This document shows, in pieces, positions 1 through 64,000 of a stretch of DNA of 64,000 nt; positions within the stretch are counted from its first letter, which is position 1, and the number at the start of each line of letters is the position of its first letter. Origin of the DNA: Lusitaniella coriacea LEGE 07157 (GTDB lineage: Bacteria; Cyanobacteriota; Cyanobacteriia; Cyanobacteriales; Spirulinaceae). Location: contig NZ_JADEWZ010000001.1 of assembly GCF_015207425.1 (NCBI RefSeq), positions 1 to 64,000 on the forward strand, in the 5' to 3' direction. Position numbers and translations under genes: made by a program. Below the pieces are notes generated by a model. That model searched no databases. It had not been told where the DNA came from and saw only the letters and a program-made list of their open reading frames with translations.

Positions 1-536
1 TGGAGTCCCAATGCGAGCTAAAATCCCTCCTAAGCTTTGCGCAACTCGCCCAGGAGTCAGTCGCTCAGGTGGGTTGGGCTTTTGCCAAGGTAAGGGGCTA
101 TCAACGACTATCTCACGAGCCAACCAAGCGCTTCAGGTATCCATGCTAGGGTACTGTAACCTTGTCCTCTGGTTACGGGTTTTCCTCCACTTATTCCTTG
201 AGTACTGTGTTCGTAAGTGCGTTCTTTGAGGGTTACTGCTTCAGGTCTTGGCCAATCTGTATGATCTCCTGCTAACAAGACTCGTTTTGGGTGATTTTGA
301 GGGATTTGCGCACTGTAGAGTCGGCTTAATTCCTCACTCTGAGGACGACTATCTTCTAGGGCTTCATAGATACTTGACCATCGACGGCGGAATACTGGAG
401 ATAAAGTCAGTTCGGCAAACGATGAGATGCTTCTAGTGAGTAGCACTGCGTCCATCAGCTCAAAGGTGGCATCTTTAGCTTGACCTAGCAATTGGTACGC
501 CGATTGACGGAATTGGGTTAATCGCTGACAATTCAT
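1..536 (-). pseudogene. Remnant of an IS701-like DDE transposase, internally deleted and frameshifted
   Basis: Reading the minus strand from the ATG at 534-536 gives about 137 residues typical of the N-terminus of a cyanobacterial DDE transposase, including the first catalytic aspartate in AGDHTDWPRPEA. The frame stops at 108-110. A neighbouring frame continues over 1-118 with DSPLPWQKPNPPERLTPGRV, which looks like the C-terminal tail of the same family. The middle, with the second aspartate and the glutamate, is missing, so this is a dead copy. It continues past the left edge of the window. No inverted repeat could be checked. Confidence 0.75.
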
Positions 537-556
537 GGGGGAGAGGATGATTCTTT

Positions 557-1630
557 TTAGTCAATTTTCATTCTCTCCCTTTCTCTCTCGTTTAGTCTAA
601 ACTCCAGAATATCAGCAATGTTGAGTCTAGATTGTACCTCCATATTCAAAGGGGAGTTATAACCTCGATTGAGATGCTCGACTGCGGCGCAAGCGATCAT
701 AGCAGCGTTATCGGTGCAAAACTCTAAAGATGGGAAACAAAGGCGTAAGTGATTTTTTTCCGTTGAGTTTTGAAGTAATGTTCTGAGCCTACTATTTGCA
801 GCAACGCCTCCTCCAAGAGTAATTGTATTGAGGTTGTGGTCGAGAGCGCAGGTGATAGTTTTACGAGTTAGAGATTTGGCTACAGTTTCTTGAAAACTAG
901 CTGCGATATCTGCAATGGGTAGTGGGGCGGTTTTTTGTTCGAGTTTGCGAACTAATCGTTGCACTGCTGTTTTTAAGCCACTGAAGCTGAAATCATAAGG
1001 ATGATAACCTCCTTCTGGTAAGGATATTTTTCCCTCTGGTAGTGGAAATGCCTGGGAATTTCCAGTTTGGGCCAATTTATCTATTGCTGGTCCTCCTGGA
1101 TATCCTAAATTCAAGAGTCTTGCGACTTTATCGTATGCTTCTCCTACAGCGTCGTCGCGTGTCTTGCCCAGGGTTTTATATTGCCCGTGGGCTTTGACAT
1201 GAATTAAGCTGGTATGTCCCCCAGATACGAGCAGACACAGGAATGGAGGCTGGAGTTGGGGTTTGCAAAGATATGAAGCATAGATATGCCCTTCAAGGTG
1301 ATGAATGCCTAAAAATGGTTTGTTGCGAACCATTGCTAGGGTTTTTGCTGCTGTAGCTCCAACTAATAATGCGCCAACTAATCCGGGCGCACAAGTTGCT
1401 CCAATGCCATCGATGTCAGACCAATCGATTTTTGCTACGTTCAAAGCTCGATCGATACAGTGATTGATTGCTTCTAAATGATGGCGAGATGCAATCTCAG
1501 GAACGACACCACCGTAGGGCTGATGAATTGCTATTTGAGAAGCAACAATATTACTTAAAACTTTACGATTTTTTACAATTGCGACTGCTGTTTCATCGCA
1601 GCTTGTTTCCAGGGCTAAAATTGTTGCCAT
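557..1630 (-). CDS. tsaD: tRNA N6-threonylcarbamoyladenosine transferase TsaD
   Basis: This enzyme transfers the threonylcarbamoyl group to A37 of tRNAs that read ANN codons (t6A), working with TsaB, TsaC and TsaE in the cytoplasm. The 357-residue length is normal. The N-terminus MATILALETSCDETAVA is diagnostic. The metal-binding HHLEGH motif lies at about residues 110-114 and a phosphate-binding SGGHT at 136-140; a late aspartate (FCTDNAAM) completes the ASKHA fold. It is divergent from psaF and 155 bp away. No partner genes are adjacent, which is common in cyanobacteria. Confidence 0.97.
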   Translation of the reverse strand: MATILALETSCDETAVAIVKNRKVLSNIVASQIAIHQPYGGVVPEIASRHHLEAINHCIDRALNVAKIDWSDIDGIGATCAPGLVGALLVGATAAKTLAMVRNKPFLGIHHLEGHIYASYLCKPQLQPPFLCLLVSGGHTSLIHVKAHGQYKTLGKTRDDAVGEAYDKVARLLNLGYPGGPAIDKLAQTGNSQAFPLPEGKISLPEGGYHPYDFSFSGLKTAVQRLVRKLEQKTAPLPIADIAASFQETVAKSLTRKTITCALDHNLNTITLGGGVAANSRLRTLLQNSTEKNHLRLCFPSLEFCTDNAAMIACAAVEHLNRGYNSPLNMEVQSRLNIADILEFRLNERERERMKID

Positions 1631-1785
1631 TTGTTGTTTAATTTGATTAAGAACGATACTTTTAGTTACTTAAACTTTACTGAATTAACCTGTCAGAGTA
1701 AGATTGCATCCAGTGTACAAAGAATAATTCCAATTTTTTTGTACGTATAGCTTATTGTTTTGTAACAAAGGAAAACACTTCTATT

Positions 1786-2286
1786 ATGCGAAAGTTGTTT
1801 GCTTTGCTTCTTGTTTTGACACTGTGGTTTGGCTTTACTTTACCTGTTTCTGCTGGAGAGGGTGTTGCTGGGTTAACCCCCTGTAGTGAATCTTCAGCTT
1901 ACCAACAACGTGCGGCAAATTTTCTCAACACGACTAACGATCCTCAGTCTGGAGAAAAACGTGCAGCGCGTTATGCTGAAGCGCTTTGTGGACCGGAAGG
2001 ATTACCCCATTTGATTGTGGATGGTCGTCTGTCTCACGCTGGAGACTTTTTGATTCCCAGTATTCTGTTTCTGTATATCGCAGGTTGGATTGGCTGGGTT
2101 GGTCGCTCTTATCTGATTGCTATCAAGTCGGATAAGAATGCAGAAATGAAAGAAGTGGTCATTGATGTACCTTTGGCAATCAGTAAAATGGTGACGGGTT
2201 TTGCTTGGCCGGCAGCGGCTGCCGCAGAATTTGCTTCCAATAAATTGGTTGTCCCCAATGATGAAGTTCCCATTTCCCCGCGCTAG
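1786..2286 (+). CDS. psaF: Photosystem I reaction centre subunit III (PsaF)
   Basis: PsaF is the lumen-exposed subunit of photosystem I, near the plastocyanin/cytochrome c6 docking side, with one membrane helix. The 166-residue product has a signal peptide ending near residue 23 (LPVSAG). The mature part starts with conserved LTPCSES, and a hydrophobic helix lies at about 88-108 ([17 protein letters not shown]). A purine-rich AAAGGAAAA lies about 10 bases before the ATG. psaJ follows after 34 bp, the usual cyanobacterial psaFJ order. Confidence 0.97.
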
Positions 2287-2320
2287 TCATCTATCGTTTA
2301 TTGATTAGGAGAATAAGTTC

Positions 2321-2449
2321 ATGGAAGGTTTCACAAAGTTTCTTTCTACAGCCCCGGTTTTAATTATGGCTTTGCTGACGGTCACGGCTGGAATTTTGAT
2401 TGAGTTTAATCGTTTTTACCCCGATTTACTTTTTCATCCTCTCGGTTAA
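2321..2449 (+). CDS. psaJ: Photosystem I subunit IX (PsaJ)
   Basis: A 42-residue single-helix membrane protein starting [20 protein letters not shown] and ending [11 protein letters not shown], the full usual PsaJ length. It binds chlorophyll and carotenoid and stabilises PsaF. An upstream AGGAG at 2307-2311 serves as ribosome binding site. It is co-transcribed with psaF, and a strong hairpin lies 64 bp after its stop. Confidence 0.96.
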
Positions 2450-2513
2450 AGTTTTGCCTGTTATCTGTTGCGGGTTTGGGGTTCATCGCATTTTGAGGTG
2501 AGACGGGCAGTGG

Positions 2514-2570
2514 GGTGATTAGAAATAAGGTCTTTTCTGTCTGAGTGCCTTATTTCTAATCACCTAAGTT
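2514..2570 (+). terminator. Transcription terminator of the psaF-psaJ operon
   Basis: A perfect 17-bp inverted repeat (2514-2530 and 2548-2564, arms GGTGATTAGAAATAAGG and its complement) encloses a 17-base loop. The sequence TAAGTTTTT follows. The stem is AT-rich but long. The T tract is short, so termination or 3'-end stabilisation of the psaFJ mRNA are both possible. Confidence 0.7.
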
Positions 2571-2823
2571 TTTAGAGAATTAGAGAGATGGGTTAGTTGA
2601 AAAATTGTGGCTTGAGATGGGTGGGGTACAAGCGGGGAAACAAAATATTTTGAAATTTTAATATTGACCGCGATCGCGCGTCGGGAAGAAAATGTGGAGA
2701 AACCTTTAGAGAGCGCGTTGGTTAGTTGATTATTAGATTATCATTTGCTTCTCAGGATCGCTCTTTAAACTAAGTAAGATAAAACCTCCTATTTTGTAGA
2801 ACTCAACTTCCTTTCTTAATTTC
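2571..2823. other. Intergenic region between psaFJ and a sensor kinase
   Basis: About 250 bases with no credible gene. It holds a GCGATCGC octamer (about 2671-2680) and AT-rich sequence just before the kinase start, which may hold its promoter. No clear ribosome binding site is seen immediately before the ATG at 2824. Confidence 0.4.
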
Positions 2824-4269
2824 ATGGGATTTCTCCGCCCATTGCGGTCAGTTTTTTATCCTTTTCGTCAATCCCTCGATCCTCTCTCCCTACGAATCCG
2901 CTTAACATTAGGAATCGCGAGCGTTTCTGCTATTGGCGTGGGTGCAGTAACCCTGTGGACTGGGGGGAGAATGCAACATATTCTTATTTCTACTCACAAG
3001 CAGAATATCGAGTATATTGCCGATCGCTTTCCGCAGGATTTCAAGATTTATCGCCAAATGAAGTCGGAGCAAGAAGCGCTACAAAAAGCGGTGGATAATT
3101 TGACGACGGGGACAACTTTGCTTTGGGTAAAAAACCCTGAAGGCAAAGTTATTGCCGAATCGGAAGCGTTGGAGATGGAAACGGCGGACACAAAGCTAAT
3201 GTCTTTGCCCCACATTAGTCTTTTGCCTGAGATCGAGCGATTAGGCGGGCGCTACTGGGTGATGTGCGGTGCGCCGTTGGTGGTGGATAATGTCAGATTG
3301 GGTAAAGTGATGCTGGCACAGGATATTACCAGCGAACAAGTGATGCTGAACCGCTTGCTGTGGAGTTTGGGTGTTGCCAGTCTTTTGTCTGTGGGTGCGA
3401 TGACTGTCGCGATCGCGATTTACGTGCAACGATCTCTGCAACCCTTAGAACGCATGAGTCAGATTACCGAACAAATTTCTCCCGAACGGTTTGAGTCAGA
3501 ACGTTTGCACCTGGATCGCGCGCCAACAGAGGTCAAGCAACTCGCCCAAACGCTGGATCGAACTTTAGCGCGCCTGCACGCGGCTTGGGAACAACAGCGT
3601 CAGTTTGTCAGCAATGTGTCTCACGAGTTGCGCACCCCTCTCACGATTGTTTCGGGCTATTTGCAAAGTACGTTGCGCCGGGGAACAAATTTGAGCGATC
3701 CCCAGCGAGAAGCTTTATCTATTGCGGCATCGGAAGCCGAACGCACGATTCAACTATTGGAAGATTTGCTCGATTTAGCGCGAGTTGATAGCGGACACTT
3801 GCGTTTCCAACTGCAACCGTTGATTCTTAACGATCTTGCTGAAGAAGTGGTGGGAATGGCAAAACAGCACAGCAACCGCACGATTCAGCTTAAAACTCCC
3901 GAATGCGCGATCGCGGCAGTTGCCGATCCCAATCGCCTCAAACAAGTTCTCCTCAATTTAATCGACAATGCCGTTAAGTATTCCGATCCCGAACAACCCA
4001 TTACCCTCAAGCTCGATCGCGCTAACCAACAAACCCGAATTCAGGTTTGCGATCGCGGACCCGGTATTGCCTTAACGGATCAATCTCGAATTTTCGAGCG
4101 TTTCTATCGCGTGGATGAAGCGCGTTTCCGTTCGACAGGAGGAACGGGGTTAGGCTTATCCATTGTCAAAACCTTGGTTGAGGGGATGGGGGGACAAGTT
4201 TCTGTGCGCTCTAAACCGGGAGACGGAAGCGTTTTTACCGTCATCTTACCCTGTTGCTCCAAGTCCTAG
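2824..4269 (+). CDS. Membrane sensor histidine kinase (two-TM, HAMP, HisKA, HATPase)
   Basis: The 481-residue product is a classical two-component kinase. Hydrophobic helices at about 25-46 and 178-200 enclose an extracytoplasmic sensor domain of about 130 residues. A HAMP linker follows, then HisKA with the phospho-acceptor H267 in VSHELRTPLT. The HATPase domain has an N box (NLIDNAVKYS), a G1 box (DRGPGIA) and a G2 box (GTGLGLSIV). The sensor domain ligand is unknown. No response regulator gene is next to it, so its partner must be elsewhere. The architecture resembles cyanobacterial RppB/NrsS-type kinases, but no specific name is supported. Confidence 0.9.
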   Translation: MGFLRPLRSVFYPFRQSLDPLSLRIRLTLGIASVSAIGVGAVTLWTGGRMQHILISTHKQNIEYIADRFPQDFKIYRQMKSEQEALQKAVDNLTTGTTLLWVKNPEGKVIAESEALEMETADTKLMSLPHISLLPEIERLGGRYWVMCGAPLVVDNVRLGKVMLAQDITSEQVMLNRLLWSLGVASLLSVGAMTVAIAIYVQRSLQPLERMSQITEQISPERFESERLHLDRAPTEVKQLAQTLDRTLARLHAAWEQQRQFVSNVSHELRTPLTIVSGYLQSTLRRGTNLSDPQREALSIAASEAERTIQLLEDLLDLARVDSGHLRFQLQPLILNDLAEEVVGMAKQHSNRTIQLKTPECAIAAVADPNRLKQVLLNLIDNAVKYSDPEQPITLKLDRANQQTRIQVCDRGPGIALTDQSRIFERFYRVDEARFRSTGGTGLGLSIVKTLVEGMGGQVSVRSKPGDGSVFTVILPCCSKS

Positions 4270-4302
4270 GGATCCGATAGGATAGCGACAGCGCTCGACT
4301 CG

Positions 4303-4977
4303 ATGAATATTGTGGATGAATTGCCCTTACCCCCGAATTTTTCTTTGATAACCGCGATCGCGGTTTTAGGAATTGCCACTCCCCTGCAAGCCAATCCCAT
4401 CAAACCAGAGGTTGAAATTGTTGCAACCCATTTAGTGGGGATCATGGAAACCTCCGCCCAAGCGGCGGCAAACCTCGACGCACCTAGCGTTCGCATGACC
4501 ACCTGTCGAGTTCGCATTGCAGCGCGCGATCCCGCTAGAAATCTGCATTCGGCAGCACCCGTTTTTCTCTACCAAGAGCAAGCCCTAACCGAACGCCTAC
4601 AGCGACCCTACCGCCAGCGTTTCCTACAACTCGCGCCCAGCGCAACAGAAAATAGCGTTGAATCCAAAGCCTTCAAACCCATCGATCCCGAACGTTGGAT
4701 CGGTCTGTGCGATCGCGCGGAAAATCAGCGAATTCTCCAACCTAGCGACCTCATTGAAGCAGGATGCAGCGTTTTTCTCGTCCCCGTCAATCAAATTTAC
4801 GTGGGTAACACTCAAGCCGGAGGATGCGCAACAAACGTTCGCGGTGCAGTAAGAATTACCAACACCATCTTTTTGCATTCTGCGGGCATGGATACCTGGG
4901 ATCGAGGGTTTGACGCGCAAGGCAATCAGGTTTGGGGTGCGAAAGATCAATCCTATCAATTTCGCTGGATTGAATGA
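4303..4977 (+). CDS. CpcT/CpeT-family chromophore lyase-like protein with an N-terminal hydrophobic segment
   Basis: CpcT/CpeT proteins attach bilins to phycobiliprotein beta subunits or act as chaperones in that step. Family hallmarks seen are CRVR, FLYQEQAL, RPYRQRF, LCDRA, a Cys-Asn-RGAVRITN stretch and the C-terminal SAGMDTWDRGFDAQGNQVWG. The 224-residue product is slightly longer than usual because the first 30 or so residues form a hydrophobic segment ending in LQANP that resembles a signal peptide, which classical cytoplasmic CpcT lacks. It lies 33 bp after the sensor kinase, possibly co-transcribed, and converges with ftsQ. The family is certain; which phycobiliprotein it serves, if any, is not. 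Confidence 0.82.
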   Translation: MNIVDELPLPPNFSLITAIAVLGIATPLQANPIKPEVEIVATHLVGIMETSAQAAANLDAPSVRMTTCRVRIAARDPARNLHSAAPVFLYQEQALTERLQRPYRQRFLQLAPSATENSVESKAFKPIDPERWIGLCDRAENQRILQPSDLIEAGCSVFLVPVNQIYVGNTQAGGCATNVRGAVRITNTIFLHSAGMDTWDRGFDAQGNQVWGAKDQSYQFRWIE

Positions 4978-5096
4978 GGGTTCATCCCCATTTTTAATGT
5001 CCTAAGAGTCCCGAAAGGAAAAGTTTTTTAATCGCGTTAGACAGACACGTTAACCGGGTGAGGCAAAATAGTTTAGGGGTTGGAGTACTCTAAAAC

Positions 5097-5924
5097 CTAC
5101 TGAGAAAGTCGAGCTGCAACTTTTCGCAACTGAATCGAAGGCGAGTCGGGATTCGTCAGATCGATATAGTCGATTTCGCTCGATTCAATCTGGTTCGGCA
5201 ACGTGCGCATTTGCGCGAGAGTCTCTAATTGCTCCGGAAAGCGAGGCGTATAGTGACCAAAATGAGCCTCCCCCAATTCCGTTTTCAGAATTAGGTTAGA
5301 AGGATTTTGAAAATCAATGGTAAAAATCTTCAATGCGGTTTGGCGCGTCGTTTGATAAATTTCCGACCAATAGGGTGCAATATCGGCATTTAAACCCATC
5401 ACCTCCAACTTAGGTAATTGAGAGGGTGCGAGTTTTGTGTAGCTACTTTGGGGCATGAGGAAGCCTTGTTCGTCAACAAATGCCGGCGTTTCGGGGGAAA
5501 TAGAATTATTCTTTGATCGCGTCGAAGGGAGAACAATCGCAACGGGATGGCGCTCTTTAACTTCCACCGTTAAACCCGGAGGCAAAAGTTGTCGCGTTAC
5601 TCTCGCCTCAGCAATAGGAGCCGATGCTTTAATTCGCTGGCTCAGTCGGTCGGGTTGTAGTTGCCACAAGGGTTTGGGATAAGACAGGGCAAGAAGAGTG
5701 CGAATACTTTGCGCGGAGAGGAGTTGATTGCCCTCAATTTCAATCTGATCGGGGTTTTGAACGATCCAGTAGGGTTGAGAAATCGCCCAAAATAGCCCGC
5801 CGGCAATGCTGCTGACGAGGAGCGAGCGCCAAAGACCTTGTAGGACTTTGATTTTTCGGCGACGTTTCAAGCGTTGCCGTCGGTTTTGCAGTTCTGCGGG
5901 AGAGACAGAGGCGATACTGGTCAT
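5097..5924 (-). CDS. ftsQ: Cell division protein FtsQ
   Basis: FtsQ (DivIB) is a bitopic inner-membrane divisome protein that links early Z-ring proteins to FtsW/FtsI. The 275-residue product has a basic cytoplasmic head (RRQRLKRRRKIK), one membrane helix at about 33-50, a POTRA domain (IEGNQLLSAQSIRTLL) at about 58-130 and a periplasmic beta domain. Its usual neighbours (murC, murB, ftsZ) may lie elsewhere; downstream on this strand is only the convergent CpcT-like gene. Confidence 0.9.
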   Translation of the reverse strand: MTSIASVSPAELQNRRQRLKRRRKIKVLQGLWRSLLVSSIAGGLFWAISQPYWIVQNPDQIEIEGNQLLSAQSIRTLLALSYPKPLWQLQPDRLSQRIKASAPIAEARVTRQLLPPGLTVEVKERHPVAIVLPSTRSKNNSISPETPAFVDEQGFLMPQSSYTKLAPSQLPKLEVMGLNADIAPYWSEIYQTTRQTALKIFTIDFQNPSNLILKTELGEAHFGHYTPRFPEQLETLAQMRTLPNQIESSEIDYIDLTNPDSPSIQLRKVAARLSQ

Positions 5925-6340
5925 CTACGATCTCTCAAGATAAATTAGGGTAAATCAATTCAATGAGACATCTTTCCAAAAAATAATAATAGCCTGAATT
6001 GGGCGCTGAGAACCTTGGTCCTCAAAGTGGATCGAGAAAAATACCACTCCAACTCCCCTCAGTAGACTGAATTGATTTCCTTCATTGAGGCATCCCAAAC
6101 CATCTTCAAACCTTGGATTTGATGTCAGTAGTTCCTATACTGATTGCATCGACCGCAAAAACCACTCCGTATTTTTGTGGGGGTGATTTTGCGGAGATAG
6201 TAAGTGTTTCTGTGATAAAGATCAATGTCAATTCTCAACGGAGAGGAGACAATTGTCATCGAAGCTTAACTCGAATGAATTTTTGAGTCGCTCTATTGTG
6301 CATCAGAGCGACAGTTTTGCTTTTGCATCAGGGTACCGTC
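5925..6340. other. Intergenic region upstream of the ATPase/STAND gene pair, with an imperfect hairpin
   Basis: No gene is credible here. The sequence at 6154-6193 can fold into an imperfect stem of about 15 bp (CGCAAAAACCACTCC against GGGGGTGATTTTGCG) with a 10-base loop. It could be a regulatory leader structure or a minor terminator. It lies about 150 bases before the chosen ATG at 6341. Confidence 0.35.
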
Positions 6341-7657
6341 ATGAAACTGCATCTACTCAATTTTTTTAAGGCTTGTAACCCAAGCACGACTCTTAACCTG
6401 GCTAATCCTGAAGACCGACAATACTATATCGATTTTTCTTCTGTACGAGGAGGGAAGATTGTGGAGGCGCTCGAACGAACGATCGCGCGCCTTTCTCCCG
6501 ATGAACCCACCTGCCAACTCTTTACCGGGCATATTGGCTGTGGCAAATCGACAGAATTGTTTCGTCTCAAAGCAGCACTAGAGGAGCAAAAGTTCCACGT
6601 TGTTTATTTTGAGTCGAGTCGGGATTTGGATATGGCGAATGTCAACATCAGCGACATTCTCCTCGCCGTTGCGCGATCGGTGAGCGAAAACCTCGAAGCA
6701 GAGGGAATTCGTCTCAAAGCCGGATACTTCAATAACTTGTTTGATGAGGTTAAAAACTTTCTTCAAATGCCAATGGAATTGGATGCGGAGGCAGAACTTT
6801 CCATCGGCATCGCCAAAATCACTGCCAAAACGAAAGAAAGTCCCAAGCTGCGCGAGCAGTTGCGACAATCCCTCGAACCGAGAGTCGAAGGAATCTTGCG
6901 CGCAATTAATGAGGAAATTCTCGATCGCGCGATCGAAGAGTTAAAGTATCGCGGCAAGCGCGGATTGGTGGTAATCATCGACAATCTCGACCGGGTTTCC
7001 CTGCAAATGGCAACCCAAACGCGATCGTTTCCCGAATATCTCTTTATCGATCGCGGTCCGCAACTGCGTCGTTTAAACTGTCATGTGGTTTACACGATTC
7101 CCCTTTCGCTGATTTTCTCCAACGAATACCAAGCACTCAAAAATCGCTTCGGCGGCGGCGTTGCGCCGAAAGTCTTGCCGATGGTTCCCCTGCGCCAGCG
7201 CGATGGCGGCGATAACCTCCAAGGACTATCGCTGATGCGCCAACTGGTTCTAACCCGCGCCTTTCCCAATGTGGATCGTCAGGAACGATTGCTGCTGATT
7301 CCGGAGTTATTCGACAGCATTGAAACCCTCGATCGCCTCTGTCACATCAGTGGGGGTCATATTCGGACGCTGTTGGGATTGCTCTTTAACTGCTTGCAAC
7401 AAGAAGATCCGCCGTTTTCCCGACACTGCGTGGAACACGTCATTAAGGGATATCGAGATGATATTATTCTTGCAGTAGAGGAAAATGAGTGGAATTTGAT
7501 TTCTCAAGTGGTTCGCCAACAAATGGTTAAAGGCGAACAAGAATATCAAGTTTTGCTGCGCAGTATGTTCGTATTTGAATACCGAGACGAGTTGGGTCGC
7601 TGGTTTGGCATTAATCCTGCCCTCAAAGAAACCGAGCGATTCAAGTCTTTGGTCTAG
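6341..7657 (+). CDS. AAA/P-loop ATPase, partner of the adjacent STAND protein
   Basis: The 438-residue soluble protein has a Walker A GHIGCGKST (K69) and a Walker B VVIIDNLDR (D214), followed by an ORC/STAND-like C-terminal helical part. The start was set at ATG 6341 (MKLHLLNFFKACNPST) rather than an in-frame upstream codon at 6296, because the family alignment feel begins with FFKACNPS. The next gene starts 33 bp after its stop, so the two are probably one transcript. The family occurs in cyanobacteria as a hypothetical ATP-binding protein. A role as switch or helper for the WD40-STAND protein is inference. Confidence 0.75.
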   Translation: MKLHLLNFFKACNPSTTLNLANPEDRQYYIDFSSVRGGKIVEALERTIARLSPDEPTCQLFTGHIGCGKSTELFRLKAALEEQKFHVVYFESSRDLDMANVNISDILLAVARSVSENLEAEGIRLKAGYFNNLFDEVKNFLQMPMELDAEAELSIGIAKITAKTKESPKLREQLRQSLEPRVEGILRAINEEILDRAIEELKYRGKRGLVVIIDNLDRVSLQMATQTRSFPEYLFIDRGPQLRRLNCHVVYTIPLSLIFSNEYQALKNRFGGGVAPKVLPMVPLRQRDGGDNLQGLSLMRQLVLTRAFPNVDRQERLLLIPELFDSIETLDRLCHISGGHIRTLLGLLFNCLQQEDPPFSRHCVEHVIKGYRDDIILAVEENEWNLISQVVRQQMVKGEQEYQVLLRSMFVFEYRDELGRWFGINPALKETERFKSLV

Positions 7658-7690
7658 AAACATCAGGGGTTGCGAAAGGTGCTAAATCAA

Positions 7691-10600
7691 ATGGATCGGT
7701 CGAGCCAATCGGGAACGGTGGCAGAGTTTAACGCGCGATCGCTCGCCAGTTTATCAAGGGCGATTTTGCTGGCGCAGGATCAGTTTGCCCTCATTTTGGT
7801 GCGTTGTAACTATAGCGTTCTCCAAGAGCAAATTTGGCAAGATATCCAAGAGGTCTTAGCACCGCAACTCGACCCCTTGCGACCCCTCAAGGAAATTCAT
7901 CTGCCAAAATCGACAAAAATGCTCTTTGCGGCGCTTCTAGAAGCTGTTGAGGAAGAGCAGGGACAAGGGAGTGCCAAACACGCCTCTCCCATTGCCGCCC
8001 CTATCGTGTTTGGATTGGAAGTGGTTCGCAATCTCGATCGCGTCCTCACCGTTACCAACCAGATGCGCGATCAATTTCGCCAGCACTTTTCTTTTCCCAT
8101 CGTGTTGTGGGTGACCGATGAAGTGCTGCAAAAAATGACGCGGTTCGCGCCGGATTTCAAAAGCTGGGCGGCGGTTTCGATCAAATTTGAACTTGCCAGC
8201 CATAAATCGATCGCTTTGTGGTGGCAAACGACCGATCTCTTTTTCCGCCGCTTGCTCGCTGCGGGGGCCGAGCAATTCCTACCCAACAACGATTTAGGAC
8301 TTGCACCGGGATGCCGCGATCGGCGCGAACTGGAATATGCCAGAGCCGACATTCACGCCAACCGCGCGACCCTCACCCCCGTGAGCGAAGCCACTTGGCA
8401 ATTTATTCTCGGTCGAGACGCTCAAAGCGATCGCGCGGTCGATCGCGCGATCGCGCACTATCAAACAAGTTTGGAATTTTGGCAACAAGAAACCGGATAC
8501 TGGGATCTCGACATCAACCAATGGGCGGCGGGAATCAAAGCCCCTCGCCCTTACGGAAAAGCAGTCGGGTCAACCTCTTCCCCCCAATCCGCCCTAACCA
8601 ATCCCTTCCTCGAGCAAAAAGGTCTACTGCTCTTTCACCTCGGTTGGTGCTATTGCAGCAAAGCCCACCAAGAACCCGCTCTGCGCTATTGCCATTGGGA
8701 GCAAGCACAGCGCTGTTTTGGTGCGAGTCTAGAAATTTTCTCCGTTCGCCAACAGCCCAACTTAGTGGCGCAGCTCACCATTCAACTGGGAACCATTCTC
8801 CAAAAACTCGGTAGTTGGAGCGAATTAGAAACCCTCACTCTCCATTCCCTCGCCCAAAGCGCCACTTACAATTGCAATAACCGTAAAGCCAGAGCCTACG
8901 GTTTTCTCGCTCAGGTTGCCCTGGCTCGTTCCCACGCCCAAGAAGCCGAATTTTGGGCGCTCAAAGCCTTAGAAACCCAAGAACAAGCTCGGCAAACCGT
9001 TCCAGAATCCCAAGCCCTCTATCGGTTGCTCCTCGCGAAAGCAAAGCGTCAAGTAGGCGCATCTGAAGACGCGATCGCGCAGCTTGAGGGCGCTCGTCAA
9101 CTCATCGGACAAGAAACGGGGATTGAGGGGTCGCCCTCTGTGACCCGCAGGATGAATTGGGAATTTGCCCTCGTATCAGAGATGCGGTTCTGCGAGATCG
9201 CGCGTCACCCTCAATTCAACGACAGCGAGCAGCGAACCACAGAAAAAGAGCGATTATACTTAGAAATTTCCGAAGAACTGCGCTCCCTCTATTTCCAACA
9301 GCAGCAATACCGCTTGGCTTTTGAACTCAAACAAGAACAGCAGTTCATCGAGCAGTTTTGGGGACTGCGCGCCTTTCGCGGCACCTCTCCCCTGGCATAC
9401 CCCGTTGACCATCCCCACGCTCTATTCGGTCGCATCCCGCGCCGCGTTCCCGCCCACCAACAAGAAATCGTTGCTTCCGGTCGCCAGAAAGATGTCCAAA
9501 ACCTCATCGAACGCCTGCGACGCAGCGAATGTAAACTCACGATCGTTCACGGTTTATCCGGTGTTGGGAAAAGCAGTCTGATCCACGCGGGCTTGATCCC
9601 GGCGCTGTGGGGGCAAATTATTGGGGCGCGGGAAGTCCTTCCCATCGTCCAAACGACCTATATCGATTGGGAACAAGAATTAAATCGCGCCTTTTGGAAC
9701 GCTCAAACCCGCTTAGAAAGCCGGGACACTCCCTTACACACATCAGGAGATATCCTTGCCCAACTCCGGTGTAATGCCCAGGGAAATGTCTTAACGATCC
9801 TCATTTTCGATCAGTTTGAAGAGTTTTTCTTCCTCCACCGCCTCCCCCAGGAACGGCAAAAGTTTTATGAATTCTTGCAGCAATGCCTTCAACTGCCCTT
9901 CGTAAAAGTCATCCTCTCCCTTAGAGAAGATTATCTCCACTATTTGTTGGTCATGGAACGAGAAATGGAGTGGGGGTCGATCGACAACAATCTTTTGGCG
10001 CGACAAATGCGCTACGCCCTAGACGATTTAACCTGCGAAGCGGCGAGTAGCGTGATTCAACTCCTGACCGAACGCTCTCAGTTTCATCTCGAAAAAGCGC
10101 TAATCAATTGCTTGGTGAAGGATTTAGCCGGACAAGCCGGAACCGTCCGTCCCATCGAACTGCAAGTGGTCGGTGCGGCGCTACAAGCCGAAAAAATAAC
10201 CACCCTCGAACAATACCAACACCTAGGACGTAATCCCAAAACCGTACTGGTCGAGCGTTGGTTGCGAACCGCGATCGCGGACTGCGGTCCGAATAATACC
10301 AATGCCGTCTGGCACGTTCTTTTTGCCCTAACCGACGAACGGGGAACCCGTCCCTTAAAAACCAAAGCCGAACTCGATAGCCGTTATGCTAACCCTCGCG
10401 AAATTGGCAGTTGCGAAAAGCCCGCCCTCGAAATAACATCCCCCGATAAAATCGAGCTAATTCTCGACATTTTAGTGGGTTCGGGATTAGTTTTCCACGC
10501 GCGCGAAGACTCAGAAGATCGCTATCGACTGGCACACAACTATCTCGTCCAACCGATTCGCCAACAATATAATCGACGCACCTCAAAAGCCCTGACAACC

Positions 10601-12814
10601 CAGCTCAGAAGCAGCAAGGTCGAACTGGTTCGCGCGCGGAGACAGCGCCTTCAAGCTTTTGCGATTGGCGGCATTTGCGCCCTATTTGCCCTGGTTTCCG
10701 TCCGTTTGAGCATTCAGGCAAATACCCAACGCCAACGGGCAATGCAAGCCTCTCTCAATGCAGAACTACTGGCGCTCAGTTCGTCCTCAGAAGCTATGTC
10801 CGCTGCCGATAAACAGTTTGATGCTCTCTTAGAAGCCCTGCGAGCGCTCGCAAAAATGAGAAAAGTTCAGCAAACCAATGCTGTCGTCACTGCGGATACC
10901 CATCTTAAAGTGGTGACGGCATTAGAAAAAGCCGTTCATGGCATTGCAGAACGCAATCGCTTTGAAGGACATGAGGATGTGGTTTGGCAGGTGCGATTTG
11001 CCCCCAACGGCGAATTTTTAGCCACCGCCAGCCGCGATCGCGCGGTGAAGTTATGGCATCCCGACGGTCGCTTGAAGGCCACCCTAACAGGACACAAAGA
11101 AAGTGTCACCAGCGTTGATGTGAGTCGCGATGGGCTGATTGCATCGAGCAGTTGGGACGGCACGATTCGTCTCTGGCAATCCGACGGAACCGTTCGCAGC
11201 ATTATCCCCGCTCATACCGGACAGGTTCTCTGCGTGCGCTTTAGTCCGAATGGTCAAACCCTAGTGAGTGCGGGAGAAGATGGTTCGATTAGTCTTTGGA
11301 GTCTTGAAGGGCGGTTGCTCAAAACCTTCACTAGTCGCCAAGGGATCGTGCATTGGGTTGATTTTAGTCCCGATGGTCAAACCCTTGCCTCTGCGGGGGA
11401 CGATCGAACGGTTGTTTTGTGGAGCGTTGAGGGTCAACGGTTGAGGGTGTTGCGCGGACATCAAGAGGCAGTGACCTACATCGCTTTTAATCCCCAGGGA
11501 ACCCAAATTGCGACGGCGAGCGCGGACAGTACGATTAAACTTTGGACTCCCCAGGGACGCTTAACCAACACCCTATCCGATCGCGAAAATGTCGTGCTGT
11601 CGGTGGCATTCAGTCCTGATGGTCAAACCCTTGCCAGTGCAGGGATCGATAATACCGTGAAACTTTGGGATAATCAAGGAGATCTCCTGGAAACCTTTAA
11701 AGGACATAGCGATCGCGTGACTAGCGTTAGTTTTAGTCCCGATGGCGCGACCCTCGCCTCATCGAGCTACGACAAAACCATCGAACTTTGGGTGCGCGAT
11801 CGCACCGAACGAACCGTGTTGCGCGGACATCAGGATTCGGTGAGAGATGTGGCGTTTTCTCCCGACGGACAGTTGGTGGCAACCGCCAGTAAAGACAGTA
11901 CGATCAAATTGTGGACGCGGGACGGTCATTTGCTCAAAACCCTCGAAGGACATCAAGACTCGGTGTATAGCATTAGCTTCTCGCCGGACAGCCAGCGATT
12001 GGTTTCTGGAGGGAAAGATCGCGCAATTAAACTTTGGACTCGTCAAGGCCAATTGATTAAGACGTTGCGCGCTCACCAGGATTGGGTTTTGGATTTAGCC
12101 TGGACTCCCGATGGTCGCAGATGGGCGAGTGCGAGTCGCGATCGAACCCTGAAAATTTGGGATCGTGATGGAACGTTACTCGAAACCTTAGAAGGACACC
12201 GCGATCGCGTCAACGCAGTTTCTTTTAGTGCAGATGGTCGGCTACTCGCCTCAACCAGCGACGATAAAACCATTAAACTTTGGCGTGCCGATCCTTCGGG
12301 TCAATTTAGCACCCATCCGGCAAAAACCTTAAAGGGTCACAACAATTGGGTTTTAGATGTGGCATTTTTCCCTAATGTCACCGCAGCAAGCGGACTTCCC
12401 TTGAGTCACAACAAACCTTTATTGGCTTCTGCGAGTTATGACAATACCGTCAAACTTTGGAATTATCGCGGGGAAGAATTCAAAACCCTCAAAGGTCATA
12501 CCGATAGCGTTGCGCGCTTGAGTTTTAGTCCCACCGGAGCGATCTTGGCGACAACGACTTGGGATAGCCGCCTGCAATTGTGGCGATTGGACGATACCCT
12601 GATCCAGACTTTAGAGGAACATACCGATCGCGTCACGAATGTCAGTTGGAGTCAGGATGGCAAATTTCTGGCAACGGCGAGTAATGATGGGACGGCAATT
12701 ATTTGGACATTAGATGCAGAACAACTCAAGCAGCACGGGTGCGAGTGGTTGCAGGACTATTTGCGCTATAACAGTCGAGTGAGGGAGAGCGATCGCGCTC
12801 TTTGTCCCTTTTAA
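7691..12814 (+). CDS. Giant STAND NTPase with TPR-like region, nSTAND1 domain, one membrane helix and 14 WD40 repeats
   Basis: A product of about 1707 residues. The N-terminal 190 residues resemble the P-loop-less module with FPIVLWVTDEVL and APDFKSWA found before TPR arrays in STAND proteins. A helical TPR-like region (about 220-540) follows. The nSTAND1 NTPase has Walker A GLSGVGKSS (about 621-629) and Walker B ILIFDQFEEF (D about 707). A single hydrophobic helix lies near 987-1007. From about 1085 to the end I count 14 WD40 repeats (GH...LW), enough for two seven-bladed propellers; repeat 12 carries a 10-15 residue insertion. I chose ATG 7691 (GAAAGG 12 bases upstream) over a TTG at 7670. 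Such proteins are signal-activated oligomerising platforms. The trigger and output (signalling or defence) cannot be told from sequence. Confidence 0.88.
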   Translation: MDRSSQSGTVAEFNARSLASLSRAILLAQDQFALILVRCNYSVLQEQIWQDIQEVLAPQLDPLRPLKEIHLPKSTKMLFAALLEAVEEEQGQGSAKHASPIAAPIVFGLEVVRNLDRVLTVTNQMRDQFRQHFSFPIVLWVTDEVLQKMTRFAPDFKSWAAVSIKFELASHKSIALWWQTTDLFFRRLLAAGAEQFLPNNDLGLAPGCRDRRELEYARADIHANRATLTPVSEATWQFILGRDAQSDRAVDRAIAHYQTSLEFWQQETGYWDLDINQWAAGIKAPRPYGKAVGSTSSPQSALTNPFLEQKGLLLFHLGWCYCSKAHQEPALRYCHWEQAQRCFGASLEIFSVRQQPNLVAQLTIQLGTILQKLGSWSELETLTLHSLAQSATYNCNNRKARAYGFLAQVALARSHAQEAEFWALKALETQEQARQTVPESQALYRLLLAKAKRQVGASEDAIAQLEGARQLIGQETGIEGSPSVTRRMNWEFALVSEMRFCEIARHPQFNDSEQRTTEKERLYLEISEELRSLYFQQQQYRLAFELKQEQQFIEQFWGLRAFRGTSPLAYPVDHPHALFGRIPRRVPAHQQEIVASGRQKDVQNLIERLRRSECKLTIVHGLSGVGKSSLIHAGLIPALWGQIIGAREVLPIVQTTYIDWEQELNRAFWNAQTRLESRDTPLHTSGDILAQLRCNAQGNVLTILIFDQFEEFFFLHRLPQERQKFYEFLQQCLQLPFVKVILSLREDYLHYLLVMEREMEWGSIDNNLLARQMRYALDDLTCEAASSVIQLLTERSQFHLEKALINCLVKDLAGQAGTVRPIELQVVGAALQAEKITTLEQYQHLGRNPKTVLVERWLRTAIADCGPNNTNAVWHVLFALTDERGTRPLKTKAELDSRYANPREIGSCEKPALEITSPDKIELILDILVGSGLVFHAREDSEDRYRLAHNYLVQPIRQQYNRRTSKALTTQLRSSKVELVRARRQRLQAFAIGGICALFALVSVRLSIQANTQRQRAMQASLNAELLALSSSSEAMSAADKQFDALLEALRALAKMRKVQQTNAVVTADTHLKVVTALEKAVHGIAERNRFEGHEDVVWQVRFAPNGEFLATASRDRAVKLWHPDGRLKATLTGHKESVTSVDVSRDGLIASSSWDGTIRLWQSDGTVRSIIPAHTGQVLCVRFSPNGQTLVSAGEDGSISLWSLEGRLLKTFTSRQGIVHWVDFSPDGQTLASAGDDRTVVLWSVEGQRLRVLRGHQEAVTYIAFNPQGTQIATASADSTIKLWTPQGRLTNTLSDRENVVLSVAFSPDGQTLASAGIDNTVKLWDNQGDLLETFKGHSDRVTSVSFSPDGATLASSSYDKTIELWVRDRTERTVLRGHQDSVRDVAFSPDGQLVATASKDSTIKLWTRDGHLLKTLEGHQDSVYSISFSPDSQRLVSGGKDRAIKLWTRQGQLIKTLRAHQDWVLDLAWTPDGRRWASASRDRTLKIWDRDGTLLETLEGHRDRVNAVSFSADGRLLASTSDDKTIKLWRADPSGQFSTHPAKTLKGHNNWVLDVAFFPNVTAASGLPLSHNKPLLASASYDNTVKLWNYRGEEFKTLKGHTDSVARLSFSPTGAILATTTWDSRLQLWRLDDTLIQTLEEHTDRVTNVSWSQDGKFLATASNDGTAIIWTLDAEQLKQHGCEWLQDYLRYNSRVRESDRALCPF

Positions 12815-12827
12815 TTAAAACTGTTCC

Positions 12828-13148
12828 ATGAAACGCTTCGCCAATTTATTATCTGCGATTCTCGTTGCTGCTTGGGTCGGCGCGATCGCGGTTTTTTCCG
12901 TGCAGAACTACACCCTCATCTCCCTTAAATTTCTCGTCTTTGAAACAATCCAAATGCCCGTCGGCGTGGTTCTTGCCTTTTGTTTTGGAACGGGGCTGGT
13001 TGGGGGGGCAACCATTCCGCTTCTTTTGCGCCAATCTCGAACTAAAGCGCGTGCCGCGAAGCGGATCCCTGCGGGATCGCGGAAGGGCGCGCGATCGGAT
13101 TATGGGAATTCCCTCGATGAGGACGATCCCCTAGAGAATTGGGAATGA
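12828..13148 (+). CDS. LapA-domain (DUF1049) small membrane protein
   Basis: The 106-residue protein has two hydrophobic helices (about 8-28 and 43-66) and the family motif FSVQNYTLISLKFL. LapA-domain proteins are associated with envelope or lipopolysaccharide assembly in other bacteria; in cyanobacteria the function is not established. The cytoplasmic tail contains an in-frame palindromic segment (13051-13084; GATCCC-TGC-GGGATC) that looks like a small inserted repeat coding for basic residues. It starts 13 bp after the STAND gene. Confidence 0.75.
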   Translation: MKRFANLLSAILVAAWVGAIAVFSVQNYTLISLKFLVFETIQMPVGVVLAFCFGTGLVGGATIPLLLRQSRTKARAAKRIPAGSRKGARSDYGNSLDEDDPLENWE

Positions 13149-13232
13149 GCGCAGTTGCAAAACAATTAAACAATTGGTTAACCCCTCGAATATAGAGGAA
13201 CCCAGCAACTCACACCTCAACCGCCCCAACGT

Positions 13233-13355
13233 AAGCTGTTACACATTTAAATTGGTAATAAGACTGACAGAAGTGACGGGGTGATGGGGAGACGGGGTGA
13301 GAGATTGATAGCTTTGATACAAATCGCTCAATACCCAGTTTAAATGCACCTTAGC
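13233..13355 (+). repeat. MITE-like repeat, copy 1
   Basis: A 123-base element. Its left end AAGCTGTTACACATTTAAAT and right end (complement begins GCTAAGGTGCATTTAAACTG) form imperfect terminal inverted repeats. The interior is purine-rich (GGGGTGATGGGGAGACGGGG), then GCTTTGATACAAA. A clearly related copy lies in opposite orientation at 21311-21428, and a partial one at 52531-52600. It has no coding capacity, which fits a non-autonomous element. Confidence 0.65.
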
Positions 13356-13386
13356 GTAACATATCGTTAGACTGTGATTCTTCTCT

Positions 13387-14451
13387 ATGGAAATAACTCC
13401 AACCCTAAAAAGCCAAACATTACAGAATATTGTTCGAGAAGCTGGAATTAACCCAAATTACTGGTATCCAGTCGCTTGGGCTAATCGGCTTAAATCCTCC
13501 CAAATCATATCAGTCATCATCTGGCAACAAGCAATCGCTGTTTACCGCGATACAAACGGGAAACTTCACGCCTTAGAAGATGCTTGTCCTCACAAAGGCG
13601 TTGCCCTCCACAAAGGCGAAGTCCGAGAGGCTAATCTTGTCTGTCCCTATCATGGCTGGGAATTCGACAGTAGTGGGAAATGTGCTAGCATCCCCTATCT
13701 TCCCCCACAACAAAAATTGCCCTGTGCCAAAGCCCGCAGTTATCCGATTCGGGAACAATATAATATTATCTGGGTTTTTCCCGGCGACCCCGCCCTAGCA
13801 GAAAACAGTCAACTTCCCAACATCCCAGAATATAGCGATCCCGATTGGTTCATCGTGCCAATTCCCGCCCATTTTAAAGCCCATTTCTCCATCTGCAACG
13901 AAAACACGATGGATGTCTTTCATGGCTATCTCCATAAAAATTTACAGGGTTGGTTCGATCCGCTACTCATTAACTTAAGCCAAACAGAAGCATCGGTTTA
14001 TGCCGATTATCAGGTGTCCTATCAAGGTTGGCTGACTCAATTTTTGGGATTAAGCAAACAACGAAACCAGGTTGCCACTCGCACGGTTTCCATTCGATAT
14101 AACTACCCCCACTATCATAGTTTCCTAGAAGGACTCTCCTCCATCTACTTAATGCGACTACCCATCAGTCCCACTGAAACCCGTTCTTTTTCTCTCTTGT
14201 TTCTCAAAATTCCCCTACCGCAATGGCTGCTAAAGCCCATCCAAACGCAGCTAGCCAAAGTGATATGGCATTTCTTATTGAAGAAATTCCTAGATCAAGA
14301 TGTAGAGATGATTGAGAGCGAACAACACACCTATTTGACCAATCCCCAAAGGCACTACGTTGAAATTAACCCCGCAATCATTGCTCTGGGAAGAGTGGTG
14401 ATTCGCCAATACGAGCAATTTATATCGCAATCTTGTCAATCTTTAGAGTGA
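13387..14451 (+). CDS. Rieske [2Fe-2S] non-haem iron oxygenase
   Basis: The 354-residue product has a Rieske centre with C67-P-H69 and C86-P-Y-H89 (CPHKGVAL, CPYHGWEF). Its catalytic domain has an N-x2-D-x2-H-x3-H iron site (N173, D176, H179, H183, in ENTMDVFHGYLHK). The layout is that of PaO/CAO-like and other ring-hydroxylating or desaturating oxygenases. The substrate is unknown; no ferredoxin or reductase gene is adjacent. An MFS transporter gene follows 120 bp later on the same strand, suggesting a small-molecule pathway. The start ATG follows an AT-rich region. Confidence 0.85.
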   Translation: MEITPTLKSQTLQNIVREAGINPNYWYPVAWANRLKSSQIISVIIWQQAIAVYRDTNGKLHALEDACPHKGVALHKGEVREANLVCPYHGWEFDSSGKCASIPYLPPQQKLPCAKARSYPIREQYNIIWVFPGDPALAENSQLPNIPEYSDPDWFIVPIPAHFKAHFSICNENTMDVFHGYLHKNLQGWFDPLLINLSQTEASVYADYQVSYQGWLTQFLGLSKQRNQVATRTVSIRYNYPHYHSFLEGLSSIYLMRLPISPTETRSFSLLFLKIPLPQWLLKPIQTQLAKVIWHFLLKKFLDQDVEMIESEQHTYLTNPQRHYVEINPAIIALGRVVIRQYEQFISQSCQSLE

Positions 14452-14573
14452 GAATATAGCGCTGAACGCCATTCTAGACAAAGTGGGGAACCGAGGAAAA
14501 GAATTGCAGCAGAAGCGCTGAAAATGTTAGCTGAACGGAATTTCAGGGAACTCTATCTTTAAATACCTTATCT

Positions 14574-15785
14574 TTGCCTCCGCGCGATCGCATAACAAAT
14601 TCTTCAATTAACCAAGTGAATATCAGCAAAATTTTCCACCCCTCTCAATATCAATTATTCGTTCTCCTAACCGCAGCATCCCTAATAACGATGTCAGGGG
14701 GAGTCGTTGCACCCGTTTTTCCCGACCTCGTGGAACAACTAAACTTCGATCCAACTCTCGCTGGTAACCTAGTAAGCATTCACTGTTTAACCCTAGCCCT
14801 CTTCAGTCCTCTATTCGGCATCATTGCAGATAAAATTTCTCCCGTGCGAGTACTAGTTCCCTCCTTGATTCTTTATGGTTTAGCCGGTTGCACGGGAGCG
14901 CTGATGACCAATTTTTGGTCTTTACTAGGAACGCGTGCCTTACTGGGGGTAGCAAGTGGCGGTCTTGCTGCCGCTAGTTTGGGCTTCATGAGCATCATGT
15001 ATGAAGGAGAGGAACGAGCGCAGATTATCGGCTATGGTACCGGGACTCTCACTCTTACTGGAATTATCTTCCCCTTATTAGGAGGCTGGGTTGGTGCTAA
15101 CAATTGGCAAAATGCTTTCTATCTCTACGGTTTAGCTATTCCTCTTGCGGGTTTAGCAACAGTCGTCTTCCCCAGTCAGCTCTATCAACCCATAAAGAAC
15201 CCAGAAACAGGCATGAGCAACAATCTTGGAGCTGTATTAAGCCGTCCTGCCATTTGGCAATTGCTCCTCACCCTTGCTCTAGCCTCTGTCGTCATGTATT
15301 CTGTCGTCATTTACGCACCTCATTATCTCAAAGACACCCTTGGGGTTGATGCCAAATTGAATGGACTGGTACTAGCCGCCAGAGCATTAGGAGCCGCCTT
15401 TATTTCTGCTTTCGGCGCTAAACGAATTGCAAAAATATTGAGCCGACAAGGAGCAACAGCATTCGGTTTCGGTTTAATGGCATTGACCCTAATCACCATT
15501 CCCCTCCTCAACCAATTTCAGTGGATTTTATTGACAGCAGTCTTCTTTGGTTTCGGCTTTGGTTTAGTACTCCCCAATCTCTACAGCGCTTTAGCCAATA
15601 TAGCTCCTACTCAAATGCGTTCGAGCGTTTTGGCAATCGGTACGGGAGCTGGTTTTTTGGGGCAGTTTATCTCCCCCATTTTATTGGCACCAATACGAGG
15701 AGGAGTGGGACTCGAAGCCGTTTTTTATGCCTCTGCTGGGATAGCAATGCTCGCAGGTTTTCTACTATTTCTGCCCAAACAGTAA
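14574..15785 (+). CDS. Major facilitator superfamily transporter
   Basis: About 400 residues with twelve hydrophobic segments. The typical MFS signature in the first half, FGIIADKISPVRVLVPSLI, lies in the loop between helices 2 and 3. It resembles drug/proton antiporters. The annotated TTG start may be replaced by GTG at 14616 (VNISKIFHPS); neither has a strong ribosome site. Its position between an oxygenase and a radical SAM gene suggests it exports or imports the cluster's product or precursor, but that is inference. Confidence 0.85.
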   Translation: MPPRDRITNSSINQVNISKIFHPSQYQLFVLLTAASLITMSGGVVAPVFPDLVEQLNFDPTLAGNLVSIHCLTLALFSPLFGIIADKISPVRVLVPSLILYGLAGCTGALMTNFWSLLGTRALLGVASGGLAAASLGFMSIMYEGEERAQIIGYGTGTLTLTGIIFPLLGGWVGANNWQNAFYLYGLAIPLAGLATVVFPSQLYQPIKNPETGMSNNLGAVLSRPAIWQLLLTLALASVVMYSVVIYAPHYLKDTLGVDAKLNGLVLAARALGAAFISAFGAKRIAKILSRQGATAFGFGLMALTLITIPLLNQFQWILLTAVFFGFGFGLVLPNLYSALANIAPTQMRSSVLAIGTGAGFLGQFISPILLAPIRGGVGLEAVFYASAGIAMLAGFLLFLPKQ

Positions 15786-15876
15786 CATCATCTTAAGCAT
15801 ACGCGGTATTGGAAAATAGAATGATATTTTGAAATTGACAAGAAGATTCTCCTGCTCTCTCATTCCTAGCCATACA

Positions 15877-17451
15877 ATGCGTGTTTTACTTCTATATCCC
15901 CGCTTCCCCAAATCCTTTTGGTCTTTTGAAAAAGTAATGGAACTGGTTGGGCTGAAAGCCTTCCTTCCACCCCTAGGACTAATTACAGTAGCAGCAATCT
16001 TGCCCCAAACCTGGGAATTTCGCTTAGTCGATCGTAATGTTCGCTTGGAAACTGAAGCAGACTGGGAATGGGCAGATTTGATTGTAACTTCTGGCATGAT
16101 CGTGCAAAAACCAGATTTACTCCATCTTATTCATGAAGCAAAGCAGAGGAACAAACTCATAGCAGTAGGCGGTCCCTATGTCACCTCCGTATCGGAGGAA
16201 GCCCAAGATGCTGGAGTAGACTTTCTAATTTTAGATGAGGGTGAAATCACCCTACCTCTGTTTGTTGAAGCTTTAGAACGAGGAGAAAAAAAAGGAGTAT
16301 TTCATGCCAATGGCGAAAAACCAGACATAACGCAAACCCCTATTCCTCGGTACGACTTGCTGGAGTTGGATGCTTATAGCGATATGTCCGTGCAGTTTTC
16401 TCGCGGTTGCCCTTTCCAGTGCGAGTTCTGTGACATTATTGTTCTCTACGGACGCAAACCCCGAACAAAAACTCCAGCACAACTATTAGCAGAATTGCAA
16501 ACCCTCTACAAATTAGGTTGGCGAGGTGGCATTTTCGTCGTAGATGATAACTTCATCGGCAATAAGCGGAATGTCAAACTACTCCTACGAGAACTCATTC
16601 CCTGGATGGAAAAACATAACTATCCCTTTCACTTCACCACAGAAGCCTCAGTAGATCTCTCGCAGGATGATGAGCTTTTAGATTTGATGTTTGTGACTAA
16701 CTTCAGGTCAGTATTTTTAGGCATAGAAACTCCAGATACAGATAGTTTAAAGCTGACTAAAAAATATCAAAATACCCGAAACTCATTGATTGAATGCGTT
16801 TGGAAAATAAATCGATCGGGAATGCGCGTCATGGCTGGTTTTATTGTGGGCTTTGATGGAGAAAAATCAGGAGCAGGCGATCGCATCATTGATTTTGTCG
16901 AAGCTACCGCTATTCCTCATGCTGTTTGCAGTATGCTTCAAGCTTTACCCAAGACTGCTCTTTGGTATCGTTTAGAAAAAGAAGGGCGTTTACTCGAAGG
17001 GAAAAATGGCACTATTAATCAAACCACCCTAACCAACTTTATTCCTACCCGTCCGATGGAAGAAATCGCGGAAGAATATATTGCTTGCTTTTGGCAATTA
17101 TACGATCCAAGCAAGTATTTAGGACGGGTTTATCGTCACCACCTATATAGAAAGCCAACATGTCATAAAAAGAAATTCAAAATGCCGCAATTAAGCATGA
17201 TTAAAGCATTATTAACTATTTGCTGGAGACAGGGGATCAAACGAAAAACTCGCTTTCAGTTTTGGATTCAACTTTTCTCGATCCTCAAACATAATAATAA
17301 AATACTTAAAAGTTATCTCACTGCTTGCGCTCATCTCGAACACTTCCTTGAATATCGCCAAATTGTACGAGACGAAATTGAAGGACAACTTGCTGAATTT
17401 CTCGAAGCAAAAGCTAGTACTGAAGAGAACAAAATATTGACTATTTCTTAG
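15877..17451 (+). CDS. B12-binding-domain radical SAM enzyme (DUF4070 type)
   Basis: About 524 residues from ATG 15877 (MRVLLLYPRFPKSFWSFEKV). An upstream in-frame extension to 15829 lacks family character. The N-terminal 150 residues are a cobalamin-binding-like domain. The radical SAM core has the cluster motif C178-P-F-Q-C182-E-F-C185, followed by GGIFVVDDNFIGN and FRSVFLGIETP. A C-terminal DUF4070-like region completes it. Relatives include the hopanoid C-2 methylase HpnP and many uncharacterised paralogues, so no specific name is given. Its 3' end overlaps the convergent next gene by 4 bp. Confidence 0.85.
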   Translation: MRVLLLYPRFPKSFWSFEKVMELVGLKAFLPPLGLITVAAILPQTWEFRLVDRNVRLETEADWEWADLIVTSGMIVQKPDLLHLIHEAKQRNKLIAVGGPYVTSVSEEAQDAGVDFLILDEGEITLPLFVEALERGEKKGVFHANGEKPDITQTPIPRYDLLELDAYSDMSVQFSRGCPFQCEFCDIIVLYGRKPRTKTPAQLLAELQTLYKLGWRGGIFVVDDNFIGNKRNVKLLLRELIPWMEKHNYPFHFTTEASVDLSQDDELLDLMFVTNFRSVFLGIETPDTDSLKLTKKYQNTRNSLIECVWKINRSGMRVMAGFIVGFDGEKSGAGDRIIDFVEATAIPHAVCSMLQALPKTALWYRLEKEGRLLEGKNGTINQTTLTNFIPTRPMEEIAEEYIACFWQLYDPSKYLGRVYRHHLYRKPTCHKKKFKMPQLSMIKALLTICWRQGIKRKTRFQFWIQLFSILKHNNKILKSYLTACAHLEHFLEYRQIVRDEIEGQLAEFLEAKASTEENKILTIS

Positions 17452-19337
17452 GTGAAATTATTAAATCGATCCAAAATTTTATTCGTTACTTTCTGAGAAG
17501 GTTGAGTGCAATAGTCGCCTGTTCGGTGAGCAACAACCAAAGGAAACCAACTGCATTCTTTTGAGTTTCGTGCTGCTCTGATTTTGCTTACTTCAATGCT
17601 AAGTGTTTTAAAATCTCTTTTTAAAGCAGCAATAAACTGCTGCCCAAAACTTTCCATTGCTTCCCCTTCCGTTGAGACTCTCTTGATAAAACCTTCTGGC
17701 GTTTGATAATCTTCTGGATTTAGATCGATAAACTCATTGAGTCCAATTCCAACTTTTTTTAATGTCCAAGCAACTTCTTCTGGTGAAAGTAGATATCGAT
17801 CGACATATTCTTGCAAAATTCCAGCAATAGCAAAAGAGCCAGCTAATTCAGGTAGTTTTGCGCGATTTCCATGCTGTTCAATTTCACTAGCAAAAGTCAG
17901 GGCAGCAGCTATATAACCCATCGTATGTGTTGTTGGGTGAATATGAGTTTTTCCTTTAAAAGCTCCATTGTGCTTAACACTATCTATGATTATTGTTTGT
18001 AGCAAGCTGTTATTAGAAAAACCACTAGAACCTAGCCCCATAAACTTTTTCCCATCTCCAGGAGTGTGAGAACTACTAACATTAAACGATCCTGCAATAC
18101 CAGGGCGCGTATGATGATCGGGAATAGCATGGATGAGCAGCTTAAAATCCAAGTAACCGTTATGAGCCTCTAAATACTTTTTTAAAGTAGGAAATTCACT
18201 TTCAAGTATAGACATTTCTTTCTGATTGAGTCTCGAAAGAATATCCGGTGTATGTAACAACATATCTCCAGCAACAAAACTTGCTAAAGTTGCACCTATA
18301 GAGGTTGGATTATATACAGATAAAAGCGAAATGTTTTGTAGAGAACTATTGCTTTCTAAGAGAGAATTGCTGTGAATGAATTCATCGAGTAGCGAGAGAT
18401 AAGGAATTATTGCACCATATATAGCACCTCGAATTGGCGTTCGTAAATTGTTGAGTAAAGTTTGAGAAATTTCTTCCTTTAAACTTGGATTAATCTGAAA
18501 AATAGAAGCTAATATTTTGTCCACATTAGCTTCTGATTGAGGAGTAGTGGGAAAAAAATATCCTGAAGTTTCAATGACTTGATTGAGAGCTTTGATATCT
18601 CGTTCTTCACGACTATCATAGCGAGAAAGATGACATTTTAATGAACTAGAGTTAATTGTTTCTTGTAAAATATCATCTTTTTCGTAGCGCATTATATCCG
18701 AGCCTCTTCTAGGACACCAAATTACTAAATTTCCTTCATCTTGGTTGAGAATATGATAATTTCTATCTTTTAAAGAAATAGGAAATTTTTGCATACAGGT
18801 TAATACATTATGCCAGGAAAGACCAAAGTTGCTAGAGGTTGTGCAAACAATCGATCTATGGGCAAATACTTCCCATAATGCTAAATAAATTGGATCGACT
18901 TTCTCAAGTATTTCTCTGGTGATTTCACGATTTTGAAAAATCAGATTTCCTTCTCTATTTTTACGGCTAATCAGAAACAATTGTTTGCGTTTTTCGAGTT
19001 GCTTATTAGCTTCTATCACTCCTCTATTTTTCTTGTCCTGAAGAACCTCAAGCTCAGAAAAAATTGGAAAAATTGTCTCGGCAATCAATCCAAAGACTTG
19101 AAATGCTTTGACACTATTCTCGAATTCTGACCATCCTGAAAGTAAAGCAATGCGCTTGCCAAATAATTCGCTAAGCACGGGAGAATAGGATAGCAATTTT
19201 TGAGACTGGCAGAATTCTTTATCTATTAGTCCAAAGTTGAGCTTTCGTGCTAACCTAATTGCGAGTAGTGCATATCTAATACTATTAGAATAGGTCTTTG
19301 CTATAAAACTGAAAAGCATAGATGTATTTTGGTACAA
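17448..19337 (-). CDS. Unrecognised 629-residue protein encoded next to a GH3-type enzyme
   Basis: I do not recognise this family. The product is mostly soluble, with a helical N-terminal third. The C-terminal half is rich in small and polar residues, with two histidine-bearing stretches (DHHTRPGIAGSF; KTHIHPTTHTMGYIAAAL) that could bind metal or ligand. No signal peptide is clear. The gene follows the GH3 gene with a 27-bp gap, so the two probably form one minus-strand operon. The DNA is visibly AT-rich and I saw no GCGATCGC in 17448-21035, unlike most of the window, which suggests acquisition by transfer. Confidence 0.7.
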   Translation of the reverse strand: MYQNTSMLFSFIAKTYSNSIRYALLAIRLARKLNFGLIDKEFCQSQKLLSYSPVLSELFGKRIALLSGWSEFENSVKAFQVFGLIAETIFPIFSELEVLQDKKNRGVIEANKQLEKRKQLFLISRKNREGNLIFQNREITREILEKVDPIYLALWEVFAHRSIVCTTSSNFGLSWHNVLTCMQKFPISLKDRNYHILNQDEGNLVIWCPRRGSDIMRYEKDDILQETINSSSLKCHLSRYDSREERDIKALNQVIETSGYFFPTTPQSEANVDKILASIFQINPSLKEEISQTLLNNLRTPIRGAIYGAIIPYLSLLDEFIHSNSLLESNSSLQNISLLSVYNPTSIGATLASFVAGDMLLHTPDILSRLNQKEMSILESEFPTLKKYLEAHNGYLDFKLLIHAIPDHHTRPGIAGSFNVSSSHTPGDGKKFMGLGSSGFSNNSLLQTIIIDSVKHNGAFKGKTHIHPTTHTMGYIAAALTFASEIEQHGNRAKLPELAGSFAIAGILQEYVDRYLLSPEEVAWTLKKVGIGLNEFIDLNPEDYQTPEGFIKRVSTEGEAMESFGQQFIAALKRDFKTLSIEVSKIRAARNSKECSWFPLVVAHRTGDYCTQPSQKVTNKILDRFNNFT

Positions 19338-19364
19338 TTATCTCGATATAAAACATTATATGTA

Positions 19365-21035
19365 TTAGGCAATTAACTGAATTTCCTTTTCAAATTCCAA
19401 TCCAGCCATAAAATCTCTATCTTCACTAATATGAGGAAATTTAAGCTGGTAAACAGGAATGCCTTTTTTGATTTGGCGCTGGCGAATTTTATCAAAACTA
19501 CCAGATTTCATAATGCGTAAGCAAGGAGGAGGAATTGAAATTTTTCGCTTAACATCATAGTAAGTATGAATTTCCTTTAACACATTGTCAAAACTTTCAA
19601 TGAAGGCGTAGGGATATTGAAGGTGATAATCGGAAGCAAGTTCTATATTGACTAAATATCGAGCAGGAAATTCATTTTCTGATAGAGTAATGCAAAAGTC
19701 TTCTAGTAAGATATTGAATTTTTGTTGTAGAATTTGCATAACTTGAGTGGCATGATACTCAGTTGTTTTTTCCATTGCTGAAGAGAGTAGTCCGCCTCGA
19801 CGATAACGAAAAACTAACAAAGGTACTTGTTCGTAAAATCCCAAAACTTCAAAAATATCACCAATATCGTAGCGATAAAAGCCACTATAGTTTGTCACTA
19901 AGATGCGGTAGTATTCTCCTGGTTTAACATCTTGCGCTAGTAATGTTTTAGGATGCTCTTCTCCCCATTGATCTGAAGGAATGAACTCAAAAAAACCAGT
20001 TTCAATGGCTAAAATACTGCCATCAGTATTAAAATCAGGATAAATACCAAAAGTTCCTTCTGCTGTAGCAAAGACCATCCCAAATCCCGGAATATTTCCA
20101 AAATACTCTGGGAAGCGCTCTAAATAAAAATCAGAAGTTCCTCCCCGTGCAGTAGCATAAAATGCTAAATTAGGCCAAGCTAAAATAGGTGTTAGTCTAC
20201 CTTCCGATCTAAGAATTTCTTGCAACTTCGCAGCACGAATAGGAGCAGGAGAAAGCTGTGCTTCTAACCTTACTCTAAGTTCTGGTTCTAGCTTTAACCA
20301 AGGGGCGATTCTGCCAGTTTCAAGGTCGCTAATCAAATTTTCACCATACTGCTCTAAAATATTGCAAATCTGTAGAATAACCATTGGAAAGTTTCCCCCA
20401 ATACTTTGAGGAGAATTGAATAAGGAAAAAAGCAGGCCAATATAAGAACGAGCTAAAGTGTCTTGGGGTTTAAATGTATCGTATGAATGGACTAATAGAT
20501 GCTTATAAAAAAAAGTCCCCATACGCAGCACGCCTGGTCCCGCAGAACCATATTGAATTCCGCCACTGGTTAATTCCGGTTTTGTAATAGCATTAATTGC
20601 AAGACCGGGAGCAAATTGCTTGCCCTGCTTGCGCAGTGCTTGACTTAAAAAACCAATGCTAGTCAGGTTTGCCCAGCCCAAAATATTCTGAAAACGTCGA
20701 GTGATAGGGATGAGTTTTTGTTTCCCAGTCGAGCCACTCGTTCTATTTAAGTAAATAACAGGATCGGGAGTTAAAATATTCTGCTCTCCAGCAGCAATGC
20801 GCTCAACATAGGGTTTATAAGCGCTATAAGGAAGTACTGGAATTTGTTTTTGAAATTGCTCGATGTTTTTGATATGCTTGAGGCCGTATTGGCAACCTAA
20901 TTCTGTCCGTTGATAGGCTCGCAACAATTTGAATAAAAATTTTTCTTGTACTTCAAATGAGTGTTGTGTTTTGTTGACAAAATTTGATTGGGCTTGTTCG
21001 GCAATAAAAGCCAATGCAGAGAGTAGATTGGGCAT
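19365..21035 (-). CDS. GH3-family acyl-acid amido synthetase-like adenylating enzyme
   Basis: GH3 enzymes activate a carboxylic acid as acyl-AMP and usually conjugate it to an amine or amino acid. The 556-residue product shows all three ATP/AMP motifs: TSGSTGKQK (99-107), ATAEGTFGIYP (323-333) and YRYDIGD (387-393). Further family patches are GGTSDFYLERFPEYFG and NYSGFY. Plant GH3s make hormone conjugates; bacterial members are largely uncharacterised. It is the first gene of a minus-strand pair with the unknown 629-residue protein, in AT-rich DNA. The acid and amine substrates cannot be read from the sequence. Confidence 0.85.
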   Translation of the reverse strand: MPNLLSALAFIAEQAQSNFVNKTQHSFEVQEKFLFKLLRAYQRTELGCQYGLKHIKNIEQFQKQIPVLPYSAYKPYVERIAAGEQNILTPDPVIYLNRTSGSTGKQKLIPITRRFQNILGWANLTSIGFLSQALRKQGKQFAPGLAINAITKPELTSGGIQYGSAGPGVLRMGTFFYKHLLVHSYDTFKPQDTLARSYIGLLFSLFNSPQSIGGNFPMVILQICNILEQYGENLISDLETGRIAPWLKLEPELRVRLEAQLSPAPIRAAKLQEILRSEGRLTPILAWPNLAFYATARGGTSDFYLERFPEYFGNIPGFGMVFATAEGTFGIYPDFNTDGSILAIETGFFEFIPSDQWGEEHPKTLLAQDVKPGEYYRILVTNYSGFYRYDIGDIFEVLGFYEQVPLLVFRYRRGGLLSSAMEKTTEYHATQVMQILQQKFNILLEDFCITLSENEFPARYLVNIELASDYHLQYPYAFIESFDNVLKEIHTYYDVKRKISIPPPCLRIMKSGSFDKIRQRQIKKGIPVYQLKFPHISEDRDFMAGLEFEKEIQLIA

Positions 21036-21562
21036 AATTGTTCTAATTGTTGTTGTCTTATCAATACAAAACAGTTGCTATTAATCGCAATTTTTAAGAC
21101 TATAAGTAAAGATTGTTTTTACTCTTATTTCAGTCTAATAAAGATGCACTTTACTTAATCAAGAATTGCTATATTGCTAAACTAAATAAGCGATCGCGCT
21201 TGCCCATTTTTTTGCCGGGATATACTGTCTGAAAGCCTTGCGGTTGAAGTGTTTTTCCCGTGGTGTTTCTTCCTCCTTTGATGCATTTGAGCGTGTCCGT
21301 GCGATGCTAAGCTAAAACACATTCAAGTTGGGTATCGGGCGCTTTGTATCAAAGCCGTCAATCTCTCTCTCACTGTGTGATCATTTCTCCGTGTCACCCT
21401 AAGTCACAATTTCAAGGCATAACAGTTTATTCACCTACTCATTACCCACGCATCCACGATACTCAATGGTTTCGCGATATTAAGAAATTAATATCTTCTG
21501 CTCCGGTGCTAGCTGCCCCTATCATACTAAGTTGAGTATCTATACAGTAGAGGAGATTGGTT
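21036..21562. other. Intergenic region between the GH3 operon and the Mpo1-like gene
   Basis: This divergent region of about 530 bases presumably contains promoters for both directions. It holds the MITE-like repeat at 21311-21428 and one GCGATCGC near 21190. A 63-codon reading frame at 21344-21535 lies largely inside the repeat and shows no protein character. Confidence 0.5.
21311..21428 (-). repeat. MITE-like repeat, copy 2 (inverted relative to copy 1)
   Basis: This 118-base copy reads, from its left end, GCTAAAACACATTCAAGTTG, then GCTTTGTATCAAAG and a CT-rich stretch, and ends in GGCATAACAGTTT. It matches the reverse complement of 13233-13355 over most of its length. With copy 1 it brackets the block from the Rieske oxygenase to GH3. 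Confidence 0.6.
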
Positions 21563-21883
21563 TTGAGTTATTATCAAGACGCGAAAGACCACTTCCTTGC
21601 AAGTCACCAGCACCCAATCAATCAGTTTTTACACCATGTAACGAATTTGATTGCGATCGCGGCTATCATCTTACTATTTTATGACTGGCGGTTAACCGCA
21701 GTTTGTCTAGTCCTAACCCAAGTGTTAGCGATTGGCGGTCACATTTTCTTTGAGAAAAACGAACCTGCCTTTAGGAAATATCCCGGAATTGTCATCCTCG
21801 TGTCCCTATCTTGGTCATTTGAGAACGCATTCGGTCTGCGTCAAGTTTGGCAAAAGAGAAAACTGACCGCTAATAACTCATAA
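21563..21883 (+). CDS. Mpo1-like (DUF962) small membrane protein
   Basis: The 106-residue product starts at TTG 21563 with AGGAG 7 bases upstream. It has hydrophobic helices around 25-45 and 47-62, and family histidines in HPINQFLHH and GGHIFFEKNEPA. In yeast, the related Mpo1 is a dioxygenase of 2-hydroxy fatty acids in phytosphingosine breakdown (fatty-acid alpha-oxidation). Here it lies 14 bp before an amidohydrolase and just ahead of the sphingolipid-like operon, a suggestive setting. The bacterial function is not established. Confidence 0.75.
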   Translation: MSYYQDAKDHFLASHQHPINQFLHHVTNLIAIAAIILLFYDWRLTAVCLVLTQVLAIGGHIFFEKNEPAFRKYPGIVILVSLSWSFENAFGLRQVWQKRKLTANNS

Positions 21884-21897
21884 AACAAGGAGAATTC

Positions 21898-23292
21898 ATG
21901 TACGAAGGTTTACTGGTCATTGATGCCGATGCCCACAAACTCGAAAATCCTTTAGTTTTACGGGATTATATTGACTCAGAATATCGCGATCGCGTGGGAT
22001 TAGTCGTAGACAGTCTCGGCGACCAAAGAGCAAGAGTTGTGGATTTTAACCCCGCAACCGGTCAAAACGACTTTGTTCGGATGTTTCCCCAACCTCATGG
22101 ACTCGGTAAAGGCGGCTTTCGCAACCTCCATCCCGATACTACATTAGGCGCAATGTTCAATAAAGTGCGGATCGAACAGATGGATTGTGAAGGGATCGAC
22201 GTTCATATCATTTACGGAACCCTCAGTTTGATTTTCTCCAGTATCTTAGATCGAGAGTTCGCGATCGCCCTCTGTCGAGCCTATAACAACTACATTGCCG
22301 ATGATTGCAAAGGATACGAAAACCGCCTCAAACCCATTGGTGTAATTCCTTTACAAGATGTCGATGCAGCAGTAGCAGAAATGTATCGCTGTATTAACGA
22401 ACTTGGCATGATTAGTGTCAGTGTTGCACCCCATCTCCCGGTTCCCCACCCCAAAGCACCCAATGCTTTCCCAGACATTCGCACCTGTAAAGCCATTAGC
22501 CATCCTGACTTCCGTCCGATTCTCCAAGCCGCAGTAGACTTAGATATTGGTCTTGGCATTCATGGGGGTCCCGGTTCTTATCTCGTTGGAGGTCTTTCTG
22601 ACCATACAGAGACATTTGTTCTGACCCACATTTTCGTCCAGCGCAATCAACAGCAATTAGCAATGGCGCGGGCGATCTTTGATGGAGCCTTCGAGCAATT
22701 TCCCAATCTGCGCGTCGGCTTTTTAGAAGGCGGTTGTGGTTGGGTTCCCGATCTTGCCCATGCTTTCTGCGAGCATTGGGAAAAGCGGATTCGCGACTTC
22801 GACCCCAAACATCCCTATCGTCCTTCCCTCATGGAAGCCACCAAACTCATGATTCAAGAAAAAGGAGGGAGCAACAACATCAACTTGATTGGCAAGACCA
22901 AAAATATGTTCGAGCTATTATGGAACACCCAGCACGACCCTACGAAAATTGATGATGCCAGCTTATACGAACATTACGATCTGCGCGATCGCAACCCTTT
23001 AGAATATTTTGAAAGAGGTCAAATTTTCGTCTCTTTTGAATCCGATGACCCAGCGCCTGCCTATCTTCCCACAGCAATGGGAGAAGTCGGCAAACGACTA
23101 GCCTGCTTCTCTGGCGATTACGGTCATTGGGATGGGGTATTCCATAACTGTGTCAAAAAAGCAGCAACTGTTGCCGATTATGACCGAGAGCATCTAGAAC
23201 TGTTATTAGGAGGCAATGCTTTAGCACTCTACGGTGACCGCCTTCGTCAATCCTTAATACAGAATACAAAGCCAGACAAAATTTCGATCTAG
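21898..23292 (+). CDS. Metal-dependent amidohydrolase (Amidohydro_2/ACMSD-like)
   Basis: A 464-residue TIM-barrel hydrolase or decarboxylase of the amidohydrolase-2 family. Metal-site features seen are VIDADAHK at the N-terminus (in place of D-x-D-x-H), GIHGGPG, FLEGGCGWVP and a C-terminal aspartate in FSGDYGHWDG. AAGGAG lies about 8 bases before the ATG. The family includes decarboxylases and hydrolases acting on aromatic or lipid-like acids. It follows the Mpo1-like gene closely. The substrate is unknown; a role in tailoring or degrading a lipid is only suggested by position. Confidence 0.82.
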   Translation: MYEGLLVIDADAHKLENPLVLRDYIDSEYRDRVGLVVDSLGDQRARVVDFNPATGQNDFVRMFPQPHGLGKGGFRNLHPDTTLGAMFNKVRIEQMDCEGIDVHIIYGTLSLIFSSILDREFAIALCRAYNNYIADDCKGYENRLKPIGVIPLQDVDAAVAEMYRCINELGMISVSVAPHLPVPHPKAPNAFPDIRTCKAISHPDFRPILQAAVDLDIGLGIHGGPGSYLVGGLSDHTETFVLTHIFVQRNQQQLAMARAIFDGAFEQFPNLRVGFLEGGCGWVPDLAHAFCEHWEKRIRDFDPKHPYRPSLMEATKLMIQEKGGSNNINLIGKTKNMFELLWNTQHDPTKIDDASLYEHYDLRDRNPLEYFERGQIFVSFESDDPAPAYLPTAMGEVGKRLACFSGDYGHWDGVFHNCVKKAATVADYDREHLELLLGGNALALYGDRLRQSLIQNTKPDKISI

Positions 23293-23422
23293 TAATTCTC
23301 ACTTCCAGGAAGCAGGCGCGCTACTTCTCTTACAAGAAATACTTCCTGAAAACCTTATTGTTGTGGAATCTTAGCAAGTCATTCTTCTTCCTTTCCCGAC
23401 AAGCACAATATTGGCACGAAAA

Positions 23423-24595
23423 ATGTTTCAGAAAATTCCCATAGCTTGGTTACAACTGCAATATCAAAAAGGGCAAACCATTGCAGCCATCCTGGGAATT
23501 GCATTTACGGCACTTCTACTTTTTATGCAGATCGGTTTCCGTTCTAGCTTCTTAGCAAGCCTAGTTCAACTTCCTTCTAGTTTTCAGAGTGACATTTTTT
23601 TAATGAGTGCTTCCTCTGTCACTTCCCTTAGACCGGTAACTTTTTCCGAACGTCGTTTGTACCAAGTCTTAGCCTTCAAAGAAGTAGAATCGATCGCTCC
23701 AATCTATCTGACCCAGGTTTTGTTGAAGAATCCGACAAACAAATCTCTTTTTCTGCGACAGGTTCAGGTTATCGCCTTTCCCTTAAAATCCCAAGTTATT
23801 GATTTACCCGGAATTGAAGAAAATTTACATAAATTAAAAATAGATAACGTTTTTTTATTGGATAAAAAGTCTCGACCAGAATTTTTACCATTAATTTCTG
23901 AAGTCAACGAAAAAGGAAAAACAATTGTCGAAATCACAACCGTGGGCTTGGCAAGGGAAAAAATTGAAATTGCTGGACTCTTTGAATTAGGAGCGAGTAC
24001 CTCATCTAATTCAGCTTTAGTTACTAGCGACGCTAATTTCCTGCGTACATTTAATAGACAAAGAGGAGAAATTGGCATTGGATTGATTGAACTAAAACCA
24101 GAAGCTGACCTTCAGCAAGTTTTATCTAAAATGGAAAAGTATTTCAATGAAGATGTTAAAGTAGTATTAAAAACTGACTTAATTAAACAAGAAAAAGAAT
24201 TTTATGAATACAATACTCCAATGGGCTTAATATTTCGCTTTGGCTTAATAGGTTCTATTGTGGTAGGTGCGATAATTTTGTATCAAATACTTTACCAAAA
24301 AATATCAAAATTCATCAAAGAATATGCAACTTTAAAAGCACTTGGCTACACGCACAACTCTCTTGTCAAAATTGTCCTAGAAGAATCTTTGATGCTGGCA
24401 ATCTTAGGCTATATTCCTGGATTTATACTCTCTTGTCTGATGTACGACATACTTGCCAAAGCGACAAGTTTGCAGTTCGTGATGACAATTGATGTGGCAA
24501 TCGCCGTTTTATTATTAATTTGTTCAATCTGTTTTATTTCTGGGGTTGTTGCCGTGAGGAAGTTGAAAGAAGCCGACCCTGCTGATGTTTTTTGA
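23423..24595 (+). CDS. DevC-like ABC transporter permease
   Basis: DevC is the permease of DevBCA exporters, MacB-like transporters that in heterocyst-forming cyanobacteria export glycolipids through TolC. The product starts MFQKIPIAWLQLQYQKGQ at ATG 23423, the usual DevC start; a TTG at 23411 is less likely. One helix lies near 18-38 and three lie in the C-terminal 130 residues, around a large periplasmic domain (about 45-260). It is 15 bp before the ATPase gene. The DNA is AT-rich. Here the exporter is linked to lipid enzymes rather than heterocyst genes. Confidence 0.88.
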   Translation: MFQKIPIAWLQLQYQKGQTIAAILGIAFTALLLFMQIGFRSSFLASLVQLPSSFQSDIFLMSASSVTSLRPVTFSERRLYQVLAFKEVESIAPIYLTQVLLKNPTNKSLFLRQVQVIAFPLKSQVIDLPGIEENLHKLKIDNVFLLDKKSRPEFLPLISEVNEKGKTIVEITTVGLAREKIEIAGLFELGASTSSNSALVTSDANFLRTFNRQRGEIGIGLIELKPEADLQQVLSKMEKYFNEDVKVVLKTDLIKQEKEFYEYNTPMGLIFRFGLIGSIVVGAIILYQILYQKISKFIKEYATLKALGYTHNSLVKIVLEESLMLAILGYIPGFILSCLMYDILAKATSLQFVMTIDVAIAVLLLICSICFISGVVAVRKLKEADPADVF

Positions 24596-24610
24596 TGAGA
24601 ATAATCTAGC

Positions 24611-25714
24611 ATGAAAAGCATTGTTACTATTCAAAACCTCAATCACTACTATCAAGAAGGGAAAGAAAGAAAACAGGTTTTGTTTGACGTTAACTTGAAA
24701 ATTGAAGCAGGAGAAACTTTTTTTCTAACTGGAGAATCTGGGTCAGGAAAAACAACATTAATATCCTTGATTGGCTGCTTGCGTTCTGTGCAAGAGGGAA
24801 GTCTGACGATATTGGATCGAGAATTGCGCGGAGCCAATGAAAACCAATTGATGAATTTGCGCCGTAATCTAGGCTATGTTTTTCAACATTTCAATTTATT
24901 GGACTTCATGACGATTCGACAGAATGTGCAAATCTCTCTCGAACTCCAGGAAAATTTCAATCCCGATCGAGCCCGCTCTCAAAGCGAAGCAATCCTTAAA
25001 GAAGTAGGGCTAGGACACCGAACCAACGCTTATCCTAGAGAACTCTCAGGAGGACAAAAGCAGCGAGTTTCCCTCGCTCGTGCCTTAGTTCACCGTCCCA
25101 AATTAATACTAGCTGACGAACCCACTGCCTCCCTAGACAGTAAAACCGGTCGGGAGGTGGTAGAACTCATTCAGCGTCTGGCCAAACAACAAGGGAGTGC
25201 TGTTTTAATCGTTACCCATAATACTCGAATGTTCGATCTTGCAGATCGGATCGTGCGGATCGAAGATGGTAAGCTAGGAGTAGGATACGGTGAGCAAATC
25301 TCTTTAATACTGCCAACTCTGACGGACACACAATTAAACGAGATTTCATCGAACCTAGAACTACGTACCTATGAACCTCACGCAACCATTATTAGACAAG
25401 GCGATCGCGCAGATGAATTTTACATTCTGATAGAAGGCAGGGTTGATGCGATTAAAGAAGATGAGAACTCACAAGAGGTGTTACTCAGGCAACTGAAGCA
25501 AGGAGACTACTTTGGAGAGATCGGTTTACTGAAGCGTCGCAAGCGAACCGCTACAGTCCGCGTTGTCGCTGACGCTGAAGCCAAAGTTCTTGTTATGAAT
25601 CGCGAAGCTTTTCTGCAAATGATTTCTGAGTCAAACTTAACGAATGCTGTTATTAGCCACCAATCCTTTCAACGTCTGTTGAGCGAACGTCTAGTGAAGA
25701 AAAGTGCAGGGTGA
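24611..25714 (+). CDS. DevA-like ABC ATPase fused to a cyclic-nucleotide-binding domain
   Basis: The first 235 residues are a complete ABC ATPase with Walker A GESGSGKTT (about 41-49), Q-loop, signature LSGGQKQR and Walker B LILADEPTA, closest in style to DevA. A second domain (about 250-360) has the cNMP-binding pattern IIRQGDRADEFYILIEG, GDYFGEIGLL and RTATVRV, where the phosphate-binding cassette GEIGLLKRRKRTATV is recognisable. Ordinary DevA has about 240 residues, so the C-terminal domain is an addition. It may gate export by a second messenger or act only as a scaffold. It overlaps the next start by 4 bp (GTGA). Confidence 0.88.
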   Translation: MKSIVTIQNLNHYYQEGKERKQVLFDVNLKIEAGETFFLTGESGSGKTTLISLIGCLRSVQEGSLTILDRELRGANENQLMNLRRNLGYVFQHFNLLDFMTIRQNVQISLELQENFNPDRARSQSEAILKEVGLGHRTNAYPRELSGGQKQRVSLARALVHRPKLILADEPTASLDSKTGREVVELIQRLAKQQGSAVLIVTHNTRMFDLADRIVRIEDGKLGVGYGEQISLILPTLTDTQLNEISSNLELRTYEPHATIIRQGDRADEFYILIEGRVDAIKEDENSQEVLLRQLKQGDYFGEIGLLKRRKRTATVRVVADAEAKVLVMNREAFLQMISESNLTNAVISHQSFQRLLSERLVKKSAG

Positions 25715-27030
25715 AAACCGTGGAAGTCGTCCAAGAATATATGCAGGCTATTTATCGAAACGGTTTATATCCCGACGAGTACATCTGTCATCACAAACAG
25801 GGCAATTTAGTCGAAATTGAAGCAGAAGCAACAGGAGTTCGCCACAAGGTTCTGACCTTCTGCACAAACGATATTTTAGGGTTAGTCGGATCGGAGTCCG
25901 TTAAGCAAGCAGCAATTGATGCCGTTCTTCAGTACGGCACTTCTAATAGTTCCTGTCCCACCTTAAGCGGTCGTATTGACCTCCATCGCCAGCTAGAACG
26001 AGAAATTTCGGCTTTTAAGCAACTCCCCCACACCCATCTATTTATCAATGCTTGGATGGCAATGCAGGCTTTGATGGATGGCTTCTGTCACCTTGCCGCA
26101 CCCATTCCCGGCTTTTATAATACTAGAGAAACTTTGGTGATGACAGACGTGTTCAATCATGGTTGCATCGTCTCCGCTTTAGTGAATGCGAAAAACCTGT
26201 CTGGTAGAGTTGTCAATCATAGTGCTAATGTTCGGGTGAAACCCTATCGTCACTGTGATGGGGCTGACTTAGCGCGTAAGTTGCGACGCTATGCTCAACC
26301 CGATGACCGAATTATGGTCGTTTCCGATGCAGTCTTCTCGATGGAAGGGGATATTGCTCCCTTGCCAGAGATCCTCGCCGTGCTGGAAAATTATCCTGGC
26401 AGCGTTATCGTTATGGATGAAGCCCATGCGAGTGGGGCAATTGGAGCAAGTGGGGGAGGCATCTACGAACACTTTGGGATTACACCCCAGGATGTTCTTA
26501 AAAAGGGAGTTGTACCCTTGATCGTGACCACGTTCTCTAAATTCGCAGCTTCAGCAGGGGCGGCAATTAGCAGCCATTCCCCCGAATTCATCGATCTGTT
26601 GGATGCCTGTCCTACTTCCATCGGGACGATTTCTCTCCCAGCACCCACTACGGCGGCTGCCCTAGAAGCGATCCGTCAAGTGAGGAAAGCGCCTAAGTTA
26701 GTACAAAAGCTTCAGGCAAATACTCGTTACCTGCGATCGCGCCTAATGGAGAATGAATTTACTACGATGGGAGAAACCCAGGTTATTCCAGTCTTCCTTT
26801 CTCCAGAACTCGATCCTAAGCCCTTTGCCTCTCACCTCATCGAACGCCACGGCATTTGGATATCCCCCATTTGGTATAGAGCAAAACCTCGCCTCCGCAT
26901 TACAGCGAATGCCCTTCATACCGAAGAGGAAATGGATCGTCTTGTCGCAGCGATGGTGGCAACCCGGAAGGCTTTGTCTCAGCCCCAAAAAGCAGGATTG
27001 GGTATGGGAAACGATCGGGAATCCGGTTGA
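25711..27030 (+). CDS. Alpha-oxoamine synthase, serine palmitoyltransferase-type (PLP-dependent)
   Basis: These fold-type I PLP enzymes condense an amino acid with an acyl thioester (Spt, Kbl, BioF, HemA). Seen in the 439-residue product are the family patch TLSGRIDLHRQLE, a cofactor-binding DEAH (236-239) in VMDEAHASGAIGASGGG, the PLP lysine K277 in TTFSKFAASAG, and YRHCDGADL. It starts at a GTG overlapping the stop of the DevA-like gene. I favour a serine-palmitoyltransferase role because the next two genes match the other core steps of bacterial ceramide synthesis. By sequence alone, BioF- or Kbl-like activities remain possible. Confidence 0.8.
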   Translation: MKTVEVVQEYMQAIYRNGLYPDEYICHHKQGNLVEIEAEATGVRHKVLTFCTNDILGLVGSESVKQAAIDAVLQYGTSNSSCPTLSGRIDLHRQLEREISAFKQLPHTHLFINAWMAMQALMDGFCHLAAPIPGFYNTRETLVMTDVFNHGCIVSALVNAKNLSGRVVNHSANVRVKPYRHCDGADLARKLRRYAQPDDRIMVVSDAVFSMEGDIAPLPEILAVLENYPGSVIVMDEAHASGAIGASGGGIYEHFGITPQDVLKKGVVPLIVTTFSKFAASAGAAISSHSPEFIDLLDACPTSIGTISLPAPTTAAALEAIRQVRKAPKLVQKLQANTRYLRSRLMENEFTTMGETQVIPVFLSPELDPKPFASHLIERHGIWISPIWYRAKPRLRITANALHTEEEMDRLVAAMVATRKALSQPQKAGLGMGNDRESG

Positions 27031-27139
27031 ATGCCCTCAGTAAGGACTGAGGTCGGAGAATGTGTTTTAGCTTAGGGGATATTTTCTGTTCCCTCAAGCG
27101 GTAAATTTTGTACCCTACCGGATAAGGAAACACAATAGG

Positions 27140-28261
27140 ATGACTTCCAACATAGTGACGGTTACAACTCCGGTCGAGAAAGAAGCGTTTCTCAATGTAC
27201 CTGCTAGTATTTATCAAAACGATCCCAACTGGGTACAACCCCTACGCAGTAGTATCGCCAAACAATTAGCTCCCAGTAGCCCATTTTCTCAATACGGTCA
27301 GCTACAGCAGTTTGTCGCCTTGTCGGAAGGGCAAATGGTGGGGCGTATTGTTGCGGCGGTGAATCGAAGACTGATTGAAAAAGAAGGCAAACCGATCGGA
27401 TTATTTGGGTATTTTGAATGCATTGAAGATTTTGAAGTTGCTCGATCCTTGTTAGAAACAGCCTGCCAATGGTTGCGAGATCGCGGTATGACTAAAATTC
27501 GCGGTCCGATCGACCTCTCAATTCACAATAATTGCCTCTTTCTCGTGGATGGCTTTGATTCGCCGCCAACGATCATGATGCCCTATAACCCTCCCTACTA
27601 TCCAGAATTTTTGGAAAAGGCTGGCTGGCAAAAAGCGAAAGATGCCTACGCCTATCATTTTCCCCTAGATAAACCTCTTCCCTCTAAATTTGAGAAAGCC
27701 TATAAAATTGCTTGTCAATCTGGCATTACATTCCGCCCCATCTGCCTGAAAGAGCCGGGATTTGAACGAGATTGTCGCAGTCTCTATCATTTATTCACTA
27801 AAGCCTTTGCCCATAACTGGAGTTCGACTCCTCGCAGTGAAGCGGAATTTCTCGAAGAAGCCAAAGAGTTACAACCGTTAGTCGATCCGGATCTGTTTCC
27901 CATTGCGGAAGATAACGGCGACGCGATCGGCTTTTGGATGGGTTTACCCGACTACAATATTCCCCTGAAACAGGTCAATGGGAAACTCAACTGGCTTGGT
28001 CTGCTCAAGTTTCTCTGGTATCGCCGCCAGATTCACCAAGCTAGAGTAATCGCCGTGTGTTCTTTACCAGAGTATCGTCGGAAAATGGTGCCTTTGGCTC
28101 TGATTTATTTAGGAATGCAGGGAGGGATTAAAAAGCATAAACCCTATCAGAGTGCGGAACTGTCCTGGGTCTGGGAAGATAACCATTCCTCTCGCAAGCT
28201 GATTGAGGCCGCAGGGGGCAAAATTCATAAGACTTACCGCATCTATGAAAAAGAAATATGA
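27140..28261 (+). CDS. GNAT-like acyltransferase, candidate bacterial ceramide synthase
   Basis: The 373-residue protein begins with the pattern of a double-GNAT family usually annotated as N-acetyltransferase: IYQNDPNWVQPL, GRIVAAVNRR, GLFGYFECIEDFEVA, KIRGPIDLSIHNN, FDSPPTIMMPYNPPYYPEF. To my knowledge the Caulobacter ceramide synthase bCerS, which N-acylates the long-chain base, belongs to this kind of family. It lies 109 bp after the oxoamine synthase and overlaps the SDR gene by 4 bp (ATGA). The family is broader than ceramide synthase, so the specific role rests on context. Confidence 0.7.
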   Translation: MTSNIVTVTTPVEKEAFLNVPASIYQNDPNWVQPLRSSIAKQLAPSSPFSQYGQLQQFVALSEGQMVGRIVAAVNRRLIEKEGKPIGLFGYFECIEDFEVARSLLETACQWLRDRGMTKIRGPIDLSIHNNCLFLVDGFDSPPTIMMPYNPPYYPEFLEKAGWQKAKDAYAYHFPLDKPLPSKFEKAYKIACQSGITFRPICLKEPGFERDCRSLYHLFTKAFAHNWSSTPRSEAEFLEEAKELQPLVDPDLFPIAEDNGDAIGFWMGLPDYNIPLKQVNGKLNWLGLLKFLWYRRQIHQARVIAVCSLPEYRRKMVPLALIYLGMQGGIKKHKPYQSAELSWVWEDNHSSRKLIEAAGGKIHKTYRIYEKEI

Positions 28262-29211
28262 AGGCATTCGTCACAGGAGCTAATGGATTCACCGGATCTC
28301 ATTTAGTCAAACATCTCCAACAACAAGGTTATCAAGTCAAGGGTTTAGTGCGTCAATCGAGTAATTTATCCCGCCTCGCAAACTGCGATTTAGAACTGGT
28401 GTATGGCGATCTGACCCATCGACAGGTTTTACAGGACGCGATCGCGGATATCGATACAATATTCCACACAGCCGCCTATGTAGACCTGGGATTGGTCGAT
28501 GAGGCAGAGATGGAACGAGTTAATGTGGAAGGAACCCGCACCATCTTAGAAGTCGCCCAATCCGCCAGAATCTCAAAAATAGTCTATTGCAGCACGATTG
28601 GCGTATTTGGGGATACCCAAGGTCAGGTGGTTGATGAAACCTTCCAAAGAACACAGCAGGATTTTTCTTCTGCCTACGACCGCACGAAATACCAAGCGCA
28701 ACAACTAGTAGATGGATTTTTCCAGCAAGGTTTACCCGTCGTGAGTATCATGCCGTCTGGTATTTTTGGACGCGATGACCCTCATTTTGGGCCTGTCATT
28801 CAGCTCTTTCTCAAAAGACAATTAAAAGTATGGCCCGGTGGCGATCGCGTCACGGGTATCGTTCATGTAGACGATCTGGTACAGGGTATGATTCTCGCAG
28901 CCCAAAACGGCAAACCGGGAGAACATTATATTCTTTCCTCTGGGGAGCTAACCACCCGCGAGATGTTTGCAATCCTCTCTGAGGAAACGGGGATTCCCTT
29001 ACCCGCAGATCCCCCCGAACTTCTAGTGAGGCTAGTCGGTCGCTTAATCGACCCTATTGGCAAATTATTGTCTTGGAACCCGCCCATTAGTCGCGAGCGC
29101 GTTCGCTACATTTACGATCGTTGCGTACGAGTTCAGGCAACAAAAGCACATCAAGAGTTGGGTTGGCAATCTCGCTCTGTATCGGAAATACTAAAAGAAT
29201 TAGTCAGATAA
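28258..29211 (+). CDS. NAD(P)-dependent SDR/epimerase-type reductase, candidate ceramide reductase (CerR-like)
   Basis: The 317-residue extended SDR has the nucleotide-binding GANGFTGSH (7-15) and the catalytic Y140-x3-K144 (AYDRTKYQ), with STIGVFG upstream. It resembles sugar epimerases and 3-beta-HSD-like reductases. In Caulobacter the gene for the keto reduction in ceramide synthesis encodes such a protein. It is translationally coupled to the acyltransferase gene (ATGA overlap) and 18 bp ahead of the DevB-like gene. Substrate assignment depends on this context. Confidence 0.8.
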   Translation: MKAFVTGANGFTGSHLVKHLQQQGYQVKGLVRQSSNLSRLANCDLELVYGDLTHRQVLQDAIADIDTIFHTAAYVDLGLVDEAEMERVNVEGTRTILEVAQSARISKIVYCSTIGVFGDTQGQVVDETFQRTQQDFSSAYDRTKYQAQQLVDGFFQQGLPVVSIMPSGIFGRDDPHFGPVIQLFLKRQLKVWPGGDRVTGIVHVDDLVQGMILAAQNGKPGEHYILSSGELTTREMFAILSEETGIPLPADPPELLVRLVGRLIDPIGKLLSWNPPISRERVRYIYDRCVRVQATKAHQELGWQSRSVSEILKELVR

Positions 29212-29229
29212 AAAACTATTTTTTTTACA

Positions 29230-30525
29230 ATGAAAATCAAGTCTTTGGGCAAACAAAAAAGTTGGTGGCTTGCTGGCTGCGCTTTGGCGATTGCTTTGCC
29301 TTTAAGTGTATTTTCGATTTATACCCTCCAGAACTCTCGGAAAAGCACTTCAGGAGTCTCCTCCTCAGATTTAGAGCTTTTAGCTTCGCCGAACGCCATT
29401 GCGGCTTTGGGGTTTTTAGAACCTGAAGGAGAAGTTGTTCGTTTATCAGGAACGGTTGCCAATGGCGCGCGGGTCGATAAATTATTGGTCAAACAGGGAG
29501 AACAAGTCAAAACAGGGCAAATCGTGGCAATTCTTGATAGTCGCGATCGCCTCTTGACTGCTCTAAAAAAGTCGCAAACACAAGTCAAAATTGCCGAATC
29601 TCGTCTGGCGCAGGTGAAAGCGGGAGCAAAACAAGGGGAAATTAATGCTCAAAAGGCGAGAGTTAATAATTTGCAAGCAGAATTACAAGGTCAAAAGGCA
29701 ACGCAACAAGCCACTATCGAGCGTCTAGAATCAAACTTAAAAGGGAACACAGCAGCTCAACAAGCCACCATCGAACGTCTAGAAGCAGAGTTGCGGAATG
29801 CCCAAAACGAGTGCAATCGCTTCGAGAGATTATATCTTGATGGCGCGGTAACCACTTCAGACCGCGATCGAAAGTGCTTAGAACAGAAAACGGCTCGCCA
29901 GCGCGTCGTTGAGGCAAAAGTTACCCTGAAACGGATTGTAGATAGCACCCAAGACGAAATCGAAGAAGCGCAAGCAAATCTCAAAAGAACGATCGATACC
30001 ATTCAACAGCAGCAGACTGGGGCAAAAGCGACCCTCAACCAAATTGCAGAAGTTCGCGATGTAGACGTGGGACTTGCCCAAGCAGAACTCGAAGATGCCA
30101 TCGCAGGCGTTCAACAGGCTCAGGCAGAGTTAGATTTAGCGTATGTGCGAGCGCCCAGTTCCGGGCAGATTCTGAAAATTCATACTTTTCCAGGAGAAAT
30201 TATCAGCGATCGCGGTATTGTCGAACTGGGTCAAACGAGACAGATGTACGTGAAGGCAGAAGTCTATGAAACCGATATTAGCCAAGTCCGTCTCGGTCAG
30301 CCATCGAGCATTACCAGCGATGGTTTTCCAGGGGAATTAACGGGGGTTGTCGATGAGATTGGGCTGCAAATTGGTAAAAAAGAGGTGTTGAGTACCAACC
30401 CTGCTGTTGACGTGGATGCAAGAGTGGTCGAGGTGAAAATTCGTCTCGATTTAGAAGATAGTCAGAAGGTTGCAGGCTTAACAAATTTACAGGTGCAGGT
30501 TGTAATTGATAGCTCTAACGAATGA
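29230..30525 (+). CDS. DevB/HlyD-family periplasmic adaptor (membrane fusion protein)
   Basis: The 431-residue product has one N-terminal membrane anchor (about 10-30), a split lipoyl-like domain (GTVANGARVDKLLVKQGEQV and the late YVRAPSSGQILKI) and a long alpha-helical hairpin of about 150 residues with repeated QATIERLE, then beta-barrel domains. Such adaptors connect an ABC pump to TolC. In most cyanobacteria devB precedes devC and devA; here it is last, with three lipid enzymes in between. Confidence 0.88.
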   Translation: MKIKSLGKQKSWWLAGCALAIALPLSVFSIYTLQNSRKSTSGVSSSDLELLASPNAIAALGFLEPEGEVVRLSGTVANGARVDKLLVKQGEQVKTGQIVAILDSRDRLLTALKKSQTQVKIAESRLAQVKAGAKQGEINAQKARVNNLQAELQGQKATQQATIERLESNLKGNTAAQQATIERLEAELRNAQNECNRFERLYLDGAVTTSDRDRKCLEQKTARQRVVEAKVTLKRIVDSTQDEIEEAQANLKRTIDTIQQQQTGAKATLNQIAEVRDVDVGLAQAELEDAIAGVQQAQAELDLAYVRAPSSGQILKIHTFPGEIISDRGIVELGQTRQMYVKAEVYETDISQVRLGQPSSITSDGFPGELTGVVDEIGLQIGKKEVLSTNPAVDVDARVVEVKIRLDLEDSQKVAGLTNLQVQVVIDSSNE

Positions 30526-30572
30526 TTAATTTCAAATTCGCATCTCAAACGTTAATAACAATGGCAATTTTG

Positions 30573-31061
30573 CTATTTCCACCTCAGTTCGAGAAAACTT
30601 CGCTCAGGTTGATTTAACTCTTCTTCGGTTAGCCATTCGACGGGTTGGTATGTTCCAAACACGCGATCCCACCAGTCTACGGCTAAACCAAAATTATGAT
30701 GCCACTGATTGTACTTATGGTGAACATAATGAACGGGCATTTTCATCCAGAAGCACTTGGTTGGATTATCGTGTTGTAATTGATGGGCATAGGCGGAAAA
30801 AGCGGCATAACTTAATCCCCCCAAAAACCAGCCAATTCCTGCCGACCAAGAAACAAAAAACAGAGAACATAAGACAACAAAAAAGCCTCTAACATAGTCT
30901 CGAAATTCCCAGAGTACGCCTTGTCCTGCATTACGGCGATGATGGTCGCGGTGACGTTCGCCAATTTTTTGGGAAAAATGCATCAAGCGGTGCATCCAGT
31001 ATTCAACAAAGCTAGCAAAAATAAAAGCAGCAACTGCCATTAATAGAGGAAAGAAACTCAT
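30573..31061 (-). CDS. Fatty-acid hydroxylase/sterol desaturase-family membrane di-iron enzyme
   Basis: The 162-residue integral membrane protein carries the histidine clusters of the superfamily: HRLMH (24-28), HRDHH (37-41), HQLQH and HYVHHKYNQWHH. Four hydrophobic segments are visible. Family members hydroxylate fatty acids, sterols, carotenoids or sphingoid bases. It converges on the lipid/exporter operon, ending 47 bp from it. It could hydroxylate that lipid, but it could also be a CrtZ/CrtR-like carotenoid hydroxylase; its size is close to CrtZ. Confidence 0.8.
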   Translation of the reverse strand: MSFFPLLMAVAAFIFASFVEYWMHRLMHFSQKIGERHRDHHRRNAGQGVLWEFRDYVRGFFVVLCSLFFVSWSAGIGWFLGGLSYAAFSAYAHQLQHDNPTKCFWMKMPVHYVHHKYNQWHHNFGLAVDWWDRVFGTYQPVEWLTEEELNQPERSFLELRWK

Positions 31062-31118
31062 CAGAACTCAGTCAAAGGTTTTAGCTAATTCACAGTCAGC
31101 GTAATTCAGAAAATTGAG

Positions 31119-31838
31119 TTAACGAGCCAGCAATACCACCGTAATATTATCCGACCCTCCGTTCTGTTTCGCCTCTTCGACCAACGCCTCGGCGGCTTCT
31201 TCGCAGGTCTTGTTAGACTGAAGCAACGCGCTAAGTGCCTCATCTGACACTTCCTCCGTCAAGCCGTCGCTGCACAACAGCAAGCAATCTCCCGCAGCAA
31301 CTTCAAGAGAGTGTACCTCAACGCGCTGCAAATCTCGCCGTCCCAAACATTGGGATAATACGTGTCGCCAAGGATGAATTCTCGCTTCCTCCGGGGTCAG
31401 ATCGCCCATTTTAAGCGCCCTGGCAACCCAGGTCTGATCTTCAGTAATTTGTTCTAGCACGCGATCGCGCAATCGATAGAAACGAGAATCGCCCACGTGA
31501 GAGTACCAAGGCTGTCCCTTGCGAAAAATGACAACCACCACTGTCGTTCCCATATCCGCTCGTTCCGGATGTTCGTGCTGGTCGTCAAGAATCCCTTGAT
31601 TCGCCTCAAAAATTGACTTCTCCAGCAAAACTTCAGAAGCGATCCGCTCGTCCCAATGCTGCTCTAGGTAATGGCGAACTGTTTTCGTCGCGATCTGACT
31701 GGCTTCCTGTCCGCCTGCATGACCCCCCATCCCATCGGCAACGATAAAGAAGCGCCCTTCGGGATCGATATAATAGTCATCTTGGTTGACAGAACGTACA
31801 ACTCCTGTATCAGTCAGACCCGTAAAACCCGGTTTCAT
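31119..31838 (-). CDS. PP2C-type Ser/Thr protein phosphatase (PPM, Stp1-like)
   Basis: About 239 residues from MKPGFTGLTDTG. The PPM metal motifs are FIVADGMGGHAGG, MGTTVVVV, CSDGLTEEV and GGSDNITVVLL. It dephosphorylates Ser/Thr-phosphorylated proteins in the cytoplasm, normally opposite a Hanks-type kinase, which is not in this window. An earlier in-frame ATG (31847) would add only three residues. The UbiB gene upstream on the same strand is 46 bp away. Confidence 0.9.
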   Translation of the reverse strand: MKPGFTGLTDTGVVRSVNQDDYYIDPEGRFFIVADGMGGHAGGQEASQIATKTVRHYLEQHWDERIASEVLLEKSIFEANQGILDDQHEHPERADMGTTVVVVIFRKGQPWYSHVGDSRFYRLRDRVLEQITEDQTWVARALKMGDLTPEEARIHPWRHVLSQCLGRRDLQRVEVHSLEVAAGDCLLLCSDGLTEEVSDEALSALLQSNKTCEEAAEALVEEAKQNGGSDNITVVLLAR

Positions 31839-31884
31839 ACAACACACATCGCTTGAATGGAATCAACTAAAAATCACGAATCCC

Positions 31885-33642
31885 CTAGGGCATTCGATCG
31901 AAACGATCCAATCGTCTCATCAGGCGGAATAAGGTAAAACCCAGTCCACCGGCTGCTAGAGCGGCAATTGCAGCCCACCAAACTTTATCGTTAACCAAAA
32001 GAATGGTCGCTGATAAAGTAAAAGCAGCAACTAACAAAGTATAGTTGGTCAGAAGCTGAATTGTACTGATGCGACGCAAAATTCGGTCGGATTCGATCGA
32101 GCGCACCCTCACGCGGATATCGCCTCGCTCTAATTTTTCAATGGTATCCTCAATGCGGCGCGGCAGCCCTAAAGCGGTACTGCTGACTTGAGCGGCTTGT
32201 CGTCCCAGCTCGTTAAAAATACTATTTCCGTTGCTTGCACTACTATTTGTCATAACATCCATTGCAAAAGGTTTCGCAACCTCCATAAAATTAAATTCTG
32301 GGTCGAGTCCTTTCCCAACGCCTTCTAAGGTTGAAAAGGCTCGCATTACAAATGTAAACGTTGCGGGAAATCGAAAGGGTTGGTCGTAAGCCAGTTCGTA
32401 GAGATCGTCGCTGATGGCGGTTACAGATTGTTCTTCAAAGGGTTTATCCATGAAGTTATCCAGCATATACTGGATCGAACGCCGTGTGGGGCCGACATCT
32501 CCCGTTGGAGCTAACGCGCCTAACTCGATTAAGGATTGCATCACGCGATCGGCATTTTTCTCCGCAATGCCAAAAAGCGTATCCATTAATTTTTCCCGAA
32601 CGTTGGCTTGAATTTTCCCCATCATCCCGAAATCGTAGAAAATCATTTTGCCATCGGGACTGACGGCAATGTTACCGGGATGGGGATCGGCGTGGAAAAA
32701 GCCGTCGTTGAGTAATTGTTGCAAGTAAGCTTCTGCACCCAGTTTTGCCAGTAGCTTGCGGTCTAATCCTGCGGCTTCTAAGGCCTCGTAGTGGCTGATT
32801 TTGATGCCGGGGACATATTCGAGGGTTAAGACCCTTGGGGAGGTGTAGCGCCAATATACGCGAGGCACTCTTACCCAATCGTACTCGCGGAAGTTGCGGC
32901 GAAAGGTGTCGGCATTTCGCCCTTCATTGAGATAGTCGGTTTCTTCCCAAAGAATGCGGCAGCATTCGTCATAAATGCCCAACCAATCGCGTCCCTTTCC
33001 CCACCGGGGATGGTTTTGGAAGTATTGGGCAATGCGTTTGAGGATTGCGAGGTCGATGGTGAATAGTTTTTTTAAACCCGGTCGCTGAACTTTAGCGACG
33101 ACTTCTTCCCCGGAATTGAGTTGGGCTTTGTGGACTTGACCCAAACTTGCTGCGGCTAGGGGGGTGGGGTCGAAGGCGCGAAATAGTTCGGTAATCGATT
33201 TTCCCGTATCTTCTTTAACAATTGCTGCAACTTGTTCGTAGGAGAAAGCGGGAACGCGGTCTTGCAGTTTGCTCAGTTCCTCGACGTATTCGATGGGAAA
33301 GAGGTCGCCACGGGTGGAAAAGAGCTGACCGACTTTGATGAAGGTGGGCCCCAATTCGAGTAAGCTTTCCCGTATCCAAGCGGCTTGGGCTTTACGCCGC
33401 TTTTGTCGTTTTTCTTCGGTATAGCCACCGGGATAGCTCCAGGGCTTGCTATCGCGCCAGAATTCAAATAAGAGTCTTAAAACAAAAACCCAAATATCAA
33501 AGCGTCGCCGATTTCGGGAATAGTTTTCTCGATTCCACCGATAGGCACTTTTACCTTTGTCGGGTCGGGTCGAAGATTGGGGCGACGCAGCGTTCGATAG
33601 GTATTCTAGAGATTGTTTGGGCGTTTCGGAGAGGGCTGACAC
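31885..33642 (-). CDS. UbiB/ABC1/AarF-family atypical kinase
   Basis: The 585-residue product has the ABC1K signature FIKVGQLFSTRGDLFP (the K-x-G-Q motif), AAASLGQVHKAQL in place of a P-loop, VVAKVQRPG, HADPHPGNI (catalytic loop) and IFYDFGMMGK (metal loop). Two hydrophobic helices lie near the C-terminus. ABC1 kinases in cyanobacteria and plastids are linked to prenylquinone and tocopherol metabolism and plastoglobules. The start codon is GTG. The next upstream gene on the strand begins 51 bp away. Confidence 0.92.
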   Translation of the reverse strand: MSALSETPKQSLEYLSNAASPQSSTRPDKGKSAYRWNRENYSRNRRRFDIWVFVLRLLFEFWRDSKPWSYPGGYTEEKRQKRRKAQAAWIRESLLELGPTFIKVGQLFSTRGDLFPIEYVEELSKLQDRVPAFSYEQVAAIVKEDTGKSITELFRAFDPTPLAAASLGQVHKAQLNSGEEVVAKVQRPGLKKLFTIDLAILKRIAQYFQNHPRWGKGRDWLGIYDECCRILWEETDYLNEGRNADTFRRNFREYDWVRVPRVYWRYTSPRVLTLEYVPGIKISHYEALEAAGLDRKLLAKLGAEAYLQQLLNDGFFHADPHPGNIAVSPDGKMIFYDFGMMGKIQANVREKLMDTLFGIAEKNADRVMQSLIELGALAPTGDVGPTRRSIQYMLDNFMDKPFEEQSVTAISDDLYELAYDQPFRFPATFTFVMRAFSTLEGVGKGLDPEFNFMEVAKPFAMDVMTNSSASNGNSIFNELGRQAAQVSSTALGLPRRIEDTIEKLERGDIRVRVRSIESDRILRRISTIQLLTNYTLLVAAFTLSATILLVNDKVWWAAIAALAAGGLGFTLFRLMRRLDRFDRMP

Positions 33643-33693
33643 TCGATTTTTTTAAATAGTTTTGCCGAAAATTGCTGTAAAAAGGGAAAGCGA

Positions 33694-34023
33694 TTAGACC
33701 GCTTGGTTGCGATAGGTAGTTAGTTCGGCGCGAACGCGAGCGATTTCCGCGCGCAATTCGTCGATGGTTTCTTGCAAATCGCTGGGGGATTGAGGGCGAG
33801 GGCTTGTGCTAGGGGACGTGCTAACATCTTGAGTGCTTCGGTCTGCTTCTCGTTCGGCTCTTGCCATCACTTCTTCTGAAAACTGTCGCAGGTGTTCTCG
33901 CTGTTCGGCATCAAATTTACCTAATTCGCTCAGGGCGACGGTTAGGGAGTCTTCTACTTTTTCGTAGATGATTTCTGCTAGGGCTTTACCAACGAAAAAG
34001 GCGTGGATAACGGGGTTACTCAT
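33694..34023 (-). CDS. Small conserved cyanobacterial protein (DUF6825-like)
   Basis: This 109-residue soluble protein has a helical N-terminal part (NPVIHAFFVGKALAEIIYEK), a Ser/Thr/Pro-rich linker and a C-terminal coiled coil (DELRAEIARVRAELTTYRN). It looks like a family conserved among cyanobacteria and plastid-containing eukaryotes with no known function. It lies directly upstream of the UbiB kinase on the same strand, so they may be co-transcribed. Confidence 0.7.
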   Translation of the reverse strand: MSNPVIHAFFVGKALAEIIYEKVEDSLTVALSELGKFDAEQREHLRQFSEEVMARAEREADRSTQDVSTSPSTSPRPQSPSDLQETIDELRAEIARVRAELTTYRNQAV

Positions 34024-34194
34024 GAAGAAAAAGTGCGCATACGTTTCGTAACAAATTATATCTTGCTTATTCTCTGGGTTGGGGATTTTTTCTGCGCGAT
34101 CGCGCGCTCTTGACTGCTCGATCGCTTTGAGGGTCTGGGGTTCGGGGTTCGTTACCTATTAGTTTGGAGTTGGCGGAAAATTTGCGCTGAATGC

Positions 34195-35289
34195 CTAAAG
34201 AAGGGAACGATACGCATCCAGGGTTTGAGCAACGGTTTTGTCCCAGTTAAATAATTTTGCTCGTTTGTATCCTTTGGCAATCAGACGATCGCGCTCGATG
34301 GGATTATCGAGTAAAAAGAGGAGAATATCTGCTAAATCTCCCGTGGCGTTGGGATTGAAGAGAATCCCCGCTTCACCGACAACTTCCGGAATGCTCGAAC
34401 AGTTTGACGCAACCACAGCCGTTCCACAGGACATCGCTTCTAGGGGCGGAATGCCGAATCCTTCGTAGAGGGAAGGATAAACCAAGGCTACGCTGTGGCG
34501 GTAGAGGGTTGCGAGAGCGCGATCGTCAATGTGTCCGTATTGTTGCACGCGATTGCACAATTTCAGATCCGCAATCAATTGTTCCTCGGCTTCATTGAAA
34601 GGGGAACCGACAACACAAAGCATGACATCAGAACGAACGGAAGCCACTTTCCCAAAAGCACGCAACAAGCCGTCAAAATTTTTATAACCCCAACGCCCGC
34701 CCACATAGATAAAATAAGGACTCTCCGGAACGCTTGGGTTGGAGTCGATGGCGCTAACATCAATATCCGCAGCGAGATAAATAACCTTCACCTTTTCCTC
34801 AACTTCCGGATAGCATTCGAGCAAATCTTGTTTCGTATTCTCAGAAATACACAACAAAACCCGTGCATCTAAAATCGCTTTTCTCTTCTGTTCGATTTGT
34901 TGCCCATCGGGATCGAGCTGTTCGGGGAAACGCTCGTGAATCATATCATAAACAGTAATAATAATGGGGCATTGATAAGCGCTAAATGCTTTTTGCGTTA
35001 GTAAGGAATAGTAAGTTGGATGAATTAAATCCGGCTGGCTGAGAAACGTTTTACTCCTAAAATAATACTGCTCCAAAAAGCTTAAAACTCGATTGGGACG
35101 CAAACCAAATTTATAATAACAATGAATTTTTAAGTCCCGGCGACGTGGATAATTAACATTATTCAGATGGCTGGTTGTTAGGATGGGTTGAAAAGACTCT
35201 GGGAGACGATTGATAATATTTTCAAAATAGCGATTTACGCCGCCTGCTGCTTGAAATTTATAAATCGTTCCATCGTAAAGAATTTTCAT
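34195..35289 (-). CDS. Group 1 (GT4-type) glycosyltransferase
   Basis: The 364-residue GT-B enzyme begins MKILYDGTIYKFQAAGGVNR. Its C-terminal donor-binding half has FIYVGGRWGYKNFDGLL, LVYPSLYEGFGIPPLEAMSC (the E-x7-E motif) and SIPEVVGEAGILF. It probably transfers a hexose or deoxyhexose from a nucleotide sugar onto a surface polysaccharide. It belongs functionally with the export genes further right, but the CRISPR array lies between them. Confidence 0.88.
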   Translation of the reverse strand: MKILYDGTIYKFQAAGGVNRYFENIINRLPESFQPILTTSHLNNVNYPRRRDLKIHCYYKFGLRPNRVLSFLEQYYFRSKTFLSQPDLIHPTYYSLLTQKAFSAYQCPIIITVYDMIHERFPEQLDPDGQQIEQKRKAILDARVLLCISENTKQDLLECYPEVEEKVKVIYLAADIDVSAIDSNPSVPESPYFIYVGGRWGYKNFDGLLRAFGKVASVRSDVMLCVVGSPFNEAEEQLIADLKLCNRVQQYGHIDDRALATLYRHSVALVYPSLYEGFGIPPLEAMSCGTAVVASNCSSIPEVVGEAGILFNPNATGDLADILLFLLDNPIERDRLIAKGYKRAKLFNWDKTVAQTLDAYRSLL

Positions 35290-35412
35290 TTAAACTGTAT
35301 TTTAGGTTAGATTCTGTAGGGTGAGTTAGGTGGAAATTCGATAAATCTCTCCATTCTTAACTTTTCTCTTCGCCGTAACCCACCGAACCTAATTTTCCTG
35401 ATTGCTAGATAT

Positions 35413-35436
35413 AAAAAAGGGCGCAAGCATTGCGCC
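35413..35436 (-). terminator. Rho-independent terminator downstream of the CRISPR array
   Basis: On the minus strand GGCGCAA-TGC-TTGCGCC (35420-35436) is followed by C and six T. It lies about 90 bases beyond the last repeat in the direction of minus-strand transcription, so it should end the pre-crRNA. It would also insulate the glycosyltransferase gene. Confidence 0.75.
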
Positions 35437-35527
35437 TCTACTATTTTAAATTATTCTGGTTGTGCTTTTTCAGTTATCAGTCAAATTGGTCTAACTTTAA
35501 AGACCGACAGGAAATCGAGAAATAGCC

Positions 35528-35856
35528 GTTTCCAACTAATCCGATTTAACCCAGTCGGTAGGGATTCAGTCCTCAATCCGCTCCATCCGTTCTTCCAGTT
35601 TCCAACTAATCCGATTTAACCCAGTCGGTAGGGATTCCTGCTCAATATTCAGGAGAATCAAGATGAAAAAAGTTTCCAACTAATCCGATTTAACCCAGTC
35701 GGTAGGGTCTCAGAATATGGGAAGAAGTTACGTATGGACTTTGTAAATCGTTTCCAACTAATCCGATTTAACCCAGTCGGTAGGGCCAGGAAGAGGCGGA
35801 TAGCTGCTTCTAGGTTTAAGGTTTCCAACTAATCCGATTTAACCCAGTCGGTAGGG
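35528..35856 (-). CRISPR. CRISPR array, five identical 36-bp repeats and four spacers
   Basis: Repeats lie at 35528-35563, 35598-35633, 35672-35707, 35750-35785 and 35821-35856. On the plus strand each begins GTTTCCAACTAATCC and ends CCCAGTCGGTAGGG, and all five appear identical. Spacers are 34, 38, 42 and 35 bases. Read on the minus strand the repeat ends in TTAGTTGGAAAC, like the 5'-handle end of many type I/III repeats, and ACC-GACTG-GGT could form a small stem. A promoter on the right and a terminator on the left support minus-strand transcription. No cas gene occurs in the window, so it relies on a distant locus or is an orphan. Confidence 0.93.
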
Positions 35857-35900
35857 AGTTCGTCTGACAGCCCAGACCCAGTAAGGGTTTCAGCCGCCGA

Positions 35901-36294
35901 ATCGACGCACCTCTTCAAATTATAGTCTACGACTCCAAAAATTGCCAATTTTACCCCCTTCAAATCCAGTCTGTGCAAGGCATCGACGCACCTCAACGAA
36001 AGAATGCGGGTTTCGGGGATTTGGCGAGTTGCGTCGATTAGTACACCTTGAAAATACAAAAACCACTCAAGCCTATAGTATAAAAGGATTTCAGCCACTT
36101 TTTCGTTAACCCCCCAACCGAAAAACCCCCATCGACGCACCCCTTTGGAAAGTGGGAGACAAGGCGACGCGGTAACGCAGTGAGAATTATTCGCACTCTC
36201 AAATTCATACAACCCAATCGCTAAAAACCAGAGAGGACAAGGGTTTAAAGTATTTTCCTCGGTTGCACCTTCAGACAATTAATCAACGCACTCC
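35901..36294 (-). repeat. Recurring GGTGCGTCGAT motif upstream of the CRISPR array
   Basis: On the minus strand the motif (A/G)GGTGCGTCGAT occurs at 35901-35913, 35982-35994 and 36131-36143. A weaker copy (AGTGCGTTGAT) lies at 36282-36294 and an inverted variant at 36026-36039. Spacing is 81, 149 and 151 bases. The sequences between are unrelated. No gene is credible here, though one minus-strand frame of 149 codons is open. Confidence 0.6.
35919..35948 (-). promoter_or_regulatory. Probable promoter of the CRISPR leader
   Basis: On the minus strand TTGGCA (35943-35948) and a perfect TATAAT (35919-35924) are separated by 18 bases. Transcription would start near 35911, giving a leader of about 55 bases before the first repeat at 35856. 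Confidence 0.55.
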
Positions 36295-36416
36295 CATAAA
36301 GGAAACCCCCTATTCCGAACGTCATTCCGCGAAATTATGACTGAGAATCTTGGTTTTGGTGGGTTACGGCGAATCAGAAAGTGAACAAAGTGGTATCTAT
36401 CGAATTGTGGTATATA

Positions 36417-36495
36417 GCACTACAAAGTTAAGAATACACAATCTCACAAGCCATAACCTATAGCTGGTGGGCGTTGCCCACCCTACGCGATGTCC
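36417..36495 (-). repeat. Dispersed repeat with a GTGGGC-GTT-GCCCAC palindrome, copy 1
   Basis: The minus strand reads AGGACATCGCGTAGGGTGGG, then a palindrome, AGCTATAGGTTATGGCTTG and a tail CTTAACTTTGTAGTGCTATA. Nearly the same 80-85 bases occur twice more in the opposite orientation at 52684-52768 and 52927-53011. It is non-coding. Confidence 0.75.
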
Positions 36496-36557
36496 TAACG
36501 TTTGTGCGTAGTGCTATAACCAAACCTACGGAGAGGAATTAGCTTTTAGAGGGAGAA

Positions 36558-37472
36558 TTACTTTTGCAAAATCAACCCACAAACGCCAACATCAATCAAC
36601 ATTTCTATGCTCTCAAAAAATCGATAGTCTCGTGCGATGTAGTAAGGGTCTTTAATCGTTTCATCTATTCCGAATGCAAGCCACCGTTGAATATATTCAT
36701 CAAAAGAACCGGCTTTATTCTCACCGAAAACTTCAAGAGAAAGGAGTGTAGTATCGAGGGGTTTGAAAATTCGTTCTTGAAGCGCGCGAGTGTCATAAAA
36801 TCGTTGAAAGAAATACTTTCCTCCTTTTTCCACGCTTCCTAATTTATAGGTGTCTGTATCGCGCCATTCTTCGTCATATTTTTTCTTACAAGGGAGCGTT
36901 AAAATCAGCTTTCCACCTGGTTTTAAAACGCGCCACAATTCCCGAACGGCGAGGGTATCGCCATTGTCCGAAATATGCTCGATCGTGCTAATTGAAGTGA
37001 TAACATCGAAATGATTATCGGGATACGGCAATTGTGTTGCATCGTGAGAGACTAAGTTTACATTACGTTCTGGTAAAAATGTTTGTAAATACAGTTTTGT
37101 TTCTTCAAGATCGCGAAGATCGGGATTGAGAATTTCAATTTTGAGATGGGGATATCGTTCGAGAAGGTAGAGAAAAAAGAGCCGAGGAGAGGAAATATCT
37201 AAATGATTTTTAACCTTTTCCCAAGAAACGGCATTCAATGTAAAAGGAAATTCAAAATATCGCGTAATGCTGACGGGGTTTGTCAACAAACTTAAAAAGC
37301 GTCCCCAATCTCGAAGAGTGAAAAAAGACCAAGCAATTTTCCTGCCAAATCGATCGAATTCTAATCCAGGGAGCTTAACTCCTGCTCTCAGCCTAAACCA
37401 GAAAGATAGGGTTACTAACTTAATAGCTTTGAGCAAGAAAATAAGTTGTCCCATGATGCGGTTTATTTTCAT
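36558..37472 (-). CDS. Class I SAM-dependent methyltransferase of a polysaccharide locus
   Basis: About 304 residues from MKINRIMGQLIFLL; a longer in-frame extension to 37589 lies inside the Wzt-like gene. The start overlaps the Wzt stop by 4 bp (ATGA). The methyltransferase core shows EILNPDLRD, HDATQLPYPDNHFDVITSIS and LWRVLKPGGKLILTLPC. An extra N-terminal hydrophobic stretch may attach it to the membrane. Methyltransferases next to Wzt often cap or decorate the exported glycan; that is the likely role here. Confidence 0.82.
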   Translation of the reverse strand: MKINRIMGQLIFLLKAIKLVTLSFWFRLRAGVKLPGLEFDRFGRKIAWSFFTLRDWGRFLSLLTNPVSITRYFEFPFTLNAVSWEKVKNHLDISSPRLFFLYLLERYPHLKIEILNPDLRDLEETKLYLQTFLPERNVNLVSHDATQLPYPDNHFDVITSISTIEHISDNGDTLAVRELWRVLKPGGKLILTLPCKKKYDEEWRDTDTYKLGSVEKGGKYFFQRFYDTRALQERIFKPLDTTLLSLEVFGENKAGSFDEYIQRWLAFGIDETIKDPYYIARDYRFFESIEMLIDVGVCGLILQK

Positions 37473-38722
37473 GATGCCGCACCCGTTGCAGAGGAAAATT
37501 GCCATTCGCAATTGGCAAAAACACAGCCGTAGTCTAAGCCTTCGTAAAGAGAAAACTGCGAACCCATATCTGTAATGATAAACTGACAAACCTCATCGAT
37601 TGTCTCGATTAATCGCACATTGGGAATATGTAGAGCAATCAGGAAATAATAGCTTCCAGGAGTGATGAAATTTGCGGGGATTTTTACACGAGCTTCTACT
37701 GTTTGAGATTTACCTTTGATCTTGTCTAAATTCGCTTCGGTGGTAAATACTTTTCTGCCGTTTCCATCTTTGAGAGAAACGCCGAGAATAACACCTTCGT
37801 ACCAACAATTAACTGAAAATTGTATTTTAAGAATAATGGTTTCTGTATGTCCAAAGGTTGATGTGGGAATCCCGGAAGCATCGATAGTTTCCGCGCGATC
37901 GATTTGCATATCGCTTTCTTTGGACAAGCGACGCATAAATTGATTGCTTTCTCCGGAAACTAAATTTTTCATATATGCAGCAATAGTTTCTTGAGGCGTT
38001 CCTTCTGTTAAAATTTGTCCGCGATCGAATAAAAATGCGCGATTGCACAGTTGAGAAATGGTTCCCATTTGATGGCTGACAAAAATCACGGTACGTCCTT
38101 GTTGTCCGACATCTTTCATTTTGCCCAAACACTTTTTTTGAAACCCGGCATCTCCCACCGCGAGAACTTCATCTACCACGAGAATATCCGGTTCCAAGTG
38201 GGCAGCGACTGCAAAGGCAAGGCGCACGTACATTCCTGAAGAATAGCGCTTGACGGGCGTATCGAGAAACCGCGCCACCTCTGCAAAGGCGACGATTTCA
38301 TCAAACTTGCGTCGAATTTCTGCTTTGCTCATCCCCAGAATTGCGCCGTTGAGATAGATATTTTCTCGTCCGGTTAACTCCGGATGAAACCCCGTTCCCA
38401 CCTCCAATAGGCTCGCCACGCGACCTCTGAGAGCGACTCGTCCGGCGGTGGGTTCGGTAATGCGGCTGAGGATTTTGAGGAGGGTGGATTTCCCTGCGCC
38501 GTTGCGTCCGATAATCCCTACGCGATCGCCCCGTTTGATGGTAAAAGAGACATCATCAAGCGCCCAAAACTCCTCGAACGGTTGCAGATTGACCTGAGAC
38601 GGACGAAATAATCGCCGAACCTTTTGAGTCAAAACGTCCCGCAAAGAGCGGTAGGGTTCTTGCTGGCGACCGATCCGGTACTTCTTCCCCAGGTGTTCGA
38701 CGCAGATAATGGTTTCAGACAT
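37469..38722 (-). CDS. Polysaccharide ABC transporter ATPase with C-terminal glycan-binding domain (Wzt type)
   Basis: The 417-residue product has an ABC domain with Walker A GRNGAGKST, signature YSSGMYVRLAFA and Walker B DILVVDEVLAVGD. A C-terminal beta-sandwich (about 260-410) is like the Wzt domain that recognises the modified end of O-antigen chains. It is followed by the methyltransferase (ATGA overlap) and preceded, after 241 bp, by the permease gene. Together they export a surface polysaccharide across the inner membrane. Confidence 0.93.
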   Translation of the reverse strand: MSETIICVEHLGKKYRIGRQQEPYRSLRDVLTQKVRRLFRPSQVNLQPFEEFWALDDVSFTIKRGDRVGIIGRNGAGKSTLLKILSRITEPTAGRVALRGRVASLLEVGTGFHPELTGRENIYLNGAILGMSKAEIRRKFDEIVAFAEVARFLDTPVKRYSSGMYVRLAFAVAAHLEPDILVVDEVLAVGDAGFQKKCLGKMKDVGQQGRTVIFVSHQMGTISQLCNRAFLFDRGQILTEGTPQETIAAYMKNLVSGESNQFMRRLSKESDMQIDRAETIDASGIPTSTFGHTETIILKIQFSVNCWYEGVILGVSLKDGNGRKVFTTEANLDKIKGKSQTVEARVKIPANFITPGSYYFLIALHIPNVRLIETIDEVCQFIITDMGSQFSLYEGLDYGCVFANCEWQFSSATGAAS

Positions 38723-38963
38723 ATATAGCGTTGACCTTTGGGATATGGAACTTTGCGCTGCGGAAATAGGGAATAGGGAACAGGGAACAGGGAATATTAG
38801 AAAGAGATACAGATGTTATTTGGGGGATATGAGAAATGGGTGTTGGGTTTCGCGCTTTATTTAGAAACGCTATAGCGAGATTATTGGGCTTCGCGAACAT
38901 ATGGGTAGGGGGATAATAGGAAAAGTTGGATGACTCATTAATTTTCGCGATCGCGCGTTAAAT

Positions 38964-39797
38964 TTAAATCCTGTCGGCAAAGGTTTTTTCGACTTTTCGG
39001 AAGTACCAAATACTACTCCCTAGAAGTAGCAGTAAGAGTCCAGAGGAAAGGGCAAACCCTGGTAAATACAGTTGCGATTCGCCCCCCAAAATTGCCCAAC
39101 GAAAGCCATCAATTACCCCGACAATAGGATTGAACGAATACAGCAGCCGCCACTGTTCGGGAACGATATTGCTGCTGAATCCCACCGGAGAGATGTACAG
39201 TCCGAATTGCACGATAAAGGGAACCAAATAGCGAAAATCCCGATATTCCACATTCAACGCAGCCAGCCACAATCCAGCCCCCATACTTGCTGCTGCCGCG
39301 ATCGCGATAAACAAAGGCAAAAACACGATACGCCACGTCGGGACAAAATTATACCAAGCCATCAATCCCAACAAAATGATGCCTGCCACCAAAAAATCCA
39401 CAAAACTAACCACCACTGCACTCGCAGGCACGATCAAACGGGGGAAATAAACCTTAGAAATCAAATTCGCATTGGTAATTAAACTACTGCTGCACGCCGA
39501 GAGAGAATTGGCGAAAAATTGCCAGGGCAACATCGCCGAAAAAACTAGAATGGGATAGGGTACGCCCTCAGAAGGCAGCTTTGCCAACTTGCCAAAAACC
39601 ACCGTCAGCACAACCATCGTCAAAAACGGTTGCAGCAACGCCCAAGCTACCCCAATCGCCGTCTGCTTATAGCGCACGAGGATATCTCGCCAAGCCAGAA
39701 AATAGAATAACTCTCGGTAGCGCCACAGGTCTTGCCAATAGTGCTTTTCAGTTCGACCCGCTTCAATAACAAGTTCCGGTTGCATTCGATCGCGCAT
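38964..39797 (-). CDS. Polysaccharide ABC transporter permease (Wzm/ABC-2 type)
   Basis: A 277-residue ABC-2 permease with about six hydrophobic helices. The typical cytosolic N-terminal stretch is YRELFYFLAWRDILVRYKQT, then AIGVAWALLQPFL, and late in the protein the conserved YSFNPIVGVIDGFRW. A second in-frame ATG four codons later (MQPELV) is an equally good start. It pairs with the Wzt-like ATPase downstream. Confidence 0.93.
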   Translation of the reverse strand: MRDRMQPELVIEAGRTEKHYWQDLWRYRELFYFLAWRDILVRYKQTAIGVAWALLQPFLTMVVLTVVFGKLAKLPSEGVPYPILVFSAMLPWQFFANSLSACSSSLITNANLISKVYFPRLIVPASAVVVSFVDFLVAGIILLGLMAWYNFVPTWRIVFLPLFIAIAAAASMGAGLWLAALNVEYRDFRYLVPFIVQFGLYISPVGFSSNIVPEQWRLLYSFNPIVGVIDGFRWAILGGESQLYLPGFALSSGLLLLLLGSSIWYFRKVEKTFADRI

Positions 39798-40105
39798 TAG
39801 GAATAATTTAGACTAGCAACGAGTATAGCCGCACTCCACACCAACTTTAAGACAAACTCGCAGAACGCCACCCCTATTCTGTAATGCAGCGCTATTATGG
39901 AAATCTCTTGTTTTCTAAGCAGTTAGTCGCTAGAGTTCTGTTAAGAGCGTCCCGCGATCGCGCGACATAGCGTTCGAGAAATACCCATCGGGACACAATA
40001 GGGTCGGGTTTCACCAAACTATCGCGAATCTAACCGCCCAACCCCAGCCAACCAAAAGCAATCGATTCCCAAAATTTTTCTAGGGAACTGTAACACCTGG
40101 GTTCT
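39798..40105. other. Divergent promoter region between Wzm and Wzc genes
   Basis: This region of 308 bases separates the minus-strand ABC export genes from the plus-strand Wzc/Wza genes. It has one GCGATCGC near 39955 and no credible gene, hairpin or repeat. Promoters in both directions are expected here but none stands out clearly. Confidence 0.4.
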
Positions 40106-42385
40106 ATGGTTTCAAGCTCAAATTCCCAACCTTCAATGCCAAACGGCAACGACAACCTGCAACCGCCCAAGTTGCCCCCAAACGTGCCGAGTTTTCCCCA
40201 ATCAAAGGAAGAAACGCTGAATCTTCATCAGCTCCTATCGATTGCTCGTCGTCGATGGCTATTGCTTGCCACAGTGACCCTGGCGGTTAGTTCTCTCGTG
40301 GGCGCGCGCGTGCTGCGAGAACCTCCCCGCTACCAAAGTAGTTTTCGGTTGCTCATCGAACCCATTGCAGGAGACGAACGATTCGACCAATTCAGTCAGC
40401 GCCTCGCCGGACAACTCGGCGTGCGTCTCGATTACGATACCCAAATCCAAGTTCTCCTCAGCCCCGTACAACTCAACCCCATTATCCAGAAAATTCGCAC
40501 CGAAAACCCCGGAATCGATCTCGACTACGGTTCTTTGGTTAGCAATCTCAGTGTCACCCGCATTGAATCGACAAAAATTCTAGAAATCAACTACGCCGAC
40601 TCCGATAACGAAAAGGTAAAGTTAGTCTTAGACCACCTCTCAGCAGGATTCATTCAGTACTCCAAAAACGAGCAAAAAACTGGAAATCAAAAAGGTCTGA
40701 CCTTCGTTGAAGAACAACTTCCCACCCTACAAAAGCGCGTCGATGTCCTTCAGGCTGCGGTGCAAAAATTCCGGCAACAGCACAACCTAATGGACCCCGA
40801 AATTCAAGGGCAAAAAATTTCCGAACGACTTCTCGCCTTAAGGCAAGATCGACAAACCACCCAAGCACAACTCAGCGAAGCAGAATCCCTTCACGCAACC
40901 CTAGAGCAGCAATTGCAATTAGAGCTAGACAAAGCAATGACCGTCGCCGCCCTCAGCGAAGCGCCGCGCTACCAAGCCCTACTCAACGAATTGCAAAAAC
41001 TGGAAACGGAAATTGCCCTAGAATCCGCTCGCTTCACGGGAAATAGCCCCAATATCGAAGCCCTGCGCGCTCGGAAAGAGAATTTATTGCCCTTATTGCG
41101 GGAAGAAGCATCTGCCGTTTTAGGCACGTCAAATGTCAACGCCGAAACCGAAGAAATGGGAGCCTCCCCCAATCCCATTCGCCTGCAACTGACCCAGAAA
41201 CTCATTGAAGCCACAAATCAAAAACAAATCCTCGCCGTGCGCGATTCCGCCCTCGCTCTAGCAGAACAACAAACCGGGCGAAAACTCAAGGAATTTGCCG
41301 CCCTTGCCCGTCAATATACCGATTTGCAGCGACAGCTTGAGGTTGCAACAGAAAGCTTAAATCGGTTCTTAACGGTTCAGGAAGACTTGCAAATCGAGGC
41401 AGCACAGCGAACCATGTCCTGGGAACTCATCTCAGCGCCCAACAAGCCCTACTTTCCCATTTCTCCCAACATACCTAGGGGATTGCTCATTGCCGCCGTT
41501 GCTGGGGCTTTAGCAGGGGTTGGCGCGGCGTTGCTCGCAGAAAAATTAGACGTTCGACTGCACTCAGCAGACAATATCAAAGAGAGTACAGGTTTGCCCA
41601 TTTTGGGAACCATCCCCTTAAGAAAAGACGTGAAAGAACGGCGAGGAAGCGAACCCGCAGCCCCCTTACTCCCCATGACCCGCCGCTATCGCGCTTCTCC
41701 CTTCTTAGAAGCCTTCCGCTCCCTTCACGCCAACTTGTCATTTATCAGTCCGGACCGACCCTTAAAAGCGATCGCGATTAGCTCGTCAATCCCCCTCGAA
41801 GGGAAGTCCACAACATCGGTTCATTTGGCACAAGCCGTGGCAGCAATGGGTCAGAAAGTCCTGTTGGTGGATGCAGATTTGCGCCGCCCTCAAATTCACG
41901 CCATGCTCGATTTGCCCAACGTTTGGGGACTCTCTCACGTCATTTCGATGGATATTGAGGTGGACGATATTGTGCAGCGCTCCCCCGCAGACGATAACTT
42001 TCATGTTCTGACCGCCGGTCAAATTCCCCCCGACCCCACGCGCCTGCTCTCCTCCCAAAAAATGCGGAACTTAATTGTTAAATTAAGAGAATCCTACGAT
42101 CTCGTGATTTTTGATACCCCTCCTCTTTTGGGTTTAGCCGATGGGAAATTTTTATCCGCTCATGTGGATGGAATGCTGATCGTAGCGAGAGTTGGGCGAA
42201 CCGATCGCACGCTTCTCAAACAGGTTCTAGAGGGATTAAAAGTATCTCAATGCTCTGTGTTGGGCATCGTAGCCAACGGAACGAACGAATTTAGCTCGAC
42301 TTCTTATAGTTATTATCATCGTTACTTTTCTTCTGAGGATGACGAACAATCTGCCTATGAAGCCTCGGTCAAACAATCGCGCTAA
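40106..42385 (+). CDS. Polysaccharide co-polymerase and BY-kinase (Wzc/GumC type)
   Basis: The 759-residue product has a Wzz domain bounded by helices at about 51-72 and 455-478, and a long coiled-coil periplasmic part. A cytosolic tyrosine kinase domain carries Walker A LEGKSTTS, Walker A' VLLVDADLRRP and Walker B LVIFDTPPLL. The C-terminus is tyrosine-rich (SYSYYHRYF), as expected for autophosphorylation. The Walker A lacks the usual first glycine (SIPLEGKST), a small deviation. It overlaps the Wza-like gene and presumably controls chain length and export. Confidence 0.93.
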   Translation: MVSSSNSQPSMPNGNDNLQPPKLPPNVPSFPQSKEETLNLHQLLSIARRRWLLLATVTLAVSSLVGARVLREPPRYQSSFRLLIEPIAGDERFDQFSQRLAGQLGVRLDYDTQIQVLLSPVQLNPIIQKIRTENPGIDLDYGSLVSNLSVTRIESTKILEINYADSDNEKVKLVLDHLSAGFIQYSKNEQKTGNQKGLTFVEEQLPTLQKRVDVLQAAVQKFRQQHNLMDPEIQGQKISERLLALRQDRQTTQAQLSEAESLHATLEQQLQLELDKAMTVAALSEAPRYQALLNELQKLETEIALESARFTGNSPNIEALRARKENLLPLLREEASAVLGTSNVNAETEEMGASPNPIRLQLTQKLIEATNQKQILAVRDSALALAEQQTGRKLKEFAALARQYTDLQRQLEVATESLNRFLTVQEDLQIEAAQRTMSWELISAPNKPYFPISPNIPRGLLIAAVAGALAGVGAALLAEKLDVRLHSADNIKESTGLPILGTIPLRKDVKERRGSEPAAPLLPMTRRYRASPFLEAFRSLHANLSFISPDRPLKAIAISSSIPLEGKSTTSVHLAQAVAAMGQKVLLVDADLRRPQIHAMLDLPNVWGLSHVISMDIEVDDIVQRSPADDNFHVLTAGQIPPDPTRLLSSQKMRNLIVKLRESYDLVIFDTPPLLGLADGKFLSAHVDGMLIVARVGRTDRTLLKQVLEGLKVSQCSVLGIVANGTNEFSSTSYSYYHRYFSSEDDEQSAYEASVKQSR

Positions 42386-43826
42386 AAAACAACAAATGCA
42401 AAGGGCGACTCAATGGTGCTGCTGGATTTTGGCAAGCGGATTTCCCCTTTTGCAAATCCTGCCCGCGCTGGCAGTTCCCAGCAATCGTCCGGGAATTCCC
42501 ACCCTTGCACCCAATGCCGCGCCCAATGCGCCCACAACGCCCTATACCCCCGATGCCCCCTACACGTTAGGGGCGGGCGATCGCGTGAAGGTGGATATTT
42601 TTGACGTTCCCGAATATAGCGGCGAATATCCCGTCCTCATTGACGGCACGCTCAACCTTCCCATTCTGGGCAGCGTCGAGGTGGCAGACCTCACCCTCAC
42701 CCAAGCCACAGAACGAATTTCTCGCGCCTACGCGCCCTTCATCGTGCGCCCCCTGGTCACCCTCAGTTTAATCGCGCCCCGCCCCGTTCAAATCGCCGTC
42801 TCCGGCGAAGTCAATCGTCCGGGAACCTATACCGTCGTTCTCGAACAAGGACGGCAATTTCCCACCGTCACCGAAGCGATCGATTTAGCCCAAGGGTTCA
42901 CCCGTTCGGCAGATTTGCGTCAGGTGCAAGTGCGCCGCTTTTATCAGGGTCAAGTGCAAATTTTCAGCGTCGATTTGAGAGACGTATTGGTGAATGGCAA
43001 TCCCAGCCAAGATTTAGTTCTGCGCGATGGCGATACGGTTTTACTGTCCAGTACCACCGACATTAGCCCTGCTGAGATTCGACAGTGGGGGGATGCGAGT
43101 TTTGCTCCCGACGAGATTAAGCCCATTCAAGTGGCGATTGTAGGAGAAGTGACCCGTGCGGGCAGCTATGTCCTAGAAGGAACGAGTTCTAGTAACCCCC
43201 CCACCGTCACCCAAGCCATCGAACAAGCCGGGGGCATTAAACCCCTCGCCGACATCCGCAACATTAACGTTCGCCGTCCCACCAAAACCGGCGTGCCGCA
43301 ACTGATTGAGGTCGATTTATGGGCGCTGCTGCAAGCGGGGGATTTATCAGAGGATTTGATTTTACAAGCGGGAGATACCATTGAAATTCCCCGTGCGAGT
43401 TCGCTTGCTCCCGCCGAAGCAACCGCGTTAGCCTCTGCCAGTTTTGCCCCCGATATAATTAAGGTCAACGTGGTTGGGGAGGTGGTTCAGCCCGGTTCAG
43501 TGGATTTGCAACCCAATGCTCCTCTCAATCAAGCCCTACTCGCGGCGGGAGGATTCAATAATCGCGCTGCTCAGGGAACGGTGGAACTGGTGCGCCTCAA
43601 TCCCGATGGAACGGTTTCTAAGCAGGATATCGATGTGGATTTGAGCAAGGGAATTAGCGCGGAGAATAATCCCAGTTTGCGCAGCAATGATGTAGTTATC
43701 GTTCGCCGTTCGAGCATCACGGCTTTTTCAGATACGCTGGGATTAATTTTGGAGCCGATTACCAGGGCGTTCACCGTACTGAGCTTACCTTTCAGTTTCT
43801 TGAGGATTTTTGGCGTTGGCAATTAG
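42339..43826 (+). CDS. Outer-membrane polysaccharide export protein (Wza type, SLBB domains)
   Basis: The 495-residue product has a signal peptide (about 1-46, ending LPALAVP), a Poly_export domain (YTLGAGDRVKVDIFDVPEYSG) and at least three SLBB-like beta-grasp repeats (IAVSGEVNRPGTYTV, VAIVGEVTRAGSYVL, VNVVGEVVQPGSVDL). The C-terminus is hydrophobic. The start at 42339 overlaps the Wzc-like gene by 47 bp; ATG 42357 (MKPRSNNR) is also possible. It would form the outer-membrane channel. Confidence 0.9.
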   Translation: MTNNLPMKPRSNNRAKKQQMQRATQWCCWILASGFPLLQILPALAVPSNRPGIPTLAPNAAPNAPTTPYTPDAPYTLGAGDRVKVDIFDVPEYSGEYPVLIDGTLNLPILGSVEVADLTLTQATERISRAYAPFIVRPLVTLSLIAPRPVQIAVSGEVNRPGTYTVVLEQGRQFPTVTEAIDLAQGFTRSADLRQVQVRRFYQGQVQIFSVDLRDVLVNGNPSQDLVLRDGDTVLLSSTTDISPAEIRQWGDASFAPDEIKPIQVAIVGEVTRAGSYVLEGTSSSNPPTVTQAIEQAGGIKPLADIRNINVRRPTKTGVPQLIEVDLWALLQAGDLSEDLILQAGDTIEIPRASSLAPAEATALASASFAPDIIKVNVVGEVVQPGSVDLQPNAPLNQALLAAGGFNNRAAQGTVELVRLNPDGTVSKQDIDVDLSKGISAENNPSLRSNDVVIVRRSSITAFSDTLGLILEPITRAFTVLSLPFSFLRIFGVGN

Positions 43827-43845
43827 CCCAAACGTTTAGCCTGAG

Positions 43846-45465
43846 ATGATGTCCTTACCTCGCTTGATCGCTTTAATTCTCGGCATTGGTGTCATTTTTG
43901 GAATGATGCTGTGGCTGGTGAATTCTTTGTATCGGCTGTACATTCAAATTGCCTTTACTACGCCATTCCTCGCGAATTTGCTGCTTTTTGCGCTGATTGT
44001 TTTGTTGGGATTAACGATCGCGGCATTTTTATATTACTTCAATCTTTTTTCCTATAAAGGGTCGCGCAAAAGCCGGAAACAGCGTCGCCTCGTTGCTAAA
44101 ATCCCCGAACAAAAAACCGAAGTTGCTCAAGAAACTCTCAAGGCGGTTCAGAAACAAGCGGTACAAATTCAAGATCGGGTGAGTCAGGAAGCGTTGTTGA
44201 CGCGATCGCGCGAAATTGCGGCAAATCTGGCGCGAGGGGAGTTGCGAGTCGTGGTTTTTGGCACGGGATCGGCGGGAAAAACCTCCCTGGTGAACGGTTT
44301 AATCGGGGAAATGGTGGGGGAAGTGGGCGCGCCAATGGGGACGACGCAGGTGGGCGAAACCTACGTGATGAAATTGAAGGGCTTAACGCGAGAGATTTTG
44401 ATTACCGATACGCCGGGAATCTTAGAAGCGGGGGTTGCGGGAACCGAACGGGAAACCCTAGCGCGAAAACTGGCAACGGAAGCGGATTTATTATTATTTG
44501 TGGTGGATAATGACCTGCGTTCCTCGGAATACAACCCCTTGCGAATGCTAGCAGAGATTGGCAAACGCTCGCTCCTAATTTTCAATAAAACCGATTTGTA
44601 CGACTCGCGCGATCGCGAAACGATTTTAGCCCGCCTGCGATCGCGCACCCAAGGCTTTATCGCCGCCTCCGATGTCGCCGCTGTCAGCGCCAACCCCCAA
44701 CCCACGCGCCTGGAAACGGGAGATATTGTTTACCCCGAACCGGATATTTTGCCCCTGATCAAGCGTCTCGCTGCCGTTCTCCGCGCCGAAGGAGAAGATT
44801 TGGTTGCTGATAACATTTTGCTGCAATCTCAACGCCTGGGCGCAGAAGCCCGCCGCCTAATCGATAAACAGCGACGGCGACAAGCCGATAAAATCATCGA
44901 TCGCTATCAGTGGATTGGCGCGGGAGTTATTGCCGTGACCCCGGTTCCTGTCGTCGATATTCTGGCAACAGCGGCAGTAAACGCGCAAATGGTCGTAGAA
45001 ATCGGCAAAATTTATGGTGTTGAACTCGATGTGGCAAGCGGGCGCGAACTTGCCCTCTCTCTCGGCAAAACCCTGGTCAGTTTGGGTGTAGTTAAGGGCG
45101 CAGTTCAATTGCTCTCCACCGCACTCCAATTCCACGTCGCCACCTATTTAGTTGGGAAAGCCATTCAGGGGGTTACCGCAGCTTATTTAACCCGCATCGC
45201 CGGGAAAAGTTTTATTGAATATTTCCGCCACGATCAAGATTGGGGAGATGGAGGGATTGCAGAGGTGGTGCAGCAACAGTTTCGCTTGGTGCAAAAAGAC
45301 GAATTTATGAAAGCCTTTGTTAAGGACGCGATCGCGCGCGTCGTCGAACCTTTAAAATCCACCTGGGAACCTCCCCAAGAAATGGAAGCAGAATTAGAAC
45401 CCATTCCCGAAGAAAATGATGATTGGGAAACGCCTCAACATCGTTCGGTTTCAGAAGATTGGTAA
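43846..45465 (+). CDS. Membrane GTPase with DUF697 domain
   Basis: The 539-residue product has two N-terminal hydrophobic helices (about 5-25 and 40-62), a basic linker and a G domain with G1 GTGSAGKTS, G3 DTPGILE and G4 NKTD. The C-terminal DUF697 domain is hydrophobic (YQWIGAGVIAVTPVPVVDIL). The family is common in cyanobacteria and chloroplasts and has no established function. It starts 19 bp after the Wza-like gene, so it may be co-transcribed, but the family is not specific to polysaccharide loci. Confidence 0.87.
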   Translation: MMSLPRLIALILGIGVIFGMMLWLVNSLYRLYIQIAFTTPFLANLLLFALIVLLGLTIAAFLYYFNLFSYKGSRKSRKQRRLVAKIPEQKTEVAQETLKAVQKQAVQIQDRVSQEALLTRSREIAANLARGELRVVVFGTGSAGKTSLVNGLIGEMVGEVGAPMGTTQVGETYVMKLKGLTREILITDTPGILEAGVAGTERETLARKLATEADLLLFVVDNDLRSSEYNPLRMLAEIGKRSLLIFNKTDLYDSRDRETILARLRSRTQGFIAASDVAAVSANPQPTRLETGDIVYPEPDILPLIKRLAAVLRAEGEDLVADNILLQSQRLGAEARRLIDKQRRRQADKIIDRYQWIGAGVIAVTPVPVVDILATAAVNAQMVVEIGKIYGVELDVASGRELALSLGKTLVSLGVVKGAVQLLSTALQFHVATYLVGKAIQGVTAAYLTRIAGKSFIEYFRHDQDWGDGGIAEVVQQQFRLVQKDEFMKAFVKDAIARVVEPLKSTWEPPQEMEAELEPIPEENDDWETPQHRSVSEDW

Positions 45466-45495
45466 GTTAGCACTCAGCAGTTAGCTACAGCTTTA

Positions 45496-46389
45496 CTATT
45501 TCGTAAGTTTTTTCAAGCCCATTTTCAAGTCTGAAATCAACGAATCTAACACTGCACCAGGAAAACTTGCTCCAGGTTGAACAACAATGCCTACTGGTAA
45601 TTTCATATCTAAATCTGAAATGTTTCGAGCGATCGTATTTTTTGGGGGAGAAGTAATCGCACCAGTTGGCATGACACCGATTCCTAATCCGCACCCAACC
45701 ATTTGTTTCAGCGCTTCCAGGCTCATAACTTCGATACCTGAGAAGGGATTAATGCCTTGAAGAATCAAAGCTTTCTCTATAACGTTGCGATACGGACAAT
45801 GCTCTTCAGTCAGAATCAGACGTTCGCTCGCTAATAAAGATGCCGGAATTTCATCTAATGTAGCCAGTTGATGGGTTTTTGGAATCAGTAGTGAAATTGG
45901 ATCTTGAAATAGCAATTCAAAAGTTAAGTTGAGATTAGCATGGGGTGGCGAGCAAATCGCTAAATCAAGTTCCCCAGTCGCGACGCGCGGCGCGATCGCT
46001 TGAGTGACACCAACCTCTAACGTCAATCTGACTTTAGGATATTTCTGGCAAAATTGCACCAAAATCGCAGGTAAGTCAACGCTCGCCACGGGTTCGATGG
46101 AACCGATTCGTAAGTGTCCCGCTTCGCCAGCAACCAAATCTGCTATCGTTTGCTGCAAGTTAGCTGCACGATGCAGCAGTTGCTCGACACACCCTTGAAG
46201 GGTTCTTCCTGCAACAGTTAATTCTGTCCGCTTACCACGACGGGAGAAAAGCTTTACCCCTAACTCAGCTTCTAACTGCTGAATGTGCAATGTAATTGTA
46301 GATTGTGCGTACTGAAGCTTCTGCGCTGCTCTCAGAAAGCTTCCTTCTTGCACGATCGCTTGAAAGGTTTGCAAGTGGCGGAATTCCAT
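45496..46389 (-). CDS. LysR-family transcriptional regulator
   Basis: The 297-residue product has an N-terminal winged HTH (FRHLQTFQAIVQEGSFLRAAQ, then LQYAQSTITLHIQQLE) and a C-terminal periplasmic-binding-like effector domain. It is divergent from a cupin gene with 98 bp between them, the classic LysR arrangement, so it probably controls that gene and itself. The effector is unknown. Confidence 0.93.
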   Translation of the reverse strand: MEFRHLQTFQAIVQEGSFLRAAQKLQYAQSTITLHIQQLEAELGVKLFSRRGKRTELTVAGRTLQGCVEQLLHRAANLQQTIADLVAGEAGHLRIGSIEPVASVDLPAILVQFCQKYPKVRLTLEVGVTQAIAPRVATGELDLAICSPPHANLNLTFELLFQDPISLLIPKTHQLATLDEIPASLLASERLILTEEHCPYRNVIEKALILQGINPFSGIEVMSLEALKQMVGCGLGIGVMPTGAITSPPKNTIARNISDLDMKLPVGIVVQPGASFPGAVLDSLISDLKMGLKKLTK

Positions 46390-46487
46390 TTATCAGTAAA
46401 AATGAATTTAAAGTTCATTATTTTCATTTTGACAAATAAATACTAGCAGTTTAAGCTTCAGATACAAACGGCAAGGAGAATATTTTA

Positions 46488-46811
46488 ATGAATGCGATTG
46501 AATGGTCAAACGGACAAGATAGCCCCGTTCAAACAATTTTTAGAGGGATTAGCGCGCGCCAATTATGGCAAGGGAAGAATGACGCACAGGCTGTTATCGT
46601 TCAAATTGAACCGGGCGCTCGATGGGAAGGGATTGACTTTCACCGAGACAACTCCGAGGAAGTATTAGTCCTTGCTGGAGTTTTTAATGATGGCACTCGC
46701 AACTATCCAGCAGGTACGTTTATTCATCATCCGATTGGTTCGAGTCATATTCCTCAATCGAAGACAGGTTGCACGCTATTCGTCTTCTACCCGGAAAAGA
46801 CTATACGCTAG
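46488..46811 (+). CDS. Small cupin-domain protein
   Basis: A 107-residue single cupin barrel, with motif-1-like DFHRDNSEEVLVLAGVF and motif-2-like YPAGTFIHHPIGSSH, similar to ChrR-type cupins. The metal-ligand positions look partly conserved (H, E, H). AAGGAG lies about 12 bases before the ATG. It is divergent from and probably controlled by the LysR gene. No substrate can be assigned. Confidence 0.85.
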   Translation: MNAIEWSNGQDSPVQTIFRGISARQLWQGKNDAQAVIVQIEPGARWEGIDFHRDNSEEVLVLAGVFNDGTRNYPAGTFIHHPIGSSHIPQSKTGCTLFVFYPEKTIR

Positions 46812-46844
46812 GATGGCAAGTAGTCGCGCGGGTTGTCGAACCCT

Positions 46845-46896
46845 TATAGCAATAGCCAGGAATATTAGGACATTGGTGAAGGTGAGCGGGGGGAGC
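46845..46896 (+). repeat. 52-bp dispersed repeat, copy 1
   Basis: It begins TATAGCAATAGCCAGG and ends GGTGAGCGGGGGGAGC. An almost identical 52-base copy in the same orientation lies at 61734-61785. Both are intergenic and just downstream of genes. Confidence 0.7.
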
Positions 46897-47004
46897 TTTT
46901 GAATGACATGGAGACGGCTACTGACTGTTCCCTATTCCCTATTCCTAGCAAGGGTTTCAGGGTGTTCACATCAGGCGTAATCCATAAACTCCGAACTCAA
47001 AAAA

Positions 47005-47502
47005 ATGTTCGTACTCGACGATATTATCAGCGAACTTGTCTCCCAAAGCGTTAGCGCCGTTCGAGAACGCTTGAATCGCAGCGAAACCGTTCTCAAAACC
47101 CTGGAAAAGTTCAAACTCGAACCCGACGAACCCCCGGAAGATTTTGAAGGCGTTTATGTTTATACGCTGATTGAGTACGGGATTGGCAAACCCGAAACTC
47201 TGCTCAAACTGTTTCGCCACAACACAATTAAAGCCTCCTTTCAAGAAGCCTTCGAGCAGGATAACCCCTACCTGTTATTAGAAGCGAGTGCGGATTTTGT
47301 TGAAGAATGGGCGTTAGGAGACAAACTAAAAGAGCAGAATATTGATTATCGGCGAGAATTGGCAGAATTTAGCGCTTTATTCATTGAAATCGCCAAACGA
47401 TCGCGGACTCCAAGAGAGGTGATGCGCGATCGCGCCGGATTTCCCTTTGCCATGCTACCGGATCGCCGATCTCATTCACTGTACCGCTCTCAGCCAGTTT
47501 AG
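47005..47502 (+). CDS. Hypothetical helical protein with a probably replaced C-terminus
   Basis: The 165-residue product is helical and acidic (ISELVSQSVSAVRERLNR at the start). I do not recognise a named family. The last 25 or so residues (after RTPREVMRDR) lie antisense to the conserved part of the convergent antitoxin-like gene, so the original C-terminus seems lost at a junction near 47430, next to a GCGATCGC. Function unknown. Confidence 0.6.
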   Translation: MFVLDDIISELVSQSVSAVRERLNRSETVLKTLEKFKLEPDEPPEDFEGVYVYTLIEYGIGKPETLLKLFRHNTIKASFQEAFEQDNPYLLLEASADFVEEWALGDKLKEQNIDYRRELAEFSALFIEIAKRSRTPREVMRDRAGFPFAMLPDRRSHSLYRSQPV

Positions 47503-47665
47503 CCAAAGCGTCAGCCATTTTTTGCCCCTGAGATTGCTGCTGTGGATCGGGTACTTCTTCTAGGACAGTCACGTAAACTTTGAGGATTCGATCTCCTGAT
47601 TCCGGACAATCGTTAATCCACTCCAAACGATCTCCCTTTAAGACAGCACTATACGTTGTCAGCAT
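47381..47665 (-). CDS. Antitoxin-like small protein (cyanobacterial type)
   Basis: The 94-residue product begins TYSAVLKGDRLEWINDCPES and contains ADALAKLAESGTVNEIGDP followed by VAWQREIRRDR, the ending usual for small cyanobacterial antitoxin-like proteins. The remaining tail (ASPLLESAIVWRFQ) looks foreign and lies antisense to the neighbouring gene. No toxin gene is adjacent, so this may be a solitary or truncated remnant. The overlap with the convergent gene is 122 bp. Confidence 0.6.
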   Translation of the reverse strand: MLTTYSAVLKGDRLEWINDCPESGDRILKVYVTVLEEVPDPQQQSQGQKMADALAKLAESGTVNEIGDPVAWQREIRRDRASPLLESAIVWRFQ

Positions 47666-47791
47666 TGTATTAATAGCCCATGAGCGCTATAGGCAATTAT
47701 AGCTTTGATGTCGAATGGGGTTTGGAGAGGTCAAGATTTTGGATATTCGCGATCACGCGCCTCCCAGAACAAACACGCGATCGCGCACATT

Positions 47792-48031
47792 CTACCCCTT
47801 AATAATGCAATAGCGCGTCAAAATCCGAATCACCTCGCCATCAACAGGAGAAGGCAAAACAGGACTCCACTCGCCAACCTCTGCAAAACCCAGGATGTGG
47901 AGTTGATGAACGATGCGTTCTACCCCTTGAGGAACGCCGCAAAGCAGTAAACGAACGGGTTGTCTTCCAACGGGAAGATCGGGGATTTCTTCCCGAAGCA
48001 GTTCCGGGACGGACTTGGTAGTTGATATCAT
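47792..48031 (-). CDS. Small hypothetical protein, likely conserved in cyanobacteria
   Basis: A 79-residue protein with a central patch (VRLLLCGVPQGVERIVHQLH, then LGFAEVGEWSP and GEVIRILTRY) that reads like a real, structured small protein. No known domain is recognised. It stands alone, divergent from the HTH gene on its right. Confidence 0.55.
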   Translation of the reverse strand: MISTTKSVPELLREEIPDLPVGRQPVRLLLCGVPQGVERIVHQLHILGFAEVGEWSPVLPSPVDGEVIRILTRYCIIKG

Positions 48032-48195
48032 GGAATTTCATCCTTGAAATATAGGATTCCAAATTGAGTCTCAAGCCAGTTCAATGCTTGTCTAGGGCGC
48101 GGTCTGGCTTGTGATTCATGGTTATTTAGATTAATACACAAACTACCTATAGTCAACTGAATAAATGTAGTTAACTAAATTAACGAGATACAGTA

Positions 48196-48408
48196 ATGAC
48201 ATTTGGGCAAAAACTGAGGGCGCAACGAGAGAAATTGAATTTAACGCGAATACAGGTAGCGAGGGCGTGTAACGTTGTCGAGTCCACAATTATTAATTGG
48301 GAAACAGATCGACACCTTCCCAAACTTTATCCTTCCCAAATGAAAGCACTGTGCGATTTGCTGGATGTAACCCTTGAAGAATTAGCGATTTGGATGAAGG
48401 GGGATTAA
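48196..48408 (+). CDS. XRE-type helix-turn-helix regulator
   Basis: The 70-residue protein is a single Cro/C1-type HTH (LRAQREKLNLTRIQVARACN, with VVESTIINWETDRHLPKL). It is probably a small DNA-binding regulator. Neighbours include antitoxin-like genes, so a role in a toxin-antitoxin or small regulatory circuit is possible, but no partner is evident. Confidence 0.8.
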   Translation: MTFGQKLRAQREKLNLTRIQVARACNVVESTIINWETDRHLPKLYPSQMKALCDLLDVTLEELAIWMKGD

Positions 48409-48435
48409 AACGCGCGATCGCGTGGCGAGTTGCCC

Positions 48436-49329
48436 TCAAACTCTCCCGGAGAACCACAACACCAACGGCAACGTCAAAAAACTCGACAGGGTAGAGACAA
48501 CAACCGTGCGTGCAACCAGAGAAGGATCGCCGCCAAATTCAGCCACTAAAACCACCGAATTGACTGCAACAGGCATCGCACTTTGCAACACCAAAACCTG
48601 CAAATCCAAACCCTCCAATTGCAACGCGCGTCCAACTCCAAAGGTGATTAAAGGCGCAACCAGCAGGCGCAACCCCGACGCGCAAAGTTCGTAAACGCCT
48701 ATCCGTAGGGGCGTATTTGCCAGTTGGATGCCCAGGAGAATCAATGCTACGGGGATGGCAGCCATGCCCAACTGTTGCAGTCCTTTGTCAAGGGTGGGGG
48801 GCAATTGGACGGCAAGAGCGCGCAGAATTAATCCCAGGGCAATCGACCAGATGAGGGGAAGTTTGAAGATTAATTTGAAACTGGATTTGAGGCTATCGCC
48901 TCGGAGAATAGGGGGGATGGCAGTGAAGACGAAAACCGCCGCAATAATGAGATAGACCACTGCTCGTTCGAGTCCCGCTTCTCCATAGATGAAGGTGTTT
49001 AGAGGCAAACCCAAATTCCCTGCATTGGAACAGAGGGTGGTTGCCATCAACGTTTTTTGGAGAATGGGTTGCAATCGAAGGAGTTTCCCCAGCAGCCAAA
49101 CGATCAGGTAGAGAAGTAGCGACGCGATCGCGAAACCCAAAAACAATCCCACCGTACTTTGACTAGAAAGTGTCGTGCGGTACAAACTATTGACAATGAG
49201 TGCGGGGGAGAGGATATAAACGACAAGCTGAGAGAGGGTTTTCGACTCCCAGGACAAGCGACGGGCGGCAATGAACCCCAACAACACAATAAGCGCAACG
49301 GGCGCGATCGCGGGCAATAAAACCGTCAT
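48436..49329 (-). CDS. AEC-family (auxin efflux carrier-type) membrane transporter
   Basis: The 297-residue protein has about ten hydrophobic helices with the AEC patterns SPALIVNSLYR, CSNAGNLGLPLN and LQSAMPVAVNSVVLVAEFGG. Family members export organic acids or related anions. The ATG directly follows the cobH stop with no gap, so translation is likely coupled. Any link to cobalamin synthesis is unknown. Confidence 0.87.
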   Translation of the reverse strand: MTVLLPAIAPVALIVLLGFIAARRLSWESKTLSQLVVYILSPALIVNSLYRTTLSSQSTVGLFLGFAIASLLLYLIVWLLGKLLRLQPILQKTLMATTLCSNAGNLGLPLNTFIYGEAGLERAVVYLIIAAVFVFTAIPPILRGDSLKSSFKLIFKLPLIWSIALGLILRALAVQLPPTLDKGLQQLGMAAIPVALILLGIQLANTPLRIGVYELCASGLRLLVAPLITFGVGRALQLEGLDLQVLVLQSAMPVAVNSVVLVAEFGGDPSLVARTVVVSTLSSFLTLPLVLWFSGRV

Positions 49330-49953
49330 TTAGAGTTTGGGATTAAGGTCGTTCCAAGCAAGAACGAGTAGGGCATTAACGATGGCTGCGGCAACGGGAG
49401 AACCGCCTTTTCGTCCTTCTACGCGAATTTGAGCTACGGGAAGTTGGGCAAGGGCTTTTTTTGACTCAATCACCGAAACAAACCCCACAGGCGCGCCGAC
49501 AACCAATGCCGGGGGGACGGGTGCGGTGGCACAACACTTGCAAAGAGCGAGGAGAGCGGTGGGGGCATTGCCGATCGCGTAAACTGCCTGGGGATAGCGT
49601 TCCCAACATCGGAGCAATCCCGTTTCGGTGCGGGTTTTTCCCGGTAGGGGTTCGGCAGCAAAATCAATCGCGGCAAAAAGGGGATTATTAAAGGTTTTGG
49701 CAACCATCCCCGCAATCCCATGTTTGACCATATTCACATCGGTGACAATGGGACAGGAATTTTGCAGTGCCGCGATCGCGGACTCAATCGAACCCGGACT
49801 AAAATGCAGCAAGGAGGCGAACTCAAAGTCTGCCGTGGCGTGAATGACGCGGCGCGCGATCGCGAACTCCTTTTCATTTAAGGGAAGTTCCCCCAGTTCG
49901 CGATCGATAATGGCAAAACTTTGATGGGTGATGGGATGGTCTAATTCAGTCAT
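49330..49953 (-). CDS. cobH: Precorrin-8X methylmutase (CobH/CbiC)
   Basis: This enzyme moves the C-11 methyl group to C-12, giving hydrogenobyrinate or cobyrinate in cobalamin synthesis. The 207-residue product is full length and shows HPITHQSFAIID, RRVIHATADFEF (catalytic histidine) and TDVNMVKHGIAG, with LLRCWERYP further on. No other cobalamin gene is in the window. Confidence 0.93.
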   Translation of the reverse strand: MTELDHPITHQSFAIIDRELGELPLNEKEFAIARRVIHATADFEFASLLHFSPGSIESAIAALQNSCPIVTDVNMVKHGIAGMVAKTFNNPLFAAIDFAAEPLPGKTRTETGLLRCWERYPQAVYAIGNAPTALLALCKCCATAPVPPALVVGAPVGFVSVIESKKALAQLPVAQIRVEGRKGGSPVAAAIVNALLVLAWNDLNPKL

Positions 49954-50123
49954 CAGTTATCAGTCGTCACCTCATCGGTGCCTGACGGTAAGGCTATTTC
50001 AGTTATCACCTCAACAGTCATCAGTTATCAGAAGAATTGGTAATTGTCTTCCCTTCTGCCTGCTGCCCTCTGCCTCCTGCCTTTCACTAGAGCAGAAGGG
50101 ACAAATCTCCGCCTTTTTTTTGC

Positions 50124-50897
50124 TCAAAACGTCAAAATCGGGAAATCGGGTTTCCGATAAAAATGATTCATGTCATCGAACTTACACAATTGCGCTTGTT
50201 CGATGGTTAGGGTGGGTAAGTCGTCGTCGAACCATTGAGCGCTAATATCGCCTAAAATTTGAGTTGCGCGATCGCGATCCAAATCCGGCGAGATTTCACC
50301 AAAATACCCCAAGGTAATATGTGCCGTGAAATTATACTGCTGCTCGATTCTCAACGCCATTAACCCCGAATTTTGATAAATAGCGCGACGCAATTGGACG
50401 ATGCGCTGATATCCCTCTTCCGATTGAGGAACCAAACTCACCATCACCGCACGAGGTCTAAGGATCAATCCCAGAACCTGCATCGCGATCGGACTTCCCT
50501 GAGAGACCACGGGTTCGCACTGCTGGAAACATTCGGCAATCAGATCGCGCAACTGTTCCTCAAATTCTGGATTCTCTTGAACTGCATCCTCATAAATATC
50601 TCCCCAAATCAAATCCGCCAGCGTCAGGTGAAAACTCTCCGGACTCACCGGAACCATCAATCCCTCATCCAACTCCTGACACAATTGTTGCTGTACCTGC
50701 ACTAACTTTTGAGCGAGTTCTGCATTTCCCGGATGCTTGTCCCAGGGAGGAGTCGTAACGCTATACCCTGGAAACGGAGAAGCTTGACCCCCTTTAAACT
50801 TGGGAGAGGTTTGAATGCTTTGAAGTTGAGAGCGATGAGCGGCACTGAGCGTCAGCCGCGCCACGCGATTGAAATACGCTTGATAAGTATCGTCCAA
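50124..50897 (-). CDS. 2H-phosphoesterase-like protein (DUF1868 type)
   Basis: About 257 residues. Two histidine motifs of the 2H superfamily are visible: SFHLTLADLIW and AHITLGYFGE. I place the start at TTG 50895-50897 (LDDTYQAYFNRVARLT) with GAGG about 9 bases upstream. The longer frame to 51155 would run antisense into holA. Members are thought to act on nucleotide or RNA 2',3'-cyclic phosphates; the true substrate here is unknown. It is divergent from holA with 33 bp between the starts. Confidence 0.75.
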   Translation of the reverse strand: MDDTYQAYFNRVARLTLSAAHRSQLQSIQTSPKFKGGQASPFPGYSVTTPPWDKHPGNAELAQKLVQVQQQLCQELDEGLMVPVSPESFHLTLADLIWGDIYEDAVQENPEFEEQLRDLIAECFQQCEPVVSQGSPIAMQVLGLILRPRAVMVSLVPQSEEGYQRIVQLRRAIYQNSGLMALRIEQQYNFTAHITLGYFGEISPDLDRDRATQILGDISAQWFDDDLPTLTIEQAQLCKFDDMNHFYRKPDFPILTF

Positions 50898-50930
50898 GAT
50901 TACTGCCTCGTGCTGGGAAAATAGACTATT

Positions 50931-51947
50931 ATGCCAATTTACCTTTTCTGGGGAGAAGATGACTTCGCAATGAACCAAGAAATTGTTAAGTTGCGCGAGG
51001 ACATTCTTGACCCCAACTGGTTCCAGTTTAACTATCACAAAATTTCTGGGGATCGCCCAGAGGATATACAAGAGGCGCTCAATCAAGCCATGACCCCAGT
51101 TTTTGGCAGTGGCGGGCGATTGGTTTGGCTGGAGAATTGCTCGATTTGCCAGCAATGTTCTGAAGAACTGCTCTCGGAATTAAAGCGAACCCTTCCCAAT
51201 CTCCCCGCTTCTTCAACTCTCCTACTGAGTGCGAAGAAAAAACCCGACGGACGCAATAAAGCCACCAAATTACTGCAAAAACTCGCCACGCTGCGAGAAT
51301 TTTCCCCAATTTCCCCTTGGAAAACCGATGCGCTTGTTACTCGCGTCGAGCAAACCGCCAAAACAATGGGAGTCAAACTAACGCGCCAAGCCACAACGCT
51401 CCTGGCTGAGTCTGTGGGGAACAATACGCGGCAATTGTGGAACGAACTGGAAAAACTGCAACTTTGGAGCGGTGGCAGCCCCAAACCCATTGATGAGACG
51501 ATTGTTTCTCGCTTAGTGGTGGTGAATACCCAGAATAGCTTGCAACTGGCGGCGGCGATTCGCACCGGGGACAGCGCGCGCGCTTTGGAATTGGTGGCAG
51601 ATTTATTGCAGCGCAACGAACCCCCCCTAAAAATTGTCGCGACTCTCATTGGGCAATTTCGCACCTGGCTGACGATTCGCTTGCTTGTGGATTCTGGGGA
51701 AAAAGACGATCGCGCGATCGCGAAAGCCTCAGAAGTGGGCAACCCCAAGCGCATCTATTTTCTCCGCAAAGAAATCCAACCTCTCAACGCCCAACAACTC
51801 CTTGCTACACTCCCCCTGTTACTCGCCCTAGAAGTGAGCCTCAAACGTGGAGCAGAACCCTTCGCCACCCTACAAACGCATATCCTGCAATTGTGTCAAA
51901 TTTGCCGATCGCGCGATCGACAGCATTTTAAAACGAATTCCCCATGA
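50931..51947 (+). CDS. holA: DNA polymerase III subunit delta (HolA)
   Basis: The delta subunit opens the beta sliding clamp within the clamp loader. The 338-residue product begins MPIYLFWGEDDFAMNQEI, typical of cyanobacterial HolA, with SSTLLLSAKKKPDGRNKATK in the AAA+-like part and a C-terminal collar domain (LLQRNEPPLKIVATLIGQF). The length is normal. Confidence 0.92.
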   Translation: MPIYLFWGEDDFAMNQEIVKLREDILDPNWFQFNYHKISGDRPEDIQEALNQAMTPVFGSGGRLVWLENCSICQQCSEELLSELKRTLPNLPASSTLLLSAKKKPDGRNKATKLLQKLATLREFSPISPWKTDALVTRVEQTAKTMGVKLTRQATTLLAESVGNNTRQLWNELEKLQLWSGGSPKPIDETIVSRLVVVNTQNSLQLAAAIRTGDSARALELVADLLQRNEPPLKIVATLIGQFRTWLTIRLLVDSGEKDDRAIAKASEVGNPKRIYFLRKEIQPLNAQQLLATLPLLLALEVSLKRGAEPFATLQTHILQLCQICRSRDRQHFKTNSP

Positions 51948-52034
51948 CGCAGGAACTTATCGCCATTAAAATGATTCAAAAAAGATATCCTTCCCAGAAG
52001 GATTTGATTGGAGATTATTTAGCCCCTAATACCT

Positions 52035-52514
52035 ATGCTGACTCTAAAGTATTCCGTCCCTGTTTGGGATAAAATTCTCGTTCGCTGCCTGATGATCGGC
52101 ACCCTCGCCACAACAAGTGTCCTGTCTGGAGTCGTGCCGACGATCTCTAGCCAATCCCCCGGCTTAACCTTTCAAAACGCAGCCCATGCTGTCGATGTTA
52201 ACCCCCAAGAACTCCTCAACTACGCTAAAGCCCTTTTAGCCATAGAACCCCTACGTCAGTCCACCTACAACGATATCAAGCGTATTTTAGGATCTCGCCC
52301 CGTTCCGAACATCGTTTGCGACGAACCCTCAAGTTTTGCCAATCTTCCCGGCAATGCACGACAAATCGCCATCAACTACTGCCATCGTTCCAGAGAAATC
52401 TCGCGCAGACACGGGTTCAGCACCGATCGCTTCAACCGGATTACGGGATGGGTACAATCCAATCCGGCATTAAAACAAAGAGTTCAAGATGCCATGCTGC
52501 AATTACAACGCTGA
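52035..52514 (+). CDS. DUF4168-type secreted protein, paralogue 1
   Basis: A 159-residue protein with an N-terminal signal segment (about 12-50) and a mature part with YAKALLAIEPLRQSTYNDIK, NIVCDEPSSFANLP, AINYCHRSREI and DRFNRITGWVQSN. The DUF4168 pattern includes two conserved cysteines. Function unknown. A close paralogue lies at 53326-53811, a tandem duplication. Confidence 0.8.
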   Translation: MLTLKYSVPVWDKILVRCLMIGTLATTSVLSGVVPTISSQSPGLTFQNAAHAVDVNPQELLNYAKALLAIEPLRQSTYNDIKRILGSRPVPNIVCDEPSSFANLPGNARQIAINYCHRSREISRRHGFSTDRFNRITGWVQSNPALKQRVQDAMLQLQR

Positions 52515-52530
52515 GAATAGCCCAACCGAT

Positions 52531-52600
52531 AAGCTGTTATGCATTTAAATTTTGACTTGGGGTGACGCTCTTGATGACACGGAGACGCGGGGATGGGGTG
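52531..52600 (+). repeat. MITE-like repeat, partial copy 3
   Basis: It begins AAGCTGTTATGCATTTAAAT, matching the left end of the element at 13233, and continues into a purine-rich stretch with GACACGGAGACGCGGGGATG. The right end could not be found, so it is probably truncated. Confidence 0.5.
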
Positions 52601-52675
52601 ATACGATATCCGTTTGAATCGCCATAGTTAGGACTGACACGGAGACACGGGGACACGGTGAATTTTTATGATGGG

Positions 52676-53155
52676 CAATTTGAAGGACATCGCGTAGGGT
52701 GGGCAACGCCCACCAGCTATGGGTTATGGCTTGTAAGATCGTGTACTCTTAACTTTGTAGCGCTATATCCTACTCAGCTAAGTTATAGCCGTCAGTGTCA
52801 TCCCCGCGTTACCCCATCTCTCTAACTGAGGAATAAAACCCAACATTGGTAAGACTTCTACCTAACTTTGTTGGGTTTCGCGCTTCGCTCAACGCCAACC
52901 TACAAAAAATTTTTATAGCAATTTGAAGGACATCGCGTAGGGTGGGCAACGCCCACCAGCTATAGGTTATGGCTTGTGAGATCGTGTACTCTTAACTTTG
53001 TAGCGCTATATCCTACTCAGCTAAGTTATAGCTGTCAGTGTCATCCCCGCGTTACCCCATCTCTCTAACTGAGGAATAAAACCCAACATTGGTAAGACTT
53101 CTACCTAACTTTGTTGGGTTTCGCGCCTCGCTCAACGCCAACCTACAAAAAAATG
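52676..53155 (+). repeat. Tandem duplication of a 243-bp non-coding unit
   Basis: The segment from about 52676 is repeated from about 52919 with only a handful of mismatches (period 243). Each unit contains the dispersed 85-base repeat (52684-52768; 52927-53011), a conserved stretch with CCCCGCGTTACCCCATCTCT, and an inverted pair AAACCCAACATTGG/ACTTTGTTGGGTTT. It lies between the two DUF4168 paralogues. Confidence 0.85.
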
Positions 53156-53325
53156 AAGTTTTATAGCGCTTTCCGTTTTTTGTCCTGTACAAAAAGAAAT
53201 AGCAAGTTTTTTTGCTGATAGCTGATAGCTGATGGCTGAATGCTATAAAAGAGATTGGTTAAACCCTCCCCAACAAAAGGGGCAGGGAAGCCTAATTTCT
53301 ATGTTTGAACTCCCTCTGAATATAT

Positions 53326-53811
53326 ATGTTGACCCTAAAGTGTTCCCGCTCTGTTTGGGATAAAATTCTCGTTCGCTACCTGGTTATTGGTACCCTTGCC
53401 GCAACAGGCGTACTTGCTGGAGTCGTACCGACGATTTCTAATCAATCTCCTGGCTTAACCTTTCAAAATACAGCCCAAGCTGTCGATCTCAGTTCCAAAG
53501 AACTCCTTGACTACGCAAAGGTACTTCTCGCGATCGAACCCCTGCGACAGTCCACCTATGATGATATCAAGCGTATCGTCGGATCTAGATCCAGCAGGAT
53601 TCCTAACATTGTTTGCTCTCAACCCTCAAGTTTCAGGGAACTACCTGGCAATGCACGACAAATCGCTATCAACTACTGCAATAGTTCTAGAGAAATCGTG
53701 CGCAGTCATGAATTGACAATCGAGCGTTTCAATCAAATTACAACGAGCGTACAATCCGATCCGGGTTTAAAAAGAAGAGTGCAAAATGCCATGATTCAAT
53801 TACAACGTTGA
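53326..53811 (+). CDS. DUF4168-type secreted protein, paralogue 2
   Basis: The 161-residue paralogue of the 52035-52514 product shares the same start (MLTLK), signal segment and the patches LLAIEPLRQSTYDDIKRI, NIVCSQPSSFRELPGNARQI and AINYCNSSREIV. A three-residue insertion lies near residue 90. It ends 3 bp before ureE, so it may be transcribed with it, but no functional link is known. Confidence 0.8.
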   Translation: MLTLKCSRSVWDKILVRYLVIGTLAATGVLAGVVPTISNQSPGLTFQNTAQAVDLSSKELLDYAKVLLAIEPLRQSTYDDIKRIVGSRSSRIPNIVCSQPSSFRELPGNARQIAINYCNSSREIVRSHELTIERFNQITTSVQSDPGLKRRVQNAMIQLQR

Positions 53812-53814
53812 GCT

Positions 53815-54273
53815 GTGAACGCGATCGTTTTTACACGCCGTTTGTCCGAACTGGCTGATGTTTCAGCCGCAGAAAAGACTGCAACCGTTCGCCTCACCCT
53901 CGCACTCACCGCAGAAGAACGCACTCGTAGTCGCTATCGCTTTGAAACGCCGAAAGGACGAATTCTCATTTTGCAACTTCCCAGGGGAACTGTTTTGCGC
54001 GATCGCGATTGGCTGCATTCTCCCACGGGAGAGGTGCTACAAATTCTCGCGAAACCCGAACCCCTATTACGGGTAACAGCAAACACCCCCCTAGATTTGC
54101 TCCGCGCCGCTTATCATTTAGGCAATCGCCACGTTCCCTTAGAGGTGACATCAACCTATTTACACTTATCTCCCGATCCTGTACTTAAAAAGATGCTCGA
54201 ACAATTAGGCGTAGCGGTTTGTGAAGAAGTGGCTCCCTTTCACCCGGAAATGGGTGCGTATCAGCATCATTGA
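53815..54273 (+). CDS. ureE: Urease accessory protein UreE
   Basis: UreE is the nickel metallochaperone for urease maturation. The 152-residue product shows [33 protein letters not shown], a peptide-binding N-domain and [14 protein letters not shown], the conserved nickel-site region. The C-terminal histidine tail is very short (GAYQHH). The start codon is GTG. No other urease gene is in the window. Confidence 0.93.
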
Positions 54274-54287
54274 GAATCTTAAAACCT

Positions 54288-54887
54288 ATGAACAATCAAG
54301 GAAAACCCGCCGTTTTTTTAGATCGAGATGGTGTTCTCAATCGTGAAATTGGCTACATCAAAAAACTGGAAGACTTAACCTTAATTTCCGGTGCAGCTAA
54401 AGCCGTTCGTCGGTTGAATGAGGCAAATATTTTTTGCTGCTTGGTCACGAATCAGGCGGGTGCGGCGAGAGGCTTTTACCCCCTCGAACACGTTCTCGAT
54501 CTCAACCAACGGTTGTGCGATCTCCTGGAGGCGGAAGCGGGGGCAAAATTAGATGCACTGTACTACTGTCGCTATCTCAGCGCTCCCGCAGGGGGCAAAA
54601 CTCCCGAATTAACGCGCTGGAGTACTTGGCGCAAACCCAATACGGGAATGTTGGTTGCGGCGGCTTGGGAGTATAACCTCGATCTCAAACGCAGTGTTGT
54701 TGTGGGGGACAAGGCGACAGATATCGACTTGGCGAATAATGTGGGAGCAAAGGGTATTTTGGTACAAACGGGGTATGGAAAGGAAATTTTAAAAGGGGAG
54801 TACCAACACCGCGCGCATCCGGATTATGTGGCGGCAGATTTGACTCAAGCGGTAGATTGGATCTTCGGTCATATGAAATCCGCTTAG
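54288..54887 (+). CDS. HAD-IIIA phosphatase (heptose-bisphosphatase GmhB-like)
   Basis: About 199 residues from ATG 54288, 14 bp after the ureE stop. The HAD motifs are FLDRDGVLNRE, LVTNQAGAARG, RKPNTGML and VVGDKATDIDLA. GmhB-type enzymes remove a phosphate from heptose bisphosphate, but the zinc-binding loop with its four metal ligands is reduced here to one cysteine (YYCRYLSAPAG). The substrate may therefore differ. Confidence 0.82.
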   Translation: MNNQGKPAVFLDRDGVLNREIGYIKKLEDLTLISGAAKAVRRLNEANIFCCLVTNQAGAARGFYPLEHVLDLNQRLCDLLEAEAGAKLDALYYCRYLSAPAGGKTPELTRWSTWRKPNTGMLVAAAWEYNLDLKRSVVVGDKATDIDLANNVGAKGILVQTGYGKEILKGEYQHRAHPDYVAADLTQAVDWIFGHMKSA

Positions 54888-55292
54888 TTGCCCATTTTAA
54901 AAACTTCGACCTGTCTCCGTGTCTCCTCATCTCCCCCCGTTTCCCCTGCTCCCCTGCCTCTTCTCACCCCGTTTCCGTGTGCGTTTCCCTTTAGTGAAGA
55001 AATACTACGAATGTTTCCGTTGAGGGAATGCCCCACAAAATCCTCACAATTATTCTTTAAGATTTCTTCAGCATTAAGAAAATGAATGCTTTATAAAAGC
55101 GGTCAGTCGCCCCAAAATAATAGGACTGACAGATAAAAGACAACTCCTAGATCGCGCGTCGGTTTGGGAGTTGTTGATTTTTATTGGCGGGATGAGAGCG
55201 AATTTCCGTAGGATTGAGGATGAAGCGATCGCGCGCGATCGTTCATAATTTAAGGGAAAGTATCGAGCGTTAACAATCCACGTGCAATTGCT
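54888..55292. other. Intergenic region with a possible small RNA
   Basis: No protein gene is credible. The left part is a pyrimidine-rich tract (about 54910-54990), a pattern that recurs on either strand elsewhere. The right part has two hairpins in succession at 55102-55130 and 55140-55174, the second followed by a T-rich run, and several GCGATCGC-like sites. Confidence 0.45.
55102..55182 (+). ncRNA. Candidate small RNA or leader ending in an intrinsic terminator
   Basis: The first hairpin is GTCAGTC (55102-55108) with GACTGAC (55124-55130). The second has arms ACAACTCC (55140-55147) and GGAGTTGT (55167-55174), followed by TGATTTTTATT, a terminator-like end. A TATAAA-like element lies just upstream (about 55091). 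It does not resemble a known cyanobacterial sRNA that I can name. Confidence 0.35.
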
Positions 55293-57161
55293 GTGAGAAT
55301 TTTATTAGTCGAAGACGACGACAACACGGCCCAATTGCTTGTTCGAGTCCTCGCCGATCGTCACTACCTTGTCGATCGCGCGGAGGATGGCGAAATGGGT
55401 TGGGATTTCGCGGAAACTTTTGAGTACGATTTGATTTTACTCGATGTTGTCCTCCCCAAATTAAATGGGATTGATTTTTGCCAAAAACGGCGGAAAATTG
55501 GGGATCGCACGCCCATTTTACTCTTAACCGCTCAAGATAACAGTACGGAAAAAGTTGAGGGTTTGGATGCGGGAGCGGACGACTATCTGGTCAAACCTTT
55601 CAATTGTGAGGAGTTGTTAGCGCGGGTTCGGGCGTTACTGCGTCGGGGAAATGACGCGCTCCCCCCAGCAATTGAATGGGGTGCGTTGCGGCTCGATCCT
55701 AGTGGCTGTACGGTGACTTATAGAGGAAAACTCCTCAAGCTGACGGCGAAAGAGTACCAACTTCTAGAACTATTTTTACGCAATCCCCACCGAGTTTTTA
55801 GTCAAAGCGCCCTGCTCGACCGCCTTTGGTCTTTTGACGAACCGCCTTCTGAAACTGCTGTCCGAACCCAGATTAAGGGGTTGCGACAAAAACTGAAGCG
55901 GGTGGGAGCCTCGGCAAGTTTAATCGAGACGATTTACGGATTGGGGTATCGACTCAATGGCAAGGGCGAACCCTCGGAGAAATCCCAACCTCAAGCGCCT
56001 GCTGGCGACAAGAATTATTTACAAACGATTTGGCAGCAAAACAAGTCGAAATACCTCGATCGCGTGGCTGTCATCGATCGCGCGATTGCCAATCCCCAAG
56101 ACGTTAAGATACAAGATGCTTTGCGGGAAGCCCATACCCTAGTGGGAGCGCTGGGGATTTTTGGCTTGCACGGTGCATCCCAACAGGCACGAGCGGTCGA
56201 GCAGATGTTAAAGGGGAAAGACAATTGGACGACTCAGCAAGAAAATCTCCTGTTTCAACATCTTGCGCTGCTGCGAAAGGAAATTGAATGGGGAGAGCAA
56301 AACGTGCAACCCCACAGTCCGATGTCCCAAAGCGCGATCGCGAACAAACGTTTATTAATTGTCGATGATGATGCTGCTCTGGTAAGGGTTCTAACTGCTG
56401 CCGCGATCGCCCAAGGAATGGAGGTGGAAACGGCGAGCGATCTTGCCCAAGCCAGAGACATCCTACAACACCAGCACCTGGATATTGTTTTACTCGATCT
56501 GGGTTTCCCCGATTCCACAGAAAGCGGATTGGCATTGTTGACGGAGTTGGTTCGTTCTCATCCCAACCTTCCCACTCTCGTTTTCACCGCAAAGGAAAGT
56601 TTTGCTACCCGCGTGAAAGTCGCTCGGTTGGGGGGACGGGGTTTTTTGCACAAGACAATTTCTCCCTCAGAAGTGATGAACGCGATCGCGCGAGTCCTCC
56701 ACTGTACCGAACCCCCTCTGGCAAAGGTTTTAATTGTCGATCGAGATCCCCAACTCCTCGATCGTTTGCGAACGCTTCTCGAACCCTGGGGATTGCGGGT
56801 TATTCTGCTCGACGATCCTCAACAATTTTGGCAAGTCCTCAAAAGTACCCACCCCGACTTACTGATATTAGATGTAGAAATGCCTGAATTCGATAGTATT
56901 GACCTGTGCCAAGTGGTTCGTAACGATCCCCAATGGCAAGACTTGCCGATTTTGATTCTGTCGGCGCATCGAGATTCAAAAACAGTACAGCGCGTGTTTT
57001 TCGCCGGAGCAGATGACTATATTCCCAAACCCATTGTCGAACCCGAATTAATTGCCCGCGTCTTCAATCGCCTAGAACGCAGCCAACTGCGACGCACAAT
57101 GGTCGCAGAACGACTAACTGCTCGCCGCGAGCGCGCGCTATCCCAAGTCCGGAGAGACTGA
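55293..57161 (+). CDS. Multi-domain response regulator: REC, OmpR-type DNA-binding, Hpt, REC, REC
   Basis: The 622-residue product has a first receiver domain (about 1-120, LLDVVLPKLNG), a winged-helix OmpR/PhoB DNA-binding domain (about 128-225, TAKEYQLLELFLRNP), an Hpt-like helical domain with the histidine in EAHTLVGALGIFG (about 245-330), and two more receivers (LLDLGFPDSTESG, then LILDVEMPEFDSID). It probably relays phosphate in several steps and also binds DNA. The start codon is GTG. It lies 7 bp ahead of the hybrid sensor kinase. Confidence 0.9.
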   Translation: MRILLVEDDDNTAQLLVRVLADRHYLVDRAEDGEMGWDFAETFEYDLILLDVVLPKLNGIDFCQKRRKIGDRTPILLLTAQDNSTEKVEGLDAGADDYLVKPFNCEELLARVRALLRRGNDALPPAIEWGALRLDPSGCTVTYRGKLLKLTAKEYQLLELFLRNPHRVFSQSALLDRLWSFDEPPSETAVRTQIKGLRQKLKRVGASASLIETIYGLGYRLNGKGEPSEKSQPQAPAGDKNYLQTIWQQNKSKYLDRVAVIDRAIANPQDVKIQDALREAHTLVGALGIFGLHGASQQARAVEQMLKGKDNWTTQQENLLFQHLALLRKEIEWGEQNVQPHSPMSQSAIANKRLLIVDDDAALVRVLTAAAIAQGMEVETASDLAQARDILQHQHLDIVLLDLGFPDSTESGLALLTELVRSHPNLPTLVFTAKESFATRVKVARLGGRGFLHKTISPSEVMNAIARVLHCTEPPLAKVLIVDRDPQLLDRLRTLLEPWGLRVILLDDPQQFWQVLKSTHPDLLILDVEMPEFDSIDLCQVVRNDPQWQDLPILILSAHRDSKTVQRVFFAGADDYIPKPIVEPELIARVFNRLERSQLRRTMVAERLTARRERALSQVRRD

Positions 57162-57168
57162 TGTTGTT

Positions 57169-60100
57169 ATGATTCCTCACACCTCTTCTAAAATCCCCCC
57201 AACTCTTTCATCTATCCTCCTGCGCCTTCATCAATCCCTTAACCCAGAAGAGATTCTTCAAACGGCTGCAACGGACATTTGCCAAGGTCTAGAGTGCGAT
57301 CGCGTGGCAATTTGTTGTGGCGATCCCCATCGCAATCGCCGAGTTGCCCTCGAATCCGTTCGTTATGCTGATGGCTCGATCGTTGCTTGTCCTTTAAGGG
57401 TTTGGGACATTGGCAACGCCACAGAAATTCAAGTCATTCGCGATATTCATTGCCGTGAATTGTTCGCCGACGATCGCCCTTATCGCAATCGTATCTCCGA
57501 TGGGATTGCAGACTTAAGCATCCCTATTTTTGGGAAAAATGGCGAAAATAACGAGAAATCGAACTGTATTATCGGAGAATTAAGAATCGAGCAGGATCGC
57601 GCACCCCGCCAATGGCAGCAACGGGAAATTACCTTCCTTGAAGAAATCTCCGCCCATCTCGCGATCGCGATTCAAAAAGCGTTTCAAATCGAACAACTGC
57701 AAACCCCCCGCGATTCCGTCGCTCCAGCAAAAGACCTTACCCAGCGCCAACAAGCAGAAGAAGAGCGCGATCGCTTTTTCACCCTTTCCCTCGATATGCT
57801 TTGTATTGCCGGGTTTGACAGCTATTTCAAACGTCTCAATCCCGCCTGGGAAAAAACTTTGGGATGGACCGAAAAAGAATTACGCGATCGCCCCTACCTC
57901 GATTTCGTGCATCCCGACGATCGCGCAAAAACCATCGAAGAGGCAGAGAAACTCGCGGCGGGAAGCAACACGCTGTCTTTTGAAAATCGCTATCGCTGTC
58001 GAGACGGTTCTTATCGCTGGTTGCGCTGGAATGCGACTCCGTTACTCGAAGAAGAATCGATCTACTGTGCGGCACACGACATCACCCAACGCAAACAAGC
58101 AGAAGAAGCCCTGCGGCAAAGCGAAGAGCGCTGGCAATTGGCATTGTGGGGAGCGAATGACGGAATTTGGGACTGGAATGTACAAACTAACGAAGTCTTT
58201 TTTTCCGCGCGCTGGAAAGCCATGCTGGGCTTTGAGGAAGACGAAATTAGCGATTGTCTTGAAGAATGGGACAAGCGGCTGCATCCTAACGACCGCGATC
58301 GCATTTATCGAACCATTCAAGAACATTTGGAGGGCAAAACCCCTTTTTACCGCACAGAGCATCGCATTCGGTGTAAAGACAGCAGCTACAAATGGATTCT
58401 CGATCGCGGCAAAGCTATCTGGGATAAAAACGGTCAAGCAATGCGCATGGTGGGTTCCCATACCGATATTAGCGATCGCAAGCGCAAAGAAGAGATTTTG
58501 CGCAATATTGCCCTTGGGGTTTCTGCCGCAACCGGAACCGCTTTTTTCCAATCTTTGGTGGAATATCTCACCAAAGCCCTCGGTGTTGAATACGCCTTTG
58601 TGGGGGAATCTATCGCACCGGGACGCATTAAAACCCTTGCCGGATACAGCGACGGTCGAGTGATTGAAAATTTTGAGTACGATTTAGCGGGTACGCCCTG
58701 CGAGCGGGTTGTGGGCAAGGAACTGACGATCTATACCCATCAAATTCAGCACGAATTTCCCCTCGACTCGATTTTGAAAAATATGGCAGCAGAAAGCTAC
58801 GCTGGCTCGCCCTTATTCGATTCTGCGGGTTCTCCAACGGGGTTAATTGCCGTTATTAGCCGCCAACCCTTTACGGAAACGAAATTTCTTGAAGAAATTC
58901 TGACCATTTTCACCGCTCGCGCCACCGCCGAGTTGGAACGCCAACGGGCAGAAGCCGAACTGCGCTGGAAGGAAGCCCTGTTGCGTTCGATGGCGGAAGC
59001 CTCTCCCCTTGCCTTTTACGTGGTGGACAATCGCACAGATGTCATTCTTTACTCCAACCCGCGCTTTTGCCAGTTGTGGGGCATTCAACACCTCGAAGCG
59101 GCGATGGAACGAGGGGAGTTGAAAAATGGCGATATTATTTCGGAGTGTTTGCAAAATATTGAGGACGTTCCTAGCTTTATCGAGTCCTGTAAACCCCTAC
59201 AGCGCATTGAGAACCGTTCTGTCATTGAAGACGAGATATCTTTTAAAGACGGGCGAATTCTGCGGCGCTTTTCCACGCAAATCCGCAACGAGCGCGAGCA
59301 GTATTTTGGTCGCCTCTATATCTTTGAAGATATTAGCGAACGCAAGCGGTTTGAAATTGCCCTGCGGGAGAGCGAGGCGCGTTATCGCTTGCTCGCAGAC
59401 CACTCCACCGATCTGATTTCGACTCATACCCCCAAAGGTATTTATCTTTATGCGTCCCCGGCTTGCTTTCTGCTGTTAGGTTACAAGCCTGAAGAATTGA
59501 TCGGGAAATCGATGTACGACTTTTTCCACCCCGACGATGCTGCTGCACTACAAAGAACGGCGCACGCGATCGCGCAATTTCCCGATCGCTATACCCATAC
59601 TTACCGCGCGCGCGACAAGTATGGAAAGTATGTGTGGCTCGAATCCACTAACCAAGCCATCCGCAACCCAGAGACTCACGCCGTACAAACTATTGTCGTT
59701 GTCTCTCGCGATATCACCCAACGCAAGCAAATTGAATTAGAAATCGCTCAACTCAATCAAGAATTAGAAAGCAAAGTTGTTGAACGAACCGTACAACTGA
59801 CCCAAGAACTTGAAGAACGACAGCGCGCGGAAATTGCTTTGCGAGAAAGCGAACAGCGCTATGCCACCTTAACTGAAGTTTCTCCGGTGGGCTTGTTTCA
59901 CACGAATGTTTTCGGCAATTGTCTCTACGTTAACGAACGCTGGTGCAAGATTGCAGGGATGACCTTAGAACAAGCAACAGGACAGGGATGGGGCAATGCA
60001 ATCCATCCCCAAGATAGAGAGCGAGTTTATCGGGAATGGCATCGCGCTGTCCAAAATAATCGTCCCTTTCAGTTGGAATATCGCTTTCAACGTCCCGATG

Positions 60101-61305
60101 GCGTGGTGACTTGGGTTTTTGGTCAGGCAGTGACTGAAACAAATGCTGACGGGAAAATTGTGGGTTTTGTGGGGACGATAACAGATATCAGCGCTCGCAA
60201 ACAAGCTGAAGCCATTGTCCTGGAGTCCGAACGGCGCTGGCGAACGCTACTGGAGAACGTGCGGATGCTGGTTGTGGCGCTCAAACGCGACGGTACCATT
60301 GAGTATGCCAATCCGTTTTTACTGGAATTAACCGGATATACTGCCTCAGAGGTTGTGGGTCAAAATTGGTTTGAAATATTTATTCCTCGCACGCAACAGC
60401 CGAAAATGCGGCAAATTTTTGCGAATATCATGAATCGAGAAAGCTATCCCTATCACCAAAATACAATTCTCACCCGGTCTGGGGAAGAAAAAGCGATCGC
60501 GTGGAACAATACATTACTCCAAGATATTCAAGGGGAACCAATGGGGATGACCAGCATTGGAGAAGATATTACCGAACGACACGCGATCGAACGGATGAAA
60601 GATGAGTTTATCTCCGTCGTCAGTCACGAACTACGAACTCCCCTCACCTCCATTCACGGCGCGTTGAATCTGCTCTCCACCGGGTTAGTTAAACCCGAAT
60701 CGGAACGGGGTCAACACGTCATTGCTATCGCCTCGGAAAGCTCGGAGCGCTTGGTACGATTGGTCAACGATATTTTGGAATTAGAGCGATTAGAATCGGG
60801 GAAAATCCAACTCTCCCCAGAATGGTTCAATGCCGCAGAAGTCGTTTGTCAGGCAACCGAACAAATTCAAGTTATGGCAAACCGTGCAGAGATCGAGCTA
60901 GCCGTGACAGTACCGGAGATTGAATTGTATCTCGACCGCGATCGCCTCCTGCAAGTTCTCACCAACCTACTTAGCAACGCCATCAAATTCTCTCCCAACG
61001 GTTCGACAGTTGAGTTAACCGCAGCTCCTACAGACCCCTCTCCCGTTCCCCAAATCCACTTCTGTGTACAGGACTGCGGACGCGGGATTCCCCCAGAAAA
61101 ATTGGACAGCATTTTTGAGCGCTTTCACCAAGTCGATGCCTCCGACTCTCGCCAAAAAGGAGGAACCGGTTTGGGACTCGCTATCTGTCGCAGTATTGTC
61201 GAACAACACGGCGGAACAATCGGAGTAGAAAGCACCCTCAGCAAAGGCAGTCACTTCTACTTCACCCTGCCGCAACATCTAGAGGAAAATAGCGATGACC
61301 CGTAA
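57169..61305 (+). CDS. Large GAF/PAS multi-sensor histidine kinase
   Basis: The 1378-residue soluble kinase appears to contain an N-terminal GAF domain, two PAS domains (about 205-450), a second GAF-like domain (about 450-600), four more PAS domains with interspersed PAC motifs (to about 1140), then HisKA with SVVSHELRTPLTSIHG and HATPase (NLLSNAIKFS, GRGIPPEKLD, GTGLGLAICRS). No membrane helix is seen. Cofactors (haem, flavin, bilin) are not evident from cysteines. It sits in one operon with the regulator upstream and a receiver protein whose gene overlaps its end by 11 bp. Confidence 0.93.
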   Translation: MIPHTSSKIPPTLSSILLRLHQSLNPEEILQTAATDICQGLECDRVAICCGDPHRNRRVALESVRYADGSIVACPLRVWDIGNATEIQVIRDIHCRELFADDRPYRNRISDGIADLSIPIFGKNGENNEKSNCIIGELRIEQDRAPRQWQQREITFLEEISAHLAIAIQKAFQIEQLQTPRDSVAPAKDLTQRQQAEEERDRFFTLSLDMLCIAGFDSYFKRLNPAWEKTLGWTEKELRDRPYLDFVHPDDRAKTIEEAEKLAAGSNTLSFENRYRCRDGSYRWLRWNATPLLEEESIYCAAHDITQRKQAEEALRQSEERWQLALWGANDGIWDWNVQTNEVFFSARWKAMLGFEEDEISDCLEEWDKRLHPNDRDRIYRTIQEHLEGKTPFYRTEHRIRCKDSSYKWILDRGKAIWDKNGQAMRMVGSHTDISDRKRKEEILRNIALGVSAATGTAFFQSLVEYLTKALGVEYAFVGESIAPGRIKTLAGYSDGRVIENFEYDLAGTPCERVVGKELTIYTHQIQHEFPLDSILKNMAAESYAGSPLFDSAGSPTGLIAVISRQPFTETKFLEEILTIFTARATAELERQRAEAELRWKEALLRSMAEASPLAFYVVDNRTDVILYSNPRFCQLWGIQHLEAAMERGELKNGDIISECLQNIEDVPSFIESCKPLQRIENRSVIEDEISFKDGRILRRFSTQIRNEREQYFGRLYIFEDISERKRFEIALRESEARYRLLADHSTDLISTHTPKGIYLYASPACFLLLGYKPEELIGKSMYDFFHPDDAAALQRTAHAIAQFPDRYTHTYRARDKYGKYVWLESTNQAIRNPETHAVQTIVVVSRDITQRKQIELEIAQLNQELESKVVERTVQLTQELEERQRAEIALRESEQRYATLTEVSPVGLFHTNVFGNCLYVNERWCKIAGMTLEQATGQGWGNAIHPQDRERVYREWHRAVQNNRPFQLEYRFQRPDGVVTWVFGQAVTETNADGKIVGFVGTITDISARKQAEAIVLESERRWRTLLENVRMLVVALKRDGTIEYANPFLLELTGYTASEVVGQNWFEIFIPRTQQPKMRQIFANIMNRESYPYHQNTILTRSGEEKAIAWNNTLLQDIQGEPMGMTSIGEDITERHAIERMKDEFISVVSHELRTPLTSIHGALNLLSTGLVKPESERGQHVIAIASESSERLVRLVNDILELERLESGKIQLSPEWFNAAEVVCQATEQIQVMANRAEIELAVTVPEIELYLDRDRLLQVLTNLLSNAIKFSPNGSTVELTAAPTDPSPVPQIHFCVQDCGRGIPPEKLDSIFERFHQVDASDSRQKGGTGLGLAICRSIVEQHGGTIGVESTLSKGSHFYFTLPQHLEENSDDP

Positions 61306-61675
61306 ACGAGTGTTAGTCATTGATGACGATAATGGCGTTCGAGACATTATTCAATTTTCCCTCGAAGCGGCTGCGGGATGGCAAGTCCTCACCGCAGCAT
61401 CCGGTCGCGAAGGACTCAAAATAGCGAAAACCGAACAACCCGATGCCATTTTACTCGACGTAATGATGCCGGAACTCGACGGCCCTGCAACCTTTCAACA
61501 ACTCAAAACCAACCCCATCACCCAAAATATTCCCACAATTTTTTTAACCGCAAAGGCTCGAACGAGCGAACAGCAGCAGTTAATCGATTTGGGAGTCACC
61601 GGAACGATCTCCAAGCCCTTCGAAGCACAAGACCTCATTCGGCAAATTAAAGTCATTCTCCAGTGGGCAGATTGA
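61295..61675 (+). CDS. Single-domain response regulator (CheY-like)
   Basis: The 126-residue receiver has the acidic pair (VLVIDDDNGV), the phospho-acceptor in ILLDVMMPELDG and the late conserved lysine (GTISKPFEAQDLI). It lacks an output domain. The start overlaps the sensor kinase by 11 bp, implying translational coupling. It may shuttle phosphate to the multi-domain regulator two genes upstream. Confidence 0.93.
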   Translation: MTRKRVLVIDDDNGVRDIIQFSLEAAAGWQVLTAASGREGLKIAKTEQPDAILLDVMMPELDGPATFQQLKTNPITQNIPTIFLTAKARTSEQQQLIDLGVTGTISKPFEAQDLIRQIKVILQWAD

Positions 61676-61733
61676 GAGTACCCCAACATATTTAATTTAA
61701 GCGTAATTTCTTGCAGAACAAACCACTAGATAA

Positions 61734-61785
61734 TATAGCAATAGCCAGGAGTATGAGGACATTGGTAAAGGTGAGCGGGGGGAGC
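61734..61785 (+). repeat. 52-bp dispersed repeat, copy 2
   Basis: It differs from the copy at 46845-46896 by about three bases (GGAGTATGAGG for GGAATATTAGG, TAAAGG for TGAAGG). It is followed by further G-rich sequence. Intergenic, between the receiver gene and trpD. Confidence 0.7.
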
Positions 61786-61874
61786 AGGGGGAGTAGGGGG
61801 AGTTGGGAAACTGTGACTTTGGATATCCTAACTGTTATGGCGACTGCTATATTTGATGCAAAATCTCAAATCTA

Positions 61875-62927
61875 ATGGTGCAAAACATTTCCCAAACCCC
61901 AGACTGGTCGAGCTTACTGCAACAACTCCTAGACCGCCAATCCCTCTCCCCAGCACAAGCATCCTCATTAATGCAAGGGTGGCTCAGTGAAGCTATTCCT
62001 CCCGTATTATCTGGAGCAATTCTTGTCGCCCTTCAAGCAAAAGGCGTATCTGCTGAAGAATTAGTAGGAATGGTTAAAGTCTTGCAAGCTCAATCCTTAC
62101 AACAAGAAAGCTTGACCCATTCCCAACCCGCCATCGATACCTGCGGCACCGGAGGAGACGGCGCTTCAACTTTTAATATCTCCACCACAGTTGCCTTTGT
62201 TTGTGCGGCAGCAGGCATCGCTGTTGCCAAACACGGTAATCGCTCCGCATCCAGTAAAGTAGGGTCGGCGGATGTCCTAGAAGCCCTGGGCGTTACGCTT
62301 CAAGCAAATCCAGAAAAAGTGAAAGCCGCCCTAGACGAAGTGGGGATTACCTTTCTATTCGCACCGGGTTGGCATCCCGCAATGAAAGCAGTAGTTCCTC
62401 TACGCAAAACCTTGAAAATACGAACCGTATTTAATTTATTGGGCCCTCTCGTGAATCCCCTACGTCCCACAGGACAAGTCATGGGTGTATTCAATGCCCA
62501 AGTCGTGCCAACCGTCGCTGAAGCGCTGAAGCAATTAGAAATGCCCAAGGCAATTGTTTTACACGGACGGGAAAAGTTGGATGAAGCGGGACTCGCAGAT
62601 TTAACAGATATGGCTTTAGTATCAGAGGGAAATGTACGCCAGACAGTGTTGAGTCCGGAAGCATTGGGGTTAACCCAGGCTCCCACTAGCGCATTGAGAG
62701 GGGGAGAAGTGGAAGAAAATTCCACAATTTTGCGTAATGTGTTGCAAGGCAAAGGAACCCAAGCCCAGGAAGATGTCGTCGCGTTGAACGCATCTTTAGC
62801 CCTTCAGGTGGGCGAAGCCGTTCCCTTTGAAGCTCATGCCCAGGGAATTGAGTTGGCGCGGGATATTATCAAAAGCGGTGCGGCTTGGTCAAAATTAGAG
62901 GAGTTAGTTAAGTTTTTAAAGCGTTAA
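61875..62927 (+). CDS. trpD: Anthranilate phosphoribosyltransferase
   Basis: TrpD transfers phosphoribose from PRPP to anthranilate in tryptophan synthesis. The 350-residue product has the PRPP loop [15 protein letters not shown], the [20 protein letters not shown] patch, and [19 protein letters not shown]. Length and motifs are complete. It stands alone, as is common for trp genes in cyanobacteria. Confidence 0.96.
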
Positions 62928-63012
62928 CCCATCGCGCACTCAAATGATGAAATATAACGGATAGGAGAAACAGGCTTTATGTGAAAAGTCATTGAAAGGA
63001 GTTTCATCCATC

Positions 63013-63930
63013 ATGAAAACACGCCACATCAACCAATTCGTCGGAAGTGTTGCAGTTGGAGTTTGTCTGCTCGTTGCGACAGAACAACGCGCTCAAGCAG
63101 GCGAACTCTATCGAGGTTGGAATTACAGCATTGATTCCTTCATCGACGGGGCTGGCGGCAGCAACTACGAAATTAAAGGTTTCGCCGTCACAGAAACCGC
63201 AGACAGCGTTTATGTGGCATTAACGGGTGGAACTCCTCTCACCGGAACTGACTCTAGCGATGCGGTTGATGGCAATATTGGTTGGGGCGATATGTTCTTC
63301 AACTTCTCCGGTAAGGATTTCGCCACTGCCGAAGCAGAAGGCAATCTGTTTGGGGTTCGCTTTGCAGAAACTAACGACTCTGGTTTAGAGCAAGTGGGTT
63401 TATTCGGGAATGTAACCACTAAAAGTGTCGCGTTTGAAAACAACGGTTACCCTAGCCTCAAAAATTACTACGATGGCGGCTACAACAAAGCCAACACAAT
63501 GGGAACCGACATCGCCACAGCAGATGAAGCCTACTCCTATCTCTACGGAGATGACGTTGCCGCTAACCCCACGAGTGATAATACTCAAACTCGCAACGCC
63601 ATTAATTCGGGCAACTTTTTAGGCGAAATCAACTTGCTTGATAGCACTCAGTTGGCATCGCGGGGACTCGATTTCGGCAACTTCAGCGCTAAGAGTTCTC
63701 AAACCTTTGGATTCGAGTTAGACAAGTCTTTGCTCGCTGAGATGCTTCCCAGTGGCATTAATTCTTTCATGGCACACGTCTTCCTTGAATGCCTGAATGA
63801 TGGCGTAGCTTTGGCTGGCAATATCGATATTCCCAGCGAACAGCAAGATGTTCCCGAACCGGCTGGTTTATTGAGTTTGGGATTTGTGGGTTTGACGTTC
63901 CTCAAGTTTCGCAAGGGTCGTCAAGGGTGA
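63013..63930 (+). CDS. Exosortase-dependent surface protein (XDD3-type, PEP-CTERM-like)
   Basis: About 305 residues from ATG 63013 with AGGAG 12 bases upstream; an earlier TTG at 62992 is weaker. A signal peptide of about 25 residues ends in QAGELYRG. The body is rich in Asn, Gly and Ser with an ECLND motif, the family's mark. The C-terminus is a sorting signal: VPEP, a hydrophobic helix (AGLLSLGFVGLTFL) and a basic tail (KFRKGRQG). It is exported and processed by an exosortase (not in the window) and displayed on the surface or in the extracellular matrix. Confidence 0.88.
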   Translation: MKTRHINQFVGSVAVGVCLLVATEQRAQAGELYRGWNYSIDSFIDGAGGSNYEIKGFAVTETADSVYVALTGGTPLTGTDSSDAVDGNIGWGDMFFNFSGKDFATAEAEGNLFGVRFAETNDSGLEQVGLFGNVTTKSVAFENNGYPSLKNYYDGGYNKANTMGTDIATADEAYSYLYGDDVAANPTSDNTQTRNAINSGNFLGEINLLDSTQLASRGLDFGNFSAKSSQTFGFELDKSLLAEMLPSGINSFMAHVFLECLNDGVALAGNIDIPSEQQDVPEPAGLLSLGFVGLTFLKFRKGRQG

Positions 63931-64000
63931 TATAGCAGTCAGCCATCAGCCAAAACCTTGCTATTTATAGCTTATAGCTTGGTGTGATGTCTTAAGCTCA

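Follow-up and report, generated by a model that had tools for sequence, protein, structure and literature searches.

Some cyanobacteria may encode a pathway for ceramide-like lipids together with the pump that exports them. This question is raised by six consecutive genes in the window (the whole stretch of 64,000 nucleotides that was analysed), where three enzyme genes lie among those of a DevBCA-type exporter. Chemical reports of cyanobacterial sphingolipids come only from Scytonema julianum and Moorea producens, without genes (PMC8895605). The sole published gene study that we found, on Nostoc punctiforme, was negative: the organism is reported to lack sphingolipids, its single alpha-oxoamine synthase (AOS) is of the BioF type, and Npun_R3567 yielded no ketosphinganine in E. 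coli (PMC8895605). Because its only AOS is of the BioF type, the Nostoc punctiforme result is no test of a pathway built from an AOS, a bacterial ceramide synthase (bCerS) and an SDR. Our reading, to which we give a probability of roughly two in three, is that the three middle genes would make a ceramide-like lipid by way of a divergent first enzyme and that the DevBCA-type pump would move the product.

Arrangement of the locus and the DevBCA-type pump

All six genes lie on the plus strand, in the order DevC, DevA, AOS, GNAT acyltransferase, extended SDR and DevB. The DevC-type ABC exporter permease (from 23411 with TTG or 23423 with ATG to 24595; TIGR01185, 371 bits, cut-off 290, NCBIfam) is followed by a DevA-type ATPase (24611-25714; TIGR02982, 336 bits, cut-off 296). 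DevA overlaps by 4 bp with the divergent AOS (P0001; 25711-27030; PF00155), the candidate for the first C-C bond forming step. After a gap of 109 bp comes an N-acyltransferase of the bCerS/YghO family (27140-28261), which overlaps by 4 bp with the extended SDR (P0003; 28258-29211; Epimerase, 138 bits), a putative 3-keto reductase. A gap of 18 bp separates the SDR from the DevB-type membrane fusion protein (29230-30525; TIGR02971, 345 bits, cut-off 129, NCBIfam). The positions, strand and spacing given by the first-pass annotation were all reproduced by the gene calls. Its K277 is indeed the PLP lysine of the AOS, within TTFSK, and its YxxxK motif of the SDR is Y140DRTK. The term operon is applied here from gene spacing and overlap, since scans of the locus for promoters and terminators gave no signal above shuffles. 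The presence of psbA and kinship identify the host genome as that of a photosynthetic cyanobacterium.

From these genes we infer the substrates, step order, product and export as follows. The AOS would join an amino acid to a long-chain acyl thioester and so form a 3-keto long-chain base; L-serine is the simplest candidate for the amino acid. The acyltransferase would add a second acyl chain to the nitrogen, and the SDR would reduce the 3-keto group. In the host genome, the product probably crosses the envelope through the DevBCA-type pump, whose genes accompany those of the enzymes.

In Anabaena a DevBCA pump exports lipid, and several DevBCA homologues there have unknown functions (PMC6161253). 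In common with the Anabaena DevBCA-TolC heterocyst glycolipid exporter, the host locus has all three subunits, and DevA, DevB and DevC each pass their Dev family cut-off. Unlike in Anabaena, the host DevA has a C-terminal cyclic-nucleotide-binding domain (about residues 252-340; PF00027, 84 bits), which was absent from the first-pass annotation, and the three enzyme genes are inserted between DevA and DevB, separating DevB from DevCA. None of the 34 AOS neighbourhoods examined in other genomes has the six-gene order, so the dedicated DevBCA export proposed in the first-pass annotation is only suggested. There is almost an even chance that DevBCA came to surround the enzymes as an exporter with no link to them and does not export the lipid. 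The interleaving is peculiar to the host genome, and most carriers have no DevA-type gene at the enzymes. A commoner neighbour is an MFS transporter (14574-15785, plus strand; PF07690), which elsewhere often lies beside the Rieske/AOS pair (family c4, 14/35 neighbourhoods). A role of the pump in lipid export is favoured by the tight spacing at both of its junctions with the enzymes. DevA-type ATPases are few (1-3 per genome in the five genomes counted), yet one adjoins the SDR in three other genomes (G026, G325 and G303). The expected number of such adjacencies is 0.02, with P about 1e-6 if they are independent and 0.017 if they go back to one ancestral event. In G003, the AOS has a DevBCA set some 1.5 kb away.

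The acyltransferase and the divergent AOS

In the ceramide synthesis systems known from Caulobacter and from E. coli BL21 (Spt, bCerS/aca/YghO and CerR/epi), an AOS, a bCerS-family acyltransferase and an extended SDR are likewise encoded together, and the host acyltransferase is homologous to theirs over its full length. The host locus differs in that a Rieske oxygenase is added, there is no Lpt-type transporter and the AOS is not demonstrably an Spt orthologue. Proteobacterial clusters have an ACP or an acyl-ACP synthetase beside the AOS, whereas the host locus has neither.

The acyltransferase shows 31% identity over the full length (E 7e-62) to YghO, the aca product of the ceramide cluster in E. 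coli BL21 (PMC9386255). It is 30-37% identical end to end to Spt-linked bCerS proteins, with 40 invariant columns. A fold search found a tandem GNAT fold, and its matches included N-myristoyltransferases. In the tree it groups with the bCerS rows, including the Spt-linked ones, and a 100/100 branch parts this group from the ThiF-linked GNATs of Rhizobiaceae; the tree resolves this split rather than the deeper order, and its bCerS side includes some rows that are not Spt-linked. Judged by homology and tree, the acyltransferase is a true relative of bacterial ceramide synthase, in keeping with the match in type to bCerS that the first-pass annotation gave for this GNAT-like protein, and N-acylation of a long-chain base is its putative reaction.

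The first-pass annotation also matched the AOS in type to Spt and proposed profile searches and a phylogeny against Spt, BioF and Kbl. The catalytic residues H150, D236, H239, K277 and R396 are conserved in the alignment, and these are general AOS residues. In the NCBIfam profile search, the AOS scored under the cut-off of every BioF, Kbl, Spt and HemA model. It reached 169, 152 and 102 bits with the curated Spt models (cut-offs 640, 500 and 670) and 218 bits with the BioF model (cut-off 426); another protein of the same genome is a certified BioF (463 bits). In the tree, where the Spt clade is supported at 98/95, the AOS falls outside it and forms a clade of its own (100/100) with a long stem (2.4 changes per site). 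This clade is also separate from Npun_R3567, which shares the AOS superfamily and about 30-35% identity with the host AOS. AU tests rejected neither forcing the AOS into Spt (p 0.316) nor forcing it together with cyanobacterial BioF (p 0.359). The AOS thus falls short of the curated Spt models and lies outside the Spt clade, but a place within that clade was not rejected. We regard the AOS as a lineage apart on a long branch, not demonstrably an Spt, with Spt and BioF affinity both compatible with the tests. With neither affinity rejected, the amino acid that it uses may be serine or another.

One reading that deserves attention, although we do not favour it, is that the AOS uses alanine, glycine, cysteate or another non-serine amino acid. 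Instead of a true sphingolipid, the product would then be a sulfonolipid-like compound, a 1-deoxyceramide or a natural product of the N-acyl amino ketone/alcohol type, and the three-step logic would be unchanged. The separate lineage with its long stem is consistent with this, as are A284, where every Spt row of the alignment has Gly, and the cysteate fatty acyltransferase 28eh among the PDB relatives; 1-deoxysphingolipids have been reported from Black Sea bacteria (PMC11334938). However, the closest PDB relative is serine palmitoyltransferase 3a2b (E 1e-36), and the motif at the PLP lysine is TFSK, as in Spt; TL(G/S)K stands there instead in Kbl, HemA, cyanobacterial BioF and most of the remaining BioF rows. 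Both are likenesses to Spt and not proof of the substrate.

It is unlikely that the locus encodes an ordinary sphingolipid pathway whose Spt is genuine and was acquired by transfer from another phylum. Relatives outside the cyanobacteria were drawn from plasmid records and Spt-bearing contigs. Among these, the Actinomycetota Rubrobacter radiotolerans and Streptomyces NBC_01001 share the identical order AOS-acyltransferase-SDR, with genes that overlap or nearly abut and acyltransferases 33-35% identical to that of the host, and Spt affinity of the AOS survives the AU test. Their AOS proteins, however, group with Spt and P0001 does not, and the bit scores of P0001 are far below the Spt cut-offs. 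When the host genome was searched with the Spt-like AOS of Rubrobacter, its own BioF scored 271 bits and P0001 only 131 bits. An identification as Spt by best PDB match was dropped after the tree, the AU tests and this search. If the first enzyme lies outside the Spt lineage, ceramide-like lipid synthesis would have drawn on AOS enzymes on more than one occasion, and the carriers would have escaped genome surveys that select by similarity to Spt.

Co-inheritance across cyanobacteria and the proposed role of the SDR

Orthologues of the AOS (66-76% identity) were found in 28 of the 386 sampled cyanobacterial genomes (about 7%). The acyltransferase has orthologues in 29 genomes and the SDR in exactly the same 29, which include all 28 with the AOS. 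The hypergeometric probability of this overlap is 9e-42, or 1.6e-23 at genus level, both without correction for shared ancestry. Co-inheritance was kept where the genes are unlinked, on three contigs in G002 and at three sites in G037 that are separated by as much as about 1 Mb. The three genes are therefore kept as a set across the phylum more than by chance, and this supports one co-inherited pathway of AOS, bCerS-like acyltransferase and SDR. The sole genome with acyltransferase and SDR but no detectable AOS is G313, which also has the Rieske gene; a search for a replacement AOS found a methyltransferase upstream of the acyltransferase and nothing AOS-like near the Rieske gene. We counted this genome against the pathway, along with the position of the AOS outside the Spt clade, the absence of a neighbouring ACP or acyl-ACP synthetase gene and the lack of conservation of the DevBCA interleaving.

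The SDR carries GxxGxxG and YxxxK and is encoded and inherited with the AOS and the bCerS-like protein. Its identity to known CerR is 21-31%, and a search of the host genome with the Rubrobacter SDR found P0003 first, at only E 2e-16. It thus appears CerR-like in role and position and weakly so in sequence, which upholds in part the match in type to CerR given in the first-pass annotation. A certified HpnA (462 bits, cut-off 368) is encoded elsewhere in the genome, and this protein and the separate BioF leave P0003 and P0001 free for another task.

The set of genes predicts which cyanobacteria should and should not make such lipids, so the question can be addressed directly by lipid analysis of carriers and non-carriers. 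We tentatively suggest, at somewhat less than even odds, a new class of ceramide-like lipids in photosynthetic cyanobacteria (about 20 of the 143 sampled genera), with an AOS lineage apart from Spt, BioF, Kbl and HemA, tailoring by a Rieske oxygenase and DevBCA-type export in some species.

Rieske oxygenase and other recurrent neighbours

The Rieske oxygenase (13387-14451, plus strand; PF00355), a putative tailoring hydroxylase, is in many other genomes the gene immediately upstream of the AOS. Its orthologues (54-69% identity) occur in 19 of the 386 genomes, all of which have the acyltransferase and the SDR, and we take it to be part of the pathway in most carriers. A role of the SDR and the Rieske protein in modifying hopanoids or sterols (HpnA, SdmA/SdmB), with no part in it for the neighbouring AOS and acyltransferase, is most improbable. 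The best NCBIfam matches are HpnA for the SDR (218 bits) and SdmA-like for the Rieske protein (242 bits), but both are far under cut-off, and HpnA is likewise the top match, again under cut-off, of SDRs from known or likely ceramide clusters. A hopanoid or sterol pathway for the SDR was set aside in view of the separate HpnA and the presence of the SDR wherever the acyltransferase is found.

In the ceramide-like pathway, oxidation of the lipid or of its acyl chains would be the task of the Rieske oxygenase in most carriers and, in some, of a fatty acid hydroxylase-like protein. Other genes of the window also recur near the AOS. A GH3-family acyl-activating enzyme (19365-21035, minus strand; PF03321, 252 bits) belongs to family c6, found in 7/35 neighbourhoods, and its match to OlsH is weak (67 bits, cut-off 620). 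The amidohydrolase (21898-23292, plus strand; PF04909) recurs at 81% identity in two further AOS neighbourhoods. An Mpo1-like protein of the 2-hydroxy fatty acid dioxygenase family (21557-21883, plus strand; PF06127, 46.8 bits) adjoins the fatty acid hydroxylase, GH3 and AOS genes in two other genomes. The fatty acid hydroxylase-superfamily protein (30573-31061, minus strand; PF04116, 57.7 bits) belongs to family c5, found in 9/35 neighbourhoods, and its sole PDB relatives are the yeast ceramide fatty acid hydroxylase Scs7 (E 0.006).

The six-gene locus and the inheritance of its enzymes

Six genes lie on the plus strand at 23411-30525 in the order DevC, DevA, alpha-oxoamine synthase (AOS, P0001), GNAT-type acyltransferase (P0002), extended SDR (P0003) and DevB. 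DevA, DevB and DevC alike exceed their curated cut-offs, and gene calls and family models bear out the array, overlaps and gaps included, as the first-pass annotation had described it. The organism is a photosynthetic cyanobacterium, since its genome carries psbA with a score above cut-off. The best explanation of the locus is predicted ceramide-like lipid synthesis with a divergent first enzyme, a variant of the known pathway. Ceramides have been described chemically in two cyanobacteria, with the genes not given (cited in PMC8895605), and Nostoc punctiforme is reported to lack sphingolipids and to have a single AOS of the BioF type (PMC8895605). Likely sphingolipid producers span 40 phyla by Spt similarity, according to a survey (PMC11334938). 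No description of a cyanobacterial AOS-acyltransferase-SDR gene set was found in the literature searched.

In one common set of 386 cyanobacterial genomes, orthologues of the AOS occur in 28 (66-76% identity), of the acyltransferase in 29 (58-74%) and of the SDR in 29 (59-70%). Acyltransferase and SDR share one set of 29 genomes, which takes in every one of the 28 AOS carriers; the single exception is G313, a sampled genome with acyltransferase and SDR and no AOS. The chance value of this co-occurrence is 9e-42, or 1.6e-23 by genus, both computed ignoring shared ancestry. Joint presence is kept even when the three genes are on separate contigs or far apart; linked loci mostly have the order AOS-acyltransferase-SDR, which is also found on Rubrobacter and Streptomyces plasmids. 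In Streptomyces NBC_01001, a condensation-domain gene (10048-11295 of the fetched stretch L236) follows the cassette with a 4-bp overlap, which suggests a further acyl or aminoacyl transfer.

Relation to known ceramide enzymes

The ACYLTRANSFERASE (P0002) is the firmest tie to the predicted ceramide synthesis. It aligns over its full length with YghO (31% identity, E 7e-62), which is encoded within the sphingolipid cluster of E. coli BL21; YghO and Caulobacter CC_1154 are both listed as aca (PMC9386255). Identity to 17 Spt-neighbouring acyltransferases of other bacteria is 30-37%, with 40 invariant columns. In a tree with Spt-linked rows from Proteobacteria, Deltaproteobacteria, Actinomycetota and Bacteroidota, the cyanobacterial clade (100/100) is placed with the Spt-linked enzymes, the deeper branching order being without resolution, and ThiF-linked Rhizobiaceae GNATs separate from both. 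The alignment, the identities and the tree placement sustain the earlier proposal of a bCerS-type enzyme. The fold matches of its predicted structure (pLDDT 84.6) are tandem GNAT proteins, including N-myristoyltransferases. A distant bCerS-like GNAT (31%; L194, 8912-10042) is convergent with DevB-DevC genes in G295, a genome of the same taxonomic order without the AOS. In Cyanobacteriota genomes from outside the class of this organism (stretches L195-L201), bCerS-like genes at 27-34% identity make up a clade of their own, with no AOS partner found within the fetched stretches.

The proposed CerR type of the SDR is weak at the sequence level, where P0003 shares 21-31% identity with SDRs of ceramide clusters. 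Its top curated model is HpnA, under cut-off, as it likewise is for the ceramide-cluster SDRs of E. coli, Rubrobacter and Streptomyces. A certified HpnA is encoded separately in the genome.

The AOS is the weakest point of the first-pass reading, which had matched it in type with Spt. It keeps the general AOS catalytic residues; its TFSK motif has the Spt form, whereas the RLR motif close to the C terminus departs from it. P0001 scores below the Spt cut-offs and likewise below those for BioF, Kbl and HemA. In the tree, a long stem leads to its own clade (100/100), which falls outside that of Spt. Constrained-tree tests rejected neither union with Spt (p 0.316) nor union with cyanobacterial BioF (p 0.359), and a Rubrobacter Spt-like AOS used as query scored 271 bits with the BioF of this genome vs 131 bits with P0001. 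On these grounds the amino acid used may be serine or another one.

Recurrent neighbours of the AOS

A Rieske oxygenase (13387-14451) has high-identity orthologues in 19 genomes, every one among the 29 acyltransferase and SDR carriers, and its gene is frequently immediately upstream of the AOS. Across 35 AOS neighbourhoods, MFS (14/35), fatty acid hydroxylase (9/35) and GH3 (7/35) genes recur; Mpo1-like and amidohydrolase genes lie near the AOS in two further genomes. The operon is flanked by a fatty acid hydroxylase (30573-31061), whose sole PDB relatives, at a weak E of 0.006, are yeast Scs7, a ceramide fatty acid hydroxylase, and by an Mpo1-like protein (21557-21883), of a family of 2-hydroxy fatty acid dioxygenases. 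Sterol-desaturase-family proteins in Roseomonas and Acidisoma ceramide clusters are weakly similar to the hydroxylase. The two flanking genes hint at 2-hydroxy acyl chains or 2-hydroxy fatty acid metabolism. The acyl-activating enzyme at 19365-21035 belongs to GH3, a family best known from plants, and weakly matches OlsH (lyso-ornithine lipid synthetase). A B12-binding radical SAM protein with DUF4070 (15829-17451) lies between an MFS gene and a gene for a 629-aa protein (17448-19337) with zero Pfam or NCBIfam matches; such a radical SAM gene also adjoins MFS, Rieske and AOS genes in G322 (stretch L129).

DevBCA and putative export

In Anabaena, DevBCA-HgdD exports heterocyst glycolipids (PMC6161253), and export of the lipid product by DevBCA is plausible here. 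The six-gene arrangement is confined to this locus among the 35 neighbourhoods. A DevA-type ATPase adjoins the SDR in G026, G325 and G303 (the last just below the DevA cut-off), and in G003 a DevBCA set lies about 1.5 kb from the AOS. Five genomes, picked for DevA-SDR adjacency, have 1-3 DevA-type ATPases each. At 22 other SDR loci, 0.02 adjacencies are expected, assuming 2 such genes per 5000, giving P of about 1e-6 if independent and 0.017 if they reflect one ancestral event. DevA-type ATPases adjoining the enzymes in other genomes are 249-267 aa, too short for the C-terminal cyclic-nucleotide-binding domain of the present DevA (24611-25714), which may gate the pump.
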